A stretch of 64,000 bases of DNA from Tropicibacter sp. Alg240-R139 (lineage in GTDB: Bacteria > Pseudomonadota > Alphaproteobacteria > Rhodobacterales > Rhodobacteraceae), in the NCBI RefSeq assembly GCF_900537075.1, contig NZ_UNRA01000001.1, positions 310,001-374,000 of the forward strand, read 5' to 3'. Below the pieces are notes generated by a model that was given only the letters and a program-made list of their open reading frames with translations, made no database searches and had not been told where the DNA came from. The translations under genes were made by a program, and so were the position numbers. The stretch's first letter is position 1, and each line of letters begins with the position of its first letter. Positions 1-64,000 of this stretch are shown piece by piece.

Positions 1-111
1 AAAGACATGCTCTCGCCGCACGCCTTGACGCAGAACAAAGGCATTCTGCGCGCCGATCGCCAATATCAGGCTGAAACCAAGGGCAAATCCGGGGACAAAA
101 GATGTCAGCAT
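1..111 (-). CDS. LysE/ArgO family amino-acid exporter (N-terminal fragment, cut by window edge)
   Basis: Only the first 37 codons are inside the window. They read from an ATG at 111 on the minus strand as a hydrophobic helix with the motif [14 protein letters not shown], the hallmark of the first transmembrane segment of the LysE/ArgO/RhtB exporter family. Members export lysine or arginine across the inner membrane. It is divergent from an ArgP-type LysR gene, the classical argP/argO (lysG/lysE) arrangement, which supports basic-amino-acid export. The rest of the gene lies left of base 1. Confidence 0.85.
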
Positions 112-141
112 GAAAGATCCTGTTGCAAGGTACCCGGTTTG

Positions 142-170
142 ACTAGAACCTGTTACTTGCGTAGTCTAGT
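142..170. promoter_or_regulatory. Inverted repeat between exporter and ArgP-type regulator
   Basis: ACTAGA (142-147) and TCTAGT (165-170) are exact inverted half-sites 17 bases apart in the 90-base divergent spacer. LysR regulators commonly bind dyads in such spacers, so this is a candidate operator for the ArgP-type protein. The assignment is inferred from position only. Confidence 0.4.
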
Positions 171-201
171 TAAAGATAATTAGCCCAGATAAGCACAACT
201 A

Positions 202-1086
202 ATGCAATTCGATCCGCAGCACCTTGCCGCCCTGTCCGCCATCCTTAGCCGAGGGAGCTTCGAGGCCGCCGCCGCCGATCTGGCGGTCACGCCATCCGCC
301 ATTTCGCAACGAATTAAAGCGTTGGAAGACCGCATCGGCGCATCGCTTATCAACCGTGGCACGCCCTGCACCGGCACCAGCGCCGGGATCAGATTGGCCA
401 AACACGCCGAGGATGTGGGCCTGCTAGAGGCACAAGTCAGCCGCGAACTGTCGCTTGAGGCCGCACCGGGCCCGGCCCGCCTGCGTATTGCCGTTAACGC
501 CGACAGCCTGGCCACCTGGTTTGTCAACGCCATGGCGGCTGTCCCGGATGTACTGTTCGATCTGGTGATCGACGATCAGGATCATTCCGACGACTGGTTG
601 CGGCGGGGCGAGGTCAGCGCCGCGATCACCGCATTCACCAAGCCGGTGACGGGCTGCGACATGACCTCGCTTGGGGCACTGCGCTATATCGCGACAGCCA
701 GTCCGACCTTTGTCGAGCGTTGGTTCCCCGATGGCGTTACCCCCAAGGCATTGTCTGTTGCGCCTTGCCTGACATTCAACGCAAAAGACAGATTGCAACG
801 GGCGTGGCTGCAGGAAAATTTTGACGCCCGCATCTCTCCACCCACGCATTTTCTGCCATCCACGCAAGCCTTTGTGGACGCGGCTCGCCACGGGATGGGC
901 TGGGGCATGAATCCTGCGCAGTTGGTACGCGGACCTATCCGCAACGGGCGGCTGACGCCGCTGATCCCCAAAACACCGCTGGATGTGCCGCTGGCATGGC
1001 AGGTCAGCCGCATCATGGGGCCCGCGCTCGAACCGGTTACAAAAGCTGTCAAACAGGCCTCAACCAAAGGGTTGATCCCCGATTGA
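202..1086 (+). CDS. argP: LysR-family regulator, ArgP/IciA/LysG type
   Basis: The product has 294 residues. An N-terminal winged HTH (about residues 3-60, with VTPSAISQRIKALEDRIG) is followed by a LysR effector domain. The sequence resembles the ArgP/LysG subfamily, which senses lysine or arginine and activates the exporter gene. It lies head to head with the LysE/ArgO fragment, the conserved partner. The start at 202 lacks a strong Shine-Dalgarno but gives the normal family length. The subfamily is assigned by similarity plus context; the precise effector cannot be read from sequence. Confidence 0.85.
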   Translation: MQFDPQHLAALSAILSRGSFEAAAADLAVTPSAISQRIKALEDRIGASLINRGTPCTGTSAGIRLAKHAEDVGLLEAQVSRELSLEAAPGPARLRIAVNADSLATWFVNAMAAVPDVLFDLVIDDQDHSDDWLRRGEVSAAITAFTKPVTGCDMTSLGALRYIATASPTFVERWFPDGVTPKALSVAPCLTFNAKDRLQRAWLQENFDARISPPTHFLPSTQAFVDAARHGMGWGMNPAQLVRGPIRNGRLTPLIPKTPLDVPLAWQVSRIMGPALEPVTKAVKQASTKGLIPD

Positions 1087-1124
1087 GCCCGGCCAATAAA
1101 GGCGCAACACATGAAGGATTCCAA

Positions 1125-1817
1125 ATGTTTGCCCGCGAAGACCTGACCTATACAACCCTGCCTTTGCCCGACCGCGTCAACCTAAGCGACGACGAAATGC
1201 GCCAGGCGGCGCAAGCGTTTTACGAGGTCATGCGCAAACGCCACACCGTGCGTGATTATTCGGATCGCCCTGTTTCGCAAGCCGTGATTGAAGATTGCAT
1301 TCGCTCCGCAGGCACCGCGCCATCAGGGGCCAATCACCAGCCCTGGCACTTTGTCGCGATCAAGAATCCGGCCCTGAAGCAGCGAATCCGGGAAGAAGCC
1401 GAAGAAGAAGAGCGCCGGTTCTATGCAGGCGGTGCCGGCGACGAGTGGATCAAGGCGCTGGAGCCGATTGGGACAGACGCCATCAAGGAGCATCTAACCG
1501 TGGCTCCGTGGCTGATTGTGGTCTTTGCCCAACGCTGGGGCCAGTTCGACGATGGGACGCGGTTCAAGAATTACTACGTCCCCGAAAGCGTCAACATCGC
1601 CACCGGTTTTCTGCTGGCGGCTCTGCATCATGCAGGCCTGAGCACGCTCACCCACACGCCCAACCCCATGCGGTTCTTGAACGAAGCGCTGGACCGGCCC
1701 GCATCCGAAAAGCCCACAATGATCATTGCCGTGGGCCACCCGTCCGAAAATGCGACAGTGCCGGAAGTGGCCAAAATGAAAAAGCCCTTGGACGAGATCC
1801 TGACCATCTGCGATTGA
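1125..1817 (+). CDS. Nitroreductase-family FMN oxidoreductase
   Basis: The product has 230 residues from the ATG at 1125, which follows an AAGGA box at 1114-1118; a longer open frame back to 996 lies mostly inside argP and is not used. RHTVRDYSDRPV (about residues 39-50) and APSGANHQPWHF (about 65-76) are the FMN-binding signatures of the nitroreductase superfamily, in the branch containing iodotyrosine-deiodinase-like proteins. It should be a cytosolic FMN homodimer using NAD(P)H. The substrate is unknown. It sits 38 bases after argP and could be cotranscribed with it. Confidence 0.85.
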   Translation: MFAREDLTYTTLPLPDRVNLSDDEMRQAAQAFYEVMRKRHTVRDYSDRPVSQAVIEDCIRSAGTAPSGANHQPWHFVAIKNPALKQRIREEAEEEERRFYAGGAGDEWIKALEPIGTDAIKEHLTVAPWLIVVFAQRWGQFDDGTRFKNYYVPESVNIATGFLLAALHHAGLSTLTHTPNPMRFLNEALDRPASEKPTMIIAVGHPSENATVPEVAKMKKPLDEILTICD

Positions 1818-1838
1818 TCCACCCGTCGGTTTGCGCGC

Positions 1839-2699
1839 ATGGTTGTGATCATGCGAACCAATCCGACCTCTGCTTCTTTGCCTCATGTCTTCTGGCTCTG
1901 GGTCGCCTTGCCGCGAATGGCCATCCTTGGGGCGCTGGCCCTGATCGGGGCGTCCGTGACGTTGCCCGCGCTGATCCTCTACCCCCTCTTGACGGTGGAT
2001 ATCGTGATCTTCGGCTGGCAGGTCGTCTGCTTCCAACGCAGCGCCGATGCCCATGTGGCCGGTCACGGGGGAATGGCGGCGGTCTGGGGCGGCTACCTGG
2101 CGCTTCTGGTTGCCGCGGGGCTGGGCGTTGCGACATGGTGGGGGCTGACTCTTGACGCACATGCGCCGCCAGAACAGGAGCTTTTCACCGATCGGATGGA
2201 CCGCGAACATGCGGCCACCTACCGGTTGGAGCTGTCCCAGGACGGAACCACGCTGATGTTCGAAGGGGCGATCACCTTTGGCCTCACCCGCCGCGCGACG
2301 GCGCTGGCCGACTCTGCGCCGCACTTGCAACGCGTCACCCTCGACAGCCCCGGTGGCCACATCTATGAAGCGCGCGGTTTTGCCAAACTGATCCGTCAGC
2401 GCCGTTTTGACACCCAAGCCGCCGGAGATTGCTCGTCGGCCTGCACTTTACCATTTGTCGCGGGTCACAGGCGAAGCTTGGCCCCTGGCGCGCGCCTGGG
2501 CTTTCACCAATACGCGCTGAACTTTGACAACGCCCTGCCACAGATCGACCTGAAGAAGGAGCAAGACAAGGATCGCGCCCTGTTTCGGGATCAGGGCGTG
2601 AGCCAAACCTTTCTGGACACTATGTTCAACGCGCCCAGCACGGGTCTTTGGTATTTGGCCAACTCCGAGGCACGCGATGCAGGCTTGGTTACGCCATGA
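1839..2699 (+). CDS. Membrane-anchored ClpP/crotonase-fold protein
   Basis: The product is 286 residues from the first ATG; an in-frame ATG at 1851 is an alternative. Three hydrophobic helices span about residues 18-105. A C-terminal soluble domain carries SPGGH (170-174), CSSAC (198-202) and GFHQ (221-224). By comparison with ClpP, Ser199/200 and His223 fall where the catalytic Ser and His sit and SPGG matches the oxyanion-hole region. It resembles the predicted periplasmic COG3904 proteins. Activity and substrate are unknown. No clear Shine-Dalgarno precedes either start. Confidence 0.65.
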   Translation: MVVIMRTNPTSASLPHVFWLWVALPRMAILGALALIGASVTLPALILYPLLTVDIVIFGWQVVCFQRSADAHVAGHGGMAAVWGGYLALLVAAGLGVATWWGLTLDAHAPPEQELFTDRMDREHAATYRLELSQDGTTLMFEGAITFGLTRRATALADSAPHLQRVTLDSPGGHIYEARGFAKLIRQRRFDTQAAGDCSSACTLPFVAGHRRSLAPGARLGFHQYALNFDNALPQIDLKKEQDKDRALFRDQGVSQTFLDTMFNAPSTGLWYLANSEARDAGLVTP

Positions 2700-2721
2700 A
2701 GTCACCGCCAGGAACTCCAAT

Positions 2722-2814
2722 GCGTTCTGCGGTGGCGCGCCGCGCCGCAGGCGAGGCGCGCGGCCCAACTGAGCAAGGGCCCGTCAGGGCGCGCTGCTAG
2801 GGCGGGAGCCACCC
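2722..2814 (-). repeat. Dispersed 93-bp GC-rich intergenic repeat, copy A1
   Basis: This segment aligns without gaps over 93 bases with 63108-63200; by eye about 78 positions match. Both begin GCGTTCTGCGGTG and end GGGCGGGAGCCACC. Its reverse complement shares the CTCCCG...GTTGGGCCG skeleton of the repeats at 34332, 34465 and 48864. It fills the gap between two convergent genes and ends two bases before the stop of the oxygenase. It contains short inverted repeats and may fold as RNA. No coding function is seen. Confidence 0.75.
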
Positions 2815-2815
2815 T

Positions 2816-3817
2816 TCAACCGTGTTTCACAGCCAAATGCGGAAAGCTGTCGACAAAGCGAGCGAATTTGTGACGCCCGCAGGTCACCGGTTCATAGCGC
2901 GCGGGATTGTCAGCTGAGACACAGACCGGCAAGGGTGCAAACTCTGCGTCGTAATCCGCGTCGATGAAGAACGGGATCGAATAGCGTTCACGCCCGCTGG
3001 TGTTCACCACTCGATGCAGGTTGGCCAGGTACATATCGTTGGTCAAACGCTGCACCAGATCGCCAATGTTGATCACAAAAGTGCCCGGAATAGGTGGCCC
3101 CTGCACCCAAGCACCGTCGCGGTTCATCACTTGCAATCCACCCACGTCATCCTGTGCCAGAATGGTCAGGTTGCCATAGTCCGTATGCGCCCCGATCCCC
3201 ATGACGCTTTCGTCGATCTTACCGGTTTGGGGCGGATAATGCAGCAATCGCTGGATGCTGATCGGGCCCCGCATCTTGGCTTCAAAGAAGGTCGGCGTCA
3301 GATCAAGGCTCTGCGCAATCCCGCGCAACAGGATAGCAGACAGCCGCTTCATCTCCTCGTGATAGCCATGGATCGCAGCGCGAAAGTCAGGCAGGGCCTC
3401 GGGCCACTGATTTGCGCCAAAGAACGGCACATCGACGCCGGGCGTTTCCGGGCCGATGTCAAAACACTCTTTCAGGTCCCTGGTCTTGGTCGGGTCGGTA
3501 TTCTCGCCAAAGATCTCGATGTATCCACGCATCGCAGCGCCCGAATTGCCGATGTGCAGCTTCATCTTCTCATCCAGCGGCAAGTCAAAGAACGCGCGGG
3601 TCTGGACAAAAGCCACCTCCACGGCCCGGGCCGCAACCCCATGGTTCTTGACGTACATGAACCCCACATTGGACAGCACCCACCGGATTTCTTTGGCGAC
3701 GCGCGCCGGATCGCTGCCATCCACCAAGGGGGCAAGGTCGACCACTGGAATGCGATCAAAAGATTGGCGCGTGGCGCGCAGACTGTCGTCGAGTTGGGCC
3801 AGGGCGGTCTGGGACAT
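2816..3817 (-). CDS. 2-oxoglutarate/Fe(II) dioxygenase, isopenicillin-N-synthase family
   Basis: The product has 333 residues. An ATG at 3817 follows a GGAGGA box on the minus strand; a longer frame to 3871 is not needed. The N-terminal non-haem dioxygenase segment (PVVDLAPL...GFMYVKNHG) is followed by the 2OG-Fe(II) core. His211, Asp213 and His268 form the iron triad (HTDYG, LHRVV), and Arg278 with Ser280 (RYS) binds 2-oxoglutarate. Family members hydroxylate, desaturate or cyclise small molecules. The substrate is unknown. It is divergent from a LysR gene, the likely regulator. Confidence 0.88.
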   Translation of the reverse strand: MSQTALAQLDDSLRATRQSFDRIPVVDLAPLVDGSDPARVAKEIRWVLSNVGFMYVKNHGVAARAVEVAFVQTRAFFDLPLDEKMKLHIGNSGAAMRGYIEIFGENTDPTKTRDLKECFDIGPETPGVDVPFFGANQWPEALPDFRAAIHGYHEEMKRLSAILLRGIAQSLDLTPTFFEAKMRGPISIQRLLHYPPQTGKIDESVMGIGAHTDYGNLTILAQDDVGGLQVMNRDGAWVQGPPIPGTFVINIGDLVQRLTNDMYLANLHRVVNTSGRERYSIPFFIDADYDAEFAPLPVCVSADNPARYEPVTCGRHKFARFVDSFPHLAVKHG

Positions 3818-3956
3818 GGGGTTCCTCCATTCTTGTGCTGTCAGAAACACGAGAACTGCCCCTTCTGACAATTGCGAAAAAACTCACCATGCATTAATTC
3901 AAGTAAGCCATGACCCCAAACGATGTTGAAGCCCTGCACCTTGAGAAAGCACAGCC

Positions 3957-4841
3957 ATGCCAAAGCGCCCATATGACCTTCTTCCGCTCAGCGCCTTGTC
4001 CAGCTTCGAGGCCGCCGCCCGCCACGAGAGTTTCAAATCCGCCGCGCAAGAGCTGAACGTGACCCCGGCCGCCATCAGCCATCAGGTCAAAGCGATTGAG
4101 GTTGAACTGGGCCAGCAACTGTTTCACCGCCATCAGCGCGGGGTCGAGCTGTCCGAGACCGGTAAGATGCTGCAACTGGCCATTCAACGCGGATTTGAAC
4201 AGATTTCAAACATAGTAACGCAACTTCGGCAAGACAGCCAAACGCGAGCTGTGACCATCGGAGCCACAACCGCAGTCTCATCATTGTGGCTGACACCCCG
4301 GTTGGCGCGGTTCTGGAAACGGCACGGCAACATCGCGGTCACACAGAACGTGTCCGACACCGATCACATGCAGGCGGGTTGCAACCTTAGCATCCACTAT
4401 GGCGACATGACCCGCGACAGCGGCGACTGCCGCCCGCTGTTTCGCGACCGGATCGCCGCACTCGCCAGCCCTGCCTTTGCCGCCGAACACCCCGCTGCGA
4501 CATTAGCAGATCTAGCCCATTTTCCCCTGATCCATCTGAATGCACCGGACGAGCGTTGGACGGATTGGCGCACCTGGTGCACAGCGCTAGACTACGATGG
4601 CCCCATTGGCGAAGGGCTGCGGGTCAACAACTATACCATCGCCCTGCAAGCCGCTCAGGATGACATGGGCGTTGTACTGGGCTGGAACGCCCTGACCGCG
4701 CCCCTGGTGCAATCAGGCGCGCTGGTGCCGCTACTGACACACGACATCGGCGCACCGTTGGATTTCTACATCAAGACGCATGCTTCGGCCAACGACCGTG
4801 CAATCCTGCTGCGCGATTGGCTGTTGAACGAACAACCTTAG
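3957..4841 (+). CDS. LysR-family regulator, GcvA-like
   Basis: The product has 294 residues. The HTH includes LNVTPAAISHQVKAIE and LFHRHQRGVELSETG, typical of the GcvA-type LysR branch. A periplasmic-binding-protein-like effector domain follows (about residues 95-290). It is divergent from the 2OG-Fe(II) oxygenase across a 139-base spacer, so it probably controls that gene and itself. Its stop overlaps the stop of the convergent SRPBCC gene by three bases. The inducer is unknown. Confidence 0.85.
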   Translation: MPKRPYDLLPLSALSSFEAAARHESFKSAAQELNVTPAAISHQVKAIEVELGQQLFHRHQRGVELSETGKMLQLAIQRGFEQISNIVTQLRQDSQTRAVTIGATTAVSSLWLTPRLARFWKRHGNIAVTQNVSDTDHMQAGCNLSIHYGDMTRDSGDCRPLFRDRIAALASPAFAAEHPAATLADLAHFPLIHLNAPDERWTDWRTWCTALDYDGPIGEGLRVNNYTIALQAAQDDMGVVLGWNALTAPLVQSGALVPLLTHDIGAPLDFYIKTHASANDRAILLRDWLLNEQP

Positions 4842-5290
4842 CTTCGCTGTGCATGTACCTGTTCAGCCAGTCCCCGTAAGTTCCCGTCGATGATCTTGCC
4901 CATCATCATCTTCATCAACGTCTGCCCCAACAGCCAGCCCAACAGGCCGTATTTGACGTGACAATCAAAGCTCCAGATCACAAGTGTCTGACCGCCAACA
5001 GATGTGATGTGAATGTCTGCCGAAGCTTCATGGAGCGGCATCGCAGCCATCTCCGACAGCTTGACGGTATAGCCGTGCTGCGGCACCCAATCCGTGACCT
5101 CCTCGACCAAAGAGGTGCCGTTCTTGAATTGGTTCCGGCGCTTTGACCCAACCCCGATGTCTCCGGTCATCAGCGCATCCACCGAGACGATTTCGGGCGC
5201 AAAGCTGTCGATCTGCATAAAGCGACCCAAAACTGTCCAGACCTCGTCCTGGGTGGCATCAACGCTCAGGTTGCGTTCGAAATGGATCAT
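4838..5290 (-). CDS. SRPBCC (START-like) family protein
   Basis: The product has 150 residues from the ATG at 5290 (MIHFERNLSVDATQDEVW), the usual opening of a polyketide-cyclase/SRPBCC domain, which fills the protein. These helix-grip folds bind hydrophobic ligands. The open frame extends to 5557, but that upstream part lies antisense to the next gene and lacks family similarity. The gene is divergent from a WYL-domain regulator across about 110 bases, which suggests shared control. The ligand is unknown. Confidence 0.75.
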   Translation of the reverse strand: MIHFERNLSVDATQDEVWTVLGRFMQIDSFAPEIVSVDALMTGDIGVGSKRRNQFKNGTSLVEEVTDWVPQHGYTVKLSEMAAMPLHEASADIHITSVGGQTLVIWSFDCHVKYGLLGWLLGQTLMKMMMGKIIDGNLRGLAEQVHAQRS

Positions 5291-5402
5291 AGTGTGGCTC
5301 CGTACGGTAGGGACGAATTGCGTGATTGCCTGTGTCTGCGCCTGTCCTAGAATTGTCCTGCTCTCACCGTTGTGACAGTAGAGTGAGAGGAGGATGCAAA
5401 AA

Positions 5403-6086
5403 ATGCGCAGCACGGAACGCCTTTTCCAGATTATCCAGATCCTACGGTCCACAAAGGCACCGATCACAGGACGCGAGCTTGCTGATGAGTTGGAAATTTC
5501 CCTCAGCACCCTGTATCGCGACATGGCCGAGCTGCACGCCCAGCGCATTCCAATCACGGGCGAAGCAGGCGTTGGCTATGTCCTGGACGACGGTTACGAT
5601 ATGCCGCCCCTGATGCTAACAGCGGACGAGTTGGAGGCCGCAGCTCTTGGCGCAGCTTGGGTCGCATCTGAGGCCGATCCTTCCCTATCCCGCGCCGCCC
5701 GCGATCTGGTGGTAAAACTGTCTGAAGCCATCCCCAAGGAACTGCGCCCTGTCGTGCTCGACGGCAGCTCAAAACCGATCCAGACCCACGCAAAAGTGCA
5801 GGAACGTTTTGACGGCGCCCTGCTCCGCCATGCCATTCGCAAGCGGTACAGGCTGCAACTGGTCTATGCGGATCGCGAAGGTCAAGTGACCGACCGCATC
5901 GTCTGGCCGCTGTTCATCGCGTTTCTGGACCGTGCACGGTATTTGGTCGGCTGGTGCGAGACCAAGCAGGACTACCGGCATTTCAAAACTGAACGCGTAC
6001 AGGAGTTGAAAGTTTTAGGGGACAAGTATCCCGGTCGACGGGCCGCTCTTTTGAAGGGGTGGGAGGCAACTACGGCGCGCCGTTAA
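5403..6086 (+). CDS. HTH-WYL transcriptional regulator (YafY-like)
   Basis: The product has 227 residues. The N-terminal HTH_11 (RSTERLFQIIQILR...LEISLSTLYRDMAEL) is followed by a WYL domain (about residues 130-200, VWPLFIAFLDRARYLVGWC). WYL proteins are often ligand-responsive repressors or activators. An AGGAGG box at 5388-5393 is nine bases from the ATG at 5403 but touches the in-frame ATG at 5394, so 5403 is the better start. It is divergent from the SRPBCC gene. The effector is unknown. Confidence 0.85.
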   Translation: MRSTERLFQIIQILRSTKAPITGRELADELEISLSTLYRDMAELHAQRIPITGEAGVGYVLDDGYDMPPLMLTADELEAAALGAAWVASEADPSLSRAARDLVVKLSEAIPKELRPVVLDGSSKPIQTHAKVQERFDGALLRHAIRKRYRLQLVYADREGQVTDRIVWPLFIAFLDRARYLVGWCETKQDYRHFKTERVQELKVLGDKYPGRRAALLKGWEATTARR

Positions 6087-6101
6087 GTCAGCCGGTCACT
6101 C

Positions 6102-6143
6102 AAAAAAGAAAAGCGCCCATCACGAGCGGGTCGTGATAGGCGC
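6102..6143 (-). terminator. Rho-independent terminator of the yebC transcript
   Basis: On the minus strand the stem GCGCC-ATCACGA pairs with TCGTGAT-GGCGC around a short loop and is followed by TTTTCTTTTTT. It lies just downstream of the yebC stop and before the convergent WYL gene, which it could also insulate. Confidence 0.85.
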
Positions 6144-6165
6144 AAACCAACATCAGCAGATAAAC

Positions 6166-6906
6166 TTACAGCTGCTCCATGACCTCATCCGAGGCTTCAA
6201 AGTTGGCTGTGACCCGCTGGATGTCATCGTCGTCTTCCAAGGCGTCGATCAGCCTCATCAGCTTTTGCATGCCTTCCAGATCCAGCTCGGTGGTGGTGGT
6301 GGGTTTCCACACCAATTTGGTCGAGTCCGATTCGCCCAAAGCCGTTTCCAGCGCGCTCGACACGTCGTTCAGGTCGGAGTCGGCACAATAGATGATGTGC
6401 CCATCGTCCGAGCTTTCGCAGTCTTCGGCGCCTGCTTCGATGGCGGCCTCGAACACGGTGTCCGCATCGCCTGCTTCGGCGTTGTAGATAACCTCTCCCT
6501 TGCGGTCGAACATAAAGCCAACCGAGCCGGTTTCGCCCAGATTGCCGCCGTTCTTGGAAAACGTCGAACGCACGGTCGATGCGGTTCGGTTGCGGTTGTC
6601 GGTCATCGCCTCGACAATCACGGCTACGCCACTGGGGCCATAGCCCTCGTAGCGGATTTCTTCGTATTCATCCCCCTCGCCCGCCTGCGATTTCTTGATC
6701 GCGCGGTCGATCACGTCCTTGGGCACCGACTGCGATTTGGCCTCTTTCACGGCCAGACGCAGACGCGGGTTTTTTTCAGGATCGGGATCGCCCATTTTGG
6801 CGGCCACGGTGATCTCTTTGGACAACTTGGAAAACAACTTGGACCGCAAGGCATCCTGGCGGCCCTTACGATGCTGGATGTTTGCCCATTTTGAGTGGCC
6901 GGCCAT
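6166..6906 (-). CDS. yebC: YebC/PmpR-family regulator (TACO1 family)
   Basis: The product has 246 residues starting [18 protein letters not shown], the invariant YebC N-terminus; an upstream ATG five codons earlier is ignored. The signature [14 protein letters not shown] appears near residue 90 and the acidic C-terminus is typical. Family members are reported as DNA-binding regulators and as translation factors that relieve ribosome stalling. It is monocistronic with a strong terminator and would act in the cytosol. Confidence 0.95.
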
Positions 6907-6998
6907 GTGGTGCTCCTGCAAGAATTTGGTTTCGCAGGCCTCTATAAATCAAGCAGGGGGCCAGGTTCAAGCTTCCGGCACCCTGATTAGGGCGCAGA

Positions 6999-7317
6999 TC
7001 AGCTGTCCGGGCTCACATGTTTGGCAATTGCCTGCTGGGCTGACACCATTTGCAACTCGGTTTCGGGCTTTTCGTTGTAATTGGGATAGGCCGCGTTCAT
7101 GGCCATCACCACGCCCCCGTTAGATCAGACGGTCAAACAACAACAGCACCAGGTCGATCTTGTTGCCTGCAAAGTACCGCTACAACGAGCGCGGCAGCCC
7201 CGCCTCTTCGCCCACTTTGGCCAGTGTCAACTTTGCCAACCTATCGCGCAGAACAATCCGTCCCAACGCATCCAGGATCTGCGCCTTGCGTTCGGTTTCC
7301 ATCTTGGGGCGTGCCAT
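6999..7317 (-). pseudogene. Decayed TetR-family regulator
   Basis: On the minus strand an ATG at 7317 opens MARPKMETERKAQILDALGR followed by LTLAKVGEEAGLPRSL, a TetR helix-turn-helix. A TAG stop interrupts codon 46, the frame resumes as RYFAGNK (normally the end of the HTH), and stops again at 7120-7122. A second frame then continues (MNAAYPNYNEKPETELQMVS) to a stop at 6999. The TetR family normally has about 190-210 residues, so the gene carries a nonsense mutation and has lost most of its ligand domain. The remaining spacer to the SLC13 gene at 7449 shows nothing else. Confidence 0.7.
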
Positions 7318-7448
7318 TTGTGTCGACCTCGTCGTTTCTTGTCAGTTAGACAATCTTGGTTTTATACGACCTCGCGTCATGAAATCCTGACCCGGTAAGG
7401 CGCGAATTCCCCGTCGCACCTTTGGGTTGAACCGGCTAGTGTGCGCCC

Positions 7449-9221
7449 ATGACGACAGATCAGATCATTTTGTTTTCGCTATTCGGCTTGGTGTTTGCGT
7501 TCCTGTTGTGGGGGCGGTTCAGGTACGATCTGGTGGCGTTCACAGCGCTGATGCTTGGAGTTGTGCTGGGGGTTGTTCCCGTCGCGGACGCTTTTGCCGG
7601 CTTTGGTCATCCCGCCACCATCGTTGTGGCGCTGGTGCTGGTTGTTTCGGCTGGCCTGGTCCGATCCGGCGCAGTCTTTCTGATCACCCGCACGCTGGTT
7701 GATGCCTCGCGCGGGCTGGGATCACACATCGCGCTGATTGGCGGAATCGGCGCGGTTCTGTCCGCCTTTATGAACAACGTCGCCGCGCTCGCCTTGCTGA
7801 TGCCCGTCGACATCCAAACCGCGCGCAAAGCGGGCCGCGCGCCGGGCCTCAGCCTGATGCCGCTGAGCTTTGCGACCATCCTGGGCGGCATGGCCACGCT
7901 GATCGGCACGCCTCCCAACATCATCATCGCCTCGATCCGGCAAGAGGCCGTGGGCGAGCCGTTCGCCATGTTCGACTTTGCCCCGGTGGGCGGGATTGCC
8001 GCCATCGCGGGGCTGATCTTTGTCGCCCTGATTGGCTGGCGGCTGATCCCGACCCATGGTGACGACCAAGAACCGACCGAGGCCCTGGCGCAATACATCG
8101 CGGAGCTGACGGTCCCCGAGGACAGCCCCCACATCGGCAAACGCCTGGCCGAACTGGACGAAACGGCCGAGAAGACGGACATCGCTATTCTGGGCCTGAT
8201 CCGCGACGGCAAGCGACGCTATGGCCGCGCCGCCAACGCCATTCTGCGGGCCGGTGATGCGCTTGTCCTGGAAGCCGCACCCGAGGCACTGGACGAATTC
8301 CGCACCGCGCTGAACCTCGATTTTTCGGACAGCCGTCGCCAAGAGGTGTTAAAGGCAGCCGGAGATGGCCTTGAAGTGATCGAAGTGGTCGCAACCGAGC
8401 ACAGCCGGATCACCGACAAGACGTCGCAATCCATCGGTCTGGCCTGGCGGCAGAGCACTGTGCTGATGGGCATTTCGCGCCAAGGCAAGCGGATTACCAA
8501 ACAGGTCCGCAAGACCGAAGTTGAGGCGGGAGACATCCTGCTGTTGATGGTGCCCCGCGAACGGGGGCCGGATGTTACGGAATGGCTGAGCTGCCTGCCA
8601 CTGGCCGAACGCGGCCTGAGCGTGACAGCCAACGAAAAGGTCTGGCTTGCAATGGGCCTATTTGCGGCAGCTGTCATGGCGGCTTCGATTGGGCTGCTCT
8701 ATCTGCCAATCGCTTTGGGGCTGGTTGTTGTCGGCTATGTCCTGACCAAGATCCTGCCGATTTCTGAAATCTACGATCACATCGAATGGCCGGTCGTGGT
8801 GTTGCTGGGGTCAATGATCCCGCTTGGGGCGGCGTTGGACAGTTCGGGCGGGACGGAACTGATCGCGGGTAGCCTGATTTCACTGACAAATGGCTTGCCC
8901 GCTTGGGCGATCCTGACGGTTCTGATGGTCGTGACCATGACCCTGTCGGACGTGCTGAACAACACGGCAACAACGATCGTAGCCGCGCCGGTGGGCATCC
9001 AGATGGCCAACACACTTGGCGTCTCAGCAGACCCTTTCCTGATGGCCGTCGCCGTGGCGGCCTCGGCAGCTTTTCTCACCCCTATCGGGCACAAGAACAA
9101 CACGCTGATATTGGGGCCGGGCGGCTATCGCTTTGGCGACTATTGGCGCATAGGGCTGCCGCTCGAGGTGCTGATCGTCGCCGTGTCCATCCCCGCAATC
9201 CTGGTGTTCTGGCCGATGTGA
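7449..9221 (+). CDS. SLC13-family permease with TrkA-C domains
   Basis: The product has 590 residues: N-terminal membrane segments (about 1-200), a cytosolic part with two TrkA_C/RCK-C-like domains (about 205-390, with DALVLEAAPEALDEF and GDILLLMVPRERG), then further membrane segments. LIGTPPNIIIAS and a second SDVLNNTATTIVAAP-type motif are typical of the CitT/SLC13 divalent-anion:Na+ symporters. Likely substrates are sulfate, dicarboxylates or other anions, but the choice cannot be made. A second member of this permease type lies at 15598-17376. Confidence 0.85.
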   Translation: MTTDQIILFSLFGLVFAFLLWGRFRYDLVAFTALMLGVVLGVVPVADAFAGFGHPATIVVALVLVVSAGLVRSGAVFLITRTLVDASRGLGSHIALIGGIGAVLSAFMNNVAALALLMPVDIQTARKAGRAPGLSLMPLSFATILGGMATLIGTPPNIIIASIRQEAVGEPFAMFDFAPVGGIAAIAGLIFVALIGWRLIPTHGDDQEPTEALAQYIAELTVPEDSPHIGKRLAELDETAEKTDIAILGLIRDGKRRYGRAANAILRAGDALVLEAAPEALDEFRTALNLDFSDSRRQEVLKAAGDGLEVIEVVATEHSRITDKTSQSIGLAWRQSTVLMGISRQGKRITKQVRKTEVEAGDILLLMVPRERGPDVTEWLSCLPLAERGLSVTANEKVWLAMGLFAAAVMAASIGLLYLPIALGLVVVGYVLTKILPISEIYDHIEWPVVVLLGSMIPLGAALDSSGGTELIAGSLISLTNGLPAWAILTVLMVVTMTLSDVLNNTATTIVAAPVGIQMANTLGVSADPFLMAVAVAASAAFLTPIGHKNNTLILGPGGYRFGDYWRIGLPLEVLIVAVSIPAILVFWPM

Positions 9222-9227
9222 CGGGAC

Positions 9228-9299
9228 AAGAATTTTACGAAAAATTCTTGGCAAAAGCCTTTGATAAAGGCTTTTATTCAGGGATTTTCAAAATCCCTG
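9228..9299. terminator. Three consecutive hairpins after the SLC13 gene
   Basis: Three back-to-back palindromes fill the gap: 9228-9249 (AAGAATTTT/AAAATTCTT), 9253-9275 (AAAGCCTTT/AAAGGCTTT) and 9279-9299 (CAGGGATTTT/AAAATCCCTG). All are AT-rich near the loop and GC-bearing at the base. They follow the permease stop and precede the amidotransferase, so termination or mRNA stabilisation is likely; no long T run follows. Confidence 0.6.
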
Positions 9300-9346
9300 C
9301 CCCCCTTTTCGTTTCAAATCTTTCGCTCCCCGGATATGTCGGCCAA

Positions 9347-10081
9347 ATGAAACCGTTCCTGATCTTGCAGCTTCGCCCCGAAACCGACGCCTCGGATGCC
9401 GAGTTCGCCTCGATCCTCAAGCAGACCGGCCTGTCGGCTGAGCGCACAGTCCGCGTGCGACTGGATTGTGAAAACTTGCCTGGGGACTTGAATGTCACCG
9501 ACTACGCCGGTGTCATCGTCGGTGGTGGCCCCGGCTGTGTCAGCGACGACCCGGCCACCAAATCGGACCTGGACGCAAGGGTCGAGGCGGCGGCGTTGTC
9601 GCTGATGCCTCAGATCACTGCGCTGGATCACCCCTTTATAGGGTGCTGTTATGGCCTGGGTATTCTCGCCACGCATCTGAACGGCGATGTGTCCAAGGCG
9701 CAGTATGGCGAGCCGGTTGGCCCGTCGCTGTGCACCCTGACACCTGATGGTGAAAAGGACCCGCTGACCGCAGGTCTCAAGCCCGTATTCGACGCCTATG
9801 TTGGCCACAAGGAAGCAGTGCAAAGCTTACCCGAGGGCTGCGTGCATCTGGTCTCCTCAGTCTCCTGCCCGATCCAAATGGTGCGGTGGGGACAGAACGT
9901 CTATGCCACGCAATTCCACCCCGAAGCCGACGCAGATGATTTTGAACAACGCATCAATATCTACCGCAACCACGGCTATTTCCCGCCCGAAGATGCCGAA
10001 ACCCTGATCGCCGCTTGCCACAGCGCCGACGTGACCGAGCCCGGCAAGATGCTGAAACTTTTCGTGCAACGATACGGATAA
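9347..10081 (+). CDS. Class I glutamine amidotransferase-like protein
   Basis: The product has 244 residues from the ATG at 9347; the open frame upstream is antisense or out of phase with the SLC13 gene. GCCYG (residues 99-103) supplies the nucleophile Cys101, and FHPE (190-193) supplies His191 and Glu193, completing a GATase1 triad. It lacks a synthetase domain, so it resembles the stand-alone GMP-synthase-like amidotransferases. The substrate is unknown; glutamine- or gamma-glutamyl-compound hydrolysis is the family activity. Confidence 0.85.
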   Translation: MKPFLILQLRPETDASDAEFASILKQTGLSAERTVRVRLDCENLPGDLNVTDYAGVIVGGGPGCVSDDPATKSDLDARVEAAALSLMPQITALDHPFIGCCYGLGILATHLNGDVSKAQYGEPVGPSLCTLTPDGEKDPLTAGLKPVFDAYVGHKEAVQSLPEGCVHLVSSVSCPIQMVRWGQNVYATQFHPEADADDFEQRINIYRNHGYFPPEDAETLIAACHSADVTEPGKMLKLFVQRYG

Positions 10082-10156
10082 CCTTGCGGCATCCCCCATT
10101 GCCCAGAGTGTGGTCGCCCGCTTAGGCTGGCCAAGTCGACTTTGGGAGTGGTGAAT

Positions 10157-11014
10157 TTGGATTTTCTGATCAACGTGGGTCTGCCGCTGTCACTGGCGAT
10201 CATTATGCTTTCGCTGGGGATCGGACTTGAGGTTGCGGATTTCAGGCGGGTGCTGACGCGCAGGCTTCCCTTTGCAATCGGGGCCATCAGTCAGGTGATC
10301 GTGTTGCCGATGGCAACATTTGCTCTGGTCACGGCCTTTTCTTTTCCCGCCGAAATCGCCGTGGGTTTCATGCTTCTCAGCTTCTGTCCGGGCGGCGTGA
10401 CCAGCAATATCCTGGCCAAACTGGCAAAGGGTGACGTGGCCCTGTCGGTAACGCTGACAGCGGTAATCAGCCTGCTTTCGATCCTGACCGTGCCAGTGCT
10501 GGCTACTTGGTCGGTGACCCATTTCATGGGCGAAGCCGCGCCCGAGGTCTCGATCAGTGGCCTGGCGATTGCCATGTTCCTGATCACTACCCTACCCGTC
10601 GCCATTGGTGTAACCGTCCGGCACTATTTCAAGGGCCCGGCAATAGCCATCGACGGGCCACTATCCAAACTCGCCGCCGTACTTTTTGTGTTGATCGTGA
10701 TCACGGCACTGGCCGGAAACTGGCAGCTGTTCATCGACAATCTCGGCGTCATGGGGGCCGGCCTGATCTCGCTCAACGTGATCCTGCTGCTGATCGGATT
10801 GGGGCTATCGCGCATCGCCGGGCTTGGCTGGACCGAGACCAAGACCATCGCGATCGAAACCGGCATCCAGAACTCGGCCCTTGGCATCACACTTGCCGCG
10901 TTGATCACAGCGACCACCAACGGCCTAAGCCCGCTGGCGCTGCCCGCCGCCGTCTATGGGATCACGATGTATTTCGTCTCTCTCCCGTTCATCCTCTGGT
11001 TTCGCAGCCGCTGA
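10157..11014 (+). CDS. Bile acid:sodium symporter (BASS/SBF) family transporter
   Basis: The product has about 285 residues with nine to ten hydrophobic helices and the SBF motif FCPGGVTSNILAKLAKGD (about residues 77-95) plus ETGIQNSALGITLA near residue 240, the two crossover helices of the family. Substrates in bacteria include organic acids and precursors such as pantoate; the substrate here is not known. The start is uncertain: TTG 10157 is eight bases from GGGAG (10144-10148), and in-frame GTG 10151 and TTG 10142 are alternatives. The FAD dehydrogenase starts 13 bases downstream, so they likely form an operon. Confidence 0.85.
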   Translation: MDFLINVGLPLSLAIIMLSLGIGLEVADFRRVLTRRLPFAIGAISQVIVLPMATFALVTAFSFPAEIAVGFMLLSFCPGGVTSNILAKLAKGDVALSVTLTAVISLLSILTVPVLATWSVTHFMGEAAPEVSISGLAIAMFLITTLPVAIGVTVRHYFKGPAIAIDGPLSKLAAVLFVLIVITALAGNWQLFIDNLGVMGAGLISLNVILLLIGLGLSRIAGLGWTETKTIAIETGIQNSALGITLAALITATTNGLSPLALPAAVYGITMYFVSLPFILWFRSR

Positions 11015-11027
11015 AGGAGCCTGATCC

Positions 11028-12689
11028 ATGACCACCAACACCGCAGATGCAATCGTTGTGGGCGGGGGGCTGGCCGGGTTGGCCGCCGCTGCTGAACTGG
11101 GTGACCGAGGCAAAAAGGTCATCCTGCTGGATCAAGAACCCGAGAGGTTTTTGGGCGGCCAGGCGTTCTGGTCCCTCGGTGGTCTCTTCATGGTCGACAC
11201 GCCTGAACAGCGCCGCATGGGCATCCGCGACACCGCCGATCTAGCATTGCGCGACTGGATGGGCAGCGCCCAATTCGACCGGGCTGAGGACGCATGGCCC
11301 CGCAAATGGGCCGAGGCCTATGTGGAATTCGCCGCCGGAGAGATGCGCCCCTGGCTGCACGAGATGGGGCTGCGCTGGTTCCCGGTCGTGGGTTGGGCCG
11401 AGCGCGGCGGGTCTTATGCCAACGGTCACGGCAACTCTGTCCCGCGGTTCCACATCACCTGGGGCACCGGGCCGGGCGTCATCGAGCATTTCGTGCGCCG
11501 TGTGCGCGAACACGCGAACGCCGGGCTGATCGACCTGCGGTTCCGCCATCAGGCCAGCCACATCATCATGCAAAACGGTGCGGCAACTGGTGTTTCGGGC
11601 GAGGTGCTGTCCAACGACGGGGCCGAGCGCGGCAAAAAGACCAACCGTGACGAAGTGGGGGAGTTTGAGGTTTATGCCCCCTCAGTCATCGTCACCTCGG
11701 GTGGCATCGGCGGGAATTTCGATCTGGTGCGCCAATCCTGGCCGCGTGAACGGCTAGGTGAACCACCAAAAGAGATGGTCGCAGGCGTGCCGTTTCATGT
11801 CGACGGCCGCATGATCGCGATCAGCGAAAAGGCCGGCGGCCATGTGATCAACGGCGACCGCATGTGGCATTACACCGAAGGAGTCAAGAACTGGGATCCG
11901 ATCTGGCCCAGTCATGGCATCCGCATCCTGCCGGGGCCAAGCTCGATGTGGTTCGACGCCACGGGAAACCGGCTGAAACCGCCTTGCTTGCCTGGATTTG
12001 ACACTCTGACCACGCTCAAAGAGATCCTGAAGACCGGCTATGAATACAGTTGGTTCGTGCTGACCCAGAAGGTGATCAAGAAAGAATTCGCGCTGTCCGG
12101 CTCGGAACAGAACCCCGATTTCACCTCGGCGAAATGGTCCGAGGTCATCCGCCAACGAATCCTGTCGGGCAAGAAGGCCACTGGCCCCGTCGAGGCATTC
12201 AAGGAAAAAGGCGAGGATTTTGTCGTCGCCAACACCCTTGGCGATCTGGTGCGTGGCATGAACCAGATGGGCGGTGACCTGATCAACGAGGATCACCTGC
12301 GCGCCCAGATCGAAGCACGCGATGCGCAGATGGACAACCCGTTCAGCAAGGACGCGCAGATCATGGCCATTCATGCGGCGCGCAACTATCGCGGCGACCG
12401 GCTGATCCGAACGGCCAAACCGCACAAGTTCCTTGATCCAAACAACGGCCCCCTGATCGCGGTCAAGCTGCACATCCTGACCCGCAAGACGCTTGGTGGT
12501 TTGCAGACCAATCTGGACAGTCAGATGATCGGTGCCGACGGCCAGGTCGTTCCCGGCCTCTTTGCAGCCGGAGAGGTCGCAGGATTCGGCGGTGGCGGCT
12601 ACCACGGCTACAACGCTTTGGAAGGCACCTTTTTGGGTGGCTGCATCTTCTCAGGCCGCAACGCAGGCCGCTCCCGCGCCATCGCATAA
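11028..12689 (+). CDS. FAD-binding dehydrogenase (COG3573, ketosteroid-dehydrogenase-like)
   Basis: The product has 553 residues. The N-terminal Rossmann motif VVGGGLAGLAAAAELGDRG (about residues 10-28) binds FAD. The C-terminal GLFAAGEVAGFGGGGYHGYN and EGTFLGGCIFSGR are characteristic of the fumarate reductase/3-ketosteroid-dehydrogenase flavoprotein fold. The family is annotated as predicted oxidoreductase and its physiological substrate is unknown. An AAGGAG box precedes the ATG. Coupling to a BASS-type transporter suggests oxidation of an imported organic acid or terpenoid-like compound, which is inference. Confidence 0.85.
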   Translation: MTTNTADAIVVGGGLAGLAAAAELGDRGKKVILLDQEPERFLGGQAFWSLGGLFMVDTPEQRRMGIRDTADLALRDWMGSAQFDRAEDAWPRKWAEAYVEFAAGEMRPWLHEMGLRWFPVVGWAERGGSYANGHGNSVPRFHITWGTGPGVIEHFVRRVREHANAGLIDLRFRHQASHIIMQNGAATGVSGEVLSNDGAERGKKTNRDEVGEFEVYAPSVIVTSGGIGGNFDLVRQSWPRERLGEPPKEMVAGVPFHVDGRMIAISEKAGGHVINGDRMWHYTEGVKNWDPIWPSHGIRILPGPSSMWFDATGNRLKPPCLPGFDTLTTLKEILKTGYEYSWFVLTQKVIKKEFALSGSEQNPDFTSAKWSEVIRQRILSGKKATGPVEAFKEKGEDFVVANTLGDLVRGMNQMGGDLINEDHLRAQIEARDAQMDNPFSKDAQIMAIHAARNYRGDRLIRTAKPHKFLDPNNGPLIAVKLHILTRKTLGGLQTNLDSQMIGADGQVVPGLFAAGEVAGFGGGGYHGYNALEGTFLGGCIFSGRNAGRSRAIA

Positions 12690-12691
12690 GC

Positions 12692-13431
12692 TCAGGAGCG
12701 CGTGAAGCCTAACCGCATGATCGCAGTCTCGGCCTTGTCAAATAAGATAAGGTCGAAACCTTCTTGCTGATAGTGCCGGACATCCTGCAGGTCATTCAAA
12801 AACGCGCGTTCCAAGGTCGCCAGATCCGCCTGACAGGCCAGCAGCGTTCCGGCGGTTTCAACCGGGAACAGCACGTCGTTAGGGCGCAGTAGATTCTGCT
12901 TCGTCTGGGCAACCCCGGAGAGTGTGTTGCACCCTGCCGTCACCTCGAACGTCCCTGCTCCAGTGAAAGCGATATGTGGTCTCCAAGACATGTTCAGCGG
13001 CGTTCCGCGAAGCTCCGTCACTTGCCAGCTGCCACTGAGCGGGTTGTTGATCAAAAGGAACACTGTGATTTCGACGGGCCCCTCTGCCACATCAATATCA
13101 ACCGGGATGGCGGAAAAATTGTAAACAACAGTTCGCCATCCGACGCGATTTCAACTTCGACTGTTGCATGATCGGTTTTGTCGATCTTGTCGTCGTCAAA
13201 GACCAGATCAAATGCTGCTGGAAGCGTCTCGACAATATATTGCGTGCTGGCAACAACGCGGGCGCTGTCACCGTTGCCCGCATTGACCACCAATTTCACC
13301 GTCATCTCTGACGGTTTACGCAGATCGATTGGTTTTAAGTTAGACACGGTCCCCGAAAGGGTACCAGAAACCGCCGCGACCAAAGCGCCGAACCAAAAGA
13401 CCAGCGACACCACCAAAACTCGGAAACACAT
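12692..13431 (-). pseudogene. META/YbaY-type exported protein broken by a frameshift
   Basis: Two frames on the minus strand together match the intact protein encoded at 14758-15492. 13431 to about 13118 encodes a signal peptide and a YbaY-like beta domain up to DGELLFTI. The frame then breaks at a run of five T (plus strand A 13114-13118), and the next frame continues as FSAIPVDIDVAEGPVEITVF into a META domain (SGSWQVTELRG...AGCNTLSG) ending at 12692. Adding one T would restore one continuous reading frame of about 246 residues. Either a real one-base deletion or a sequencing error in the homopolymer. Confidence 0.75.
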
Positions 13432-13514
13432 GACGAACCCTTAGATTGCGATGTGCTTAGCCTAATCTCCCTGAGATTGCTATTGCAAGACAGTTCCCGG
13501 CCCATGCGCCGCGC

Positions 13515-14699
13515 CTACCAGCTGCCCCCGGCCCCACCGCCCGACGAGGACCCACCGCCAAAGCTGGACCGGCTTGAGCCGCCCGAGCTGGAGCTATCTG
13601 ACAGCTTCGGGATGGTGCGCACCTCGCTGTCGTGGTGGCCACAATGCTTGCAGTCGTAATCGACCCGCTTGCGGCCCGTGCTGGATTTGGTCGCGGCGCT
13701 CAGCACCGTGCTGGTGGTCGAAAGGGTGCGATAGTTGCATTGCGGACAGGCGCCATAACCCGAAAACCAGCTGCGGTAGCGGTTGATGTCCATGTGCCCA
13801 CAGGATCGGCAGTGCCAGACATCGTAGTCGACGGATTTGAGGTATTCCTCAAGCTGCTGACCGCCATCCAGATGGGCATCTTCGGCCTCTTCGCCCGCAC
13901 GCTCCATCAAGGTCTTGCACTGCTCACAGGGTCGCGGACGGTTGCGCATGTACTTGCGTAGCCACCAAACGAAACCACCAAACGGAACCAATACCAGCGC
14001 CAAAAGCCCATGGCCGATCGCTTGGATCTTGCGCCACAGCCAGGTGATCCCCTGCTGGAATGATCCCGCATCCCACTGTCCCGGATAGACGCCGGACACC
14101 TCGCGCACGGTCTCATCCGTGCCTTTTTCCAACCCCGCCTCATACTGATCCGCCCGGAACCACGGCAGGTATCCGGTGTTGACCACACGCTGCATCCGCG
14201 CGTCCCAAGTGCTGTCATAACCGTCGCCAAGCGCGATCCACATCTCGCGGTCATAGCGCGAGATCAGGATCAGAACGCCATTGTTGCGCGTCGCGTCCCC
14301 CACACCCCACTCGTTGAATGTTGCCGTGGCAAAAGAGCGGATGTCACCCAAGTGCCCATAAAAACCCATGTCCTGAACGGTCAGCAGGGTCATTTCAACC
14401 CCAGTACGATCATAGAGCTCAATGAACTTGGTCCTGATCCGCTGCTCGGCCTCATCCGACAGCAGGTCCACATAGTCGTTCACGTAAACGTCGCTGTAGC
14501 CGGGCAGCTGAGCGCCTGTCGCTGTGGTGATCTTGGTCGGGCGCTTGCGGTGCTCAGCCTTCAGCGCCTGCGTCGGCGGTGCGGCCTCCACAACCGTGGC
14601 CGGTTTGGTCATTACGCCGATGCCATATCCAATCGCCCAGCCGACAAAAACGACGGCTGCTACGATCATCATCGCGATGCGAAAGTCCCGACCGGTCAT
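13515..14699 (-). CDS. TPM-domain membrane protein with zinc ribbon and Ser/Gly-rich tail
   Basis: The product has 394 residues. Order: an N-terminal TM (about 8-30), a TPM_phosphatase domain (about 65-190, with GVEMTLLTVQDMG and NNGVLILISRYDREMWIALG), a second TM (about 225-247), then four CxxC pairs (CEQC, CRSC, CPQC, CKHC) that look like two zinc ribbons, and a low-complexity Ser/Gly tail (SSSSGGSSRSSFGGGSSSGG). TPM proteins occur in photosystem II repair and in bacterial envelope proteins; the bacterial role is unclear. It lies between the two META proteins and may be expressed with them. Confidence 0.8.
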   Translation of the reverse strand: MTGRDFRIAMMIVAAVVFVGWAIGYGIGVMTKPATVVEAAPPTQALKAEHRKRPTKITTATGAQLPGYSDVYVNDYVDLLSDEAEQRIRTKFIELYDRTGVEMTLLTVQDMGFYGHLGDIRSFATATFNEWGVGDATRNNGVLILISRYDREMWIALGDGYDSTWDARMQRVVNTGYLPWFRADQYEAGLEKGTDETVREVSGVYPGQWDAGSFQQGITWLWRKIQAIGHGLLALVLVPFGGFVWWLRKYMRNRPRPCEQCKTLMERAGEEAEDAHLDGGQQLEEYLKSVDYDVWHCRSCGHMDINRYRSWFSGYGACPQCNYRTLSTTSTVLSAATKSSTGRKRVDYDCKHCGHHDSEVRTIPKLSDSSSSGGSSRSSFGGGSSSGGGAGGSW

Positions 14700-14757
14700 G
14701 CAATCCCCCCTTGTTCCGGGTCGAGACTAGACGTGTTTTTCGTGCAGGGCAAAGCCC

Positions 14758-15492
14758 TTAGGGCACCAACATCAAGCGCATGACCGAAATACCCGCATCA
14801 TTGGTCAACGCAAGAACGTCGCCGTTTCGCACATAGCCCGTAACCTCGCCCATCGCTGTCAGGAAATCCTTCTCCAGCTTGTCCAAGGGTGGCGGGCAGG
14901 CCATCAGGGTCCCGGCCATATTATCAGCAAACGCGATCTTTCCGTCCGACAGCTCGGCCTCTCCGCGATAGCTGTTGCAGCCCCCTTTTGCGCCAAATGC
15001 ACCACCTTCGGCGAATTGAATTTCGGGAACCTTTTCGCTGATGACTGCCTTGCCGGACAACTGCGTCACCTTCCAATGCGTGTTCTCCAACCCAAGGCCG
15101 ATATCCACTGCGGCCTTTTTTAGAACCATCAGCGCCATCGTATCGTTTTCATCCTGCAACACCGGATGCACCGTGTCGTTGATAAAGAGCAGCTTGTCGC
15201 CCACCAGAATCTTGGCCTGCACGGCATAACGCATGCGCTCGTCGATCAACGCATCATCATACTCCAACGAAAAGCTCGTTGGCACACCCTTCATCGCATA
15301 ACGTTTGCTTGACAGAACCGTCGCCGCTACATCCTGACGCGAGATGTCGACCAATTGCACGTCCAGCACCGCGCCCGGCGGCAAGGCAATGCGTTCGCGA
15401 TAGGTGGCCGAGCCGGTGATAGTCCCCGCCATGGCGCTTGTCCCGATCGCAGCAAATAGCACCACGCCTGCAAAAATCTTACCTACCGTCAT
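14758..15492 (-). CDS. Exported YbaY-like plus META domain protein
   Basis: The product is 244 residues from the ATG at 15492 (an in-frame ATG at 15519 is possible). A signal peptide (residues 1-22, ending ATSAMA-like) precedes a YbaY/pilotin-like beta domain (about 25-120) and a C-terminal META/DUF306 domain (about 135-240, ENTHWKVTQLSGK and GGCNSYRGEAEL, a cysteine-containing heat-shock HslJ-like motif). It should be periplasmic. A frameshifted paralogue sits at 12692-13431 with the TPM gene between them, all on the minus strand. HslJ-type domains are associated with outer-membrane and stress functions. Confidence 0.82.
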   Translation of the reverse strand: MTVGKIFAGVVLFAAIGTSAMAGTITGSATYRERIALPPGAVLDVQLVDISRQDVAATVLSSKRYAMKGVPTSFSLEYDDALIDERMRYAVQAKILVGDKLLFINDTVHPVLQDENDTMALMVLKKAAVDIGLGLENTHWKVTQLSGKAVISEKVPEIQFAEGGAFGAKGGCNSYRGEAELSDGKIAFADNMAGTLMACPPPLDKLEKDFLTAMGEVTGYVRNGDVLALTNDAGISVMRLMLVP

Positions 15493-15597
15493 CACATTCC
15501 ATCCGAATACATTCAACAATACTCAGATCGGAGCGCGAAAGGGCGATTCAAGTCAAGCCTTGGCTGATGCGCGGAAACACACCGTTTTGCACACCCC

Positions 15598-17376
15598 TTA
15601 TAGCGGCCAGATCAGCGGAATGAGGACCGAGGCCAAAAGCCCCACAGTCAGGTTCAGCGGGATACCCACCTTCATGAAGTCGGTAAAGCGATAGCCACCC
15701 GGACCATAGACCAACATGTTGGTTTGATAACCGATAGGCGTTGCAAAAGATGCCGAGGCCGCCACCATGACGGCGATCACCAAGGGACGCGGGTCAATCC
15801 CCATCGTTTGCGCCAGGCCGATGGCGATAGGTGTCACCACCACCGCGACGGCATTGTTCGACACCAGTTCGGTCAGAACCGAGGTCAGCAAGTAAATCGC
15901 CCAGATCACCATGAACGGCGGCACCTGGCCCAGGTACGGCGCAATCGCCTCGACAATCAGGGTAACCGCGCCCGAGCTTTGCAGGGCAGCACCGATGGCC
16001 AGCATCGAAAAGATCAACGCCAACAAGCGCCCGTCTACGAAAGAAAACGCCTCGTCTGCGTCAATGCAGCGTGTAACCAGAACCAGAGCAACCGCCATGA
16101 TCGACAGCATCAGGATTGGTGCAACACCAAGCGCCGCAAGCGTCACGATCCCGATCAACGAGGCCACCGCAATCGGCGCGTGGCTGCGGCGATAGGCCCG
16201 GTCCGAGGGCTGCGAGACATCAACCATGTCCATGTCCACTGCCAGACGCTGAATATCCGCGGGCGCGCCCTCCAACAGCAGCGTATCTCCCACCCGCACA
16301 ACCAGCTCGTCCAGCTGGCGCCCGATGTTCTGGTTGCGGCGATGCACCGCCAGCACATAGACGCCGTAGCGCCGCCGCAAACGCAGGTTGCCCAGCGAGC
16401 GGCCCACCATCTTGCAGCCCGGTGTGATCAACACCTCAACGGTCGAGGTTTCAACGGCAGAAACCTGATCAACCCGTTTGAGTTCCTTGTTGCGCTGCAA
16501 TCCCAAAAGCTCGGTCATTCTGGTGCGCAGAACGACCCTGTCCCCCACTTGCAGCTCGACCCCTTTGAGGTTGCGTCGCAGCGACGTATCACCACGAACC
16601 ACGTCGATCAGGCGCACGCCGGGGCGTTTGAACAGTTGCACACCCGTGACTTCGCGCCCGATCAGGTTGCTATCGGGGGGGATCACAGCCTCGGTAAAGA
16701 ACTTCATCTTGGATTTGTCAGACAACAGCGTCGCCATGCTGTCACGTTCGGGCAGCAGGCGCGGCGCGACGAAACGCAGATAGACCATACCGTAGGCCAC
16801 GATCGCCAGCCCAAGCGGGGTCACTTCAAAGATCGAAAACGCCTCCATCCCCTGTGCGCGGGCAACACCGTCCACCAAAAGGTTGGTCGAAGTCCCGATC
16901 AAGGTTAGCGTGCCACCCATGATCGCAGCATAACTCAGCGGAATCAGCAGTTTCGAGGCCGGCATATCCAGCGACCGCGCAATCTGCACAAAAACCGGGA
17001 TCATCACGACGACGACGGGGGTGTTCGACACAAACGCCGAAGCAACCACAACAAAGGCCATCAACATCCCGATGGCAAACTTTGGGTTCACCTCTGTCTG
17101 CTTGCGCGCAATCGACGTGAACGCATCCAGCGCCCCGGTCCTGACCAAAGCACCCATGATGATGAACATCGCCGCGATCGTCCAAGGTGCAGGATTGGCC
17201 AAGACCGGCAGGGCCACATCATAGGGCAGCACGCCGGTGACCAGCATCAAAGACACGCCCGCAATGGCCACAACTTCGGTCGGGAACACCTCGCGCAGGA
17301 ACAGCACGAACATGACGCCCACGATGATCAGCGACAAAATGGCGGATCCGGTTTCAGAAAGCTGGATTAGCTGCAT
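15598..17376 (-). CDS. SLC13-family permease with two TrkA-C domains
   Basis: The product has 592 residues from the ATG at 17376, preceded by AAAGGG; the open frame continues 44 codons upstream without family similarity. Membrane helices flank a cytosolic insert with two RCK-C-like repeats (GDRVVLRTRMTELLG and VGDTLLLEGAPADIQRL). TLIGTSTNLLVDG (about residue 130) and ELVSNNAVAVVVTPIAIG are the SLC13/CitT pore motifs. It likely carries sulfate or another anion with Na+. It is the second such permease in the window, sharing architecture but not close sequence with 7449-9221. Confidence 0.85.
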   Translation of the reverse strand: MQLIQLSETGSAILSLIIVGVMFVLFLREVFPTEVVAIAGVSLMLVTGVLPYDVALPVLANPAPWTIAAMFIIMGALVRTGALDAFTSIARKQTEVNPKFAIGMLMAFVVVASAFVSNTPVVVVMIPVFVQIARSLDMPASKLLIPLSYAAIMGGTLTLIGTSTNLLVDGVARAQGMEAFSIFEVTPLGLAIVAYGMVYLRFVAPRLLPERDSMATLLSDKSKMKFFTEAVIPPDSNLIGREVTGVQLFKRPGVRLIDVVRGDTSLRRNLKGVELQVGDRVVLRTRMTELLGLQRNKELKRVDQVSAVETSTVEVLITPGCKMVGRSLGNLRLRRRYGVYVLAVHRRNQNIGRQLDELVVRVGDTLLLEGAPADIQRLAVDMDMVDVSQPSDRAYRRSHAPIAVASLIGIVTLAALGVAPILMLSIMAVALVLVTRCIDADEAFSFVDGRLLALIFSMLAIGAALQSSGAVTLIVEAIAPYLGQVPPFMVIWAIYLLTSVLTELVSNNAVAVVVTPIAIGLAQTMGIDPRPLVIAVMVAASASFATPIGYQTNMLVYGPGGYRFTDFMKVGIPLNLTVGLLASVLIPLIWPL

Positions 17377-17529
17377 ATGTCCCTTTGTGCCCTCGAGAGA
17401 AAAGACCGAAGGCCACTGTTCCCGATTGCCCAAGCGCGGGCAAGCCTGCGTTTGCGCGCACCTGTGATTTGCCCACGGATTCAGAACGTGTGTACCAAAA
17501 ACGGGCAAAAGGAGAAAAACTTAGTGTGG

Positions 17530-18348
17530 TCAGAGACCCGGGCCCGCCTGTTGCAGACGTCCGCCCACGCGCACCATGCTGATCGACTTGGATTCGCCGG
17601 TCCGATCATCTGTTTCGACAAAGACGCCTGACAGCGTGGCTTCTTCGGTCGCCGGGGTGAAGCGCGCTTTGGGCATACCCGTGATAAAGCGGCGCAGCGG
17701 CTCCATCTTTTCCATGCCGATGACCGAGTTATAGTCGCCGCACATGCCCGCGTCGCTCAGGTAGCCTGTTCCACCTGGCATCACCATCGCGTCCGCAGTC
17801 GGCACATGGGTGTGAGTGCCTACAACAAGGCTCGCCCGGCCGTCGCAGAAATGCCCCATGGCCATCTTCTCGGACGTCGCTTCGCAATGCACATCCACGA
17901 TGATCGCATTGGCAAGCCCGCCGCGCGGGTGCGACTTCAACACCATTTCAACGGCCGAAAACGGATCGTCAAAGGGCCGCTTCATGAACACCTGCCCCAG
18001 CACCTGCAGCACCAGAACCTTGCGTCCACCGGGTGCGTTGAAAAGGCGATACCCCTTGCCCGGTGCGCTCTTGGCAAAATTCAGCGGGCGGATGATACGC
18101 GGTTCCTTTTCGATGAACTGCAACATGTCCTTTTGATCAAAGGCATGATCCCCCAACGTGATGCAATCGGCCCCGGCATCCAGCAACAGCTTGGCATGAT
18201 CGCCTGTCAGCCCCATCCCATTCGAGGCGTTCTCGCCATTGACCACGACAAAATCCAACCGCCATTCGTCGCGCAGACGTGGCAGGTTGTCCCGAACCGC
18301 CGCGCGCCCGGCGCGGCCCATTACATCACCAAGAAACAAGCATCTCAT
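17530..18348 (-). CDS. ymdB: TIGR00282-family metallophosphoesterase (YmdB-like)
   Basis: The product has 272 residues. FLGDVMGRAG (about 5-14), VNGENASNG, GDHAFDQ, VDVHCEATSEK and GTHTHVPTAD are the metal-binding motifs of the YmdB family, which hydrolyses 2',3'-cyclic nucleotides in Bacillus and influences regulatory decisions. It should be cytosolic with a di-metal centre. It lies in the same orientation as 5-FCL and MgtE but is separated from them by a small plus-strand gene, so it is probably transcribed alone. Confidence 0.9.
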   Translation of the reverse strand: MRCLFLGDVMGRAGRAAVRDNLPRLRDEWRLDFVVVNGENASNGMGLTGDHAKLLLDAGADCITLGDHAFDQKDMLQFIEKEPRIIRPLNFAKSAPGKGYRLFNAPGGRKVLVLQVLGQVFMKRPFDDPFSAVEMVLKSHPRGGLANAIIVDVHCEATSEKMAMGHFCDGRASLVVGTHTHVPTADAMVMPGGTGYLSDAGMCGDYNSVIGMEKMEPLRRFITGMPKARFTPATEEATLSGVFVETDDRTGESKSISMVRVGGRLQQAGPGL

Positions 18349-18498
18349 GAACGTGTCCTATTGCGCCCTGCTCTTTCGAACAAGATGAAACACGGTTCGG
18401 TGCGGTAATATAGCAATTTTTCCCCGCATACGCTGAGGTTGAAATCGAACTCCACCAGTGCAACCTGTTCAAGGAAAATAGCGATAATAGGTGATCAC

Positions 18499-18726
18499 AT
18501 GAAATCTGCGTTGACGACTTTGATTGTTCTAGCCGCGGCATCCACGGCACTGGCCAGCGAGACCAAGACCACCCTCGCCAACCCGGCCGCGACCTTTTGC
18601 ATCGAAAACGGCGGCACGTATCAATTGGGTAAAGACGAAAACGGAAACTCGGTCGGCTATTGCATCCTTTCGGATGGTCAAAAGGTCGACGCCTGGGATT
18701 ACATCCGGGCGCATTTCAAGGATTGA
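18499..18726 (+). CDS. Small exported DUF333-family protein
   Basis: The product has 75 residues. A signal peptide (MKSALTTLIVLAAASTALAS) is followed by NPAATFCIENGGTY and YCILSDGQKVDAWDYIR, the DUF333 signature with two cysteines that could form a disulfide. It starts at the ATG at 18499, a few bases after GGTGA; an in-frame ATG at 18439 would place extra residues before the signal. DUF333 proteins are periplasmic or lipoproteins with unknown function. It is convergent with the 5-FCL gene and divergent from ymdB. Confidence 0.8.
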   Translation: MKSALTTLIVLAAASTALASETKTTLANPAATFCIENGGTYQLGKDENGNSVGYCILSDGQKVDAWDYIRAHFKD

Positions 18727-18810
18727 GCGGGCACTCGGGGCTTTGCCCCCGCCGCAGCAAGCTGCATCTCCCCCGAATATCCCGGAGCGCGAGGCAGAGT
18801 CTCGCTGTAG

Positions 18811-19368
18811 TCAAAACGTCAGAACACGGCTTTCAGTGACCAGCATGTTGAGCGGCTGATCGGTTGGCTCCAGAGGCAGGTTCTCGGCCTCTTGTGCGTC
18901 AAAGGCAAACCCAATGGCCAGGGTCGGACGCTTGGCACGTAGCCTTTCCAGCGTGCGGTCGTAGAAACCGCCGCCATAGCCAAGACGCCCGCCGTTTGCG
19001 TCAAACGCCACCAGAGGCACGATCAGGATTTCAGGGTCAAAGTAGTCGTCCACTTCGGGCACCTGCGCGCCAAATGGGCCATCGCGCAATGCGCCCTCGA
19101 GCGTCCAGCGCGAGAATTTCAGCGCCTGCCCTTCGCCCTGGATCACTGGCACGCCCACCGCTCCATAAGCCGCAGCCTCGGCCATAGCAGGCAGCGGGTC
19201 AATTTCGGTGCGAATTGGCATGTAGCCTGACAGCGATACGCCACGGTGGCCGGCCAAGATTTCGGACAAGCGGCCAGCGGCGCCCGGCAAGCGCGCGTCA
19301 AATGCTGCTTTGCGCCGGGCAAAGCCTGCTTTTCGGGCCTCTGCCTTGATTGCTGTAAGATCATTCAT
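18811..19368 (-). CDS. 5-formyltetrahydrofolate cyclo-ligase
   Basis: The product has 185 residues, starting MNDLTAIKAEARK at an ATG overlapping the mgtE stop as ATGA. The motif GRLGYGGGFYDRTL (about 125-138) is the ATP and folate site of 5-FCL, with KFSRW upstream. The enzyme converts 5-formyl-THF to 5,10-methenyl-THF using ATP, recycling folate in the cytosol. The overlap with mgtE implies translational coupling. The open frame running upstream to 19659 is antisense-free noise inside mgtE. Confidence 0.93.
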   Translation of the reverse strand: MNDLTAIKAEARKAGFARRKAAFDARLPGAAGRLSEILAGHRGVSLSGYMPIRTEIDPLPAMAEAAAYGAVGVPVIQGEGQALKFSRWTLEGALRDGPFGAQVPEVDDYFDPEILIVPLVAFDANGGRLGYGGGFYDRTLERLRAKRPTLAIGFAFDAQEAENLPLEPTDQPLNMLVTESRVLTF

Positions 19369-20759
19369 AACAACACCACCGTCGCGAGTCCCAGAAAGAT
19401 GAAGAACCCCATGACATCCGTCGTGGTCGTCACGAAGGTTCCAGACGCCAGCGCCGGGTCCACGCCCAGCTTGTCCAGCACGATGGGTACTACCGTACCT
19501 GCAAAGCCCGCGATGATCATGTTCACGACCAAAGCAGACCCGATCACGACCCCCAGCATCGGAGACCCGAACCACATCAGCCCGATGGTCCCCAACACCA
19601 GCGCAAAACATAAGCCGTTCAACACCCCCACCATCACTTCGCGCCGGATCACCCGCCACATGTTGGACGAGGTTAAATCACGTGTCGCAAGCGCCCGCAC
19701 GGCAACGGTCAGCGACTGCGTGCCCGCGTTGCCGCCCATCGAGGCGACGATGGGCATCAGGATCGCCAGCGACACCAGCTGCGAAATCGATTCTTCGAAT
19801 TGCGAGATCACCAGCGACGCACAGATCGCTGTGAACATGTTCACCCCCAACCAGGGCAACCGCCGTTTGCTGGTGTCGGCCACGCTGTCGGATAACGAGC
19901 TTTCCTCGGCCACACCGGCCAGTCGCAGGATGTCCTCTTCGTGTTCCTCGTCCAACACCGCCATGGCATCATCGATGGTAATCACACCAACCAACCGCCC
20001 GTCGTCATCAATGACCGGAGCCGAGATCAGGTGGTACTGGTTGAAGGCATAGGCCACATCCTCTTCGTCCTGATCGACGGGGATGGTCTGAAATTCGTCT
20101 TCGGCAATCGCAGTCAGCGGGACTTCTCGCTTAGTACCCATGAGCTTGCCCAAAGTCACATAGCCGACAGGGTGCAGGCGCGGATCAACAAGGATCAGGT
20201 GATAGAACTGTTCGGGCAGATCATCGCTATCACGCATGTAATCAATGGCCTGGCCGACAGTCCAATGTTCGGGCGCCATGACGACCTCACGCTGCATCAA
20301 GCGACCAGCAGAGTTCTCGGGATAGGCCAACGCCTGCTCAACCGCGATCCGGTCGGCGTCTTCAAGCGCGTCAAGGATCGCCTCTTGTTGTGGCTCTTCC
20401 AGGTCCTCGACCAGATCGACCACATCGTCGCTTTCCAGCTCGCGCACAGCTTCAGCAAGCACGTCAGGATTCAGGACCGAGATGACTTCCTCGCGCACCG
20501 ATTCGTCGAGTTCTGAAAGTATTTCACCGTCAAACTCGCGGTCATAAAGGCGGATCAGCCGCGCGCGATCAAAGGGATTGATCTGTTCCAACAAGTCGGC
20601 GATGTCGGCCGCATGCAGCGGTTCCATCAGTTCGGTCAGTTTTTCGCGGTCTTCGACGTCAACGGAGTAAAGGATCGCAGCGACCTGCTTGCGGTCCAGC
20701 TCATAGGCGTCGTCGTCCGATGCGGTATCAAGATCGACGGGAGTGTTGCCTGTGGTCAT
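19365..20759 (-). CDS. mgtE: MgtE-type magnesium transporter
   Basis: The product has 464 residues: an acidic N domain (about 1-140) with MgtE_N repeats, two CBS domains (about 145-265), and five C-terminal membrane helices with PIVASMGGNAGTQSLTVAVRALA, the pore signature. MgtE is a Mg2+-gated channel in the inner membrane whose N and CBS domains sense cytosolic Mg2+. Length and order match the family. It is the first gene of a pair with 5-FCL. Confidence 0.95.
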   Translation of the reverse strand: MTTGNTPVDLDTASDDDAYELDRKQVAAILYSVDVEDREKLTELMEPLHAADIADLLEQINPFDRARLIRLYDREFDGEILSELDESVREEVISVLNPDVLAEAVRELESDDVVDLVEDLEEPQQEAILDALEDADRIAVEQALAYPENSAGRLMQREVVMAPEHWTVGQAIDYMRDSDDLPEQFYHLILVDPRLHPVGYVTLGKLMGTKREVPLTAIAEDEFQTIPVDQDEEDVAYAFNQYHLISAPVIDDDGRLVGVITIDDAMAVLDEEHEEDILRLAGVAEESSLSDSVADTSKRRLPWLGVNMFTAICASLVISQFEESISQLVSLAILMPIVASMGGNAGTQSLTVAVRALATRDLTSSNMWRVIRREVMVGVLNGLCFALVLGTIGLMWFGSPMLGVVIGSALVVNMIIAGFAGTVVPIVLDKLGVDPALASGTFVTTTTDVMGFFIFLGLATVVLL

Positions 20760-20869
20760 GTTCCGCCCCCTACTGAATTGGCCGCAAAATAGAAGAAGCT
20801 GCTACCGAAAAACAATGACAATAGCGCAATTTACCGAAATCAATGCTGCCTCTATCCTGTTTGCCTGAA

Positions 20870-20890
20870 ATTGACGACGTATTGACGACG
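20870..20890. repeat. Tandem 11-base direct repeat before guaD
   Basis: ATTGACGACGT (20870-20880) is followed directly by ATTGACGACG (20881-20890), immediately upstream of the AAGGAG Shine-Dalgarno of guaD. One helical turn of spacing fits a regulator site or a simple slippage duplication; the sequence cannot tell which. Confidence 0.45.
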
Positions 20891-20906
20891 CAAGGAGCAA
20901 AACAAA

Positions 20907-22190
20907 ATGGCCAGCCAGACCATCCTGCGAGGGCGTGTATTGTCCTTTACCGGCACCCCGTTTCTGGGCGAGCCCGGCGATGCAGTGCAGCTGCACGAGG
21001 CGGTCGTTGTGTCTGGGCAGCATGTCGCGGCTTTGGGCGATCTGGACCAGTTGCAGGCCGATTATCCTGAGGCCAACGTTGTTCATCACGGCGATAAGGT
21101 GATCATGGCAGGCTTTGTCGACGCCCATGTGCATTACCCGCAAACCGCGATGATCGCGAGCTGGGGCAAGCGGCTGATCGATTGGCTGAACACCTATACC
21201 TTCCCCGAAGAAATGCGCTTTGCTGACCGCGCCTATGCCGATGAAATCGCGGGTCGCTACTTGGACCTGACGGCAGATCACGGCACCACAACTATGTGCA
21301 GCTTTGCCACCATCCACCCCGAAAGCGTCGATGCCTTTTTCTCGGCAGCGCAGACACGCGGGCAGCGGGTGGTGACGGGCAAGACCTGCATGGACCGCAA
21401 CGCGCCCGAGGGTCTGCGCGACACAGCTCAAACCGCCTATGACCAGTCAAAGACGCTGTTGGAACGCTGGCACGGGGTGGACCGGCTGGAATATGCGATC
21501 ACGCCGCGGTTTTCACCCACGTCGACGCCTGAACAGTTGGAGGCCATGGGCGCGCTGTGGGCAGAGAACCCCGACTGCCTGATGCAAACGCATCTGAGTG
21601 AGCAGACCGACGAAATCGAATGGGTGCGGGGTCTCTTCCCTGACGCGCGCGATTATCTGGACACCTATGAGAGTTTTGGCCTGCTCGGAGGGCGCGGCCT
21701 TTATGGACACGCGATCCACCTGGATCCCCGCGAACGCGATCAACTGCGCGAACACGGCGCGGCGCTGGTGCATTGCCCGACCTCGAACACCTTCATCGGC
21801 TCGGGCCTCTTTGACATGGCGGGGCTGATGGCCGAAGGGCAGCGGATCGGTCTGGCCACTGACACGGGCGGCGGGTCCAGCTTTTCCATGCTCCGCACGA
21901 TGGCGGCGGCTTATGAGATCGGCCAGTTGCGTGGTGTGCCTCTGCATGCGGCACAGCTCTTGTGGTTGGCCACAGTGGGGTCGGCCCGCAGCCTGCGGAT
22001 GGATGACAAGATCGGCAATCTGGCACCGGGGATGGAGGCGGACCTAATCGTGCTCGATCTCACCTCAACCCCTGCAATTTCGCAACGCTCTGCTGTGGCC
22101 GATGATCTGTGGGAGGCCCTGTTTCCCACCATCATGATGGGTGACGACCGCGCCATTTCCGAGGTTTGGATCAACGGCCAGAGTCGTTGA
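20907..22190 (+). CDS. guaD: Guanine deaminase
   Basis: The product has 427 residues, an amidohydrolase-superfamily TIM barrel. Zinc ligands and active-site motifs are visible: DAHVHYPQ (about 71-78), TMCSFATIHPES, QTHLSEQ (about 231-237), GHAIHLD and ATDTGGGSS (about 314-322). It converts guanine to xanthine plus ammonia in purine salvage and catabolism. An AAGGAG box lies at the normal distance. It is convergent with the 8-oxoguanine-deaminase gene, which places two purine-base deaminases side by side. Confidence 0.95.
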   Translation: MASQTILRGRVLSFTGTPFLGEPGDAVQLHEAVVVSGQHVAALGDLDQLQADYPEANVVHHGDKVIMAGFVDAHVHYPQTAMIASWGKRLIDWLNTYTFPEEMRFADRAYADEIAGRYLDLTADHGTTTMCSFATIHPESVDAFFSAAQTRGQRVVTGKTCMDRNAPEGLRDTAQTAYDQSKTLLERWHGVDRLEYAITPRFSPTSTPEQLEAMGALWAENPDCLMQTHLSEQTDEIEWVRGLFPDARDYLDTYESFGLLGGRGLYGHAIHLDPRERDQLREHGAALVHCPTSNTFIGSGLFDMAGLMAEGQRIGLATDTGGGSSFSMLRTMAAAYEIGQLRGVPLHAAQLLWLATVGSARSLRMDDKIGNLAPGMEADLIVLDLTSTPAISQRSAVADDLWEALFPTIMMGDDRAISEVWINGQSR

Positions 22191-22191
22191 T

Positions 22192-22211
22192 CGCATCCCT
22201 TACGGGATGCG
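22192..22211 (+). terminator. Hairpin between the two convergent deaminases
   Basis: CGCATCCC (22192-22199) pairs perfectly with GGGATGCG (22204-22211) over a four-base loop, three bases after the guaD stop. A weak T-containing stretch follows, so it can serve as a terminator for guaD and perhaps for the opposite gene. Confidence 0.65.
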
Positions 22212-22252
22212 AATCTTTGGCAACCGTATTGTTCAACAAGAAGAAGCAGGGG

Positions 22253-23587
22253 TTACGGCTGAAGCATCCGCGCCAACTGATTCTGACGTTCGATCACGCG
22301 TGGCAGGTCAATGGTCGTGACATGACCATCACGCACGACCTGTCGCCCCTCGACAAACAGGTGTTTCACCTGTGTCGGCCCAGCCAACAACAGCGCCGCC
22401 GGATCCCAGCTGCCCGCGCTTTCGACACCTGAAACATCCCAGATTGCAATATCGGCGCGCTTGCCGGGGGCAAGCCGCCCACAGTCCGGCCGGTTCAGCA
22501 CGTCAGCACCACCGCGCGTCGCGATTTCCAACGCCTCGCGCGCCGACATCGCATCCGCACCGTTGGCGACCCGCTGCAACAGCATCGATTGGCGCGCCTC
22601 GGCCATCAGGTTGCCACTGTCGTTGCTGGCCGAGCCATCGACGCCCAAGCCCACATTCACACCAGCGTCGCGCATTGCGCGGACTGGGGCGATACCACTG
22701 CCAAGACGGCAATTGGAACAGGGGCAATGGGCCACCCCGGTTTTCGACCGCGCAAACAGGTCAATCTCTTGCCCGTCAAGCTTCACGCAATGGGCATGCC
22801 AAACATCATCGCCGGTCCAGCCTAGATCCTCGGCATATTGTCCCGGACGGCAGCCAAAGTTGGCGAGGCTATAGGCGATGTCTTCGTCGTTTTCGGCCAG
22901 ATGGGTGTGCAGCATCACACCCTTGTCGCGCGCCAGAATGGCGGCATCCCGCATCAGGTCACGGCTGACCGAAAATGGCGAACAAGGCGCCAGCCCGACA
23001 CGGCACATAGACCCTTCGCTTGCGTCATGAAACGCGTCGATCACGCGGATCGAATCCTCCAGAATGGCGGTTTCTTTTTCCACCAGACTGTCAGGCGGCA
23101 ACCCTCCATCGCTTTCGCCAATGCTCATGGCGCCACGGGTTGGGTGAAACCGCATACCAATCTCGGCGGCGGCGGCGATGGTGTCGTCCAGCCGTGACCC
23201 ATTGGGGTACAGATAAAGGTGATCGGAACTGAGCGTGCAGCCCGACAGCGCCAGCTCGGCCAAACCCACTTGGGCCGAGGTAAACATCTCCTCCGGGCCA
23301 AAGCGCGACCAGATCGGATAAAGCGTCTGCAGCCAGCCAAACAGCAGCGCGTCCTGGCCGCCCGGTACGGCACGCGTCAGGCTTTGGTACAAATGATGGT
23401 GTGTGTTGACCAGGCCGGGCGTCACCACACACCCCTTGGCCAACACCGTTTCACCCGAGGTTTGCAGACCCTGCCCGATTTGGACGATCATCCCATCCCT
23501 TATGAGGATATCGGCCCCGGACAGCTCTTGACGTTGGTCATCCATCGTCAGGATGACATCAGCATTTTTGATCAGAAATTCTTGCAT
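22253..23587 (-). CDS. 8-oxoguanine deaminase (amidohydrolase superfamily)
   Basis: The product has 444 residues from MQEFLIKNADVILTMD at 23587. PGLVNTHHHLYQSLTR (about 62-77), HTHLAENDED (about 224), HAHCVKLDG and GLGVDGSASNDSGNL (about 315-330) match the 8-oxoguanine deaminase group within the cytosine-deaminase/ATZ-TRZ amidohydrolases. The enzyme deaminates the oxidised base 8-oxoguanine to urate. Distinguishing it from hydroxyatrazine-type relatives needs alignment. Its neighbour guaD handles the unoxidised base. Confidence 0.85.
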   Translation of the reverse strand: MQEFLIKNADVILTMDDQRQELSGADILIRDGMIVQIGQGLQTSGETVLAKGCVVTPGLVNTHHHLYQSLTRAVPGGQDALLFGWLQTLYPIWSRFGPEEMFTSAQVGLAELALSGCTLSSDHLYLYPNGSRLDDTIAAAAEIGMRFHPTRGAMSIGESDGGLPPDSLVEKETAILEDSIRVIDAFHDASEGSMCRVGLAPCSPFSVSRDLMRDAAILARDKGVMLHTHLAENDEDIAYSLANFGCRPGQYAEDLGWTGDDVWHAHCVKLDGQEIDLFARSKTGVAHCPCSNCRLGSGIAPVRAMRDAGVNVGLGVDGSASNDSGNLMAEARQSMLLQRVANGADAMSAREALEIATRGGADVLNRPDCGRLAPGKRADIAIWDVSGVESAGSWDPAALLLAGPTQVKHLFVEGRQVVRDGHVTTIDLPRVIERQNQLARMLQP

Positions 23588-23708
23588 ATCGCACACTCCG
23601 TCCAACTGCCCACCTCAGTCGAAGTGTGTAATGCACCGATGGAAAGTGGGCCGAAGAACCGGTGCAGGGGTAAGCCTAGCGCCAAAGCCACAAGCGCTCA
23701 AGGGAAGA

Positions 23709-24500
23709 CTATACAGACTTGAGGATTGCCAGCGCAGCCGCGTGAATGTCAGCGTTTGCCGCTGCCAGAACCCGTCCACCATCATGAGCAGGTTCACCCT
23801 GCCAGTTGGTGACAAGGCCCCCCGCGGCCTGAATGACGCCAATAGGGCCTTGGATATCATAGGCATTCAAACCGGCCTCGATCACAAGATCGACCTGTCC
23901 AGCAGCCAGCAAAGCATAGGCATAACAATCCATCCCATAGCGCGTCAGCCGAACATGGTTTGCAACCGCCTCGAAGCCTGCGCGTTCGTCGACCGTCCCG
24001 ACCTCGGGAAAAGTGGTGAACAGAACCGCATCCGCGAGCGATTGCGTATCACGGGTTTTCAGCTCTTCAACGCCATGCGGGCCAGTCATCGCTGCGCCCT
24101 CAGTCGACCCCACAAAGCGTTCACCGATATAAGGTTGATCGACGATACCCAGGATCGGCCCTGTCTCGATCGACAACGCGATGAGAACCCCCCAGGTTGG
24201 CGTGCCACTGATAAAGCCACGCGTCCCGTCAATAGGGTCCAGGACCCACTGGCGACCGGAATGCCCCGCGCTTTGGCCGAACTCTTCGCCCCAGATTCCA
24301 TCATCGGGTCGATGCCGCCCCAGAACTTCACGCATCGCCTCTTCGGCAGCGCGATCTGCGGCAGTGACCGGGTCGAACCCATCGGTCAGTTTGTTTTCAG
24401 CAGTCAGGTCAGCACGACGAAAAAATGGCAGAATCGCTGCGCGTGCAGCGTCTGCCATTTCATGTGCCACTTGCAGGTCTGTAAGCGCGTCAGAAGTCAT
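23709..24500 (-). CDS. hisN: Inositol-monophosphatase-family histidinol-phosphatase
   Basis: The product has 263 residues. Metal-site residues Glu72 (WGEEFG), Asp88 and Asp91 (LDPIDGTRGF) and a C-terminal YDIQGP motif are the FIG superfamily signature. The DGTRGFISGTPTWG segment and overall length fit the HisN branch that dephosphorylates L-histidinol phosphate in histidine synthesis, although inositol phosphatases share the fold. No other his gene is in the window. The gene stands alone between two minus-strand genes. Confidence 0.85.
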   Translation of the reverse strand: MTSDALTDLQVAHEMADAARAAILPFFRRADLTAENKLTDGFDPVTAADRAAEEAMREVLGRHRPDDGIWGEEFGQSAGHSGRQWVLDPIDGTRGFISGTPTWGVLIALSIETGPILGIVDQPYIGERFVGSTEGAAMTGPHGVEELKTRDTQSLADAVLFTTFPEVGTVDERAGFEAVANHVRLTRYGMDCYAYALLAAGQVDLVIEAGLNAYDIQGPIGVIQAAGGLVTNWQGEPAHDGGRVLAAANADIHAAALAILKSV

Positions 24501-24556
24501 CCATCACGAGTGACATTCACGCCCTTAAAATGCAAGCCTCAGTTGTCAGTTGGCTT

Positions 24557-24928
24557 TCACGCCACGTCACTCAGAACACGGGCCAGTTCGAACAGGCGGC
24601 GGCGCTGATTCTCGGGGATGGCATAATAGGACCGCACAAGATCCAGAGCTTCCTTGTCACCCATCAGGTCCGCAGGCACATTGGGCTTTTCCGGGCTGCT
24701 CTTGTGTGCGTCATCCAGACCCTCAAAAAAGAAACTGACAGGAACATCAAGCGCATCTGAGATGTCCCATAGACGCGACGCACTGATGCGGTTGGCGCCA
24801 GTCTCATACTTCTGGATCTGTTGGAATTTGATGCCGACTTGTTCTGCCAGTTGCTGCTGCGTCATGCCGATCAACCAGCGACGGTGCCGTACGCGTTTGC
24901 CCACATGGACATCAACGGGATGGGTCAT
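24557..24928 (-). CDS. XRE-family regulator, PraR-like
   Basis: The product has 123 residues from the ATG at 24928, which has a GGAG box eight bases upstream. VDVHVGKRVRHRRWLIGMT, QQLAEQVGIKFQQIQKYE and NRISASRLWDISDAL form the Cro/C1 HTH, and VPVSFFFEG follows. This is the conserved alphaproteobacterial PraR/SinR-like type. PraR controls quorum-sensing and biofilm genes in rhizobia. The role here is inferred. An upstream in-frame ATG at 24973 is less likely. Confidence 0.85.
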   Translation of the reverse strand: MTHPVDVHVGKRVRHRRWLIGMTQQQLAEQVGIKFQQIQKYETGANRISASRLWDISDALDVPVSFFFEGLDDAHKSSPEKPNVPADLMGDKEALDLVRSYYAIPENQRRRLFELARVLSDVA

Positions 24929-25077
24929 AGGGTATCTCCTCTGTTTCACTGACAACCGTCCGGGTTTCGACAACAGGGCGCGGCGCTCATCCCAAAGTGA
25001 GGCGTGCCGTTTAACATATCCCTAATTTCACCAATGCGACCCGAACCGCACCACATCTAAAAATATGGCGAAGTTTT

Positions 25078-25093
25078 GGGTTGAATTCAACCC
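25078..25093. promoter_or_regulatory. Perfect 16-base palindrome GGGTTGAATTCAACCC
   Basis: The palindrome lies in the 349-base spacer between the PraR-like gene and the divergent quinone oxidoreductase. It abuts a second partial dyad (CAACC C GGTTG, 25088-25098). It is 150 bases upstream of the PraR-like start and 185 upstream of the oxidoreductase. Such a symmetric site is a candidate operator. The rest of the spacer shows no gene. Confidence 0.5.
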
Positions 25094-25277
25094 GGTTGAT
25101 TCCCCTCATGCGAACACAAGTATAAGTATGATGCTCAAGATTGGGTGATCGCGGCAAGCGCAAACCGTCGCACTGGCAACACCATAGGGTTGCAGTCGCG
25201 CCGATTTCCCCGCAAAACCTGGCAGCAAACACAGGGTTTCAGCCCCCATCAAGGGCCAAGAAAACAAGGGGAACGGG

Positions 25278-26234
25278 ATGCTTGCCTATCAAATTCAGTC
25301 CAAGGGCGAGCAAGCCGCGTTTGCCGATCTTCCCCTGCCTGCACCCGGCCCCGGGCAGATCAGATTGCGCATCCGGGCATGCGGGCTGAATTTCGCCGAC
25401 CTGTTGATGCAGAAGGGAACCTATCAGGATATTCCACCTGCCCCGTTCACCCTGGGCCTAGAGGTCGCAGGCGAAGTCGATTCTGTTGGATCAGACGTTT
25501 CTAACTTGAAAACAGGGGACCGCGTCGCTGTTTACTCGGGCCATGGCGGATTGGCCGAATATGGCGTGTTCGACGCCACTCGGGCGGTCAAACTGCCCGA
25601 CACCATGAGCTTTGAGGATGCCGCCGCAATTCAAATCGCCTATGGCACAAGTCACATGGCCTTGGACCACCGTGCGCGCTTGCAGCCTGGCGAAACGCTG
25701 TTGGTGACCGGAGCAGCCGGCGGTGTTGGCCTGACCGCGGTGGAAATCGGCAAACTGTTGGGCGCGCGCGTGATTGCCCACGCCCGCGGGGCCGACAAGC
25801 TTGAGGTGGCACGCCGGGCCGGCGCTGACATCCTGATCGACGATGCCGAAGACCTTCGCGCTCGCGTCAAAGAGCTGGGTGGTGCGGATGTCGTTTACGA
25901 CGCCATCGGTGGCGACGTGTTCAAGGCCGCCTTTCGCGCCACCAATCCCGAAGGTCGCCTGTTGCCCATCGGTTTTGCCGGCGGCGATGTCCCCCAGATC
26001 CCGGCAAACCATCTGCTGGTTAAAAACCTGACCGTCATTGGTTTCTACATCGGCGGTTATCTCAAATTCCGCCCACAGGTGGTTCACGACAGCTTTGCCA
26101 CCCTATTTGACTGGCACACACAGGGGCGTATCAAGCCCCATGTCAGTCACGTCCTGCCCCTTGATCGGGTCGCCGAGGGCATGACGCTGCTGAAAGAACG
26201 GAAATCGACCGGCAAGGTGGTGATCACTCCCTAA
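25278..26234 (+). CDS. Zinc-free NADPH:quinone oxidoreductase (MDR superfamily)
   Basis: The product has 318 residues. The N-terminal GroES-like catalytic domain (about 1-120, GQIRLRIRACGLNFADLLMQ) is followed by a Rossmann domain with GAAGGVGLTAVEIGKLLGA (about 150-168) and the typical ending ERKSTGKVVI. No zinc cysteines are present, as expected for the QOR/enoyl-reductase branch. It probably reduces quinones or alkenal compounds with NADPH in the cytosol. The physiological substrate is open. It is convergent with the AraC gene. Confidence 0.9.
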   Translation: MLAYQIQSKGEQAAFADLPLPAPGPGQIRLRIRACGLNFADLLMQKGTYQDIPPAPFTLGLEVAGEVDSVGSDVSNLKTGDRVAVYSGHGGLAEYGVFDATRAVKLPDTMSFEDAAAIQIAYGTSHMALDHRARLQPGETLLVTGAAGGVGLTAVEIGKLLGARVIAHARGADKLEVARRAGADILIDDAEDLRARVKELGGADVVYDAIGGDVFKAAFRATNPEGRLLPIGFAGGDVPQIPANHLLVKNLTVIGFYIGGYLKFRPQVVHDSFATLFDWHTQGRIKPHVSHVLPLDRVAEGMTLLKERKSTGKVVITP

Positions 26235-26245
26235 GCAGCTGAACT

Positions 26246-27307
26246 TTACAGTTGATGCAACCAGGATTCGTAATTTTCCACCGTGTCACGTCGGGTCAAG
26301 TCAATGCGGCGCAAGGATTTGGCGTGCTCGCGATAGTCACGTGGGGATTGATCGTACTGCGTGCGAAAAGCACGGGCAAAGGCGGCCGCGTTTTCGAACC
26401 CGCACGACCGCGCCACGTCATAAATCGGGCAATGGGCCAAAGCCGGATCCGCCAATTGGCGCGCTACAGCTCGCAATCGGCGGGTTCTAACGTATCTGGC
26501 CACGCCGCCATAGGCCTCGAATATCTGGTACAGCTTGCTGCGCGACACCCCGGCCTGACGCGCAATCGTGTTCGGTGACAGCTCTGGATCGCTCAACCCG
26601 ATTTCGACAATCTTCTTGACCAAAGTGATGGTCGCCAAGGGAATATCCGCCCCTATCGCAGGGGACCCATTGACGGTGCCGTTCAAACAGGCCGAGACCA
26701 GCCCCGCCACATGGGGCACCACTTCGATGGCCTGTGCCGTCGTCATATCTGGCGCTATGCTGCGCAAGGTTGCGATCTGGTTGTGCAGCAGTCGCACCAA
26801 AGGCTCGTCGGGCGATAGGTACCGAAGGTGCTGATCATCCGGCGATTGGAGAAACGGCGCCACCATGTCACGAGGCAGGATCAGCGAGACGTTGGTGAAA
26901 TCACTGGTTGCCGACTTAGCCTCGCGTGCCAGATCATAGACCACCAGCCCGCCCTTTGGCGCCACTCCGCCCGATACCCCCTGCTCGGTTGCCAAGTTGC
27001 CACGAGAGAACAGTTGAACCATGTAATGATCCATGCCGTCCGCAGCGATCCGCTGTGGCGACCGATACCAGGTTTGCTGACGTGAACTGGTTTCTGCCAA
27101 CATGACCCCGTCCAGCAGATGCCCGTCGACGCTGGCGTTGAAATTGTCGTGCCTGACGTCCAAACTCGCCTCGACCTCAAAGACACAGGAAATGCTTTCG
27201 CGCCACTCTTCGAACCGCTGTCGCCGTGGCACATCGCTTACAGAGAAGTGACTGTGAGCCAGAGGCGCGAAAGATGCTTCATCGGATGCCCCTTCTGCGT
27301 CGCTCAT
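26246..27307 (-). CDS. AraC-family transcriptional regulator
   Basis: The product has 353 residues. An N-terminal AraC-binding-like domain (about 15-210) precedes two C-terminal HTHs (about 250-345): NTIARQAGVSRSKLYQIFEAYG and IYDVARSCGFENAAAFARAFR, then YDQSPRDYR. GGAGGTGACAC precedes the ATG at 27307. It resembles the FeaR/NitR-type AraC regulators with cupin-like N-terminus. It is convergent with the oxidoreductase and preceded by a long empty region, so its target is not obvious. Confidence 0.85.
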   Translation of the reverse strand: MSDAEGASDEASFAPLAHSHFSVSDVPRRQRFEEWRESISCVFEVEASLDVRHDNFNASVDGHLLDGVMLAETSSRQQTWYRSPQRIAADGMDHYMVQLFSRGNLATEQGVSGGVAPKGGLVVYDLAREAKSATSDFTNVSLILPRDMVAPFLQSPDDQHLRYLSPDEPLVRLLHNQIATLRSIAPDMTTAQAIEVVPHVAGLVSACLNGTVNGSPAIGADIPLATITLVKKIVEIGLSDPELSPNTIARQAGVSRSKLYQIFEAYGGVARYVRTRRLRAVARQLADPALAHCPIYDVARSCGFENAAAFARAFRTQYDQSPRDYREHAKSLRRIDLTRRDTVENYESWLHQL

Positions 27308-27739
27308 GTGTCACCTCCCGTTTGTGCAGGACAAAACGCCGTTAAGGCACCTAAACTGTCGAAATACATAGCTTATACAGCTTCGTTCACTGGGCAAGGT
27401 GCTGCCAGCAAAAACAAGGGAACTTTGCGATCTGTCCGAAAGTTCGTGCACCACGTCCAGAGTCACTGAAAAGCGGTGTCGCCCAAATGCGGCTTCGGTT
27501 ACCCAAAGCTTAGCTGTGTCAGGTTGGTCAAGACTCCGTATTCACAAGTGCACTGTGAGTGGTTGTACTTGTGAACGGACCTCGTACTAAGCCAACTGGG
27601 CTAAAGCTGTTTTTGGGAACCCAGAACCACGGCGTAGCATCGACGTGCAGTGACCAGTATATTTTATGGCCTAACCATTTTTTCGTGACGCTACATGCCT
27701 GTCGTCGGTTTTGGGTTCCTTCCCTCTTCGCTGTGGAAT
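27308..27739. other. Gene-free region with two inverted repeats
   Basis: No credible gene is seen in 432 bases between the AraC and LysR genes. It holds a perfect 9-base inverted repeat TTCACAAGT/ACTTGTGAA spanning 27541-27575, and a longer dyad GGAACCCAGAACC (27616-27628) with GGTTTTGGGTTCC (27707-27719), one mismatch. The second bounds a 104-base segment, which could be a decayed mobile fragment or an untranslated structure. The segment next to the AraC start carries its Shine-Dalgarno and promoter. Confidence 0.55.
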
Positions 27740-28618
27740 TTACCCCACCGCTTTGAGCGGCGTACCGCCAAGGTTGAGAAAACTCTGTCGCACCAATGAC
27801 AGCAATTCGTCCACTACAGGCCCCTTGTTGCCAGATGCGCCATACAGGTTGATCTTGTGAACCGGCAGCTCGGGCAACGCCCCGCCGCTTTCGATCTGCA
27901 CCAGATGGCGCGGCTCTGTCCCGTCCAGCATGGCGTGGACCGCCAGATCCGCGCTGACTGTCGCCTCGATCGTGCGGTCGTTGTCGGTTTCCACGGCAAG
28001 ATCCCATGTCACGCCCGCCTTATCCAGCGCCGCCAATACCTTGGGCCGGAACAGGCACCGCCGCCCCATGGCCACACGCAGCGGGCGTTGACGCCAGGCT
28101 GATCCATCCGGGGCACCCACCCACCGCAACGGCAGTTCCGCGATGGTTTCGCAATCCGGGCCAGCGTTTACCTCGGTGGTCAGGATTACGTCACATTCAC
28201 CGCGTGAGAACTTTTCTTTCAGCAGCATCGAATGTGAGGATAAAAGCTGTACCTTCATGCGCGGGAAAATGACGTTGAACTGTTTCAGGACACGCGGGAT
28301 CGCGGGATAGACAATGTCATGGGGCACCCCCAGCACCACCTCGCCCTCGAACGCCTGATCGGTCAGACGGCCAATCACCTCGTCATTCAGGGCAACCATG
28401 CGGCGCGCATAGGCCAAGAGCTGCTCTCCGGACGCCGTCAGAGCAATGCCCCGGCCTGACCGGTCCAGCAGGTCCAGCCCCAAAAGCTCTTCCAACCGTT
28501 TCAACTGCATCGACACGGCAGATTGCGTCAGGTTCAAAAAACCGGCGGCCTTGGTCACGCCGCCGCTGTCTGCAACGGCCACAAAAGACCTGAGCGTGGT
28601 GATGTCGAGATTTCGCAT
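27740..28618 (-). CDS. LysR-family regulator
   Basis: The product has 292 residues from MRNLDITTLRSFVAVADSGG at 28618 (an upstream ATG two codons earlier is possible). The HTH (GGVTKAAGFLNLTQSAVSMQLKRLEELLG) and a LysR substrate domain are clear. It is divergent from a DUF1127 gene across 125 bases, and the well-conserved DUF1127 neighbour may be its target. The effector is unknown. Confidence 0.85.
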   Translation of the reverse strand: MRNLDITTLRSFVAVADSGGVTKAAGFLNLTQSAVSMQLKRLEELLGLDLLDRSGRGIALTASGEQLLAYARRMVALNDEVIGRLTDQAFEGEVVLGVPHDIVYPAIPRVLKQFNVIFPRMKVQLLSSHSMLLKEKFSRGECDVILTTEVNAGPDCETIAELPLRWVGAPDGSAWRQRPLRVAMGRRCLFRPKVLAALDKAGVTWDLAVETDNDRTIEATVSADLAVHAMLDGTEPRHLVQIESGGALPELPVHKINLYGASGNKGPVVDELLSLVRQSFLNLGGTPLKAVG

Positions 28619-28743
28619 GATCACAATCCTTGATGCATTCTATCAAAAACATTCGTTTTCATAATCAAACACAATGCGCCATATACATCAAGGAAATTGA
28701 TCGAAAGACGACAAACCATCAATACCTACGAAAGGAAAAGGCC

Positions 28744-28953
28744 ATGACCCTGATCAACACTTCGATTGCCCACCGCCGCCCCCGCGCCTCGATCCTGAGC
28801 TCAATCGCGCATCTGGTTGCCGTGCACCGTCAGCGCAAGGCACTGGCCCGCATGGATGATGCTGCACTGGAGGATATCGGCGTATCGCGCGCGCAAGCAA
28901 ACCGCGAAGCAAGCCGCCCGATCTGGGACGCTCCGGAAACATGGCGTTGCTAA
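28744..28953 (+). CDS. DUF1127 small basic protein
   Basis: The product has 69 residues, highly basic (HRRPRASILSS, HRQRKALARMDDAALEDIGVSR), ending WDAPETWRC. The C-terminal RxxLaxMDDaaLeDIGvSR is the DUF1127 signature. In other alphaproteobacteria short DUF1127 proteins can bind RNA and affect stress and phosphate metabolism. GAAAGGAAAAGGCC precedes the start at 28744; the open frame further upstream is not family-like. Confidence 0.85.
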   Translation: MTLINTSIAHRRPRASILSSIAHLVAVHRQRKALARMDDAALEDIGVSRAQANREASRPIWDAPETWRC

Positions 28954-29132
28954 CCCATGAACAATGCACAGTAGATCGGTGGCGATCTTATCAAACGCCA
29001 CCGATTTGACCTGATTTCCGTGCAAAAGCAGTACCGGAAATACTTGAATTTTCAGCCAACCTCTCCGATATTCACATAGAAAGCCGACGGTTTCTGCCGA
29101 ACGGCCACAAGATTATGGAATGGAGACCCTTT

Positions 29133-29909
29133 ATGGCACAATTCGACACAATCCGGACGGCCGCAGGCGCGCGCACGGCCGAGATTGACGCGGGCCTGCG
29201 CGCCCACATGAACAAAGTCTACGGCACCATGTCCGTGGGCATGCTCATCACATTTGCCGCTGCCTGGGCCATCTCCGGCCTGGCCGTGACCACCGACCCG
29301 TCGCTGGCTGCTGCTCAGCTGAGCGCGGATAAGTACCTGACCTCATTTGGTTACACGATCTACGGCTCGGCTCTGAAATACGTCATCATGTTCGCCCCCC
29401 TGCTGTTCATCTTTGGCTTCAGCGCCGGGATCAACCGCCTGTCGGCCTCTGCTGCACAGCTGGTGTTCTATGTCTTCGCAGCAGTTATGGGTCTGTCGAT
29501 CAGCTCGATCTTCCTGGTCTTCACCGGCCAGTCGATCATCCAGGTCTTTCTGATCACCTCGATCGCCTTTGCCGGTCTTTCGCTGGTGGGTTACACCACC
29601 AAAAAAGACCTGTCGGCCATGGGCACCTTCCTGATCATGGGTGTGATCGGCCTGATTGTGGCGTCGATCGTGAACATCTTCCTTGGCTCGTCGATCGTGA
29701 CGCTGGCTATCTCGGCACTTGGTGTTTTGATCTTTGCCGGTCTGACCGCTTACGACACCCAGCAGATCAAGAATACCTACCTGCAGATGGCCCATTCGGG
29801 CGACCAAGAATGGCTGGGCAAAGCCGCCATCATGGGCGCGCTGAGCCTCTATCTGGACTTCATCAACATGTTCATGTTCCTGCTCCAGCTGTTTGGAAAC
29901 CGCGAATAA
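29133..29909 (+). CDS. Bax inhibitor-1/YccA family membrane protein
   Basis: The product has 258 residues from the ATG at 29133, with GGAGA about nine bases upstream. Seven hydrophobic helices and the C-terminal TAYDTQQIKNTY...LYLDFINMFMFLLQLFG motif define the BI-1/YccA (TMBIM) family. E. coli relatives YccA and YbhL modulate FtsH or act as pH-sensitive ion channels. It should sit in the inner membrane. A strong terminator follows, so it is monocistronic. Confidence 0.9.
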   Translation: MAQFDTIRTAAGARTAEIDAGLRAHMNKVYGTMSVGMLITFAAAWAISGLAVTTDPSLAAAQLSADKYLTSFGYTIYGSALKYVIMFAPLLFIFGFSAGINRLSASAAQLVFYVFAAVMGLSISSIFLVFTGQSIIQVFLITSIAFAGLSLVGYTTKKDLSAMGTFLIMGVIGLIVASIVNIFLGSSIVTLAISALGVLIFAGLTAYDTQQIKNTYLQMAHSGDQEWLGKAAIMGALSLYLDFINMFMFLLQLFGNRE

Positions 29910-29937
29910 GCGCACCCCATCACACCAAATTCCGAAT

Positions 29938-29970
29938 GGGCGGGTTCACATCGAACCCGCCCTTTTTCTT
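29938..29970 (+). terminator. Strong Rho-independent terminator after the BI-1 gene
   Basis: GGGCGGGTTC pairs exactly with GAACCCGCCC over a five-base loop (29938-29962) and is followed by TTTTTCTTT. It lies 28 bases beyond the stop codon. Confidence 0.95.
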
Positions 29971-30301
29971 TGCCCACTCTTTTTCCAGAAATGGATACCC
30001 GATGATCGTTCGCTCTCTTGGCTTGAACGCGACCGACCGCTGACAGACAAGGTCAAGACGCTGGTGTGACGCTCTGGCGCGCTGCACGGTACGACCATGC
30101 ATTGTTACCGAGACGGTACTGGTTCGATACTGGGTCGATGCCGATGGCGCGCATCGAATGAAGCAATGACAGAGCGCTAGAAAGAAACTAGAACAGCAAT
30201 CCACACCATCAAATTTGCAAGCTTCAACGACGCCTCGGCAAAGCTGATGGCCAACGCAGGGTTAACACCTCAATCGGTCTATGCGGAGTGGCGAGCTGAA
30301 C
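29971..30301. other. Gene-free spacer
   Basis: Between the BI-1 terminator and the stop of the minus-strand lipoprotein gene I see no gene, tRNA or clear repeat. Short frames on both strands lack protein-like character. Confidence 0.5.
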
Positions 30302-30817
30302 CTAGCTGCAGTTGAGCGGCACGGCATAAGCCGTCGTGCGCCGTCCGGCCCGGCCCCTTTGGTAGGCGGGGCCGTTTGCCAGACACCCGGTCAGGCGGGG
30401 CACGGATGCCAGGAACGTATCTCCTGCGCCGCGCTCCATTCGGATGTTGTCCCCTTCAGGAGTGCGCAGAACGGCGAACAACACCCCGTTCACTTCAACC
30501 GTGCTCAAATAGAGGGTGCGATCCTGTTCGCCGACCTCAGCCGCATTTGCGGGCGTGCGCCCTCCGGCCTCCAGCGCAGCCCCTGCCAAGGCCCCAATGT
30601 CCGAACTCTCGGCGCGCAAGCGCACGGGCGGCAAAGACGCCAGCTGTGTCGGCACCGAGGCGCGCCGGGCAACATAATCTGCCGACCCTTTGGCCTCGCT
30701 AAATGTCTTGGGTTCCCCGTCGATCCCGGTGAACCCGACCCCCTCGCGCACGAACAGTCCGCTACAGGCAGACAACGACAGAACGGCAAGACAGGCGGGC
30801 AGCAGAATTTTTTTCAT
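30302..30817 (-). CDS. Putative lipoprotein, roseobacter-type
   Basis: The product has 171 residues from MKKILLPACLAVLSLSAC at 30817. LSAC (about 15-18) is a lipobox, so Cys18 would be lipidated. The rest (GVGFTGIDGEPKTF, ASVPTQLASLPPVRLRAES, GNGVLFAVLRTPEGD-like) does not match a family I know; it is probably anchored in the outer membrane facing the periplasm. The longer frame to 30877 adds no family-like residues. It is downstream of the GNAT gene on the same strand. Confidence 0.65.
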   Translation of the reverse strand: MKKILLPACLAVLSLSACSGLFVREGVGFTGIDGEPKTFSEAKGSADYVARRASVPTQLASLPPVRLRAESSDIGALAGAALEAGGRTPANAAEVGEQDRTLYLSTVEVNGVLFAVLRTPEGDNIRMERGAGDTFLASVPRLTGCLANGPAYQRGRAGRRTTAYAVPLNCS

Positions 30818-30881
30818 GGGTGTCAGAACTTTGCAGCAGAGTTTTGTGGCAGACGCCCACAGGCTAGCGTTTGCCAACCCC

Positions 30882-31364
30882 TCATAGCAAGCGCTGTTTC
30901 ATTCGGATTGCAGGGAAGGTGATTCCGGGTTGCAAAGGCACATCAATCGGCCCAACCGTCTCAAAGCCCATGGCGTGGTAAAATGGCTCGGCGGTGAAGG
31001 TCGACCAGCACTCCATCTGTACGATACCCTGCGCGCGTGCCTCGCTCAGCGCATACCCCAGCAACAGCCGCCCCACCCCGCGCCGTGTGACCGTCGCATC
31101 GGTCACGACATGTCGAATATGGCCCAGGTCTCTCACCTGCTGGTCCCTGCTCCAGCCGCCTGCGCCCAAAAGTCGGCGCGCGCCTGTTTCAACCAGATAA
31201 TAGGTGCCGCTGCGCAGCAAGTTCGGCTGCGCCCGCGAGATCAATGGCAGCGCTGTCACCAGAACCGAGGGCGGATAATCATCCTTGAGCAGCTTGGGAT
31301 AGGACCGGGCCAACAACGCATCAACGGCGGCCAGATCCTCGCGGGTTGTTGCCCTGACATGCAT
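30882..31364 (-). CDS. GNAT-family N-acetyltransferase
   Basis: The product has 160 residues from MHVRATTREDLAAVDALL at 31364, preceded by GGAGGG. VTDATVTRRGVGRLLLGYAL (about 92-111) is the acetyl-CoA-binding motif A (RxxGxG/A), and YHAMGFETVG is motif B. It should transfer an acetyl group from acetyl-CoA; the acceptor is unknown. The lipoprotein gene lies 64 bases downstream. Confidence 0.9.
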   Translation of the reverse strand: MHVRATTREDLAAVDALLARSYPKLLKDDYPPSVLVTALPLISRAQPNLLRSGTYYLVETGARRLLGAGGWSRDQQVRDLGHIRHVVTDATVTRRGVGRLLLGYALSEARAQGIVQMECWSTFTAEPFYHAMGFETVGPIDVPLQPGITFPAIRMKQRLL

Positions 31365-31391
31365 GAGCGCCCTCCAAGGCCTGAACAAAAG

Positions 31392-31423
31392 AAAAAGGGT
31401 CACGCGCTAACGTGACCCTTTTT
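31392..31423 (-). terminator. Terminator of rpmG
   Basis: GGGTCACG (31397-31404) pairs with CGTGACCC (31411-31418) over a six-base loop, flanked by A5 on one side and T5 on the other, so it can work in both directions. It lies 26 bases beyond the rpmG stop. Confidence 0.93.
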
Positions 31424-31448
31424 CAGGATTGGTCCAGATCAGTAGGTC

Positions 31449-31616
31449 TTACTTGATCTTGCCTTCCTTGTACTCGACGTGCTTGCGCGCGACCGGGTCG
31501 TACTTACGCACAACCATTTTTTCGGTCATGGTGCGGGCGTTTTTCTTGGTCACGTAGAAGTGGCCGGTGCCTGCGGTCGAGTTCAGACGGATCTTGATGG
31601 TCGTCGGCTTCGCCAT
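31449..31616 (-). CDS. rpmG: 50S ribosomal protein L33
   Basis: The product has 55 residues ([20 protein letters not shown]...[22 protein letters not shown]), the whole L33 protein of the cysteine-free type. AGGAGAGAACTC precedes the ATG at 31616. Open frame beyond 31616 is upstream sequence without coding character. It is a structural protein near the ribosomal E site. Confidence 0.97.
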
Positions 31617-31923
31617 GAGTTCTCTCCTGAGCCCAAAAGGCGCGGGCCTTTCGGTTGAATTCCTATGAGCGTGCGCTTTTACCTGTCCGGGCCTGCGAGT
31701 CAACACCAGAATCGTACTCTTGGTGCAGCAAATCGCATTTCCTGCTCTTGATCCATTCGCCCTGATCCCACCCGGATTAGGCAAGATCACGGATATGTGA
31801 TACACCTCCCTCACGACCCAATACATCAAGCCGACCCTAACAACGGCACGAGGCCGCGCTTCAGGCAATGAAAGTGCGAGCAGTAGCGGTGATTTTACCG
31901 CGCTTTCTATTGGGGGAATTGTT
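31617..31923. other. Divergent spacer of rpmG and the DUF1326 operon
   Basis: These 307 bases must carry the promoters of rpmG (leftward) and of the DUF1326-DUF2182-GYD operon (rightward). No gene, tRNA or repeat is evident; the AGGAGAG box of rpmG is at its left edge and GGGGGAATTGTT precedes the right-hand start. Confidence 0.5.
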
Positions 31924-32562
31924 ATGACGAATTGGACGATTACCGGCGAAGAAATGGCCAACTGCAACTGCAATTTTGGTTGCCCATGCCAGTTTAGTGT
32001 ACTGCCGACGGACGGAACCTGCGAAGCAGCTGTCGTCTATGACATCGAGAGCGGCCATCACGGTGATGTCGAGCTTGGCGGCTTGAAGGCAGCAACAGTC
32101 TACAAGTGGCCCGGCCCCATTCACGAGGGCAATGGCGAGATGCAATTGATCATCGATTCCAATGCCACCGCGTCGCAAAAAGCGGCGCTTGAGACGATCA
32201 TGTCGGGCGGCGACACCCAGGAGATGGCGACGATGTGGTTTGTGTTCGGCGCGATGTGCCCAACTAAACACGAGACACTCTCTGCACATATCGCGATCGA
32301 CATCGACCGGGAAAGCCGGATTGGGAAAGCCACCGTTGACGGCATACTTGAGGTCGAAGGACAGCCCCTGGCCAACGTTGTTTCCGGTGAACCGCATCGG
32401 GTTCGCATTGATCTTCCGCATGGGTTCGAATTTGCGCAGGCTGAGGCCGCGCAAGGGCGGACCAAGACCTCTGGCGGCAGCATTGCGTTGCTGAAGAACA
32501 ACGGCACGCATGCTCATTTTGCCAGGTTGCACCTCAGTGGGGACGGGGTTGTAAGAGCCTGA
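31924..32562 (+). CDS. DUF1326-domain protein
   Basis: The product has 212 residues and begins [20 protein letters not shown], the cysteine-rich DUF1326 signature ([11 protein letters not shown]), a plausible metal or disulfide site. The family is uncharacterised but is very often next to a DUF2182 membrane protein, as here with 13 bases between them. A second pair ([13 protein letters not shown]) follows around residue 120. No signal peptide is visible. The pairing suggests a common function at the membrane, possibly metal handling; that is inference. Confidence 0.85.
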
Positions 32563-32575
32563 CAGGTTTCCTGTC

Positions 32576-33418
32576 ATGACACGAAAAACGGGCGTTGTCG
32601 CGTCTGAGCGCATTGAACAATTGGTCAGGCGGGACAAGGCAATCGTTCTGATCAGCCTCTCTCTGGTTATCTGTCTCTCTGCCGCCTACACCGTGGTCGG
32701 GGTCGGCATGAACATGTCGGCCGCCGAGATGACACGCATGGCGCGCCCGATCGGCGAGCCAATGACCATGGGCCCCAACGCGCCCTGGACCGTGCTTCAT
32801 GCCCTGGTCATCTTCCTGATGTGGTGGGTGATGATGATCGCCATGATGACCCCAAGCGCCGCACCGACTGTGTTGCTGTTTGCTGCGATCAAGAAAATGG
32901 GCCCGGACGGGCCACGGGCGGGCGCATTCACAGGGCTGTTCTTGGCCGGATACCTCGTAACCTGGGGCATCTTCAGCCTTGGGGCAACAGGGGCGCAGTG
33001 GGGGCTTGAAGCCGCCGGGTTATCCGATGGCCCAATGATGACGCTCAAGTCCAAGGGCGCGGCAGGTGCCTTGTTGTTAGCTGCCGGTCTCTATCAATTC
33101 ACGGCGTTCAAGGACGCCTGCCTGCGTCATTGTCGTTCACCGGCCCATTTCCTGGCCGAGCATCGCCGCCCTGGTCTGTCAGGGGCCTTTGTGACCGGCG
33201 CAGATCACGGGCTGTATTGCCTGGGTTGTTGCTGGGCGCTGATGGCCCTGCTCTTTGTCGGCGGGGTAATGAATCTCTACTGGATCGCGGGGATTGCGAT
33301 CTATGTCGGCCTTGAAAAGATCACACCGCACGGCCGTTGGCTGTCCTATGCCACCGGGGCCGCGCTTGTTTGCTGCGGCCTCTATCTGATTGGGACCGCC
33401 ACATTTTCGACGCTGTGA
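32576..33418 (+). CDS. DUF2182 integral membrane protein
   Basis: The product has 280 residues with six or more hydrophobic helices. MWWVMMIAMMTPSAAPTVLL (about 82-101), FKDACLRHCRSP and DHGLYCLGCCWALM (about 211-224) are the methionine/cysteine/histidine-rich DUF2182 signatures, suggestive of soft-metal binding. It is the partner of the DUF1326 protein and is followed by a GYD protein, forming a three-gene set. Function is unproven. Confidence 0.85.
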   Translation: MTRKTGVVASERIEQLVRRDKAIVLISLSLVICLSAAYTVVGVGMNMSAAEMTRMARPIGEPMTMGPNAPWTVLHALVIFLMWWVMMIAMMTPSAAPTVLLFAAIKKMGPDGPRAGAFTGLFLAGYLVTWGIFSLGATGAQWGLEAAGLSDGPMMTLKSKGAAGALLLAAGLYQFTAFKDACLRHCRSPAHFLAEHRRPGLSGAFVTGADHGLYCLGCCWALMALLFVGGVMNLYWIAGIAIYVGLEKITPHGRWLSYATGAALVCCGLYLIGTATFSTL

Positions 33419-33477
33419 CGGGCACCGTAGCACCTAAAGAACAAGCCAAGTCCACCAAACCCAAAAAGGAGGGTACC

Positions 33478-33810
33478 ATGCCACTTTTTATCACCTACGC
33501 CTCATACTCGACATCCGGCCTGCAAGGCCTGCTTGCCAAACCCGAAGATCGCGGACCGGCCATTCAGGCGCTCATGGACAAAGTGGGAGCCAAGGTCGTG
33601 GCGCTCTACTTCACGACCGGTTCAAATGATGTCGTCATGGTCAGCGAAGCTGTCGACGGTACCGACACCGTTGCTTTGGGCATGGCCGTCGCTGTATCGG
33701 GGAGTGTCCAAAATGTCGAAACCGTGCGCGCATGGAGCAGCGCGGACTTCGCGGAAATTGCCAGCAAGGCCGCATCTCTGACCGACGGGTACACTCCGCC
33801 CGGCAGTTAA
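33478..33810 (+). CDS. GYD-domain protein (cytosolic paralogue)
   Basis: The product has 110 residues; GGAGG precedes the ATG at 33478. It is a compact alpha/beta GYD domain (COG4274) without signal peptide. LLAKPEDRGPAIQALMDKVGAKVV matches, in part, ILANPQDRGPNAEALMNAAGCELI of the exported GYD protein at 53598-53993. GYD proteins are uncharacterised small dimeric ferredoxin-like folds. Its place after DUF1326-DUF2182 is a recurrent arrangement I would expect but have not verified. Confidence 0.8.
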   Translation: MPLFITYASYSTSGLQGLLAKPEDRGPAIQALMDKVGAKVVALYFTTGSNDVVMVSEAVDGTDTVALGMAVAVSGSVQNVETVRAWSSADFAEIASKAASLTDGYTPPGS

Positions 33811-33844
33811 TGGATATCCTGTCTTCTCGGGTTACAGAAAAATG

Positions 33845-34267
33845 CGCGGAGGGCCTGTAAGCCGGATTCTGTTCTGGGGTTGCCCCCGTCGATGACCATT
33901 CATCTAGGCCACACATTGCTGCGTGGCTCGAGCTGCCAACCCGACCCCTCTCGGCTGAAGCGCGCCTAGCGGCGGTATCGACCAGGGCCGACACAGGCCC
34001 GCGCGGGGGTCCTATTTGGCATTGCTCCAGGTGGGGCTTGCCGTGCCACCCCTGTTGCCAAGGGCGCGGTGGGCTCTTACCCCACCGTTTCATCCTTACC
34101 CTAGTTTTGCCAAAGGCGAACCTTTGACAGACCGGGCGGTTTCATTTCTGTGGCGCTTTCCGTCAGGTTTCCCTGCCCGGGCGTTACCCGGCACCGTTGC
34201 TTCATGGAGTCCGGACTTTCCTCGGGAGGGACACGCCCCACCCGCGGCCATCCGGCCCTCCGCGCAA
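33845..34267 (-). ncRNA. rnpB: RNase P RNA, bacterial type A
   Basis: On the minus strand the 5' part carries GAGGAAAGTCCGGACTCC (conserved region I), and the 3' part carries AGAACAGAATCCGGCTTACAGG (conserved regions V and P4 partner). The ends GCGCGGAGGGCC and GGCCCTCCGCGC pair as helix P1. Length is about 423 bases, normal for alphaproteobacteria. It is the catalytic subunit that trims tRNA 5' leaders. Ends are placed by the P1 helix, accurate to a few bases. Confidence 0.97.
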
Positions 34268-34331
34268 GCGGCTGGGTATGCGGTGATAGGGCGGGCGTCA
34301 AGAGGTGATGGAGGGTCACAAATTGACGGGG

Positions 34332-34418
34332 ACGCTCCCGCACCCGAGCGACCCTGGCTGCGCCAGCGCCGCTAGCGGCTTTGGGCCGGGCGCCTCGCCT
34401 TCGGCTCGGCGCGGTCCC
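34332..34418 (+). repeat. Dispersed GC-rich repeat, member C
   Basis: This segment has GCTCCCGCA near its left end and TTTGGGCCGGGCGCCTCGCC then TCGGCTCGGCGCGG at its right end, the same two-module plan as the repeats at 48864 (plus) and at 2722, 63108 and 34465 (reverse complements). It lies between the rnpB 5' end and the amidase gene, facing member B2. No gene lies in 34268-34603. Confidence 0.55.
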
Positions 34419-34464
34419 GCCTGTGGTTTCGGTTGCGTCCCTTATCGAACCGGGTACGGCACAG

Positions 34465-34547
34465 CGCCCGCCGCCGCGCGAAGCGCGGCGGCTCGGCCCA
34501 ACGGGAGGAGGGCATCTTTGATGCACGAACGACGGGCGGGAGCGCTT
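34465..34547 (-). repeat. Dispersed GC-rich repeat, copy B2
   Basis: Read on the minus strand it contains GCTCCCGCCCGTCG, GCATCAAAGATGCCC and CTCCCGTTGGGCCG in that order, nearly identical to copy B1 at 48864-48945. GCATCAAAGATGC is itself a small hairpin-forming dyad. It is opposed to member C 46 bases away. The right end is 56 bases from the stop of the amidase gene. Confidence 0.8.
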
Positions 34548-34603
34548 CCGCGATCAAACCTCGTGTTTCGCAGGACAGGCGTGTTCGAAAGTAATAGAAG
34601 GGA

Positions 34604-35302
34604 TTAGGTTGAAAGCGTTGCGCGGGATATAGCAGCGACGTCTTCGCGACAAAGTGGACCACGACCCCAGGGCCGATACCTGAGGCGCACGGCGTCCAGG
34701 AGTCTCTCGTCATCCACGTCAGAGGTGAACCCTTCATCACGGGCCAGCCTGCGAAATTCGCCTACAGAGGCCTCTACCAGCATCTCGCCTTGGGCCCGCC
34801 CCCCTGCCAGGTTCTGGCGCTCCAGGCGCTCCCAATCGAACCGTGGGCCGGGATCAAATTTGCGCCCCGGAGCCATGTCGGAATGGCCAATCACCCCCCC
34901 CGACGCGATCCCCCACCGAGACAGGATCTGCGGCAGCAAGCGCTCCAGCGCCGCCATCTGCGGCTCGGCGAAGGGATGATCGCCGCGATTGTCGAGCTCG
35001 ATCCCGACCGAGCGCGAGTTGATGTCACACTGGCCATGCCACTCCCCTGCCCCGGCATGCCAGGCGCGATCTGCTTCGCGCACCATCTGCCACAGGGTGC
35101 CATCCGGTCCGATCAAGTAATGCGCCGAAACCTCGGCAGCAGCGTCGCACAAGCGGTCCAATGCCGCCTCTGCGTTGTTCATCGCGGTGTAGTGGATAAC
35201 CACCAGGGTTGGTGTCAGACCATCCCGGCGCGAGCCAAAGTTCGGCGAAGGGCGCCAAATCGCGCCCTTGGCATCAACCGCCGCCTCAGTTTTGGACGGC
35301 AC
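34604..35302 (-). CDS. N-acetylmuramoyl-L-alanine amidase (AmpD/AmiD type)
   Basis: The product has about 232 residues, an amidase_2 domain. His37 (VVIHYTA), His140 (VIGHSD) and Asp150 (RKFDPGP) are the zinc ligands; AEVSAHYLIGPDG and SVGIELDNRG are typical. It would cleave the lactyl amide of muropeptides in peptidoglycan recycling or turnover. No signal peptide is visible. I place the start at GTG 35302, overlapping the end of the lipoprotein gene; an in-frame ATG at 35335 is possible. It is the last gene of the gatC-gatA-lipoprotein string. Confidence 0.85.
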   Translation of the reverse strand: MPSKTEAAVDAKGAIWRPSPNFGSRRDGLTPTLVVIHYTAMNNAEAALDRLCDAAAEVSAHYLIGPDGTLWQMVREADRAWHAGAGEWHGQCDINSRSVGIELDNRGDHPFAEPQMAALERLLPQILSRWGIASGGVIGHSDMAPGRKFDPGPRFDWERLERQNLAGGRAQGEMLVEASVGEFRRLARDEGFTSDVDDERLLDAVRLRYRPWGRGPLCREDVAAISRATLST

Positions 35303-36122
35303 GGCGGAACGGCGCAGGATCCCAGCTGCAGGCATAACCATCGCCGTCTGGATCCAGACTCTTGCGGTCACGCTCCGGGCCACCCATGGACAGAAACTCG
35401 ATCTGGGCCTGATCGGACGAAGCATAGGCAGCGCAGTTGCGCTGCGACTTGGCCTTCAGGTTGAACCCCGAGCGGCTGTGGATCTGAACCCCACGCGGGT
35501 TGCTGGTGCGCAAAGCGTAGCTGACAATGTTGGGTTGCGCATCCCCATCTCGTTGCGGGATCGCTGTCGGAGTGACCAGCTGATACTGCTCCTTGTTGCG
35601 CGCAATCCGCTGAGCATCGCTTTCGATCGACTGGCGGCTGGAAACCGCCGCAAAATCCTGCTCGTCCGAAATCGACGTGCTGCCAGCAGTTTGCGGGGCT
35701 GGGTTCGACGGGCTGGCCTGTAACGGAGCTTCGCCCGAATTCTGGGCAGCAGCCGTCAGGGCGGCCTGAGTCTCGTTGGCAATGTCCTGTGCGGTCAGCG
35801 TCGAACTGCTGGCAACTGCCGTCGAAGACGGCGTTGTCGGCGCCACAGTCGACGCCACGGCTGTTGAGGTCGTCGCATTGGTAAACAGACCCTGTTCCTG
35901 CGCGGGAATGCCCACTTGCGAGCTCCCGGCGGGCAGGGTTTCCGACGATACGGCCGAGGCCGGGATCAGGGGATCCCCATTCACCGTTTCCCCCGACAGC
36001 GCCGCTTCACGGGCGGCCTGTTCGGGCGATGGACCAAACCCGACACCTGCTGCGGAATCGGGTATCTGCGGGCTACAAGCTGCAAGAACCCCCATAACGG
36101 GGATCAAAAGATATGGGCGCAT
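35286..36122 (-). CDS. Lipoprotein with excalibur-like C-terminus
   Basis: The product has 278 residues. MRPYLLIPVMGVLAACS gives a lipobox (LAAC, Cys16). A long Ser/Thr/Ala-rich low-complexity middle (about 40-170) leads to a C-terminal domain with NCAAYASSDQAQIEFLSMGG and DPDGDGYACSWDP, an excalibur-type calcium-loop motif with two cysteines. It is predicted to be an envelope protein. The amidase gene overlaps its 3' end, suggesting a cell-wall role; this is inference. It starts 43 bases after gatA. Confidence 0.75.
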   Translation of the reverse strand: MRPYLLIPVMGVLAACSPQIPDSAAGVGFGPSPEQAAREAALSGETVNGDPLIPASAVSSETLPAGSSQVGIPAQEQGLFTNATTSTAVASTVAPTTPSSTAVASSSTLTAQDIANETQAALTAAAQNSGEAPLQASPSNPAPQTAGSTSISDEQDFAAVSSRQSIESDAQRIARNKEQYQLVTPTAIPQRDGDAQPNIVSYALRTSNPRGVQIHSRSGFNLKAKSQRNCAAYASSDQAQIEFLSMGGPERDRKSLDPDGDGYACSWDPAPFRRAVQN

Positions 36123-36165
36123 GGCTGCTATCCTGCCGTTTTTTGCTCTTACTTGGGCAGCAGCC

Positions 36166-37653
36166 TTACCACCATTTCGACGGTTTGGCTACAAAGCCCG
36201 CCGAAGCTTCGAGGGCATAGGCGGTATTGAGCAGATCACCCTCTTCCCACGGTCGTCCGATCAGCTGCAGCCCCAGGGGCAGACCCTGCTTATCCACACC
36301 AGCAGGCACAGCGATACCGGGCAAACCAGCCAGGTTCACGGTGACCGTAAAGACGTCGTTCAGGTACATCTGCACCGGATCGGCATCCGTCATTTCGCCC
36401 AGTCCAAAGGCCGCCGACGGCGTCGCAGGCGTCAGGATTGCGTCGATGCCCGCAGCAAACACATCCTCAAAGTCTTTCTTGATCAGGGTGCGAACCCGGC
36501 GCGCGCGGTTGTAATAGGCGTCATAAAAGCCCGCCGACAGCACATAAGTGCCAATCATGACACGGCGCTGCACCTCAGGGCCGAACCCTTCGGCGCGGGT
36601 CTTTTCATACATCTCGGTGATACCGTCGCCCGCCTCCAGCGTCGCGCGGTGGCCATAGCGTACACCATCATAGCGCGCCAGGTTCGACGACGCCTCGGCC
36701 GGAGCAATCACATAGTATGCAGGCAACGCGTATTTCGTGTGCGGCAGCGAGATATCGACGATCTCGGCCCCTGCTGCTTTCAGCATTTCTGCGCCTTCAG
36801 ACCACAGCTTTTCGATCTCACCCGGCATCCCGTCCATGCGGTATTCTTTTGGGATACCGATTTTCTTGCCCTTGATGTCGCCGGTCAGCATCGCCTCGAA
36901 GTTCGGCACCGCCAGATCGGCGCTGGTGCTGTCCTTGAGGTCATGGCTGCACATCGCCTCAAGCATGATGGCAGCATCACGCACGTTTTTGGTCATCGGA
37001 CCGGCCTGATCCAACGAACTGGCAAAGGCCACCACACCCCACCGCGAGCAGCGGCCATAGGTGGGCTTGATGCCGGTGATGCCGGTGAATGCCGCAGGCT
37101 GACGAATTGAACCGCCGGTGTCGGTGCCGGTTGCCGCCAGACACAGGTCAGCTGCCACAGCCGAGGCCGAGCCACCGGACGACCCGCCCGGTGTCAGCGC
37201 CGCCTCGTCATCGCCACGACGCCAGGGATTGACGACATCGCCATAAACGCTGGTTTCGTTTGACGAACCCATCGCGAATTCGTCCATGTTCAGTTTGCCC
37301 AACATGACAGCGCCTGCGTCGACCAGATTCTGGCTGACAGTGGATTCGTATTCGGGTTTGAACCCTTTCAGGATGCGACTAGCAGCCTGGCTGTCGACAC
37401 CCTTGGTGCAGAACAGATCCTTGATACCGATCGGCAGACCGCACATCGCGGGCGCGTCACCTTCAGCAATACGGGCATCCGCCGCCTTGGCACGCTCCAA
37501 AGCGATCTCTGGTGTCTTGTGCACAAAGGCGTTCAGCGCGTCAGCGGCATCAATGGCGCTCAAGCAGCTTTCGGTCAGCTCGACGCTGGTGGTTTCACCC
37601 TTGCGCAGCAGGTCGCGGGCCTCGGCCAGGCCCAGTTTGTTCAGGTCACTCAT
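36166..37653 (-). CDS. gatA: Asp-tRNA(Asn)/Glu-tRNA(Gln) amidotransferase subunit A
   Basis: The product has 495 residues. The amidase signature [32 protein letters not shown] (shown here only by its parts GGSSGGSA and [10 protein letters not shown]) holds the Ser-cisSer-Lys triad. GatA hydrolyses glutamine and feeds ammonia to GatB for transamidation of mischarged tRNA. It is three bases downstream of gatC, the usual pairing. gatB is not in the window. Confidence 0.97.
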
Positions 37654-37656
37654 GTC

Positions 37657-37944
37657 TTACTCCACCACTTTCGGCACGGCGAAAAAACCCTCGCGGGCGT
37701 CCGGCGCATTGGCCAGCACCTTCTCCTGCTGGCTGCCATCATTCACCACGTCTTCACGGCGCTTCAGGCGTTGCGGCGTGACCGAGGTCATCGGTTCGAC
37801 CCCCTCGACATCCACTTCGTTCAGCTGCTCGATGAATCCAAGGATCGTGTTGAATTCCGAGGCCAGCGCCGGCAGCGCGTCATCCTCGACCTTGATCCGG
37901 GCCAGTTTGGCCACCTTGGCGGCGGTGCTTTGGTCAATCGACAT
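37657..37944 (-). CDS. gatC: Asp-tRNA(Asn)/Glu-tRNA(Gln) amidotransferase subunit C
   Basis: The product has 95 residues, starting MSIDQSTAAKVAKLARIKVE, with LNEVDVEGVEPMTSVTP and the C-terminal FFAVPKVVE that define GatC. It is the small scaffold that stabilises GatA and GatB. The open frame beyond 37944 is upstream sequence. It begins the minus-strand string gatC-gatA-lipoprotein-amidase. Confidence 0.96.
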   Translation of the reverse strand: MSIDQSTAAKVAKLARIKVEDDALPALASEFNTILGFIEQLNEVDVEGVEPMTSVTPQRLKRREDVVNDGSQQEKVLANAPDAREGFFAVPKVVE

Positions 37945-38081
37945 GGGAACCCTCAATATCGCGTCAGACAGGCATTTACCGCCCTCGCCCAAAGGCCGCA
38001 AGGTCACATGTACACAAGAGACGGCGGTTACCGCTCTCTTAGGGGCTTGAGATCAGCGACCCAACCAAGCAACACACGTCG

Positions 38082-39653
38082 TCAACCAGCCGTATCAGGG
38101 TTCTGGGCTTTGACAAGCGCGGCCCGGATGGCCGAGCGAACCTGCGCCCGCGTGGGTTCATCAAGGGATGCCAAATCCACTGTCAGCGTGCTGCCTTCCT
38201 CCCCCTGTCGGAGAGCGGCCTGCGCGACGTCAGAAACCTGAATTTCCTTTACGTGGTATGGGGTGATTTCGCGTGCGATTCCTTTGAAATGAACGGCTTC
38301 GGACGGCTCTGCCTCGATGATGTCACGCACATGTGCGTAAGTCTCGTAACTCATCACGATCCCGCCGGGTTCCGCAATACTTTCAAGCCGCGCCGCCAAA
38401 TTCGCTTCGGCACCGATGATCGTATAGTCCATGCGCTCGTCGGACCCAAAGTTCCCCACGTTGCAATACCCTGTGTTCATCCCCATTCGGGCTTTGAACG
38501 GATGCTCCAGCCCCTTTTGACTCCAAACTTCGGCCAACTCGGCCAACCGCCGCTGCATATCCAAAGCCATGCGCACGCAGGCGCGTGCATCTTCGGCCGT
38601 GCCTTTCGTTTCCGGGTCACCAAAAAAAGCAACTATTGCGTCACCGATGAATTTGTCGATTGTCGCACCGTGGGCTTCGGCGATGCGGGACATTTCCGTA
38701 AAATACTCGTTCAACAGTGCTGTCAACTCTTCGGGCTGCATGCGTTCGGTTGTCGCGGTGAAGTCTTTGATGTCAGAAAAGAAGACGGTCAGCTTCTTCC
38801 GTTCGGTAGAGATCAGAACGTCCTTTTCGCCGGAAAATATCGACCTGTAGACCTGCGGAGACAGGTATTTGGAAATCTTCAACGATATGCCCGCCAAAAA
38901 CTCATTGTTTGCGGTCAGTTCATCATTCATCCGGCTGAAACTGCCCGCGAGCTTGTATTGCAGAATAGCAAAGAAAAAGCCCGCAGTTCCGGCCGCCGCG
39001 AAATAAAGAAGCAGCCACTTGAACGACCACAGATTCAAAGCAACAGGCTGGCGGACGGTAACGGTCTGCAAGGCGCGAATATCGCCAACCTTCCAATCCT
39101 TTTTGGGGCTTTCCGCATGAGAGTTGTGGCAGCTGACACAGCCTCCGGCCATAACCACAGGCGTCGCCAGGGTTATCTCTCGATTCCAAATACTTCCCGT
39201 CGAATTGACAGCGAAATCCTGCCCCTGTGGATCAGTGCGAAATCTGGTCAACGCATCGCGTTCAAATGCATCAAGCTTGTGTGGTGGCCGATTGGCGAAC
39301 GCATAATCAGAGACAAAGCGATACTCAACGTCGCCTTCTGCTGTTCCGATCTTCTCCCCCAGTTCAAGCGACAGCGTCGCCGGGATCGGAATCGCGCCAC
39401 TGACATCAAGATAATTGTGCAGCGCCTGCGTCTCAGCATCCGAGTTCACCACGCGCGACACAACGTTTGTGGCATAATACGTTCGCACCGACGAGATGAT
39501 ACCGTTCAGGCTGCTCGCTTGCCGACGGAGCGTTTCATCGGTGAGGTTGCGCAGGTCCAGCCAAATCGCTGTAGGCAGACCAACGAGGGCAATCAAAACA
39601 ACGATGATCAGCCAATAGGGCCGCGCCAAAAGAAATCGCCCGAAATGGTCCAT
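38082..39653 (-). CDS. Class IIIb adenylyl cyclase with periplasmic haem-binding (DUF3365) sensor
   Basis: The product has 523 residues from MDHFGRFLLARPYW at 39653. Order: TM (about 14-33), a periplasmic DUF3365/Tll0287-like domain (about 40-205) containing one CxxCH (Cys172-His176), TM (about 210-231), a helical linker, and a class III cyclase domain (about 285-460). Asp294 and Asp338 bind metal, Lys334 and Thr411 select the base, and Asn418 with Arg422 act in catalysis. Lys/Thr is the adenylyl cyclase signature of class IIIb, whose characterised members respond to bicarbonate. A single c-type haem as redox or gas sensor is inference. Confidence 0.85.
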   Translation of the reverse strand: MDHFGRFLLARPYWLIIVVLIALVGLPTAIWLDLRNLTDETLRRQASSLNGIISSVRTYYATNVVSRVVNSDAETQALHNYLDVSGAIPIPATLSLELGEKIGTAEGDVEYRFVSDYAFANRPPHKLDAFERDALTRFRTDPQGQDFAVNSTGSIWNREITLATPVVMAGGCVSCHNSHAESPKKDWKVGDIRALQTVTVRQPVALNLWSFKWLLLYFAAAGTAGFFFAILQYKLAGSFSRMNDELTANNEFLAGISLKISKYLSPQVYRSIFSGEKDVLISTERKKLTVFFSDIKDFTATTERMQPEELTALLNEYFTEMSRIAEAHGATIDKFIGDAIVAFFGDPETKGTAEDARACVRMALDMQRRLAELAEVWSQKGLEHPFKARMGMNTGYCNVGNFGSDERMDYTIIGAEANLAARLESIAEPGGIVMSYETYAHVRDIIEAEPSEAVHFKGIAREITPYHVKEIQVSDVAQAALRQGEEGSTLTVDLASLDEPTRAQVRSAIRAALVKAQNPDTAG

Positions 39654-39905
39654 CAAATGCCCCCGCAATACATCCCTGTTGGGGACAGTAATACGGCATC
39701 TTCGTGCGTTCCGCACTCATCAAACAATCAAGGCAACACTGACAGCGTTTCCTATTGCCAGTGCTAGGCGAACCCAGACCATTTCCAAGCGTTGTGAAAG
39801 ACAGAAATCCTCATGGCAACGAAAGGCCAGAACAAACCGCTCCCCGTCGGAGCGTTTCAGTATTCCATTGGGCACGCGCCGCCAAGGCGCGGCCTTTAAA
39901 CGAGA

Positions 39906-40430
39906 TTACAACACCATCGCAGCAGCCGCGCCAACCACCATGGTACAGCCCAGCGCCAGACCGGCCTGCGCCATACGGCGGCGCACCTTGTATGTGCGGG
40001 CTTGCCGGGCCAGGTCCTGATGAAGGGCCGCAATCTCGACCTCATCCATGGGCTCAGCGGACTGGTAGTAGTCCAGGAATGCAACCACATCAAAGCCCCC
40101 CCAATCACGCCCTTTCAGGTTTTCGACCTTGCCCATGTTATCGGCCAACCGGCTGACACAGGCGTTGCGGGCGTTTTCATCGCGGGCCGGAAACCGGCCT
40201 GCGGGTGCACCACTGTGATAGACGTTGAGGCCAAAGCCCGAATCCAGAAACATCTGCTTGATGTCTTCGTCCGCGCCGGCCAGAGCCTCGGCCAGAGCGG
40301 GATCACGGAACAGGGCCACCTGTTCGCTGAACATATGCCCACAGCCAATATCGTTCAAAGCGCCTTGAAATTCCTGCCGCACATCATCGGGCATGATGGA
40401 AAACATATCGAAATCATAGGAATAGGACAC
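39906..40430 (-). CDS. Hypothetical protein with C-terminal membrane helix
   Basis: The product has 174 residues. A soluble N-terminal part (SYSYDFDMFSIMPDDVRQEF...DKQMF-like, with NDIGCGHMF) is followed by basic RTYKVRRRMAQAG and a hydrophobic helix at about 153-172, suggesting tail anchoring with the soluble part in the cytosol. I do not recognise a family. It stands between the haem cyclase and the Rieske oxygenase on the same strand, with over 100 empty bases on each side. Codon use is normal. Confidence 0.55.
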   Translation of the reverse strand: MSYSYDFDMFSIMPDDVRQEFQGALNDIGCGHMFSEQVALFRDPALAEALAGADEDIKQMFLDSGFGLNVYHSGAPAGRFPARDENARNACVSRLADNMGKVENLKGRDWGGFDVVAFLDYYQSAEPMDEVEIAALHQDLARQARTYKVRRRMAQAGLALGCTMVVGAAAAMVL

Positions 40431-40533
40431 GGGAACACGCCTCTGTCAGGTTTGAATGCAACCATGGATAGAGAGGTTTTGTGTTTGAAATTGGGCAATA
40501 TTTCTTGATTTTCGTGAAATTGACAGGGGTCGA

Positions 40534-41682
40534 TCAGCCCGCCATCAGCTCCTCGACCGTAAGGTTAAACCTGTTCAACGCCCCCTCAAACCGCCCAAAC
40601 AAATGGCTCGGGTTTCCGCCAGAGGCAAAGCCGGACTGAATCTCTTCGCCCAGGTCGAAATCTTCGATCAGAGTCGCCATCGTGATCTTCTGATTGCGCA
40701 CCCAATGGGCCTGCATCTCGTCGCCGTCAAGCCTGCTCGCCGGGGCCAATGTGGCAATGCGCAGCGTGGTGTGATCCTGCGCGCGGGGCTGGGCGTTGAT
40801 CCAGACAACATGATCCTGCTGCACCAAAAACTGCGTCGTAGGAATCACGGTATAGACGACATTGGAGTCTCTGCGGATCTGCCATTCGGCCTCAGGCGTG
40901 TTCGCAAGATCCGGCATGGTTGTGCGTGGCAGGACCGTACGGATGTGTGGACCAAAGCAGCAATAGGTCGACAGGTTGTCGGGGAAAAAGGGCGCGATGG
41001 TTTTCGCGTGCGCCACCCGGAAATGATAGGCCTCGATCCCACCTTCGACCAGAACCTTCCAGTTCGCCTTGACTTCAATCGTGGTCTCGACCGCGATCTT
41101 GTGGTTCGCCAAGTCCAGCCAGCCAAGATCATCAGAAACCGGCCCCAACCAATCGTCTATATTCAGCGGCCCGCTTATTTCGGGATTGGCGATGATCCAG
41201 ATGAACCCATGCGCCTCTGCCACAGGCAGACGTCGCAGCCCACGTTCCGCACGCGGCAAATCCGGGAACCCCTGCTGCTCTTGGGGCACAGCGCGCAGAT
41301 CTCCCTGATTGGTCCAGCTCCAACCGTGGTAGGGGCAGGTAAACACCCGTTTGCACCCCGTCGCGTCCCGTTCCAACTTGGCCCCGCGATGCCGACAGAC
41401 GTTTAGAAACGCACGCACCTTTCCCGCGCCATCACGTACCAAAAGCACCGGCAATCCCATAACCAAACGCGTCACAAAGCTCTCGGGCCCGGCCAACTCG
41501 CCCGAATGCGCCGCCACAACCGGTTGGCGCCGGAACAGCGCCGCCTCTTCGCGCGCAAATCGATCCGGGCTGGAATACCGCGAGATGGGCGAATGGCTGA
41601 TCGTTTCATCCAGATAGGCCGACTTTTGCTCGGCCAGACCGATGATTTCGCGAATTAACCTGATCTCTTCGCTGCGATCCAT
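40534..41682 (-). CDS. Rieske aromatic-ring-hydroxylating oxygenase, alpha subunit
   Basis: The product has 382 residues. The Rieske cluster is bound by Cys96, His98, Cys116 and His119 (CRHRG, CPYHG); mononuclear iron is bound by His220 and His225 (EAYHFRVAH) and an Asp near 341 (EDFDLGEEIQ). It is a single-component alpha subunit; no beta subunit, ferredoxin or reductase is nearby, so electron partners must be elsewhere. The substrate is unknown; carnitine-, choline- and aromatic-type oxygenases share this fold. It is divergent from a TetR with two operator palindromes, so it is likely substrate-induced. Confidence 0.88.
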   Translation of the reverse strand: MDRSEEIRLIREIIGLAEQKSAYLDETISHSPISRYSSPDRFAREEAALFRRQPVVAAHSGELAGPESFVTRLVMGLPVLLVRDGAGKVRAFLNVCRHRGAKLERDATGCKRVFTCPYHGWSWTNQGDLRAVPQEQQGFPDLPRAERGLRRLPVAEAHGFIWIIANPEISGPLNIDDWLGPVSDDLGWLDLANHKIAVETTIEVKANWKVLVEGGIEAYHFRVAHAKTIAPFFPDNLSTYCCFGPHIRTVLPRTTMPDLANTPEAEWQIRRDSNVVYTVIPTTQFLVQQDHVVWINAQPRAQDHTTLRIATLAPASRLDGDEMQAHWVRNQKITMATLIEDFDLGEEIQSGFASGGNPSHLFGRFEGALNRFNLTVEELMAG

Positions 41683-41711
41683 GGTGGCTCCCTCCCCCGC
41701 TGCACAGATAC

Positions 41712-41746
41712 CTTACCAATCGGTAAGTAACTTACCAACTGGTAAG
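41712..41746. promoter_or_regulatory. Twin TetR operator palindromes
   Basis: CTTACCAATCGGTAAG (41712-41727) and CTTACCAACTGGTAAG (41731-41746) are two dyads with identical arms CTTACC/GGTAAG, centres 19 bases apart. They lie between the Rieske start (41682) and the TetR start (41789), so one repressor could silence both promoters. Confidence 0.85.
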
Positions 41747-41788
41747 GCGTCAAGAAGTTGGTGTATGTTGAACGGCAAAGGAGCCCCG

Positions 41789-42376
41789 ATGATCACCAAG
41801 CCCGACCCCGCCGACAGATACCTGAACCTTGCCACCAAACGCTTTTCCGAGCTTGGGTTTCATGGGGTATCGCTGGCATTGGTGGCAAAAGACGCAGGTG
41901 TCACCAAACAGGCCGTTCTGCATTATTTTCGCTCCAAAGAACGGCTCTACGGCGAGGTGCTCAACCGGTTGGCGGGCCGGTTGCTCGCAGAGATCGACGC
42001 GATCAAGGCCCCCACCCCATCGGCCCGCCTGATCGCCTACTTTGAAGCCTACGCCGCCACTGCGATCTCGACCCCCCAAGACGCACGCCTTGTCGTCCGC
42101 GCCCTGCTGGACAGCGACGCACAAGCACGCAGCTGGCCAATCAGACCCTATCTCGACCGCCTCATGGATCTGGCCATGCAAACCCCGCGCTGGCAGAATG
42201 CCAGCCGCGTCGAAGCGCTGGCTGGGCTCTACCAATTGATCGGAGCAATCCAGTATTTTGCGATCTCGGCCCCGACCCTGTCGGGCATGTACGGCAATGC
42301 CATCTTTGACGATTTGGAGAGTGCCCTATCCGCCGATCTCAGACAGATCATTCAGGACTTTGCGCAGGCGCATTAA
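41789..42376 (+). CDS. TetR/AcrR-family repressor of the Rieske gene
   Basis: The product has 195 residues from MITKPDPADRYLNLATKRF; AAAGGAG (41777-41783) is five bases upstream, so 41789 is preferred over ATG 41765. The HTH is FHGVSLALVAKDAGVTKQAVLHYFRSKERL. The C-terminal ligand domain is TetR_C type. It should bind the paired dyads in the divergent spacer and respond to a small molecule, probably the oxygenase substrate. Its 3' end overlaps the convergent ceramidase-like gene by 29 bases. Confidence 0.9.
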   Translation: MITKPDPADRYLNLATKRFSELGFHGVSLALVAKDAGVTKQAVLHYFRSKERLYGEVLNRLAGRLLAEIDAIKAPTPSARLIAYFEAYAATAISTPQDARLVVRALLDSDAQARSWPIRPYLDRLMDLAMQTPRWQNASRVEALAGLYQLIGAIQYFAISAPTLSGMYGNAIFDDLESALSADLRQIIQDFAQAH

Positions 42377-43013
42377 AGCCTAGCACATGCCGCCGCAAAA
42401 CCTCGATCATCCAGCCCAGCATGATCCCATTGAGGATATGCCACATGAAATGCGTCCCCATCGGCCAGGCCCCACAAATCGGCTCGTCCAGCGCACGAAA
42501 CATGATCGACGCAACAAGGATCGTGGCCCCGATGGCCAACCCACGCGCTGTTTCAGGCATACCCCGACGCAGGGCAAGGGCGTAGATGTAGATCAGCAGC
42601 GGCACCGGCGCATAAGCCGCTGACCCACCCAGCCCCGGCACCATCTGGAACAAGGGCACGGTCGCGGCCGCATAGGGAAAGAACAGCACCGTCACCCCAA
42701 CCGCAGGCCACACCCGCAGGCCCCAGACATGGCGGTTCACCGCATAGATGTAGACCAGAATATACAGCAAAATCGGTGCCACATCCGCCATTGCCGCCCA
42801 GACCTGCGCGTGGGTGTGGAACAGATAACTCCCCACCCCAATGACCGCCAAAATGGCAACCAACAGCCGCGCAATCGCGATCCCTTGCGTTCGCCTCCAC
42901 ATGATCAAAGCGGCCACAACAAAGGCCGCATTGGTCACCGCATTCACCGGCTCTGCCCAGTACTCTGGCCCCAGCCGCTCGCAGTACCCATCGATTTTCT
43001 GCAACCAATCCAT
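42348..43013 (-). CDS. Alkaline-ceramidase-like membrane hydrolase (CREST superfamily)
   Basis: The product has 221 residues and about seven TM helices. Ser62, His66 (GSYLFH), Asp77, His188 and His192 (GTHFMWHILNG) occupy the zinc-hydrolase positions of the CREST/ceramidase family, with the family GLGP...WAEPVNAVTNAAFV start. Bacterial members probably cleave N-acyl lipids, such as ceramides or N-acyl amino acids. Substrate is unproven. It is convergent with the TetR gene and divergent from the MBL gene. Confidence 0.85.
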   Translation of the reverse strand: MDWLQKIDGYCERLGPEYWAEPVNAVTNAAFVVAALIMWRRTQGIAIARLLVAILAVIGVGSYLFHTHAQVWAAMADVAPILLYILVYIYAVNRHVWGLRVWPAVGVTVLFFPYAAATVPLFQMVPGLGGSAAYAPVPLLIYIYALALRRGMPETARGLAIGATILVASIMFRALDEPICGAWPMGTHFMWHILNGIMLGWMIEVLRRHVLGFNAPAQSPE

Positions 43014-43083
43014 AGATTTCTATGTAACCGGTGTTAGGCTCACGCCAAGAGAAATCGGGCCAACTGCAATCGGAGATTCAACT

Positions 43084-43776
43084 ATGGAAATTATCTGGCT
43101 GGGACACGGCAGCTTTCGCATTGAAACCGCAGGACAGGTTCTGTTGATCGACCCCTGGCTGACCGGCAACCCCGCCCTGCCCGAGGATCAACACAACGCC
43201 GCCATCGCAGGCGCGACCCACATCCTGCTGACCCATGTGCATTTCGACCATGTGGTTGACGTCCTGCCGCTGGCCAAGAAACTGGGCGTGCCGGTTGTGG
43301 GTCAATACGACCTGATGGGCCATTGGGGAGAAACCGAAGGCATTGAAACCGTCGGCTTCAACAAGGGCGGCACCGTGGACCTGAACGGGATCAAGGTGTC
43401 GATGGTCCCCGCCTCGCATTCCTCGACCTTCAACACGCCCGACGGCATTCGCACCGGCGGGACCGAGGTTGGATTCATGATCGCGTCCGAAGGCAAGATG
43501 CTCTACCTCTCGGGCGACACCGACATCATGGCTGACATGGACTGGATGGGGGATTATTACAAACCCGACATCGGTATCCTGTCGGCGGGCGGCCATTTCA
43601 CCATGGACATGAAGGGCGCCGCCTATGCCGCCAAGCGATACTTCAACTTCAAGACTGTGATCCCCTGCCACTATGGCACCTTCCCGATCCTGGAACAGAA
43701 CGCCGACGACTTGCGCGCCGGGCTACCGGGGGTCGACGTGATCGAACCGAAGGTCATGCAGGCCATCACGCTATGA
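43084..43776 (+). CDS. MBL-fold metal-dependent hydrolase (UPF0173/UlaG-like)
   Basis: The product has 230 residues. GHGSFRI, LTHVHFDHVVD (about 50-60), GDTD and PCHYGTFP are the metallo-beta-lactamase motifs of the UPF0173 branch. The family includes lactonases and phosphoesterases but function is mostly unknown. It starts 70 bases from the divergent ceramidase gene and ends four bases before the first of four cyclase genes, so it heads the operon. A link to cyclic-nucleotide or lactone signalling is possible but unproven. Confidence 0.88.
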   Translation: MEIIWLGHGSFRIETAGQVLLIDPWLTGNPALPEDQHNAAIAGATHILLTHVHFDHVVDVLPLAKKLGVPVVGQYDLMGHWGETEGIETVGFNKGGTVDLNGIKVSMVPASHSSTFNTPDGIRTGGTEVGFMIASEGKMLYLSGDTDIMADMDWMGDYYKPDIGILSAGGHFTMDMKGAAYAAKRYFNFKTVIPCHYGTFPILEQNADDLRAGLPGVDVIEPKVMQAITL

Positions 43777-43780
43777 GGTC

Positions 43781-44752
43781 ATGAGCGACATCACCCCCTC
43801 GCCCGAATTAGGAGCCATCGTTCGCCGCTGGCTCCGTTCCTATGCGGCAGGTGATAAAGAGGCGGTGCTCAACCTCTTCTCGCAAGACAGCGCCTTGGGC
43901 TACATCGGCTCGTCCCATGACGAAATCTGGCGCGACGAAACCCTGCGCCGTGGCATGGGCGGGTATATGGAGGACATCCCGAGTTTCTCTTGGGACAAGG
44001 ACGATTTCCGAGGGTATGAATGCGGCAAACTGGGCTGGGTCGAATGGTTCGGCGGTCGGGTCTCGCTGGACAGCGGCAAGGAAATCACCTTTCGCTCGAC
44101 CTTTGTGCTGCATCTGGAAAAGGGCGTCTGGCGGATCGTCCATGTCCACAACTCCAACCCGGTCTCGAACATGGACGCCCTGGGGTATCAATCCCGCGGG
44201 TTCGAGGAACTGTTAGAGGCCGCTTTGTCCGCCCCGGTCAACCTGGCACAGACCGGCATGGCGACGATCATGTTCACCGACATCGCCGGCAGTTCGGCGC
44301 TGGCCGAGACCCTTGGTGACGCCCGTTGGTCAGCCGCCGTTCAAGCGCACATGAAGCAGGTCGGCGACATCCTGTCTGACCACGGCGGAACATTGGTTAA
44401 AACCCTGGGCGACGGCACCATGTCCGCCTTCCCCTCTGCCACCGGCGCCCTGACAGCGGCTGCTGAACTCCAGCGGATGATCACAAACAGCACCGCCGAG
44501 CCGCGCCTGCAAATCCGCATCGGGTTGCACACCGGCGATCTGGTGGAACAGGACGGCGACATGTTCGGCACCGTTGTGAACAAGGCCGCCCGCGTCGCCT
44601 CGATCGCGGCGCCTGGCGACATCTGTCTTTCGGACGCCACCCACATCATGGTCGGCGGCGCGACACAATTTGACTTCTCGGAACCGGCACAGGTCCGGCT
44701 CAAGGGGCTAGAGGGCCAGCACACCACTTATCGGCTGGAGTGGCAGGAATGA
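43781..44752 (+). CDS. NTF2-like plus class III adenylyl cyclase, copy 1
   Basis: The product has 323 residues: an N-terminal NTF2/SnoaL-like domain (about 5-130) joined to a class III nucleotidyl cyclase domain (about 160-320). Catalytic set: Asp167 and Asp211 (metal), Lys207 and Asp260 (adenine selection), Asn267 and Arg271 (transition state). No membrane segment. It should make cAMP as a homodimer in the cytosol with the NTF2 domain as ligand or dimer module. It starts four bases after the MBL gene and its stop overlaps the next start as ATGA. Confidence 0.88.
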   Translation: MSDITPSPELGAIVRRWLRSYAAGDKEAVLNLFSQDSALGYIGSSHDEIWRDETLRRGMGGYMEDIPSFSWDKDDFRGYECGKLGWVEWFGGRVSLDSGKEITFRSTFVLHLEKGVWRIVHVHNSNPVSNMDALGYQSRGFEELLEAALSAPVNLAQTGMATIMFTDIAGSSALAETLGDARWSAAVQAHMKQVGDILSDHGGTLVKTLGDGTMSAFPSATGALTAAAELQRMITNSTAEPRLQIRIGLHTGDLVEQDGDMFGTVVNKAARVASIAAPGDICLSDATHIMVGGATQFDFSEPAQVRLKGLEGQHTTYRLEWQE

Positions 44753-45726
44753 GCGACGTTCGCCCCTCTCCTGAAATCCTGGCCATCGCACGGCGCTGGA
44801 TCGAAGCGGTCCCGAACCGGAAACCAAATGACCTGCGCAATCTGATGACCAAAGAAGACCATCTGCTGTTTTTGGGAACAGCAGAAGACGAACTCTGGTC
44901 AGGCACACCTGTCCGCGATGGTGTTGGTGAATTTTTCGGCGCACTCTCGGACTTCACCAAATGTGAAGAGCAGTTCGGCGTAGCCTATGAAAACGGCGGA
45001 ACCGGGTGGGCCTGCTTCACCCATATAGTCGCATTCGCCTCCCTCCCTGACAGATCATTTCTAGTGCGCAATACACTTGTCCTCACACTCGAAGACGGGG
45101 CTTGGAAAATCGTCCACCGCCATGGATCCCTGCCTACCCCGAACGAAGATCACACCGGCGTCGAGCAACCCGCCATCGCCGATCTGGTCACAGCCGCAAA
45201 AGATGGGATCACGTTGAACCAGACCGAAGGCCTCGCCTCGATCATGTTCACCGACATCGTCGGATCATCGGCCCTGGCCTCGGCCCTTGGCGACCGCGCC
45301 TGGTCTCCCATCATCTCGGCCCATTTCAAAACGATCCGGGACATTGTCGAAAAGAATGACGGCCAATTCGTCAAATCTCTGGGCGATGGCACAATGTCGT
45401 CGTTTCCGTCCGCCCGCGCCTGCCTAAGCGCCGCAACACAGATACAATCCGCGCTGCAATCCGACACCAACGAACCGCACCTAACCGTGCGCGTCGGCAT
45501 CCACACCGGCGAAGTGATGCAGGCCCACGACGACTTTTTCGGCACCGTCGTGAACAAGGCCGCCCGCATCACCGCCACGGCGCAGGCGCAACAAATCCGG
45601 GTGTCGGATACAACGCGCCTGATCGCCGGAAACACCGGAGGCTTCACCTTTTTCGGTTCAAAGGATTTTAACCTCAAAGGACTGCAAGGTCGCCACACAA
45701 CTTACCTGCTAGAGTGGCAGGCATGA
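44749..45726 (+). CDS. NTF2-like plus class III adenylyl cyclase, copy 2
   Basis: The product has 325 residues with the same architecture as copy 1. In the N-terminal domain GTAEDELWSGTPVRDGVGEFF and AWKIVHRHGS are recognisable. The cyclase residues Asp169, Lys209, Asp213, Asp262, Asn269 and Arg273 are all present with the same spacings. The ATG overlaps the previous stop by four bases, so translation is coupled. Sequence divergence from the other copies is large, particularly in the NTF2 part, which fits different ligands. Confidence 0.88.
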   Translation: MSDVRPSPEILAIARRWIEAVPNRKPNDLRNLMTKEDHLLFLGTAEDELWSGTPVRDGVGEFFGALSDFTKCEEQFGVAYENGGTGWACFTHIVAFASLPDRSFLVRNTLVLTLEDGAWKIVHRHGSLPTPNEDHTGVEQPAIADLVTAAKDGITLNQTEGLASIMFTDIVGSSALASALGDRAWSPIISAHFKTIRDIVEKNDGQFVKSLGDGTMSSFPSARACLSAATQIQSALQSDTNEPHLTVRVGIHTGEVMQAHDDFFGTVVNKAARITATAQAQQIRVSDTTRLIAGNTGGFTFFGSKDFNLKGLQGRHTTYLLEWQA

Positions 45727-46697
45727 CCGATCCGTTCACCCCGTCGCCGGAACTAAAAGCCGTCGCCCGGCGGTTCTTTCGGGCGGTTCGCGAACGGGAC
45801 GGCAAAGCGATGCGAAACCTCTTGTCGCGCTCGGCCAAGTTGCGGTTTATCGGTACCGCGCCAAACGAACGCTGGAGCGGGCAGTCCCTGCGCGACGGGC
45901 TTGCGGCGCATTTCAACGAAGCCCCCCCCTTTCTGGTGGACGAGGAAACCTACGGCGAAGCCTTTGAAGCAGGTGACACCGGCTGGGCCATCTTTGAACG
46001 CAGCATCGAATTGCAGGGCACCCCGGTGCCGGTCGATTTTCGGTTCACCCTAATTTTCACGATGGAAGACGGCACATGGAAAATCCTGCACCGCCATGCT
46101 TCGATTGGCAAACCAAACGCCGACACGCATGGCGTTGAACACCGCGCGCTGGATGAACTGGCCGCGCTGGCCTCGGCCTCGGACCTGCCGGAAACACACA
46201 CTGATATCGTGACGGTCCTGTTCACCGATATTACCGATTCAACAACCCTTGCCGCAACTCTTGGAGACAGGCTTTGGACAGAGATCGTTCAACGTCATTT
46301 GATCATGATCGAGGACTGCGTAAGCAAACACGGCGGTCAGTTGGTCAAGTCCCTGGGCGACGGCACAATGTCCGTCTTCCCCTCCGCCGCCCAAGCCTTG
46401 CGGGCTGCGCGCTCCGTTCAGCAAACCCTGGCGCAGGTCCAGCAAGAACCCCGCCTGAGCGTCCGCATCGGGGCTCATACCGGGGGTGTGGTGCACTCTG
46501 GCCAGGATTTCTTTGGCACCGTTGTCAACAAAACAGCCAGGCTGACAGCCATCACCGGCCCCGAAGAAATCCGTGTGTCCCACGCCACCCGTACAATGGT
46601 CGGCAACGCCGAGTTCACCTTTGCCAGCCCCCTCACCGTTCCACTCAAGGGACTGGATGGCGAACACCTAATCCACAAGTTTGAATGGCAGACATGA
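45723..46697 (+). CDS. NTF2-like plus class III adenylyl cyclase, copy 3
   Basis: The product has 324 residues. Asp169, Lys209, Asp213, Asp262, Asn269 and Arg273 keep the full active-site set. Deviations from the siblings: TDS for GSS after the first Asp, AHTGG for (I/L)HTGE near 251, and RVSHATR for RVSD(A/T)TR near 284. It may therefore differ in activity or regulation, but key catalytic residues remain. The start overlaps the previous stop as ATGA. Confidence 0.87.
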   Translation: MTDPFTPSPELKAVARRFFRAVRERDGKAMRNLLSRSAKLRFIGTAPNERWSGQSLRDGLAAHFNEAPPFLVDEETYGEAFEAGDTGWAIFERSIELQGTPVPVDFRFTLIFTMEDGTWKILHRHASIGKPNADTHGVEHRALDELAALASASDLPETHTDIVTVLFTDITDSTTLAATLGDRLWTEIVQRHLIMIEDCVSKHGGQLVKSLGDGTMSVFPSAAQALRAARSVQQTLAQVQQEPRLSVRIGAHTGGVVHSGQDFFGTVVNKTARLTAITGPEEIRVSHATRTMVGNAEFTFASPLTVPLKGLDGEHLIHKFEWQT

Positions 46698-47671
46698 TCC
46701 GCCCCTCACAAGAAATCGCCGCCGTCGTCCGGCGCTGGAACGATGCCATGCGTCGCAAGGACGGGGCCACGCTGACCAACATGCTCTCGCGGTCCGAGCA
46801 TCTGCGCTATCAAGGGTCAGCCGAGGGCGAAAGCTGGGCCGGGCAAGTATTCCGGCAAGGTTTTGTCGATCATGTGCGGGAAATCCCCGATTATGACTGG
46901 GAGGAACATGCAACCGAAGCCTTTGAATGCGGCTCGGTGGGCTGGGCGCATTGTCTGGCAACCCTGCGGTTTTCCACCACTGGCAGCGAATCCCTGCATC
47001 GCTTCACATTTGTTTTGCACCTGGAAGAAGGCAGCTGGCGCATGGTGCAGCTGCATGTGTCCAATCCAACGAACAACTTCGAAAAGATGGGCGCAGATCA
47101 CCGCGCCTTGGACGATCTGATCGAGGCCGCACGCGCCGACAATCCCATGCACGGCCAAAGCGGCGTCGCAACGGTGATGTTTACCGACATCGTCGGATCT
47201 TCAATCATTGCGCAAACCGTGGGTGACGTGGTGTGGAGCCGGACAGTGAATGACCACATCACCGCCGTCAGCGCCAACGTCGAGGTCAACGGCGGCCGCA
47301 TGATCAAATCCCTGGGCGACGGCACCATGTGCACCTTCTCCTCGGCCCGCGCCGCAATGGTCTGTGCGCAGGACTTGCAACGTGGATTGCAAAACATACC
47401 TGCCGAACCCCGCATCCAGATCCGCATTGGCCTGCACACCGGCGAAGTCATCGACACCGGCGAAGACTTCTTTGGCACCGTCGTGAACAAAGCCGCGCGT
47501 GTCGCGGGGCTGGCCGGAGCAGAAGAGATCCGGGTATCGGACGCGACCCGATTAATGATCGGAACCGACCCGCAGTTTTCGTTTTCAGACCAGACAGCAG
47601 GCGTTCTGCGGGGATTAGCTGGAAACCATACGACACATCTTTTGGCCTGGCGCGACGCGACCCCGGACTAA
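46694..47671 (+). CDS. NTF2-like plus class III adenylyl cyclase, copy 4
   Basis: The product has 325 residues. Asp165, Lys205, Asp209, Asp258, Asn265 and Arg269 give a complete catalytic set at the same spacing as the other copies. Start 46694 overlaps the previous stop as ATGA; an in-frame ATG at 46685 is possible but would break the pattern. The NTF2-like part shows YQGSAEGESWAGQVFRQGF and FVLHLEEGSWRMVQLH. It is the last cyclase before the M24 gene, 15 bases away. Confidence 0.87.
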   Translation: MIRPSQEIAAVVRRWNDAMRRKDGATLTNMLSRSEHLRYQGSAEGESWAGQVFRQGFVDHVREIPDYDWEEHATEAFECGSVGWAHCLATLRFSTTGSESLHRFTFVLHLEEGSWRMVQLHVSNPTNNFEKMGADHRALDDLIEAARADNPMHGQSGVATVMFTDIVGSSIIAQTVGDVVWSRTVNDHITAVSANVEVNGGRMIKSLGDGTMCTFSSARAAMVCAQDLQRGLQNIPAEPRIQIRIGLHTGEVIDTGEDFFGTVVNKAARVAGLAGAEEIRVSDATRLMIGTDPQFSFSDQTAGVLRGLAGNHTTHLLAWRDATPD

Positions 47672-47686
47672 AAAGAAAGGAAAAAC

Positions 47687-48859
47687 GTGCCAGCAACAGA
47701 TTTCTCGCAAATCGAATATGATCAACGCCTGACCAAGACCCGCACCGCCATGGCGCACCAAGGCATCGACACGCTGATCGTCGCCGACCCCTCGAACATG
47801 GCCTGGCTGACAGGCTATGACGGGTGGAGCTTTTATGTCCCGCAAGTGGTCATCGTGCCCAGCACAGGCACGCCGCTCTGGTGGGGGCGCACGCAGGACA
47901 AGGCAGGCGCGGCACAGACCACCTGGATCGGCGCGGACAACCTGTTCGACTGGCCCGAAGAGCACGTCCAGCACCCAGACCACCACCCCTACGAGGCGCT
48001 TGTGACACTGCTGCAAGAGCGTGACTGGACCACCGGGCTCGGCGTCGAGATGGACAACTATTATTACTCCGCCGCCGCGCACCGTATCTTGGAAACTGCC
48101 TTTGGCCGCGACGCGATTGCGGACGCAACCGGACTGGTAAACTGGCAGCGCGCAGTCAAAAGCAAAGCGGAACTGGCGATGATGCGCAAGGCAGGCCAGC
48201 TGACCGCCCACATGCACGCCACCTTGCGCGACGGCTTTTGCGAAGGGCGCCCCAAAAACGAACTGGTGGCCGAGGTGCAGGCCGCAGGCGTCGCCGGGCT
48301 GCCGGGACTGGCGGGCGACTACCCGGCGATTGCGCCCATCGCGCCATCCGGCCTCGAAGCCTCCGCCTCGCATATCACCTGGAACGACCGGCCTTTGACT
48401 CGCGGAGAGGCCACCTATTTCGAGGTTTCGGGCTGCTATCACCGTTACCACTGCCCCGCCAGTCGGACGCTGTTTCTGGGCGATGTTCCCTCCGACATCC
48501 GCCGCGCCGAAGAGGCGGTATTACAAGCCATCGAAGACACCTTTGCCGCCGCCCGCCCCGGTACCGCTTGCGAGGATGTCGCCGCCTGTGTCTATGACAG
48601 CTTTGCGCGGGCCGGATACGTGAAAGCCAACCGAACCGGATACCCCATCGGCCTCAGCTACCCGCCCGACTGGGGCGAACGCACCATGAGCCTGCGCCCC
48701 GGCGACACGACGCCCTTGCAGGAAAACATGACCTTCCACCTGATGCCCGGCCTCTGGACGCCAGACTGGGGCGTGGCAATCACCGAAAGCTTTGTCGTCA
48801 CCCCGAGCGGCGGCCAACCCCTCGCCGACATCCCCCGCGCCCTGGTGGTGAAAGGATAA
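47687..48859 (+). CDS. M24-fold hydrolase, ectoine-hydrolase (DoeA)-like
   Basis: The product has 390 residues from a GTG at 47687 with AAAGGAA upstream. Creatinase_N (about 10-145) precedes an M24 pita-bread domain. DPSNMAWLTGYDGWSFYV, GVEMDNYYYSAAAH, ATGLVNWQRAVKSKAE and GYPIGLSYPPDWGERTMSLRPGD are close to what I know of ectoine hydrolase DoeA. The usual M24 metal aspartates are replaced (FEVSGCYHRYHCPASRT), as in creatinase-type non-metallo members. It may open ectoine or a related cyclic amidine or amide. No other ectoine genes are in the window. It is last in the cyclase operon. Confidence 0.75.
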   Translation: MPATDFSQIEYDQRLTKTRTAMAHQGIDTLIVADPSNMAWLTGYDGWSFYVPQVVIVPSTGTPLWWGRTQDKAGAAQTTWIGADNLFDWPEEHVQHPDHHPYEALVTLLQERDWTTGLGVEMDNYYYSAAAHRILETAFGRDAIADATGLVNWQRAVKSKAELAMMRKAGQLTAHMHATLRDGFCEGRPKNELVAEVQAAGVAGLPGLAGDYPAIAPIAPSGLEASASHITWNDRPLTRGEATYFEVSGCYHRYHCPASRTLFLGDVPSDIRRAEEAVLQAIEDTFAAARPGTACEDVAACVYDSFARAGYVKANRTGYPIGLSYPPDWGERTMSLRPGDTTPLQENMTFHLMPGLWTPDWGVAITESFVVTPSGGQPLADIPRALVVKG

Positions 48860-48863
48860 CGGG

Positions 48864-48945
48864 GGCACTCCCGTCCGTCGGTCGAGCATCAAAGATGCCC
48901 GCCTCCCGTTGGGCCGGGCCTCGCTCCGCTCGGCGGGTGGCGTTC
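48864..48945 (+). repeat. Dispersed GC-rich repeat, copy B1
   Basis: ACTCCCGTCCGTCGGTCGAGC, GCATCAAAGATGCCCG and CTCCCGTTGGGCCGGGCC lie in order, then CTCGCTCCGCTCGG closes a GC hairpin. It is the plus-strand equivalent of B2 at 34465-34547 (minus). The repeat begins five bases after the M24 stop and may serve as a 3' structure for the cyclase operon. Confidence 0.8.
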
Positions 48946-49409
48946 TATTGCACGGTGGAGTTGGGGTTCAAACCGTTAGCCACACAGGTCATTGTGACGA
49001 GGTCGGTTATCCGCTCTTGCCAGTCCAGCACGTCCAGATTGGGCGTTCTTTACAGACCCTCAGGTCGTTCTACTGCTGATGCCGTCTGGTCACTCTCGCG
49101 AGACCGCTTTGCGCAGAAACTCGACTTTGCAAAGTCGAGCAAATGGGCCTACGTTGACCTTCGGTTGCTCCCATCGCAATGTCTGCTTTGTTCTGACCAT
49201 CCAAGACGTACAGGCCGTGATCAGCTCGCAGAATACTCTCGTTGCTTTTGATGGGAATTCGGACGTGAGCAAGGTGAACAAAAGGCCAAGTGCTGATCTG
49301 GATAAAGCCCGAGCAAACGGTCAATTGCCGGACGGATACACGCCAAATCACGGCAGGAATCTACCTGACTGGCTTCCACAACGCATACGGAGCTAACCGA
49401 AACTTACGG
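48946..49409. other. Gene-free region with a perfect 20-base palindrome
   Basis: No credible gene is seen. CTCGACTTTGCAAAGTCGAG at 49120-49139 is a perfect palindrome. An open frame (about 49079-49396) shows some protein-like composition in its second half (ending NHGRNLPDWLPQRIRS) but no family, so I treat it as noise or a decayed gene. The region ends at the stop of the AraC gene. Confidence 0.5.
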
Positions 49410-50399
49410 TCACCTCTGCTTCGCCCGAGCCTGCGAAGGAGCTTTACCCGTCCACCGTCGGTAAGCCCGTGTAAAATTCGATGCTTGAGTAAAGCCGGTG
49501 CGAAAGGCAATTTCTGTCACCGTCATCTCACCTTCGCCAATTGCTGTAGTAGCGTATTGCTGCCGCTGCTCATCCAAAATAGCCTTGAAAGATGTGCCTT
49601 CGCTGGACAGCTTTCGGCTCAACGCCTTGGGATGAAGACGGCAGGCACGGGCGGTTTTGGTGATGTCGAGCTTGGGGTCACTCATATGATCACTACAAAA
49701 ACTGCGAACCGACCCCACTAAGGTTTCAAACTCCTTAGCCGTCTCTCCTAGTGACATGTCACCGGTCTCAAACGCCTGGTTCATAACCATCCATCGGGAG
49801 GGAAACCGCAATGTCAGACCCATCTTTGAGCCGGTGATCAAAGAAGAACGGGGGAGCAACCAATCGGGCACGACGGTTTCGTCTACGACCACTGCAAGCA
49901 CATCCTTTGGATCCCAGGCCTGACCCACACGTGGTCGAATTTGCTCGATAAGAAGGGCTAGGGTAAGCGCATCCGGGTGGGTCGGATTGGCGTCGGGTTC
50001 GACTTTTCGAGTCATTTTCAACGTCGCGTATTGTCCGTCATTCTCCAGCCTGTAGTTGGTAGAATTCCCATAGGATCCGACAGAAATCAGAAAACGGTCC
50101 AGCAGATTACCCACCGTTTGTTCGCCTGCCAAATGCTGCGTCACCGGTCCCATCGCATTTCGTGCCATATCGCGCCCGACTGTGGCCCCCAAAAACGGGT
50201 CACCAAGCCGAGTGGCGATCTCATCAATGGTCTCGTAGATGGCTTTAACGGGAATGAGCCGATCAAAATCCGTTCTGATGGCTTTGGAAATCTGCATATC
50301 GTCCAACAACAGATCCACATCTCCTCCGCGATCTTCGAAGTGAAGTATGAGCGGCATCAGAAGAGCGGCGCGAACCAATGGGGGGGAGCTATCAGGCAT
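49410..50399 (-). CDS. AraC-family regulator with AraC_binding-type N-terminus (PF12625-like)
   Basis: The product has 329 residues. The N-terminal ligand domain (about 20-205) resembles the arabinose-binding-like domain found in OruR/AdpA-type AraC proteins, and the C-terminal HTH pair is ITKTARACRLHPKALSRKLSSEG and VTEIAFRTGFTQASNFTRAYRRWTGKAPSQ. It is divergent from the M19-like operon across 240 bases that contain no convincing gene, so it is the likely activator of that operon. The inducer is unknown. Confidence 0.87.
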   Translation of the reverse strand: MPDSSPPLVRAALLMPLILHFEDRGGDVDLLLDDMQISKAIRTDFDRLIPVKAIYETIDEIATRLGDPFLGATVGRDMARNAMGPVTQHLAGEQTVGNLLDRFLISVGSYGNSTNYRLENDGQYATLKMTRKVEPDANPTHPDALTLALLIEQIRPRVGQAWDPKDVLAVVVDETVVPDWLLPRSSLITGSKMGLTLRFPSRWMVMNQAFETGDMSLGETAKEFETLVGSVRSFCSDHMSDPKLDITKTARACRLHPKALSRKLSSEGTSFKAILDEQRQQYATTAIGEGEMTVTEIAFRTGFTQASNFTRAYRRWTGKAPSQARAKQR

Positions 50400-50639
50400 C
50401 CGACTAATCTAGACCAATCAGCTTGGCGTTGTCATTCATTCAAGGACGGCAATATGATACTACTGTACTCAAGGGATAAGACAGCCACGTTTTTCCAGAC
50501 TAACTTCGAACATAGATATGTTGCCTTCACCGTATTTTCTCCAACCCGCGCAAAGGTTTCGCAGATGGAAGGTTTTATCGCCAGCCGCAGCTACGGATTG
50601 CCCACGTAATCCGGGCGCCGCCATTTAAGAGGACAAATC

Positions 50640-51881
50640 ATGTCAAACAAGAACACGTTTTCCCGCCGTGAACTGATGGCCCTGGCAGCGCAATCCGCGG
50701 CGGCCCTCCCCCTTCTTGGCGCCCCGGCCCTGGCCCGTGAACTGGATGAATATGGCGGGTTCAGTGGCAACAAGAATTTCAAATATATCAGCGCCCCGGC
50801 AACCGTCTATGATTTTGGCCTGACACCGGAACAGGAAGAGCACGCCAAGGAATTGCACGCATCCCTGATCATCTTTGACGGCCTGTCGGAATGCACGTTC
50901 TACCCCGAGTTCATCACCAACATGAAACGCGGGGGCGGCACATCAGGCAACTTCTCGATTGGGATTTCTGACATGCTGCGCTGGACCCCGGACACCGTTT
51001 TCAAGCCACAGGAATGGTGGAGCTGGGAGGCGTTGAACAGAGATCTGGATGCGCTTTATCGCATGATGCACTTATTCCGAGATGACGCGATGATGACCCT
51101 GAACCACGCGGATATTCTGGAGGCAAAGAAAACCGGCAAGGTCGGCTTCATGCCGGGCACGCAGAACACCAAGTTTCTGGACGACGCCGTAAATCGCCTG
51201 GACGAAATGCACCGCAAAGGGCTCCGGATCGTTCAGATCACCTACAATGCGACGAACGCTGTTGGTGCTGGCAGTGCTGAGGCGCCGGAAAATCGGTTTG
51301 GACTCAGCCGCTTGGGACACATGGTGGTGGAGCGGATGAACGAAGTCGGAATGCTCGTCGATACAGGCCACAGCTCTCCCGAAACAATGATACGCGCAGC
51401 AGAAGTATCAACCAAACCCATCGTCATTTCGCATGCCGGGATGTTGTCAAAGGTCAACCAGACACGGGCGACAACGGACGAAGCCATCAGGGCGGTTGCC
51501 GACAAAGGCGGCGTAATGGGCGTGATCAGTACACCTACCGCCATTGCCGGAAGCGATAAATGCACCGTCGAGGACATGCTCGATAACGTCGATCACGCGG
51601 TTAACATCGCCGGTGTCGACGGCGTCGGGTTTGGCTCTGATTTCATTATCCCCGCGACATTCGAACAAATCCTGTCTGCCCCGGAATGGGACGAGGAAGT
51701 CGTCGCAACTATCGGTGAGTTTGAGGTATGGCCCTGGTCGGACGGGCATGTGGGCTGGGAGAACAACTCGGCTTATCCGAACATGACCCGTGGCTTGATC
51801 AAGCGAGGGTATTCGGACGAAGACATCGCCAAGATCATGGGTGGAAACTTCCTGCGGGTGATCAAAGACACCATTGGGTAA
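50640..51881 (+). CDS. Tat-exported M19 (membrane dipeptidase)-like protein with altered metal site
   Basis: The product has 413 residues. A twin-arginine signal (SRRELMALAAQSAAALP, residues 8-24) ends near the ALA at 30-32. The rest is a peptidase_M19 barrel. In renal dipeptidase the DGHND motif gives two zinc ligands; here it is DGLSE (80-84), so the His is Leu and the Asp is Glu. The bridging Glu region reads GTQNT (173-177). The other histidines His244 (DTGHSS) and His265 (ISHAG) are kept. Metal binding is therefore uncertain. It opens the exported-protein operon. Confidence 0.8.
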   Translation: MSNKNTFSRRELMALAAQSAAALPLLGAPALARELDEYGGFSGNKNFKYISAPATVYDFGLTPEQEEHAKELHASLIIFDGLSECTFYPEFITNMKRGGGTSGNFSIGISDMLRWTPDTVFKPQEWWSWEALNRDLDALYRMMHLFRDDAMMTLNHADILEAKKTGKVGFMPGTQNTKFLDDAVNRLDEMHRKGLRIVQITYNATNAVGAGSAEAPENRFGLSRLGHMVVERMNEVGMLVDTGHSSPETMIRAAEVSTKPIVISHAGMLSKVNQTRATTDEAIRAVADKGGVMGVISTPTAIAGSDKCTVEDMLDNVDHAVNIAGVDGVGFGSDFIIPATFEQILSAPEWDEEVVATIGEFEVWPWSDGHVGWENNSAYPNMTRGLIKRGYSDEDIAKIMGGNFLRVIKDTIG

Positions 51882-51934
51882 ACCAGCGAAAAAGGAGGCC
51901 GGAGGCATCATACGTCTCTGGCTGGCTCAACATC

Positions 51935-52420
51935 ATGCATTGGTTGCTCCTGCTCTTGCTCTCAATCTTTGTTCTGCCGGACACGGCAGGCGCAATGGAT
52001 GCGATTGGCAAGGTGCGCCGGGAACGCCCAGAGGTTCTTGATACGTCCGCTACAGTGGCCACGCGGTACGGAACGTTGCAAGCGTCCTATGAGACCGATT
52101 TCCTCGAAGTGCCGCTGAATGGTGTGCATTCCTGGCGATTGTCGTTGCAGGACAAACAGGGCCAACCTGTCACCGGCGCGGACATCGTCCTGACAGCCGA
52201 CATGCCAGAACATTTGCATGGCATGACCACCACGCCCCAGGTTCAAGATACCCAAACACCTGGTTTGTACCTTGTCCGTGGAATGAACTTCCACATGCCG
52301 GGGTATTGGGAGGTCACTCTGGACATCTCAGAAGCAGGCAGCCGTCATCTTTTACGTTTCAACCTGATTGTCGGTGAAAACCAGCGTGGCCCCGACAGGA
52401 AGGGTGCTGATGAAAGCTGA
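51935..52420 (+). CDS. YtkA/FixH-like exported protein
   Basis: The product has 161 residues. The signal peptide LLLLLLSIFVLPDTAGA spans about residues 4-20. The domain GADIVLTADMPEHLHGMTTTPQV and MNFHMPGYWEVTLDI is the YtkA/FixH-like immunoglobulin fold with Met/His motifs (MPEHLHGM, FHMPG), often metal-associated. The ATG at 51935 has no good Shine-Dalgarno; AAAGGAGG at 51891 is 37 bases upstream. It overlaps the next gene by 11 bases. Confidence 0.7.
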   Translation: MHWLLLLLLSIFVLPDTAGAMDAIGKVRRERPEVLDTSATVATRYGTLQASYETDFLEVPLNGVHSWRLSLQDKQGQPVTGADIVLTADMPEHLHGMTTTPQVQDTQTPGLYLVRGMNFHMPGYWEVTLDISEAGSRHLLRFNLIVGENQRGPDRKGADES

Positions 52421-53582
52421 ACCCCTCAGCCTGCTAATAACAATTCTCCCTTTGTTGGCAACTTTGTCTATTTGCGTGGTTCTTTCCAACCCGAGCAAAG
52501 CCGCAGAAAATAATCCCGTTGATTGGACTGAACGAGAGTTCGCCCTGATCCAATCCCTGTCCTTGTCGCAACTGCCGCCTCAGCCACCTTCACCTTCCAA
52601 CCGTTACGCCGACAATCCAAGCGCTGCGTCGCTGGGGCGTGCGATCTTCAATGACGCCCGGTTCAGCGCCAACGGTGAAGTCAGCTGTGCAACCTGCCAC
52701 CGGCAGGACTATGGCTTTACCGATGATCTGCCCCGGGGTCTCGGAATTGGCGTTGCCAACCGTCGCACCATGCCGATTGTCGGAATGGCCTATCAGAAAT
52801 GGTTCTTTTGGGATGGTCGTGCGGACTCTCTCTGGTCGCAAACACTTGGCCCGCTGGAAAACCCGGTGGAGCATGGAATTGACCGGCATCAGGTTCAGCA
52901 GCTTGTCTCGGCGCATTACGCGCAGCCCTATCAACAGGTGTTTGCCGGCGACGCCACAAACCAGCCGGTTGACCAAGTCTTTGCAAACACTGGAAAGGCG
53001 CTGGCGGCACATGTCCGCACAGTGCTGCCGGAAACAACCCTGTTTGATTTGTATGCCGACGCATTGCGCAGCGACAGCAACGAAACCAGCATCCTGACGA
53101 CAGCGGAAACACGTGGTCTAAGGCTGTTTGTCGGCAAAGCCAAATGCGTCAATTGCCACAATGGCCCCATGTTCACCAACGGAGAGTTCCACCATTCGGG
53201 AACCCCGGACAACGGAGAAACGGATCTGGGACGGGGCGCTGCTTTTAGCGATCTTGAGACCACGGAGTTCGGGTTCTTTGGTAAATGGAGCGACGCAGAT
53301 CCGCAGGCAGACGGTGATCATATCCGGTTCTTAGACCGGAATACGCACAAGTACGCTGGCACGTTCAAGACACCTACCTTGCGTGGCGTGTCTGATCGCC
53401 CTCCGTACATGCACAACGGCGCTTTCAACTCTCTGGCACAGGTTCTGAACAACTACCGTGCCGTGTCCGGGTCGACGCTCGCGGACGAGGTATTCCACGG
53501 TGATCTGACGGATCGGGATCTGGTCGATCTTGAGGCGTTCTTGGGAACCTTGTCATCAAACTCCAACGATTTTCACAACTAG
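52410..53582 (+). CDS. Di-haem cytochrome c peroxidase family protein
   Basis: The product has 390 residues from an ATG at 52410. An N-terminal hydrophobic signal (about 5-30) precedes two c-type haem sites, CATCH (93-97) and CVNCH (246-250), and PPYMHNGAFNSL (331-342) with the distal Met334. This is the CcpA/MauG superfamily of the periplasm. The Met ligand favours a peroxidase; MauG-type proteins use Tyr at this place. It probably reduces H2O2 or oxidises a periplasmic partner. The start overlaps the YtkA-like gene. Confidence 0.9.
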   Translation: MKAEPLSLLITILPLLATLSICVVLSNPSKAAENNPVDWTEREFALIQSLSLSQLPPQPPSPSNRYADNPSAASLGRAIFNDARFSANGEVSCATCHRQDYGFTDDLPRGLGIGVANRRTMPIVGMAYQKWFFWDGRADSLWSQTLGPLENPVEHGIDRHQVQQLVSAHYAQPYQQVFAGDATNQPVDQVFANTGKALAAHVRTVLPETTLFDLYADALRSDSNETSILTTAETRGLRLFVGKAKCVNCHNGPMFTNGEFHHSGTPDNGETDLGRGAAFSDLETTEFGFFGKWSDADPQADGDHIRFLDRNTHKYAGTFKTPTLRGVSDRPPYMHNGAFNSLAQVLNNYRAVSGSTLADEVFHGDLTDRDLVDLEAFLGTLSSNSNDFHN

Positions 53583-53597
53583 CTCAGGGGAAATTCA

Positions 53598-53993
53598 ATG
53601 AAAACAAAGGCTCTGGTGACTGCGCTCTCAGTCCTTGCGACCACGGCATATGCCGAAGGAACGACCCGCTATATGCTGGAAGGTATCGCAGACCCATCGA
53701 CCTGGGGTGCAATTCTTGCAAATCCTCAGGATCGTGGCCCCAACGCCGAGGCGCTCATGAACGCCGCAGGATGCGAGCTGATCGACTACTACTTTGGGAT
53801 GTACAACTACAAAAGCTACGTCGTCATTGAATGTCCGAAATCCGTCGATATCGGGCCGATTCAGATTACCATGTTTGGAGCTGGAACAGTCGATACTGGC
53901 ACCGCGACTCCCATTGTGACCACAGCGGAAATGGTTGACGTGGCAAAGGCTGCTCAGAAGATATCCGGCTCCTATGGCGGGCCAAGTGAGTAA
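53598..53993 (+). CDS. Exported GYD-domain protein
   Basis: The product has 131 residues. A signal peptide (MKTKALVTALSVLATTAYA) is followed by a GYD domain: ILANPQDRGPNAEALMNAAGC, YYFGMYNYKSYVVIECP and a C-terminal helix. It aligns with the cytosolic GYD protein at 33478-33810 (shared LA.P.DRGP..ALM) but adds two cysteines and a signal peptide. GYD is a ferredoxin-like dimerising fold of unknown function. It lies between the peroxidase and the amidohydrolase. Confidence 0.78.
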   Translation: MKTKALVTALSVLATTAYAEGTTRYMLEGIADPSTWGAILANPQDRGPNAEALMNAAGCELIDYYFGMYNYKSYVVIECPKSVDIGPIQITMFGAGTVDTGTATPIVTTAEMVDVAKAAQKISGSYGGPSE

Positions 53994-54099
53994 TCAACGC
54001 ACCAGGCAAGCAAGCGGTAAGAAACTGAACATGCTTTTTGCCTGGATATTATGCGAAGGGAAAAAGCTTTTGAGTACAACATCTTGGAGAATTGATGTG

Positions 54100-55455
54100 A
54101 TGATGAAGGCACTAACGGTTATTGCGTTTTCCCTCGCAGCGACGATGGCCTCGGCCCAGGATGAGCCAGAACAGACATTGTTTACGAACGTCAATGTGTT
54201 CGATGGTGTCAATGACGGGTTGCTTGAAAACGCAAACGTGTTGGTTGAGGGAAACCTGATCAAGACAGTCTCGACCGCTGCGATTAACGCAGGCGGGGCG
54301 ACTGTTATCAACGGCGACGGGCGCACCCTGATGCCCGGCCTGATGGATATGCATACGCATCTGTCTATTGTGCGGGAATTATCAACGGCGCGTCACGAGC
54401 TTAGCCCTCTTGCACATGGCGCAATTGCGATGAAGCGGGCTGAAGGCATGCTCATGAATGGGTTTACCACTGTCATGGATGTCGGCGGGCCGGCGATTTA
54501 TCTAAAGGACCTGATCGACGGAGACGCTGGCTTTTTTGGGCCGCGCATCTATTCCGCCGAGGCCTTCATTACGCAAACTAACGGGCATGGGGATTTTCGC
54601 ACGCGGATGGAATACAATCCCAACAATTCCGGGGGTATTAGAAGTTGGTATGAATACTACACGGCTTGCATTGCCGACGGCGTAACCGAAATCCGGCGCT
54701 GTGGCAGAGAGAACTTTCGGAAAGGTGCAACTCATCTAAAGATGATGGTCGGTGGCGGTGTTTCCAGCAGGTTTGATCCGCTGCATGGTTTGCAAGGCTC
54801 ACCCGAGGAAATTGCGGCAGCTGTGGAAGTGGCGCGAAACATGAAGACCTTTGTGACCGTGCACGCATACACCGATGAATCCGTTCGTATGGCTGTTGAG
54901 GCCGGTGTTCCCCATATCCTGCACGCGCCACTGATCACCGAAGAAACTGCCAAGTTGATGGGGGAAAATGGTGTCTATATGCAACCAAATCTGGAAGCGG
55001 TTCTCGGGCTTACCGAAGAGAACGCAGCAGCATTCTTATCGCCAGCATCCTTTGCAAAGTGGAAATCGATCTACGATGAATACCCTGTCGCCATGGAGGC
55101 GGCGATCAAGCATGGGGTGAAGATCGTGTTTGGCACCGACCTTCTGTCTCAATGGAACCAAACTCTCGCGTTCGACAAGACTGCGGCCCTCGAATTGCTG
55201 CAATTGGAGAAATATCTTGGCTCGGCTGGGGCACTTCGGGCGGCAACGTCAACAGCGGCAGAAGTCATCGACCTTATGGGGCCAAATGATCCCTATCAGG
55301 ACGGTGCAAAAGGTGTCGTCGCCGAAGGCGCATATGCTGATCTACTTTTGGTCGACGGCAACGTTTTGGAAGACCTCGCGCTTTTGACCGATCCGGGCAA
55401 GAACCTTGTCGTGATCATGAAAGACGGCATCATCTACAAGAATTCGCTGAACTGA
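54100..55455 (+). CDS. Exported amidohydrolase (imidazolonepropionase/prolidase-like)
   Basis: The product has 451 residues from MMKALTVIAFSLAATMASAQ at 54100 (TTGGAGA upstream). The signal peptide is followed by a TIM barrel with MDMHTHLSI (His85, His87), HLKMMVGGGV (likely carboxylated Lys), HAYTDE, HAPL and GTDLL, the metal site of the amidohydrolase superfamily. Sequence is nearest to the secreted Xaa-Pro dipeptidase/imidazolonepropionase-like group. The substrate is unknown. It is in the periplasm with the peroxidase and GYD protein. Confidence 0.85.
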   Translation: MMKALTVIAFSLAATMASAQDEPEQTLFTNVNVFDGVNDGLLENANVLVEGNLIKTVSTAAINAGGATVINGDGRTLMPGLMDMHTHLSIVRELSTARHELSPLAHGAIAMKRAEGMLMNGFTTVMDVGGPAIYLKDLIDGDAGFFGPRIYSAEAFITQTNGHGDFRTRMEYNPNNSGGIRSWYEYYTACIADGVTEIRRCGRENFRKGATHLKMMVGGGVSSRFDPLHGLQGSPEEIAAAVEVARNMKTFVTVHAYTDESVRMAVEAGVPHILHAPLITEETAKLMGENGVYMQPNLEAVLGLTEENAAAFLSPASFAKWKSIYDEYPVAMEAAIKHGVKIVFGTDLLSQWNQTLAFDKTAALELLQLEKYLGSAGALRAATSTAAEVIDLMGPNDPYQDGAKGVVAEGAYADLLLVDGNVLEDLALLTDPGKNLVVIMKDGIIYKNSLN

Positions 55456-55515
55456 TGCCATAAAAGCGAGTGGCTCACGCCGCCTGTTGGCAAAATTTGA
55501 AGTAAGGGAGTTCTC

Positions 55516-55779
55516 ATGACCGCACTTGATTACATCGCTATCGGCATGATCCTTTTCATGGCGTGCCTCGGGATCGGGGTCTTCGTCTTTCTAGGTGGAT
55601 GGCCCGGTCGGGTGGCTGCAAAGCGCAGACATCCCTATCGATCAGCGGTTTCCGTCGGCGGCTGGGTGACCTTGATTGCCGGGGGTGTCCTGTTCCCCCT
55701 CGTGTTGATTTGGGCCTATGCCGGATCCACGGATGCTGAGGTAGCTGCGACGGATGTCGCGGAAGGCGGTGCCGCATGA
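55516..55779 (+). CDS. DUF3302 small inner-membrane protein (YiaW-like)
   Basis: The product has 87 residues with two hydrophobic helices (about 5-28 and 47-70) separated by GGWPGRVAAKRRHPYRSAV, the DUF3302 signature. In E. coli the DUF3302 gene yiaW pairs with the HlyD-like yiaV. Here the ATGA overlap with the HlyD gene gives the same pairing. It probably supports the adaptor in the inner membrane. The function is unproven. Confidence 0.85.
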   Translation: MTALDYIAIGMILFMACLGIGVFVFLGGWPGRVAAKRRHPYRSAVSVGGWVTLIAGGVLFPLVLIWAYAGSTDAEVAATDVAEGGAA

Positions 55780-56699
55780 TCATGCTTCTGGTAGGTGGCT
55801 ATACGGGCCTGCTTTGGGTGCTGGTAAAGGTTGGCGTCTTCCCGAAATGGTATGGCTGGATGAAGATCTCACCCATTGTTGTGGGTGTCGTGGCTTTCAT
55901 GGTGATCTTCCTGCCGCTCAACTGGAATGCGCCCATGGGCGGAACCGTGGTCACAGTCGGTTCCGTCGGGATCAAGCCAGCAGTTGCCGGACCTGTGACC
56001 GAAGTTGTCGCCGTCTCGCACACGCCGATTGCCAAAGGCGAGGTTCTGTTTGAGATCGACAAGACACCTTACGCGGCGGCTGTGCTGCAAGCTAAGGCTC
56101 AGCTGTCTCTTGCCCAAGACCAATTGACACGCAAAGCGAAACTGCTGGCAAGTAACACGGTCGCTGAAGCCGAGGTCGAAGCCCTGCGCGCCAATGTGTC
56201 GGTGGCCGAGGCGGCCGTCACCCTTGCTGAAGTTGATCTTGCAAACGCAACCGTTCGGGCGCCTTTTGACGGTATCATTCCTGCCATGACCCTGCTGTCA
56301 GGCAACCGGGTGACGCCCAATGTGCCGGTGCTGGCGTTCCTCGACATCGACAAGCCTGTCATCAACCTTGTGCTGAGCCAAAACCAGATCCGCAATGTCA
56401 AACCGGGGCAGCCCGCCGAGGCGGTGTTCAAAGCCTTTCCCGGACAGACGTTTCAGGGAACGGTATCGGGCCTCTACCTGACATCTCCGGATGCAGAATA
56501 CGATCTGGATGGCGCCACGCCCGAAGTGCCGATAATCACCGATACGACCTATGTTGTGGTGCTGGACCTCGAAACACACGGGCAAACCCTGCCGCCCGGC
56601 TCTTCTGGTCAGGGGCTGGTGCTGACGGATCAGGGGACAAAGTTCCAATTCATCAATCAACTGACCCTGCGGATGACAACTTGGATGAACTTCTTCTGA
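55776..56699 (+). CDS. HlyD-family membrane fusion protein (YiaV-like)
   Basis: The product has 307 residues: TM segments near the N-terminus (about 4-45), then a biotinyl-lipoyl-like domain (GPVTEVVAVSHTPIAKGEVLFEID), an alpha hairpin (QAKAQLSLAQDQLTRKAKLL...), and a beta-barrel (VRAPFDGIIPAM). Such adaptors normally couple an inner-membrane pump to an outer-membrane channel. No ABC or MFS partner is encoded nearby. The next gene encodes a porin-type protein, overlapping by one base. It is coupled to DUF3302 by ATGA. Confidence 0.88.
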   Translation: MIMLLVGGYTGLLWVLVKVGVFPKWYGWMKISPIVVGVVAFMVIFLPLNWNAPMGGTVVTVGSVGIKPAVAGPVTEVVAVSHTPIAKGEVLFEIDKTPYAAAVLQAKAQLSLAQDQLTRKAKLLASNTVAEAEVEALRANVSVAEAAVTLAEVDLANATVRAPFDGIIPAMTLLSGNRVTPNVPVLAFLDIDKPVINLVLSQNQIRNVKPGQPAEAVFKAFPGQTFQGTVSGLYLTSPDAEYDLDGATPEVPIITDTTYVVVLDLETHGQTLPPGSSGQGLVLTDQGTKFQFINQLTLRMTTWMNFF

Positions 56700-57943
56700 T
56701 GTGGCCTCGCTTTGCATTAACCGCCTTAATAGCAAGTCTTGCCTCAGCCGCATCTTCTCAAGAGTCCAGCCCACGTGATCGGCTTGAAGCCGCTGCGGCA
56801 ACCTCAATTGGTGGCCCTGCGAGCGCCGAAGCACAGCAGGAACAAGATCGGTTGCGCAGGCTGCAAACCTCACGATGGCCCGGATTTGACCGCACCATCG
56901 ATCCTGCCGAGTCCTGGAAAGAGCGGCTGCACAAAGACACCGGCCTTGCCCTGTCGTTTGACTATCAGGCGCTTTACCAGACCTCCAACAGCACCGTTTC
57001 CGGTGTTGACCAAGGCGCGGCGGGACAAGCCAGAATTCTGGGCACATGGACACTTGCGGATCGTGACGGCAGTAACCCCGGCAGCTTTGTCTTTATCCTC
57101 GAGAACCGGCATAAGCTGGGGCTGGACCAGACACCTGCCGGTCTCGCTGGCGAGATTGGCTATGCCGGACTCACTGGCCTGACCTTTGGCGATAATGGCT
57201 CCGTCCTGTCTGTTGCCTATTGGTCTCAGGCGATCATGGAGGGGCGCGGCGGCCTCGTTGCGGGCCGAATTGATCCGGGCGATTACACCGATATTCTGGG
57301 CTACGTGAACCCCCGCACCGGGTTTCAGAATTTTGCGATCAATTACAATCCCGTCCTGACAATCCCCGATCCCGGCTTTGGGATCGGTGGCGGCGTCCAC
57401 CTGACGGATCAGGTCTATGTGCTTGGGATTGTTTCGGATGCAAATGGGTCGCTGACGGACGTAGAATGGTTTCCGGGCGGCGCCGAGTTCTACAAATACG
57501 CCCAGATCGGCTGGACGCCCGCCCGCAATCAACGCTACCTGACCAACGTCCACCTGGGCGCATATCACATCGACGCCCGCGCGGACAAAGGCCTGCCATC
57601 CAGCTCGGGTGTCGTTCTGTCCGGCAACTACACGTTTGAAAACGATCTGATGATATTCGGGCGGCTTGGATGGTCCGACGGCAATGACCCGATTGCCAAA
57701 AGGGGGGCTACAGGCGGGCTGATCTGGCGACCGGGGTTCTATGATGACCTGATTGGCATCGCTGCAACCTGGGCAGAACCCGTAACCGCCGGGTTGAAAA
57801 ATCAAACTACATTCGAAGCCTTCTATCGCCTGGACATCTCTGACAACTTGGCACTAACGGCTGACGTGCAATACATCAACAACCCGGGGTTTAACGCAGA
57901 TGATCCGCTGGTGCTCGGCCTGAGGCTGAGGTTCAACCTGTAA
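56699..57943 (+). CDS. OprB-type carbohydrate-selective porin
   Basis: The product has 414 residues. A short signal (about 1-20, ending ASAASSQ) precedes a region DRLRRLQTSRWPGF and an outer-membrane barrel rich in alternating and aromatic residues ending ...LRLRFNL with the C-terminal hydrophobic pattern. ILENRHKLG, GYVNPRTGFQNFAIN and GLIWRPGFYDDLIGIAATWAEP resemble OprB. It would allow sugar or small-solute passage. It starts at an ATG overlapping the HlyD stop and ends the operon. Confidence 0.82.
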   Translation: MWPRFALTALIASLASAASSQESSPRDRLEAAAATSIGGPASAEAQQEQDRLRRLQTSRWPGFDRTIDPAESWKERLHKDTGLALSFDYQALYQTSNSTVSGVDQGAAGQARILGTWTLADRDGSNPGSFVFILENRHKLGLDQTPAGLAGEIGYAGLTGLTFGDNGSVLSVAYWSQAIMEGRGGLVAGRIDPGDYTDILGYVNPRTGFQNFAINYNPVLTIPDPGFGIGGGVHLTDQVYVLGIVSDANGSLTDVEWFPGGAEFYKYAQIGWTPARNQRYLTNVHLGAYHIDARADKGLPSSSGVVLSGNYTFENDLMIFGRLGWSDGNDPIAKRGATGGLIWRPGFYDDLIGIAATWAEPVTAGLKNQTTFEAFYRLDISDNLALTADVQYINNPGFNADDPLVLGLRLRFNL

Positions 57944-58208
57944 AATGCAGACCTAGTCGGCAAGCACAGAGACGATCAGAAAGCCGTTCGAAGCGCTGTG
58001 CAGAAACGTCTGAAAGGGGCTGTAAGCGGTCAAAACTTCTGCCCTTCTCCGATGCCGCGAAAGTATCCGATCGCGACGCCATCCAGACATGTCTTAACCA
58101 ATTCCAATACCCTTACTACCAAATTTTAAACACACGTGCCGCACTGCGGCGACATACAGCGGTGCACGCTTGGTGCACGCCCTGTGCACGCATATCACAG
58201 CCCGAAAC
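57944..58208. other. Spacer between convergent oprB-like and tadA genes, with phased GTGCAC repeats
   Basis: The 265-base gap holds no gene. Three direct repeats GGTGCACGC (58161-58169), GGTGCACGC (58172-58180) and TGTGCACGC (58183-58191) repeat every 11 bases, each with a GTGCAC palindrome. They lie 18 bases from the tadA stop. Remaining sequence has no clear terminator. Confidence 0.75.
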
Positions 58209-58682
58209 CTAGCCCTTGTCGCCCCCCGTTGCGCCGCGTCGCAGCGCGAAGAAATCCTTTAACACCTGCTCGCACTCCTGCGCCGCGATGCCGTCATAGA
58301 CTTCCGGATTATGATGCGCCTGGGGGTGGGAAAACACCCGCGCGCCGTGGGCCACGCCGCCCGATTTCGGGTCCGACGCGCCATAGTAAATCCGCGCCAC
58401 ACGCGCCGCCGCCAAAGCCGCCGCGCACATCGCACATGGCTCCAGCGTGACATAGAGGTCATGGCCCACCAGACGTTCTGACCCCACCGCAGCGCAGGCC
58501 GCGCGCAAGGCTACAATCTCGGCATGGGCGGTTGGATCATTCCACTCTCGCGTGCGGTTGCCGGCAGCGGCCACGACCCAACCCTCGGGCGAGACGATGA
58601 CGGCACCAACGGGGACTTCGCCGCGTTCGGCGGCGGCGCGTGCCTGTTCAAGTGCCTGATTCATATGGGATTTGAAGGTCAT
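58209..58682 (-). CDS. tadA: tRNA-specific adenosine-34 deaminase
   Basis: The product has 157 residues. The cytidine/deoxycytidylate-deaminase zinc site is HAE (53-55) and PCAMC (82-86), with GEVPVGAVIV upstream and GVAHGARVFSHP later. The length fits TadA, which deaminates A34 to inosine in tRNA-Arg(ACG). An in-frame ATG at residue 7 could be the start. It is divergent from the pseudouridine synthase gene, 63 bases away. Confidence 0.93.
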   Translation of the reverse strand: MTFKSHMNQALEQARAAAERGEVPVGAVIVSPEGWVVAAAGNRTREWNDPTAHAEIVALRAACAAVGSERLVGHDLYVTLEPCAMCAAALAAARVARIYYGASDPKSGGVAHGARVFSHPQAHHNPEVYDGIAAQECEQVLKDFFALRRGATGGDKG

Positions 58683-58745
58683 GCCCTACCCTGCCCAAGA
58701 ATGGGTGCTTTCGCAAGCGACCGGAATGGGCTAAAGCCCGAAACC

Positions 58746-59750
58746 ATGAGCAAAACCCCATCTCCCTCGACGCCCCCCGAGACACGGAAAGGCGACCGTA
58801 TCGCCAAGGTTCTGGCCCGTGCAGGCGTCGCCTCGCGCCGGGACGCTGAACGCCTGATCCAGGCCGGGCTGGTCACCGTGAACGGCAAGACCATCACCTC
58901 GCCCGCGCTGAACGTCACCGACACCGACCGGATCACGGTTGAGGGTAAGCCACTCGATCCCCCTGAACCGGCACGCCTGTGGCTCTATCACAAGCCCACT
59001 GGCCTGGTGACCACGGATCGCGACGAAAAGGGGCGCACCACGATCTATGACGAGCTGCCCGAGGACATGCCCCGTGTGATGAGCGTCGGCCGGCTCGACC
59101 TGAACTCTGAAGGTCTGCTGCTGCTCACCAACGATGGCGGCGTCAAACGCAAGCTCGAACTGCCCTCGACCGGGTGGGTGCGCAAGTACCGCGTGCGTGT
59201 AAATGGACGCCCGACCGAGGATCAGTTTGCCCCTTTGCGCAAGGGGCTGACCGTTGATGGGGAACGTTTCCAGCCGATGACCGTTTCGCTCGACCGTCAA
59301 CAAGGGGCCAACGCCTGGCTGACCGTTGCGATCCGCGAAGGCAAGAACCGCGAAATCCGCCGCGCGATGGAAGAGATCGGCCTGTCGGTGAACCGCCTGC
59401 TGCGTGTCTCTTATGGCCCGTTCCAATTGGGCCAGCTCAAAGCGGGTGAAGTTGAAGAGATCCGCCGCCGTGTGCTGCGCGATCAGCTGGGCCTTGATGC
59501 CGAAGGCACCCCGCAAAACGAAGGCGCCAAACCACCCGCACGCCCACAGCGCAGCCGCGGCCCTGGTGCTAAATCCGGGCGCAAACCCGGCCCGAAACCC
59601 ACAGGCACAGACGACCCAGGCAAAAGCCTGCGCCGCCCTGGGAAACCGGCCGCAAAACCGGGTGGTCGCCCGACCGGTCCCTCGGCTTCCTTTAGGGGTA
59701 AACCCGGCCCCGCTCGTGGCAAGCCCCCGGCGAAAAAGCGCCGGGACTGA
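58746..59750 (+). CDS. rluB: RsuA/RluB-family rRNA pseudouridine synthase
   Basis: The product has 334 residues from MSKTPSPS at 58746. An S4 RNA-binding domain (about 17-60, RIAKVLARAGVASRRDAERLIQAG) is followed by the synthase domain with the catalytic SVGRLDLNSEGLLLLTNDG (Asp at 118 in GRLD). A long C-terminal basic tail rich in Pro, Arg, Gly and Lys (about 245-334, GRKPGPKPTG, PARGKPPAKKRRD) is low complexity and common in roseobacters. It likely modifies 23S rRNA. RluB versus RsuA/RluE is by resemblance only. Confidence 0.88.
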   Translation: MSKTPSPSTPPETRKGDRIAKVLARAGVASRRDAERLIQAGLVTVNGKTITSPALNVTDTDRITVEGKPLDPPEPARLWLYHKPTGLVTTDRDEKGRTTIYDELPEDMPRVMSVGRLDLNSEGLLLLTNDGGVKRKLELPSTGWVRKYRVRVNGRPTEDQFAPLRKGLTVDGERFQPMTVSLDRQQGANAWLTVAIREGKNREIRRAMEEIGLSVNRLLRVSYGPFQLGQLKAGEVEEIRRRVLRDQLGLDAEGTPQNEGAKPPARPQRSRGPGAKSGRKPGPKPTGTDDPGKSLRRPGKPAAKPGGRPTGPSASFRGKPGPARGKPPAKKRRD

Positions 59751-59832
59751 GCGATTTAGCGCAGACTTCCCCCTAGCAAGGTGGCGCGCCATCGCCTAGT
59801 TTCATGGGCAACGGCTCATCGAGGGGGGCGGC

Positions 59833-59922
59833 ATGTCTCAGACCGGAGTTCAGAAACTGGCCTATGTGGCCCTTATCGTCCTGCTGTTTGGTGTCTGCAC
59901 CGGATGGCTGGGGGGACTCTGA
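59833..59922 (+). CDS. Very small single-span membrane protein (29 residues)
   Basis: An ATG at 59833 with GAGGGGGG upstream encodes MSQTGVQKLAYVALIVLLFG followed by VCTGWLGGL and a TGA. It has one hydrophobic helix (about 9-24) and a well-placed ribosome site, and lies five bases before the XpaC-like gene. It is too short for usual annotation; probably a small protein of this operon, not proven. Confidence 0.55.
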   Translation: MSQTGVQKLAYVALIVLLFGVCTGWLGGL

Positions 59923-59926
59923 ACCT

Positions 59927-60850
59927 ATGGCGCAGCGATATGGCGGAAAATTCAGCCCCGATGGTGGCTCTGATAATCAATCCAGCGATACCCCAAAGCC
60001 CCGCGGAACATTTGACGGCGCACGGGTAGAACCGGCGGGCGCGCGCGCAAATGTGATGTTTATCCCTGCAATCCCGCTGATTTTCATGTCCATTAACGAC
60101 GGTGCCATCGGCATGTCCCTTGGCCTGATTGCGGCTGGCGTACTGACCGGAGCAGCGTTACTGCTGCGTGAAGGCCTGCGCGCCGAAGCCGCATTTAACG
60201 CCCGCAAAGTAGCGCGCAAACCCGCGTTTCCTCGCAAGATAGCCGCCGGTCTGCTCACCGGCATCGGTGTCGGCATCGCAGCCTTTCGCAATGATTATCT
60301 GGACCCCGAGACGGTTGGGCAGGTCAGCTTGATCGCGCCCCTTCTTTTTGGCGCTGCGGGCACAGCCCTGCATGCACTGGCTTTTGGCATTGACCCGATG
60401 TCCAACAAGGGGATGGAGGGTGTCGACACGTTCCAGCAAGACCGTGTCGCCCGTGTGGTGGACGAGGCCGAAGCCTATTTGGACGCCATGACTGATGCCG
60501 TCAAACGCGCCAGACACCGTCAGGTCGAGGCCCGCGTTGAACGCTTTCAAACCACGGCCCGTGATCTTTTCCGCACTGTCGAAGAAGACCCCCGCGACCT
60601 GACGGGTGCGCGTAAGTATCTGACCGTCTATCTGCAGGGCGCGCGCGATGCGACAATCAAGTTTGCCGATTTCTACAGTCGCAGCCGAGACGAAGACGCC
60701 CTGACCGACTATGTTGCCCTACTGGACGATCTGGAACAGAATTTCGCCGCCCGAACCCAAAAGATGCTGCTGGATGATCGCAGCGACCTGACCGTGGAAA
60801 TCGACGTACTGCGCGACCGTTTGCAGCGCGAAGGCGTCCGGTTGGATTGA
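59927..60850 (+). CDS. XpaC-like protein (5-bromo-4-chloroindolyl phosphate hydrolysis family)
   Basis: The product has 307 residues from MAQRYGGKFSPDGGSD at 59927. Hydrophobic helices at about 45-60, 65-85 and 105-130 are followed by a helical region (VDEAEAYLDAMTDAVKRARH...FRTVEEDPRDLTGARKYLTVYLQG) that matches the XpaC family. It lies 41 bases upstream of telA, the classic XpaC-TelA pair linked to tellurite and toxin resistance. A membrane-associated role in envelope stress is likely. Confidence 0.82.
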   Translation: MAQRYGGKFSPDGGSDNQSSDTPKPRGTFDGARVEPAGARANVMFIPAIPLIFMSINDGAIGMSLGLIAAGVLTGAALLLREGLRAEAAFNARKVARKPAFPRKIAAGLLTGIGVGIAAFRNDYLDPETVGQVSLIAPLLFGAAGTALHALAFGIDPMSNKGMEGVDTFQQDRVARVVDEAEAYLDAMTDAVKRARHRQVEARVERFQTTARDLFRTVEEDPRDLTGARKYLTVYLQGARDATIKFADFYSRSRDEDALTDYVALLDDLEQNFAARTQKMLLDDRSDLTVEIDVLRDRLQREGVRLD

Positions 60851-60891
60851 CCGCCCATCATGTGGCCAAAACGTAACGAGGAACCCCAAGA

Positions 60892-62082
60892 ATGTCCGAC
60901 ACAGTTCGTCAAAAGGCCGCTGAGGCCACAACCGCCGTCGAAGAAGTCACCGCCGTTGTCCTGCCTGAACCGCAGGCCGAGGTGGTGTCGATGCAAGACG
61001 CCGACGCGCCGGTGAGCGCCGAGATCCGCAAGCGCATGGACGAGATCGACATGGGTAACACCAACTCGATCGTGGCCTTTGGGTCAGGCGCGCAGGCAGA
61101 GCTGCAAGAGATTAGCCAGGCGATGCTGGCGGACGTGCGCAACAAGGATGTTGGCCCCGCAGGTGACTCCTTGCGCAACATCGTCACCACTATTCGCGGC
61201 TTTTCGGTCAACGAGCTGGACGTGCGCCGCGAACGCAGCTGGTGGGAGAAACTGCTGGGAAAGGCCGCACCTTTTGCCAAGTTTACCGCGCAGTATGAAG
61301 AAGTTCAGGGCCAGATCGACCGGATCACGGACAATCTGTTAGGACACGAACATACGCTGCTCAAGGATATCAAGTCGCTCGATCTGCTCTATGACAAGAC
61401 GCTGAATTTCTATGACGAACTGGCCCTGTACATTGCGGCGGGCGAGGAAAAACTGGCGGAACTCGACAGCGTCGAGATCCCCGCAAAAGAGGCCGAAGTT
61501 CAGGCCGCCCCCGAGGAGCATCAAGTGATGAAGGCGCAAGAACTGCGCGACTTGCGTGCTGCCCGCGACGATCTGGAACGCCGGGTGCATGACCTGAAAC
61601 TGACGCGCCAGGTGACCATGCAATCCCTGCCCTCGATCCGCCTTGTGCAGGAAAACGACAAATCGCTGGTGACCAAGATCAATTCGACGCTCGTCAACAC
61701 AGTGCCGCTGTGGGAAACCCAGCTGGCTCAGGCCGTCACCATTCAGCGCTCGGCCGAGGCTGCCGCGGCTGTGCGCGATGCCAACGATCTGACCAACGAA
61801 CTGCTGACCTCGAACGCGGCGAACCTGCGGGATAGCAACAAGATGATCCGTCAAGAAATGGAACGCGGTGTCTTTGACATCGAAGCGGTGAAACAGGCCA
61901 ACGCCGATCTGATCGGCACGATTCAGGAAAGTCTGCAGATCGCCGACGAAGGCAAAGCCAAACGCGCCGCCGCCGAGGAAGATTTGAAGAAGATGGAAAC
62001 CGAATTGCGCGACACACTGGCTGCAGCCAAGGCACGCAAAGACGGCATTGGCGATAACTCCGGCACCGCCGTGCCAAACTGA
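60892..62082 (+). CDS. telA: TelA-family toxic-anion-resistance protein
   Basis: The product has 396 residues, mostly coiled coil. MDEIDMGNTNSIVAFGSGAQAELQEISQAML (in parts MDEIDMGNTNSIVAF) and RERSWWEKLLGKAAPF are TelA/KlaA features; the middle LPSIRLVQENDKSLVTKINST is the family core. TelA proteins give tellurite and colicin resistance in some bacteria and associate with XpaC. It should be cytosolic or membrane associated. AACGAGGAA precedes the ATG. Confidence 0.93.
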   Translation: MSDTVRQKAAEATTAVEEVTAVVLPEPQAEVVSMQDADAPVSAEIRKRMDEIDMGNTNSIVAFGSGAQAELQEISQAMLADVRNKDVGPAGDSLRNIVTTIRGFSVNELDVRRERSWWEKLLGKAAPFAKFTAQYEEVQGQIDRITDNLLGHEHTLLKDIKSLDLLYDKTLNFYDELALYIAAGEEKLAELDSVEIPAKEAEVQAAPEEHQVMKAQELRDLRAARDDLERRVHDLKLTRQVTMQSLPSIRLVQENDKSLVTKINSTLVNTVPLWETQLAQAVTIQRSAEAAAAVRDANDLTNELLTSNAANLRDSNKMIRQEMERGVFDIEAVKQANADLIGTIQESLQIADEGKAKRAAAEEDLKKMETELRDTLAAAKARKDGIGDNSGTAVPN

Positions 62083-62085
62083 TCC

Positions 62086-63048
62086 GTGAAGGCCAAGGGG
62101 TACATAGGCTTGCGCATAGTGGCGGCATTGGCCGCTCTTGTGGCGTTGTCAGCTTGTGACCCGACGCCCCGCACGACCCCCTTTCCCCAAACCCGACCCG
62201 CGGGGCTGGCCCCAATCGGGGACGAAGTGACGCCCCAATCTGCTGTCAGTCAGGATCTGGCGCGATATTACGAGAAGGTTCAAAACGATCTTCTGACGCG
62301 CGGCCTGTTGCGCACCGATGGCGGCGGGCCGGACACGCCCTATGACGCAGGTGACCTGGCAAGAAACTTCGAGACCATTGCATTTTTCGACGAGTACCGG
62401 CCCGGCGGGCTGACGTCGTCGGGGCGCGGATCAAGTGGACAGCTTAGCCGTTGGAACGGCCCCGTTCGCGTCAATACCGAGTTCGGTGCTTCTGTTCCGC
62501 TGGAACAGCGCGCGACCGACAAGGCCAACGTTGATGCCTATGTTGCACGCCTAGCACGGATCACCGGGCACCCGATCAACACCGCCTCGCGCAATGCAAA
62601 CTTTCATGTCTTTGTCGCAGGCGAAGACGACAGCGATTTCCTGCAGGCCCGACTAAAGCAGTTGATCCCCTCGATCAGCCGCGAAGAGCTGGCAATCTTC
62701 CGCGATTTGCCCCAGTCGTTCTATTGTCTGGTCGTGGCCGTGTCCGGCAATGGCACGCCCTATAACTACACCCGCGCCGTGGCGCTGATCCGGGCCGAGC
62801 ACCCCGACCTTGTACGCCTGTCCTGCGTGCACGAAGAGATCGCCCAAGGTCTGGGCCTGCCCAACGACAGTCCGCGCGCGCGCCCCTCGATCTTCAACGA
62901 TGACGATGAATTTGCCCTGTTGACCAGCCATGACGAGAAGCTGTTGATGATGCTCTACGATCCCCGGCTGAAACCGGGCCTCACAGCAGAAGAGGCCCGT
63001 CCCGTGGTCAACATTCTGGCGCGCGAAGCGATGGGACAATCGCTCTAG
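62086..63048 (+). CDS. DUF2927 lipoprotein
   Basis: The product has 320 residues from a GTG at 62086, three bases after the telA stop. IVAALAALVALSACDP has a lipobox (LSAC, Cys24). DUF2927 core: FEMIAFFDEYR-like region, RWNGPVRVNTEFG, and YNYTRAVALIRAEHPDLVRLSCVHEEIAQGLGLPNDS, with HEE resembling a zinc-protease HExxH-like core (CVHEEIAQ). It may be an exported metalloprotease-like protein. Its context with TelA and XpaC suggests an envelope role. Confidence 0.85.
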   Translation: MKAKGYIGLRIVAALAALVALSACDPTPRTTPFPQTRPAGLAPIGDEVTPQSAVSQDLARYYEKVQNDLLTRGLLRTDGGGPDTPYDAGDLARNFETIAFFDEYRPGGLTSSGRGSSGQLSRWNGPVRVNTEFGASVPLEQRATDKANVDAYVARLARITGHPINTASRNANFHVFVAGEDDSDFLQARLKQLIPSISREELAIFRDLPQSFYCLVVAVSGNGTPYNYTRAVALIRAEHPDLVRLSCVHEEIAQGLGLPNDSPRARPSIFNDDDEFALLTSHDEKLLMMLYDPRLKPGLTAEEARPVVNILAREAMGQSL

Positions 63049-63107
63049 ATCATGCGCCTAAGGATTGCGGTCCTCTCCCGTGACCGGTTCCGAAAAAGAC
63101 CAAACTG

Positions 63108-63200
63108 GCGTTCTGCGGTGCCGCGCCTGGCCGAAGGTCAGGCGCACGGCCCAACCGAGCAATGGCCCGCCAGGGCTTGTAGCGAGGGCGGGAGCCACCT
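63108..63200 (-). repeat. Dispersed 93-bp GC-rich intergenic repeat, copy A2
   Basis: An ungapped partner of 2722-2814, in the same direction (GCGTTCTGCGGTG ... GGGCGGGAGCCACC). The reverse complement carries CTCCCGCCC and GTTGGGCCG like the B repeats. It fills part of the 303-base gap between the DUF2927 and SPFH genes; the rest of the gap has no gene and must hold the promoter for the SPFH gene. Confidence 0.75.
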
Positions 63201-63351
63201 GAGCCGATTTACGCTGACAACAAACATCGTGCATCTCTGTTTACGGGGATGATTTCAGATGCTTTCTCACTTTCAGCCGAGGTCAGTCTTGCGTAGATTT
63301 GCCTTGCGAAACGGGTATAGTTTCGCACAAGCGACATGGGAGCCGCAGATC

Positions 63352-64000
63352 ATGGGTATTTTCGATTTTCTCTCGGGGCAATTCATCGACGTCATTCATT
63401 GGGTCGATGATACGCGGGACACAATGGTCTGGCGGTTCGAGCGTGAAGGGCACGAAATCAAATACGGCGCCAAGCTGACCGTGCGCGAAGGTCAGGCAGC
63501 CGTGTTTGTGCATGAGGGGCAATTGGCGGATGTGTTCACGCCCGGTCTTTATATGCTCGAGACCAACAACATGCCGATCATGACGACACTGCAGCACTGG
63601 GACCATGGGTTCAAATCGCCCTTCAAGTCCGAGATCTATTTCGTCAACACAACGCGGTTCAACGACCTCAAATGGGGCACCAAGAACCCGATCATGCTGC
63701 GCGATCCGGAATTTGGGCCGACCCGCATCCGAGCGTTTGGCACCTATACTGTGCGCGTCAAGGACCCTGCCCGTTTCCTGATAGAGATCGTGGGGACCGA
63801 CGGCGAGTTCACCATGGACGAGATCTCGTTCCAGGTGCGCAATATCATTGTACAGGAATTTTCCCGCGTCATTTCCGGCTCGGGCATCCCGGTTCTGGAT
63901 ATGGCCGCCAACACCGCCGATCTGGGCAAGCTGATCGCGGCCGAAGTCTCGCCCGTGCTGGAAGGCTATGGGTTGGGGATGCCCGAATTCTACATCGAAA
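63352..64000 (+). CDS. SPFH-domain protein (virion core/YdjI-like), 5' part
   Basis: The ATG at 63352 opens MGIFDFLSGQFIDVIHWVDD, and 216 codons run off the window. VFVHEGQLADVFTPGLYMLETNNMPIMTTLQHW and RIRAFGTYTVRVKDPARFLIE belong to the SPFH/YdjI family of membrane-associated proteins that often carry a C-terminal zinc ribbon. It commonly accompanies TelA and XpaC genes and is probably part of the same stress cluster. The catalytic or scaffolding role is unknown. Confidence 0.85.
   Translation, partial: MGIFDFLSGQFIDVIHWVDDTRDTMVWRFEREGHEIKYGAKLTVREGQAAVFVHEGQLADVFTPGLYMLETNNMPIMTTLQHWDHGFKSPFKSEIYFVNTTRFNDLKWGTKNPIMLRDPEFGPTRIRAFGTYTVRVKDPARFLIEIVGTDGEFTMDEISFQVRNIIVQEFSRVISGSGIPVLDMAANTADLGKLIAAEVSPVLEGYGLGMPEFYIE

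Follow-up and report, generated by a model that had tools for sequence, protein, structure and literature searches.

The window analysed here, a stretch of 64,000 nucleotides from the marine bacterium Tropicibacter sp. Alg240-R139, contains four consecutive genes coding for putative soluble class III adenylyl cyclases, each carrying an NTF2-like domain that may act as a sensor, and the reading that four inputs are converted in this way into one cAMP pool is given an even chance. Sequence and structural models together show two domains and a complete active site in each protein, genes that overlap, and paralogue groups of old origin found again in arrays at a single chromosomal site. The four-gene array is more than a chance occurrence, since its frames are open over their full length, purifying selection acts on them and similar arrays are present in other genomes.

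All four genes lie on the forward strand: gene 1 (43781..44752) encodes 323 aa, with SnoaL_3 at residues 12-128 and Guanylate_cyc at 157-320; gene 2 (44749..45726) 325 aa, with these domains at 10-130 and 162-322; gene 3 (45723..46697) 324 aa, at 12-128 and 158-310; and gene 4 (46694..47671) 325 aa, at 8-125 and 157-317. Every start overlaps the preceding stop as ATGA, as the initial annotation had described, at the three junctions 1/2 (44749..44752), 2/3 (45723..45726) and 3/4 (46694..46697) of the same strand. Its assignment of an NTF2/SnoaL-like N-terminal domain and a class III cyclase domain to each protein was borne out as well, all four exceeding the curated Pfam cut-offs for SnoaL_3 (PF13474) and Guanylate_cyc (PF00211). 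Alternative starts 9 nt upstream are possible for gene 2 (GTG, 44740), gene 3 (GTG, 45714) and gene 4 (ATG, 46685). Both domains are under purifying selection, judging from NG86 dN/dS values of 0.06-0.31 in 19 chosen ortholog pairs, in some of which dS is above 1 and near saturation.

The catalytic residues of the gene 1 product are D167, K207, D211, D260, N267 and R271, which we take to comprise two metal-binding aspartates, an adenine-selecting lysine and aspartate, and a transition-state asparagine and arginine. The same set, with gaps of 40 (D-K) and 53 (K-D) residues, is present in the four array proteins, as had been noted earlier, and among 108 proteins of the family five of the sites are invariant (the adenine-type Lys included), while the adenine-type Asp, D260, is kept in 107, with a single D-to-E replacement. 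The cyclase part matches the Mycobacterium adenylyl cyclase Ma1120 both in sequence (phmmer, 3.9e-25) and in a fold comparison (VIA Z 28.2, rmsd 1.7, 164 aligned residues). The array proteins thus have what their sequences indicate to be an adenylyl-cyclase-type active site, with cAMP as the predicted product. Pseudo-cyclases and obligate heterodimers were rejected, because no catalytic residue has been lost among the 108 proteins apart from the D-to-E change; the complete sets imply that each member could act as a homodimer. In the genome as a whole, PF00211 is found at 20 places and cNMP_binding has seven matches above its cut-off, and the proteins with these latter matches are possible candidates for the read-out of the cAMP made by the array.

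That the N-terminal part is NTF2-like, as first proposed, is supported by the four Pfam matches, by the order of helices and strands in the AlphaFold models of the gene 1 and gene 2 products (mean pLDDT 87.9 and 94.2, respectively) and by a profile search with this part, whose best match was the CaMKII-association-type protein 3h51 (E 1.4e-5), followed by matches that include 3f7s, those to isomerases having E values of 0.1 or worse. The cone-shaped alpha+beta fold is therefore predicted by models, profile and fold matches together, NTF2-named entries being also among the BFVD fold matches. When the N-domain was searched against the PDB as a single sequence, nothing matched at E 0.1. In the PDB fold searches the matches listed were taken up by the cyclase part, leaving the N-domain alone outside their reach, and the lack of NTF2 entries there is consequently meaningless.

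The four genes of the window represent four old paralogue groups common to other genera, and recent duplication was discarded on this ground and because genes 2 to 4 are only 41-44% identical to gene 1. The order of the groups along the arrays of related genera is kept largely, not wholly: a strict order was rejected, as the group of L045_3 and L046_3 follows the group of gene 2 in those two loci and precedes it in L048 and L050; in L070 it precedes a related group. The initial annotation had held the cyclase parts to be conserved and the NTF2 parts more divergent, which agrees with the pairwise identities among the window paralogues (45-51% and 31-44%, respectively). With groups of at least three members taken from a whole-protein tree, and with within-group pairs counted when their mean identity is below 90%, identity between groups is 37% for NTF2 versus 51% for the cyclase, and within groups 66% versus 64%, the constraint on NTF2 being uneven (its identity equals or exceeds that of the cyclase in five of the 11 groups and is lower in six). 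Groups drawn from a cyclase-only tree give within-group values of 69% (NTF2) and 70% (cyclase), and those from an NTF2-only tree 57% and 59%. A filter for group-specific positions retained three of 121 in NTF2 and none of 163 in the cyclase. The proposal of parallel sensors feeding a single cAMP pool is consistent with NTF2 parts that resemble each other inside a group and differ from one group to another, a pattern that fits, short of proving, different and individually conserved inputs leading to one output.

The idea that gene conversion often affects the cyclase part was also considered and rejected, there being one clear case, L065_1/L065_2, with about 200 nt at 98% identity. The cyclase proteins of L050_1 and L050_2 are 68% alike and their genes share no identical run longer than 17 nt, and the longest run in genes 1 and 4, the one window pair profiled, is 21 nt. 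Cyclase identity is slightly higher for paralogues of the same genome (0.529, n=86) than for those of different genomes (0.512, n=4566; Mann-Whitney p 0.003, the pairs not being independent).

Class III cyclases require dimers, and an NTF2 domain may serve for dimerisation only, as in the CaMKII hub, in which case the mixture of homo- and heterodimers would set the activity with no need of separate ligands. This explanation, which we regard as unlikely, draws on the same match to 3h51 and on the tract exchanged between the cyclase regions of the neighbours L065_1 and L065_2, although the retention of the six catalytic residues (with one D-to-E) reveals no division of labour between partners, and the similarity of NTF2 parts within groups and their dissimilarity between groups also argue against it.

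The array is preceded on the forward strand by a gene (43084..43776) that ends 4 bp upstream of cyclase gene 1 and codes for a UPF0173-type metal-dependent hydrolase of 230 aa with a metallo-beta-lactamase fold (Pfam Lactamase_B_2/B_3; NCBIfam NF001911, 225 bits, cut-off 144), likely part of a common operon with the cyclase genes. No sigma-70-like promoter was found, versus 2.2 in shuffled sequences, and terminator-like sites number 12, versus 7.8 (sd 2.7) in the shuffles, so the single transcript is deduced from the gene overlaps alone; direct repeats in the array fall within the coding copies. Downstream (47687..48859, forward strand) lies an M24/creatinase-fold hydrolase of 390 aa, whose closest NCBIfam model is the ectoine hydrolase DoeA (506 bits, under the cut-off of 613), and a divergent neighbour (42348..43013, reverse strand) encodes a ceramidase-like membrane protein (PF05875). 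A tadA-like deaminase gene (58209..58682, reverse strand; Pfam deaminase; NCBIfam TadA, 139 bits, slightly below the cut-off of 150) is separated from the array by about 10 kb of other genes.

The window and 63 other loci hold the 108 NTF2-cyclase proteins, in 15 loci as two to five genes in a row and in 49 as a single copy. The search for these loci required one of two short motifs, so that distant members are missed, and kept 80 of 87 matches; 74 loci were fetched and 11 under 300 bits (L069, L108 and L110-L118) were dropped. A common site, behind the UPF0173 hydrolase gene (upstream of the cyclases in 34 of the 64 loci) and ahead of a tadA-like gene (downstream of every array), is occupied by all 15 arrays and by 19 of the 49 single copies, and at 14 of its 34 loci the M24 gene adjoins the cyclases. 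The initial annotation had left room for an array restricted to this one genome, which is contradicted by arrays in 14 further loci, other genera included. The array is present in all four genomes of the genus (this one included) and the protein family in at least 16 of 394 genomes of the taxonomic family (likewise), a rarity that implies dispensability; in the genome searches of family and class the first five candidates were scored in most genomes, and this set overlaps that of the loci, so that the counts are not additive.

Part of this distribution would suit an amplification of redundant copies, with near-equivalent cyclases being born and lost at a permissive site: copy number varies from one to five, there are split or truncated copies (L057_3, L069) and a lone NTF2 gene (L126), one group changes position, and other genes have been inserted at the common site in some loci. 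We nevertheless hold it to be distinctly unlikely, given the low identity of the window paralogues to gene 1, the groups common to several genera and the purifying selection. Pycsar, in which the cyclase PycC makes cCMP or cUMP next to a TIR or transmembrane effector, has a class III cyclase domain in common with the array, but as an anti-phage function here it is extremely improbable and was set aside for now, because the PADLOC PycC models match the four proteins weakly (best 39.3 bits, E 1e-10) and in the generic cyclase part, the three neighbours scanned (UPF0173 hydrolase, M24 and ceramidase-like) have no PADLOC match, the adenine-type Lys and Asp are retained and the array occupies a fixed site in all four genomes of the genus.

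According to the preferred reading of four sensors and one cAMP pool, the array and the UPF0173 hydrolase would probably be expressed as one transcript, each NTF2 domain would dimerise and its predicted cone could hold a small molecule or a partner, and the bound domain would alter the adjoining cyclase dimer through a short linker, the resulting cAMP being read by the cyclic-nucleotide-binding proteins of the cell. As a guess, the hydrolase could make or remove a ligand. A more elaborate version, a modular input board for cAMP in which selection has fixed each NTF2 sensor for its own small molecule, the hydrolase of the same operon controls the ligands and cyclase parts are sometimes swapped between neighbours, allowing mixed dimers, is a long shot. 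If the preferred reading is true, the range of sensors driving cAMP in bacteria gains a cytoplasmic fold that binds small molecules, and the natural sets, in which as many as five receptors at one site share a single output, would lend themselves to domain swaps; the array also makes testable the question of why a bacterium has so many cyclases.

A literature search for the NTF2-cyclase architecture or for such arrays found no paper describing either. In Sinorhizobium meliloti, 28 class III genes have been reported, including those of the receptor cyclases CyaD1, CyaD2 and CyaK, and there, as proposed for the array, several cyclases produce cAMP, which acts on the Crp-like regulator Clr, although these three are CHASE2-domain proteins, unlike those with NTF2 described here; the text of that paper does not contain the word SnoaL, and its passages on these cyclases mention no tandem array (PMC13001267). 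An adenylate cyclase, CyaB, has been reported in Ruegeria, in passages that give no account of its architecture (PMC13313319). The array N-domains share their helix and strand order with NTF2-like proteins such as the CaMKII association domain, SnoaL_3 and ketosteroid isomerase, and seem to differ from the CaMKII association domain and ketosteroid isomerase in being fused to a cyclase, with no enzymatic role implied. The closest likeness in the catalytic part is to mycobacterial class III cyclases, which have the same catalytic fold, with the metal Asp pair and the adenine-type Lys and Asp aligned in Ma1120. Rv1900c has an alpha/beta-hydrolase partner domain and Rv1264 a helical autoinhibitory one; from these and from Ma1120 the array differs in its NTF2-like partner domain and in its tandem copies.

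The four tandem genes lie on the forward strand at 43781-44752 (gene 1, 323 residues), 44749-45726 (gene 2, 325 residues), 45723-46697 (gene 3, 324 residues) and 46694-47671 (gene 4, 325 residues), overlapping as ATGA at their junctions. All four products contain a SnoaL_3 domain in the N-terminal ~120 residues and a C-terminal Guanylate_cyc domain (both above the curated Pfam cut-offs), together with the full catalytic set D, K, D, D, N and R at spacings of 40 and 53; in all these points the initial annotation was right. Its assignment of the N-terminal part as NTF2-like is borne out by the SnoaL_3 matches in all four, by profile matches and by two predicted models. AlphaFold predicts two confident domains both for gene 1 (mean pLDDT 87.9, pTM 0.54, from 94 sequences) and for gene 2 (mean pLDDT 94.2, pTM 0.60, from 76 sequences). 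The linker between them (residues 150-156 in gene 1, 153-156 in gene 2) is of low confidence, which leaves the mutual orientation of the domains undefined; in both models, the elements of the N-domain follow the NTF2 order. A profile of 39 N-domains matches PDB 3h51 (CaMKII-association type, 1.4e-5) and 3f7s (NTF2-like, 5.1e-4). A single-sequence PDB search with the N-domain gave no match, and the matches in whole-model PDB searches were taken up by the cyclase part, whose best match is Ma1120.

The genome carries four NTF2-cyclase genes and has 20 PF00211 places in total. One of these places, some 4 kb upstream of the array, is another class III cyclase gene (38082-39716, reverse strand), whose 544-aa product has a Tll0287-like (PF11845) sensor domain. 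Matches at 1e-40 were found in at least 16 of 394 sampled genomes of the family (own included), at least 6 of which carry such genes in adjacent copies, both counts being lower bounds because only the first five candidates were scored in most genomes. All four genomes of the genus, own included, have four or five copies, and the sample of the class gave two matching genomes among 385, namely this one and another of its family. Scanning named genomes returned 74 loci, 63 of them with proteins above 300 bits, which with the window gave 108 proteins in 64 loci; rows of two to five genes occur in 15 of these, which refutes the possibility of an array confined to this genome. At 36 of 44 array junctions the genes overlap by 4 bases, or by 13 bases if an earlier start is taken. 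Split or truncated copies at L057 (9204-10901, an array with one member cut to 221 residues) and L069 (7961-8966) point to birth and death of members.

All 15 arrays occupy the same site, as do 19 of the 49 single copies: behind a UPF0173 hydrolase gene and ahead of a tadA-like gene; the other 30 single copies are elsewhere or on contigs too short for placement. An rluB-like gene lies beyond the tadA-like gene in 14 of the 15 arrays, the exception being L060, where the locus ends. In the window, the UPF0173-type gene (43084-43776, forward) ends 4 bp before gene 1, and an M24 hydrolase gene (47687-48859, forward) begins 15 bp past gene 4. The M24 gene is present in 14 of 34 cyclase-bearing loci at the site, lying between UPF0173 and the cyclase in five single-copy loci (L061, L064, L066, L074 and L082). 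Other, variable genes separate the cyclases from the tadA-like gene in some loci; in the window the distance is about 10 kb, and the stretch past the M24 gene (48900-58200) encodes, among others, an AraC-type regulator, an amidohydrolase, a peptidase M19, a MauG-like peroxidase and YtkA-like, HlyD-like and OprB-like proteins. Neither the TadA-like nor the RluB-like protein of the window reaches the NCBIfam cut-off for its name, though the RluB-like one is above that of a general pseudouridine synthase model; the GatA upstream passes the model of its own name.

UPF0173 is widespread, being present in 114 of 149 genomes of the family. Among 30 loci around it, four have cyclases (the window's included) and 25 have neither a cyclase nor an M24 gene within 1.5 kb. 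In 12 of these 25 an rluB-like gene follows within reach, with a tadA-like frame, recognised by eye, between it and UPF0173 in 11. By this comparison the cyclases seem to have been added to a core locus, joining a common UPF0173 gene. The remaining locus, L126, has at the same site a lone SnoaL_3 gene (965-1381, reverse strand, 54 bits) without a cyclase, which would be a remnant or else a form in its own right.

In the tree of the 108 proteins, genes 1-4 fall into four different groups, those of genes 1, 2 and 4 having counterparts in Falsiruegeria and Tropicibacter; gene 3 has its counterparts in Falsiruegeria alone, followed by Seohaeicola. Gene 1's group stands first in all nine arrays having it, and the order is otherwise largely alike, though not fixed. 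A strict order is not borne out: the L045_3 group stands behind gene 2's group in L045 and L046, and ahead of it in L048 and L050.

The NTF2 parts differ more than the cyclase parts, as first noted, between groups (37% versus 51% identity, 3260 pairs differing in both group and locus), and within groups the two are 66% and 64% identical (411 pairs); NTF2 identity is the higher in 229 of 411 pairs within groups and 105 of 3260 between, the pairs not being independent. Groups differ in this: that of gene 1 has 79% for NTF2 against 69% for the cyclase, and some others show the reverse. With groups cut from cyclase-only or NTF2-only trees, within-group NTF2/cyclase identities are 69%/70% and 57%/59%, and under all three cuts the two parts lie 11 to 16 points apart between groups and at most 3 points apart within them. 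dN/dS in 19 chosen pairs was 0.06-0.22 for NTF2 and 0.06-0.31 for cyclase, some dS exceeding 1. These low ratios and the within-group likeness argue that the N-domains are held by selection despite their strong differences from one another.

The two domain trees disagree for some members: the NTF2 part of L050_1 falls in gene 1's group (support 91) and its cyclase part in the L045_3 group (87), and L072_3 also changes place. This suggests that parts have been exchanged in the past. In L065, two neighbouring genes (7033-8969) share about 200 nt of the cyclase part at 98% identity, being about half identical elsewhere; this tract is likely gene conversion.

Class III cyclases work as dimers with shared active sites, and their sensor domains act via the segment preceding the cyclase; dimers are common among NTF2 domains, many of which bind small molecules. 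Because the catalytic residues are kept, each member can, judging from sequence, be an active homodimer; heterodimers would be possible but are not required. Since homodimers are feasible and NTF2 domains have these habits, we favour, with about an even chance, a reading in which the NTF2 domains would be parallel inputs and the cyclase parts would feed one cAMP pool. That the NTF2 domains serve plain dimerisation seems unlikely, and that the members are redundant is more doubtful still. The suggestion that such rows are undescribed stands only within reach of the open-licence literature searched for the architecture or for arrays. What the window shows is a class III cyclase with a sensor domain, present as a multi-gene row at a fixed site.
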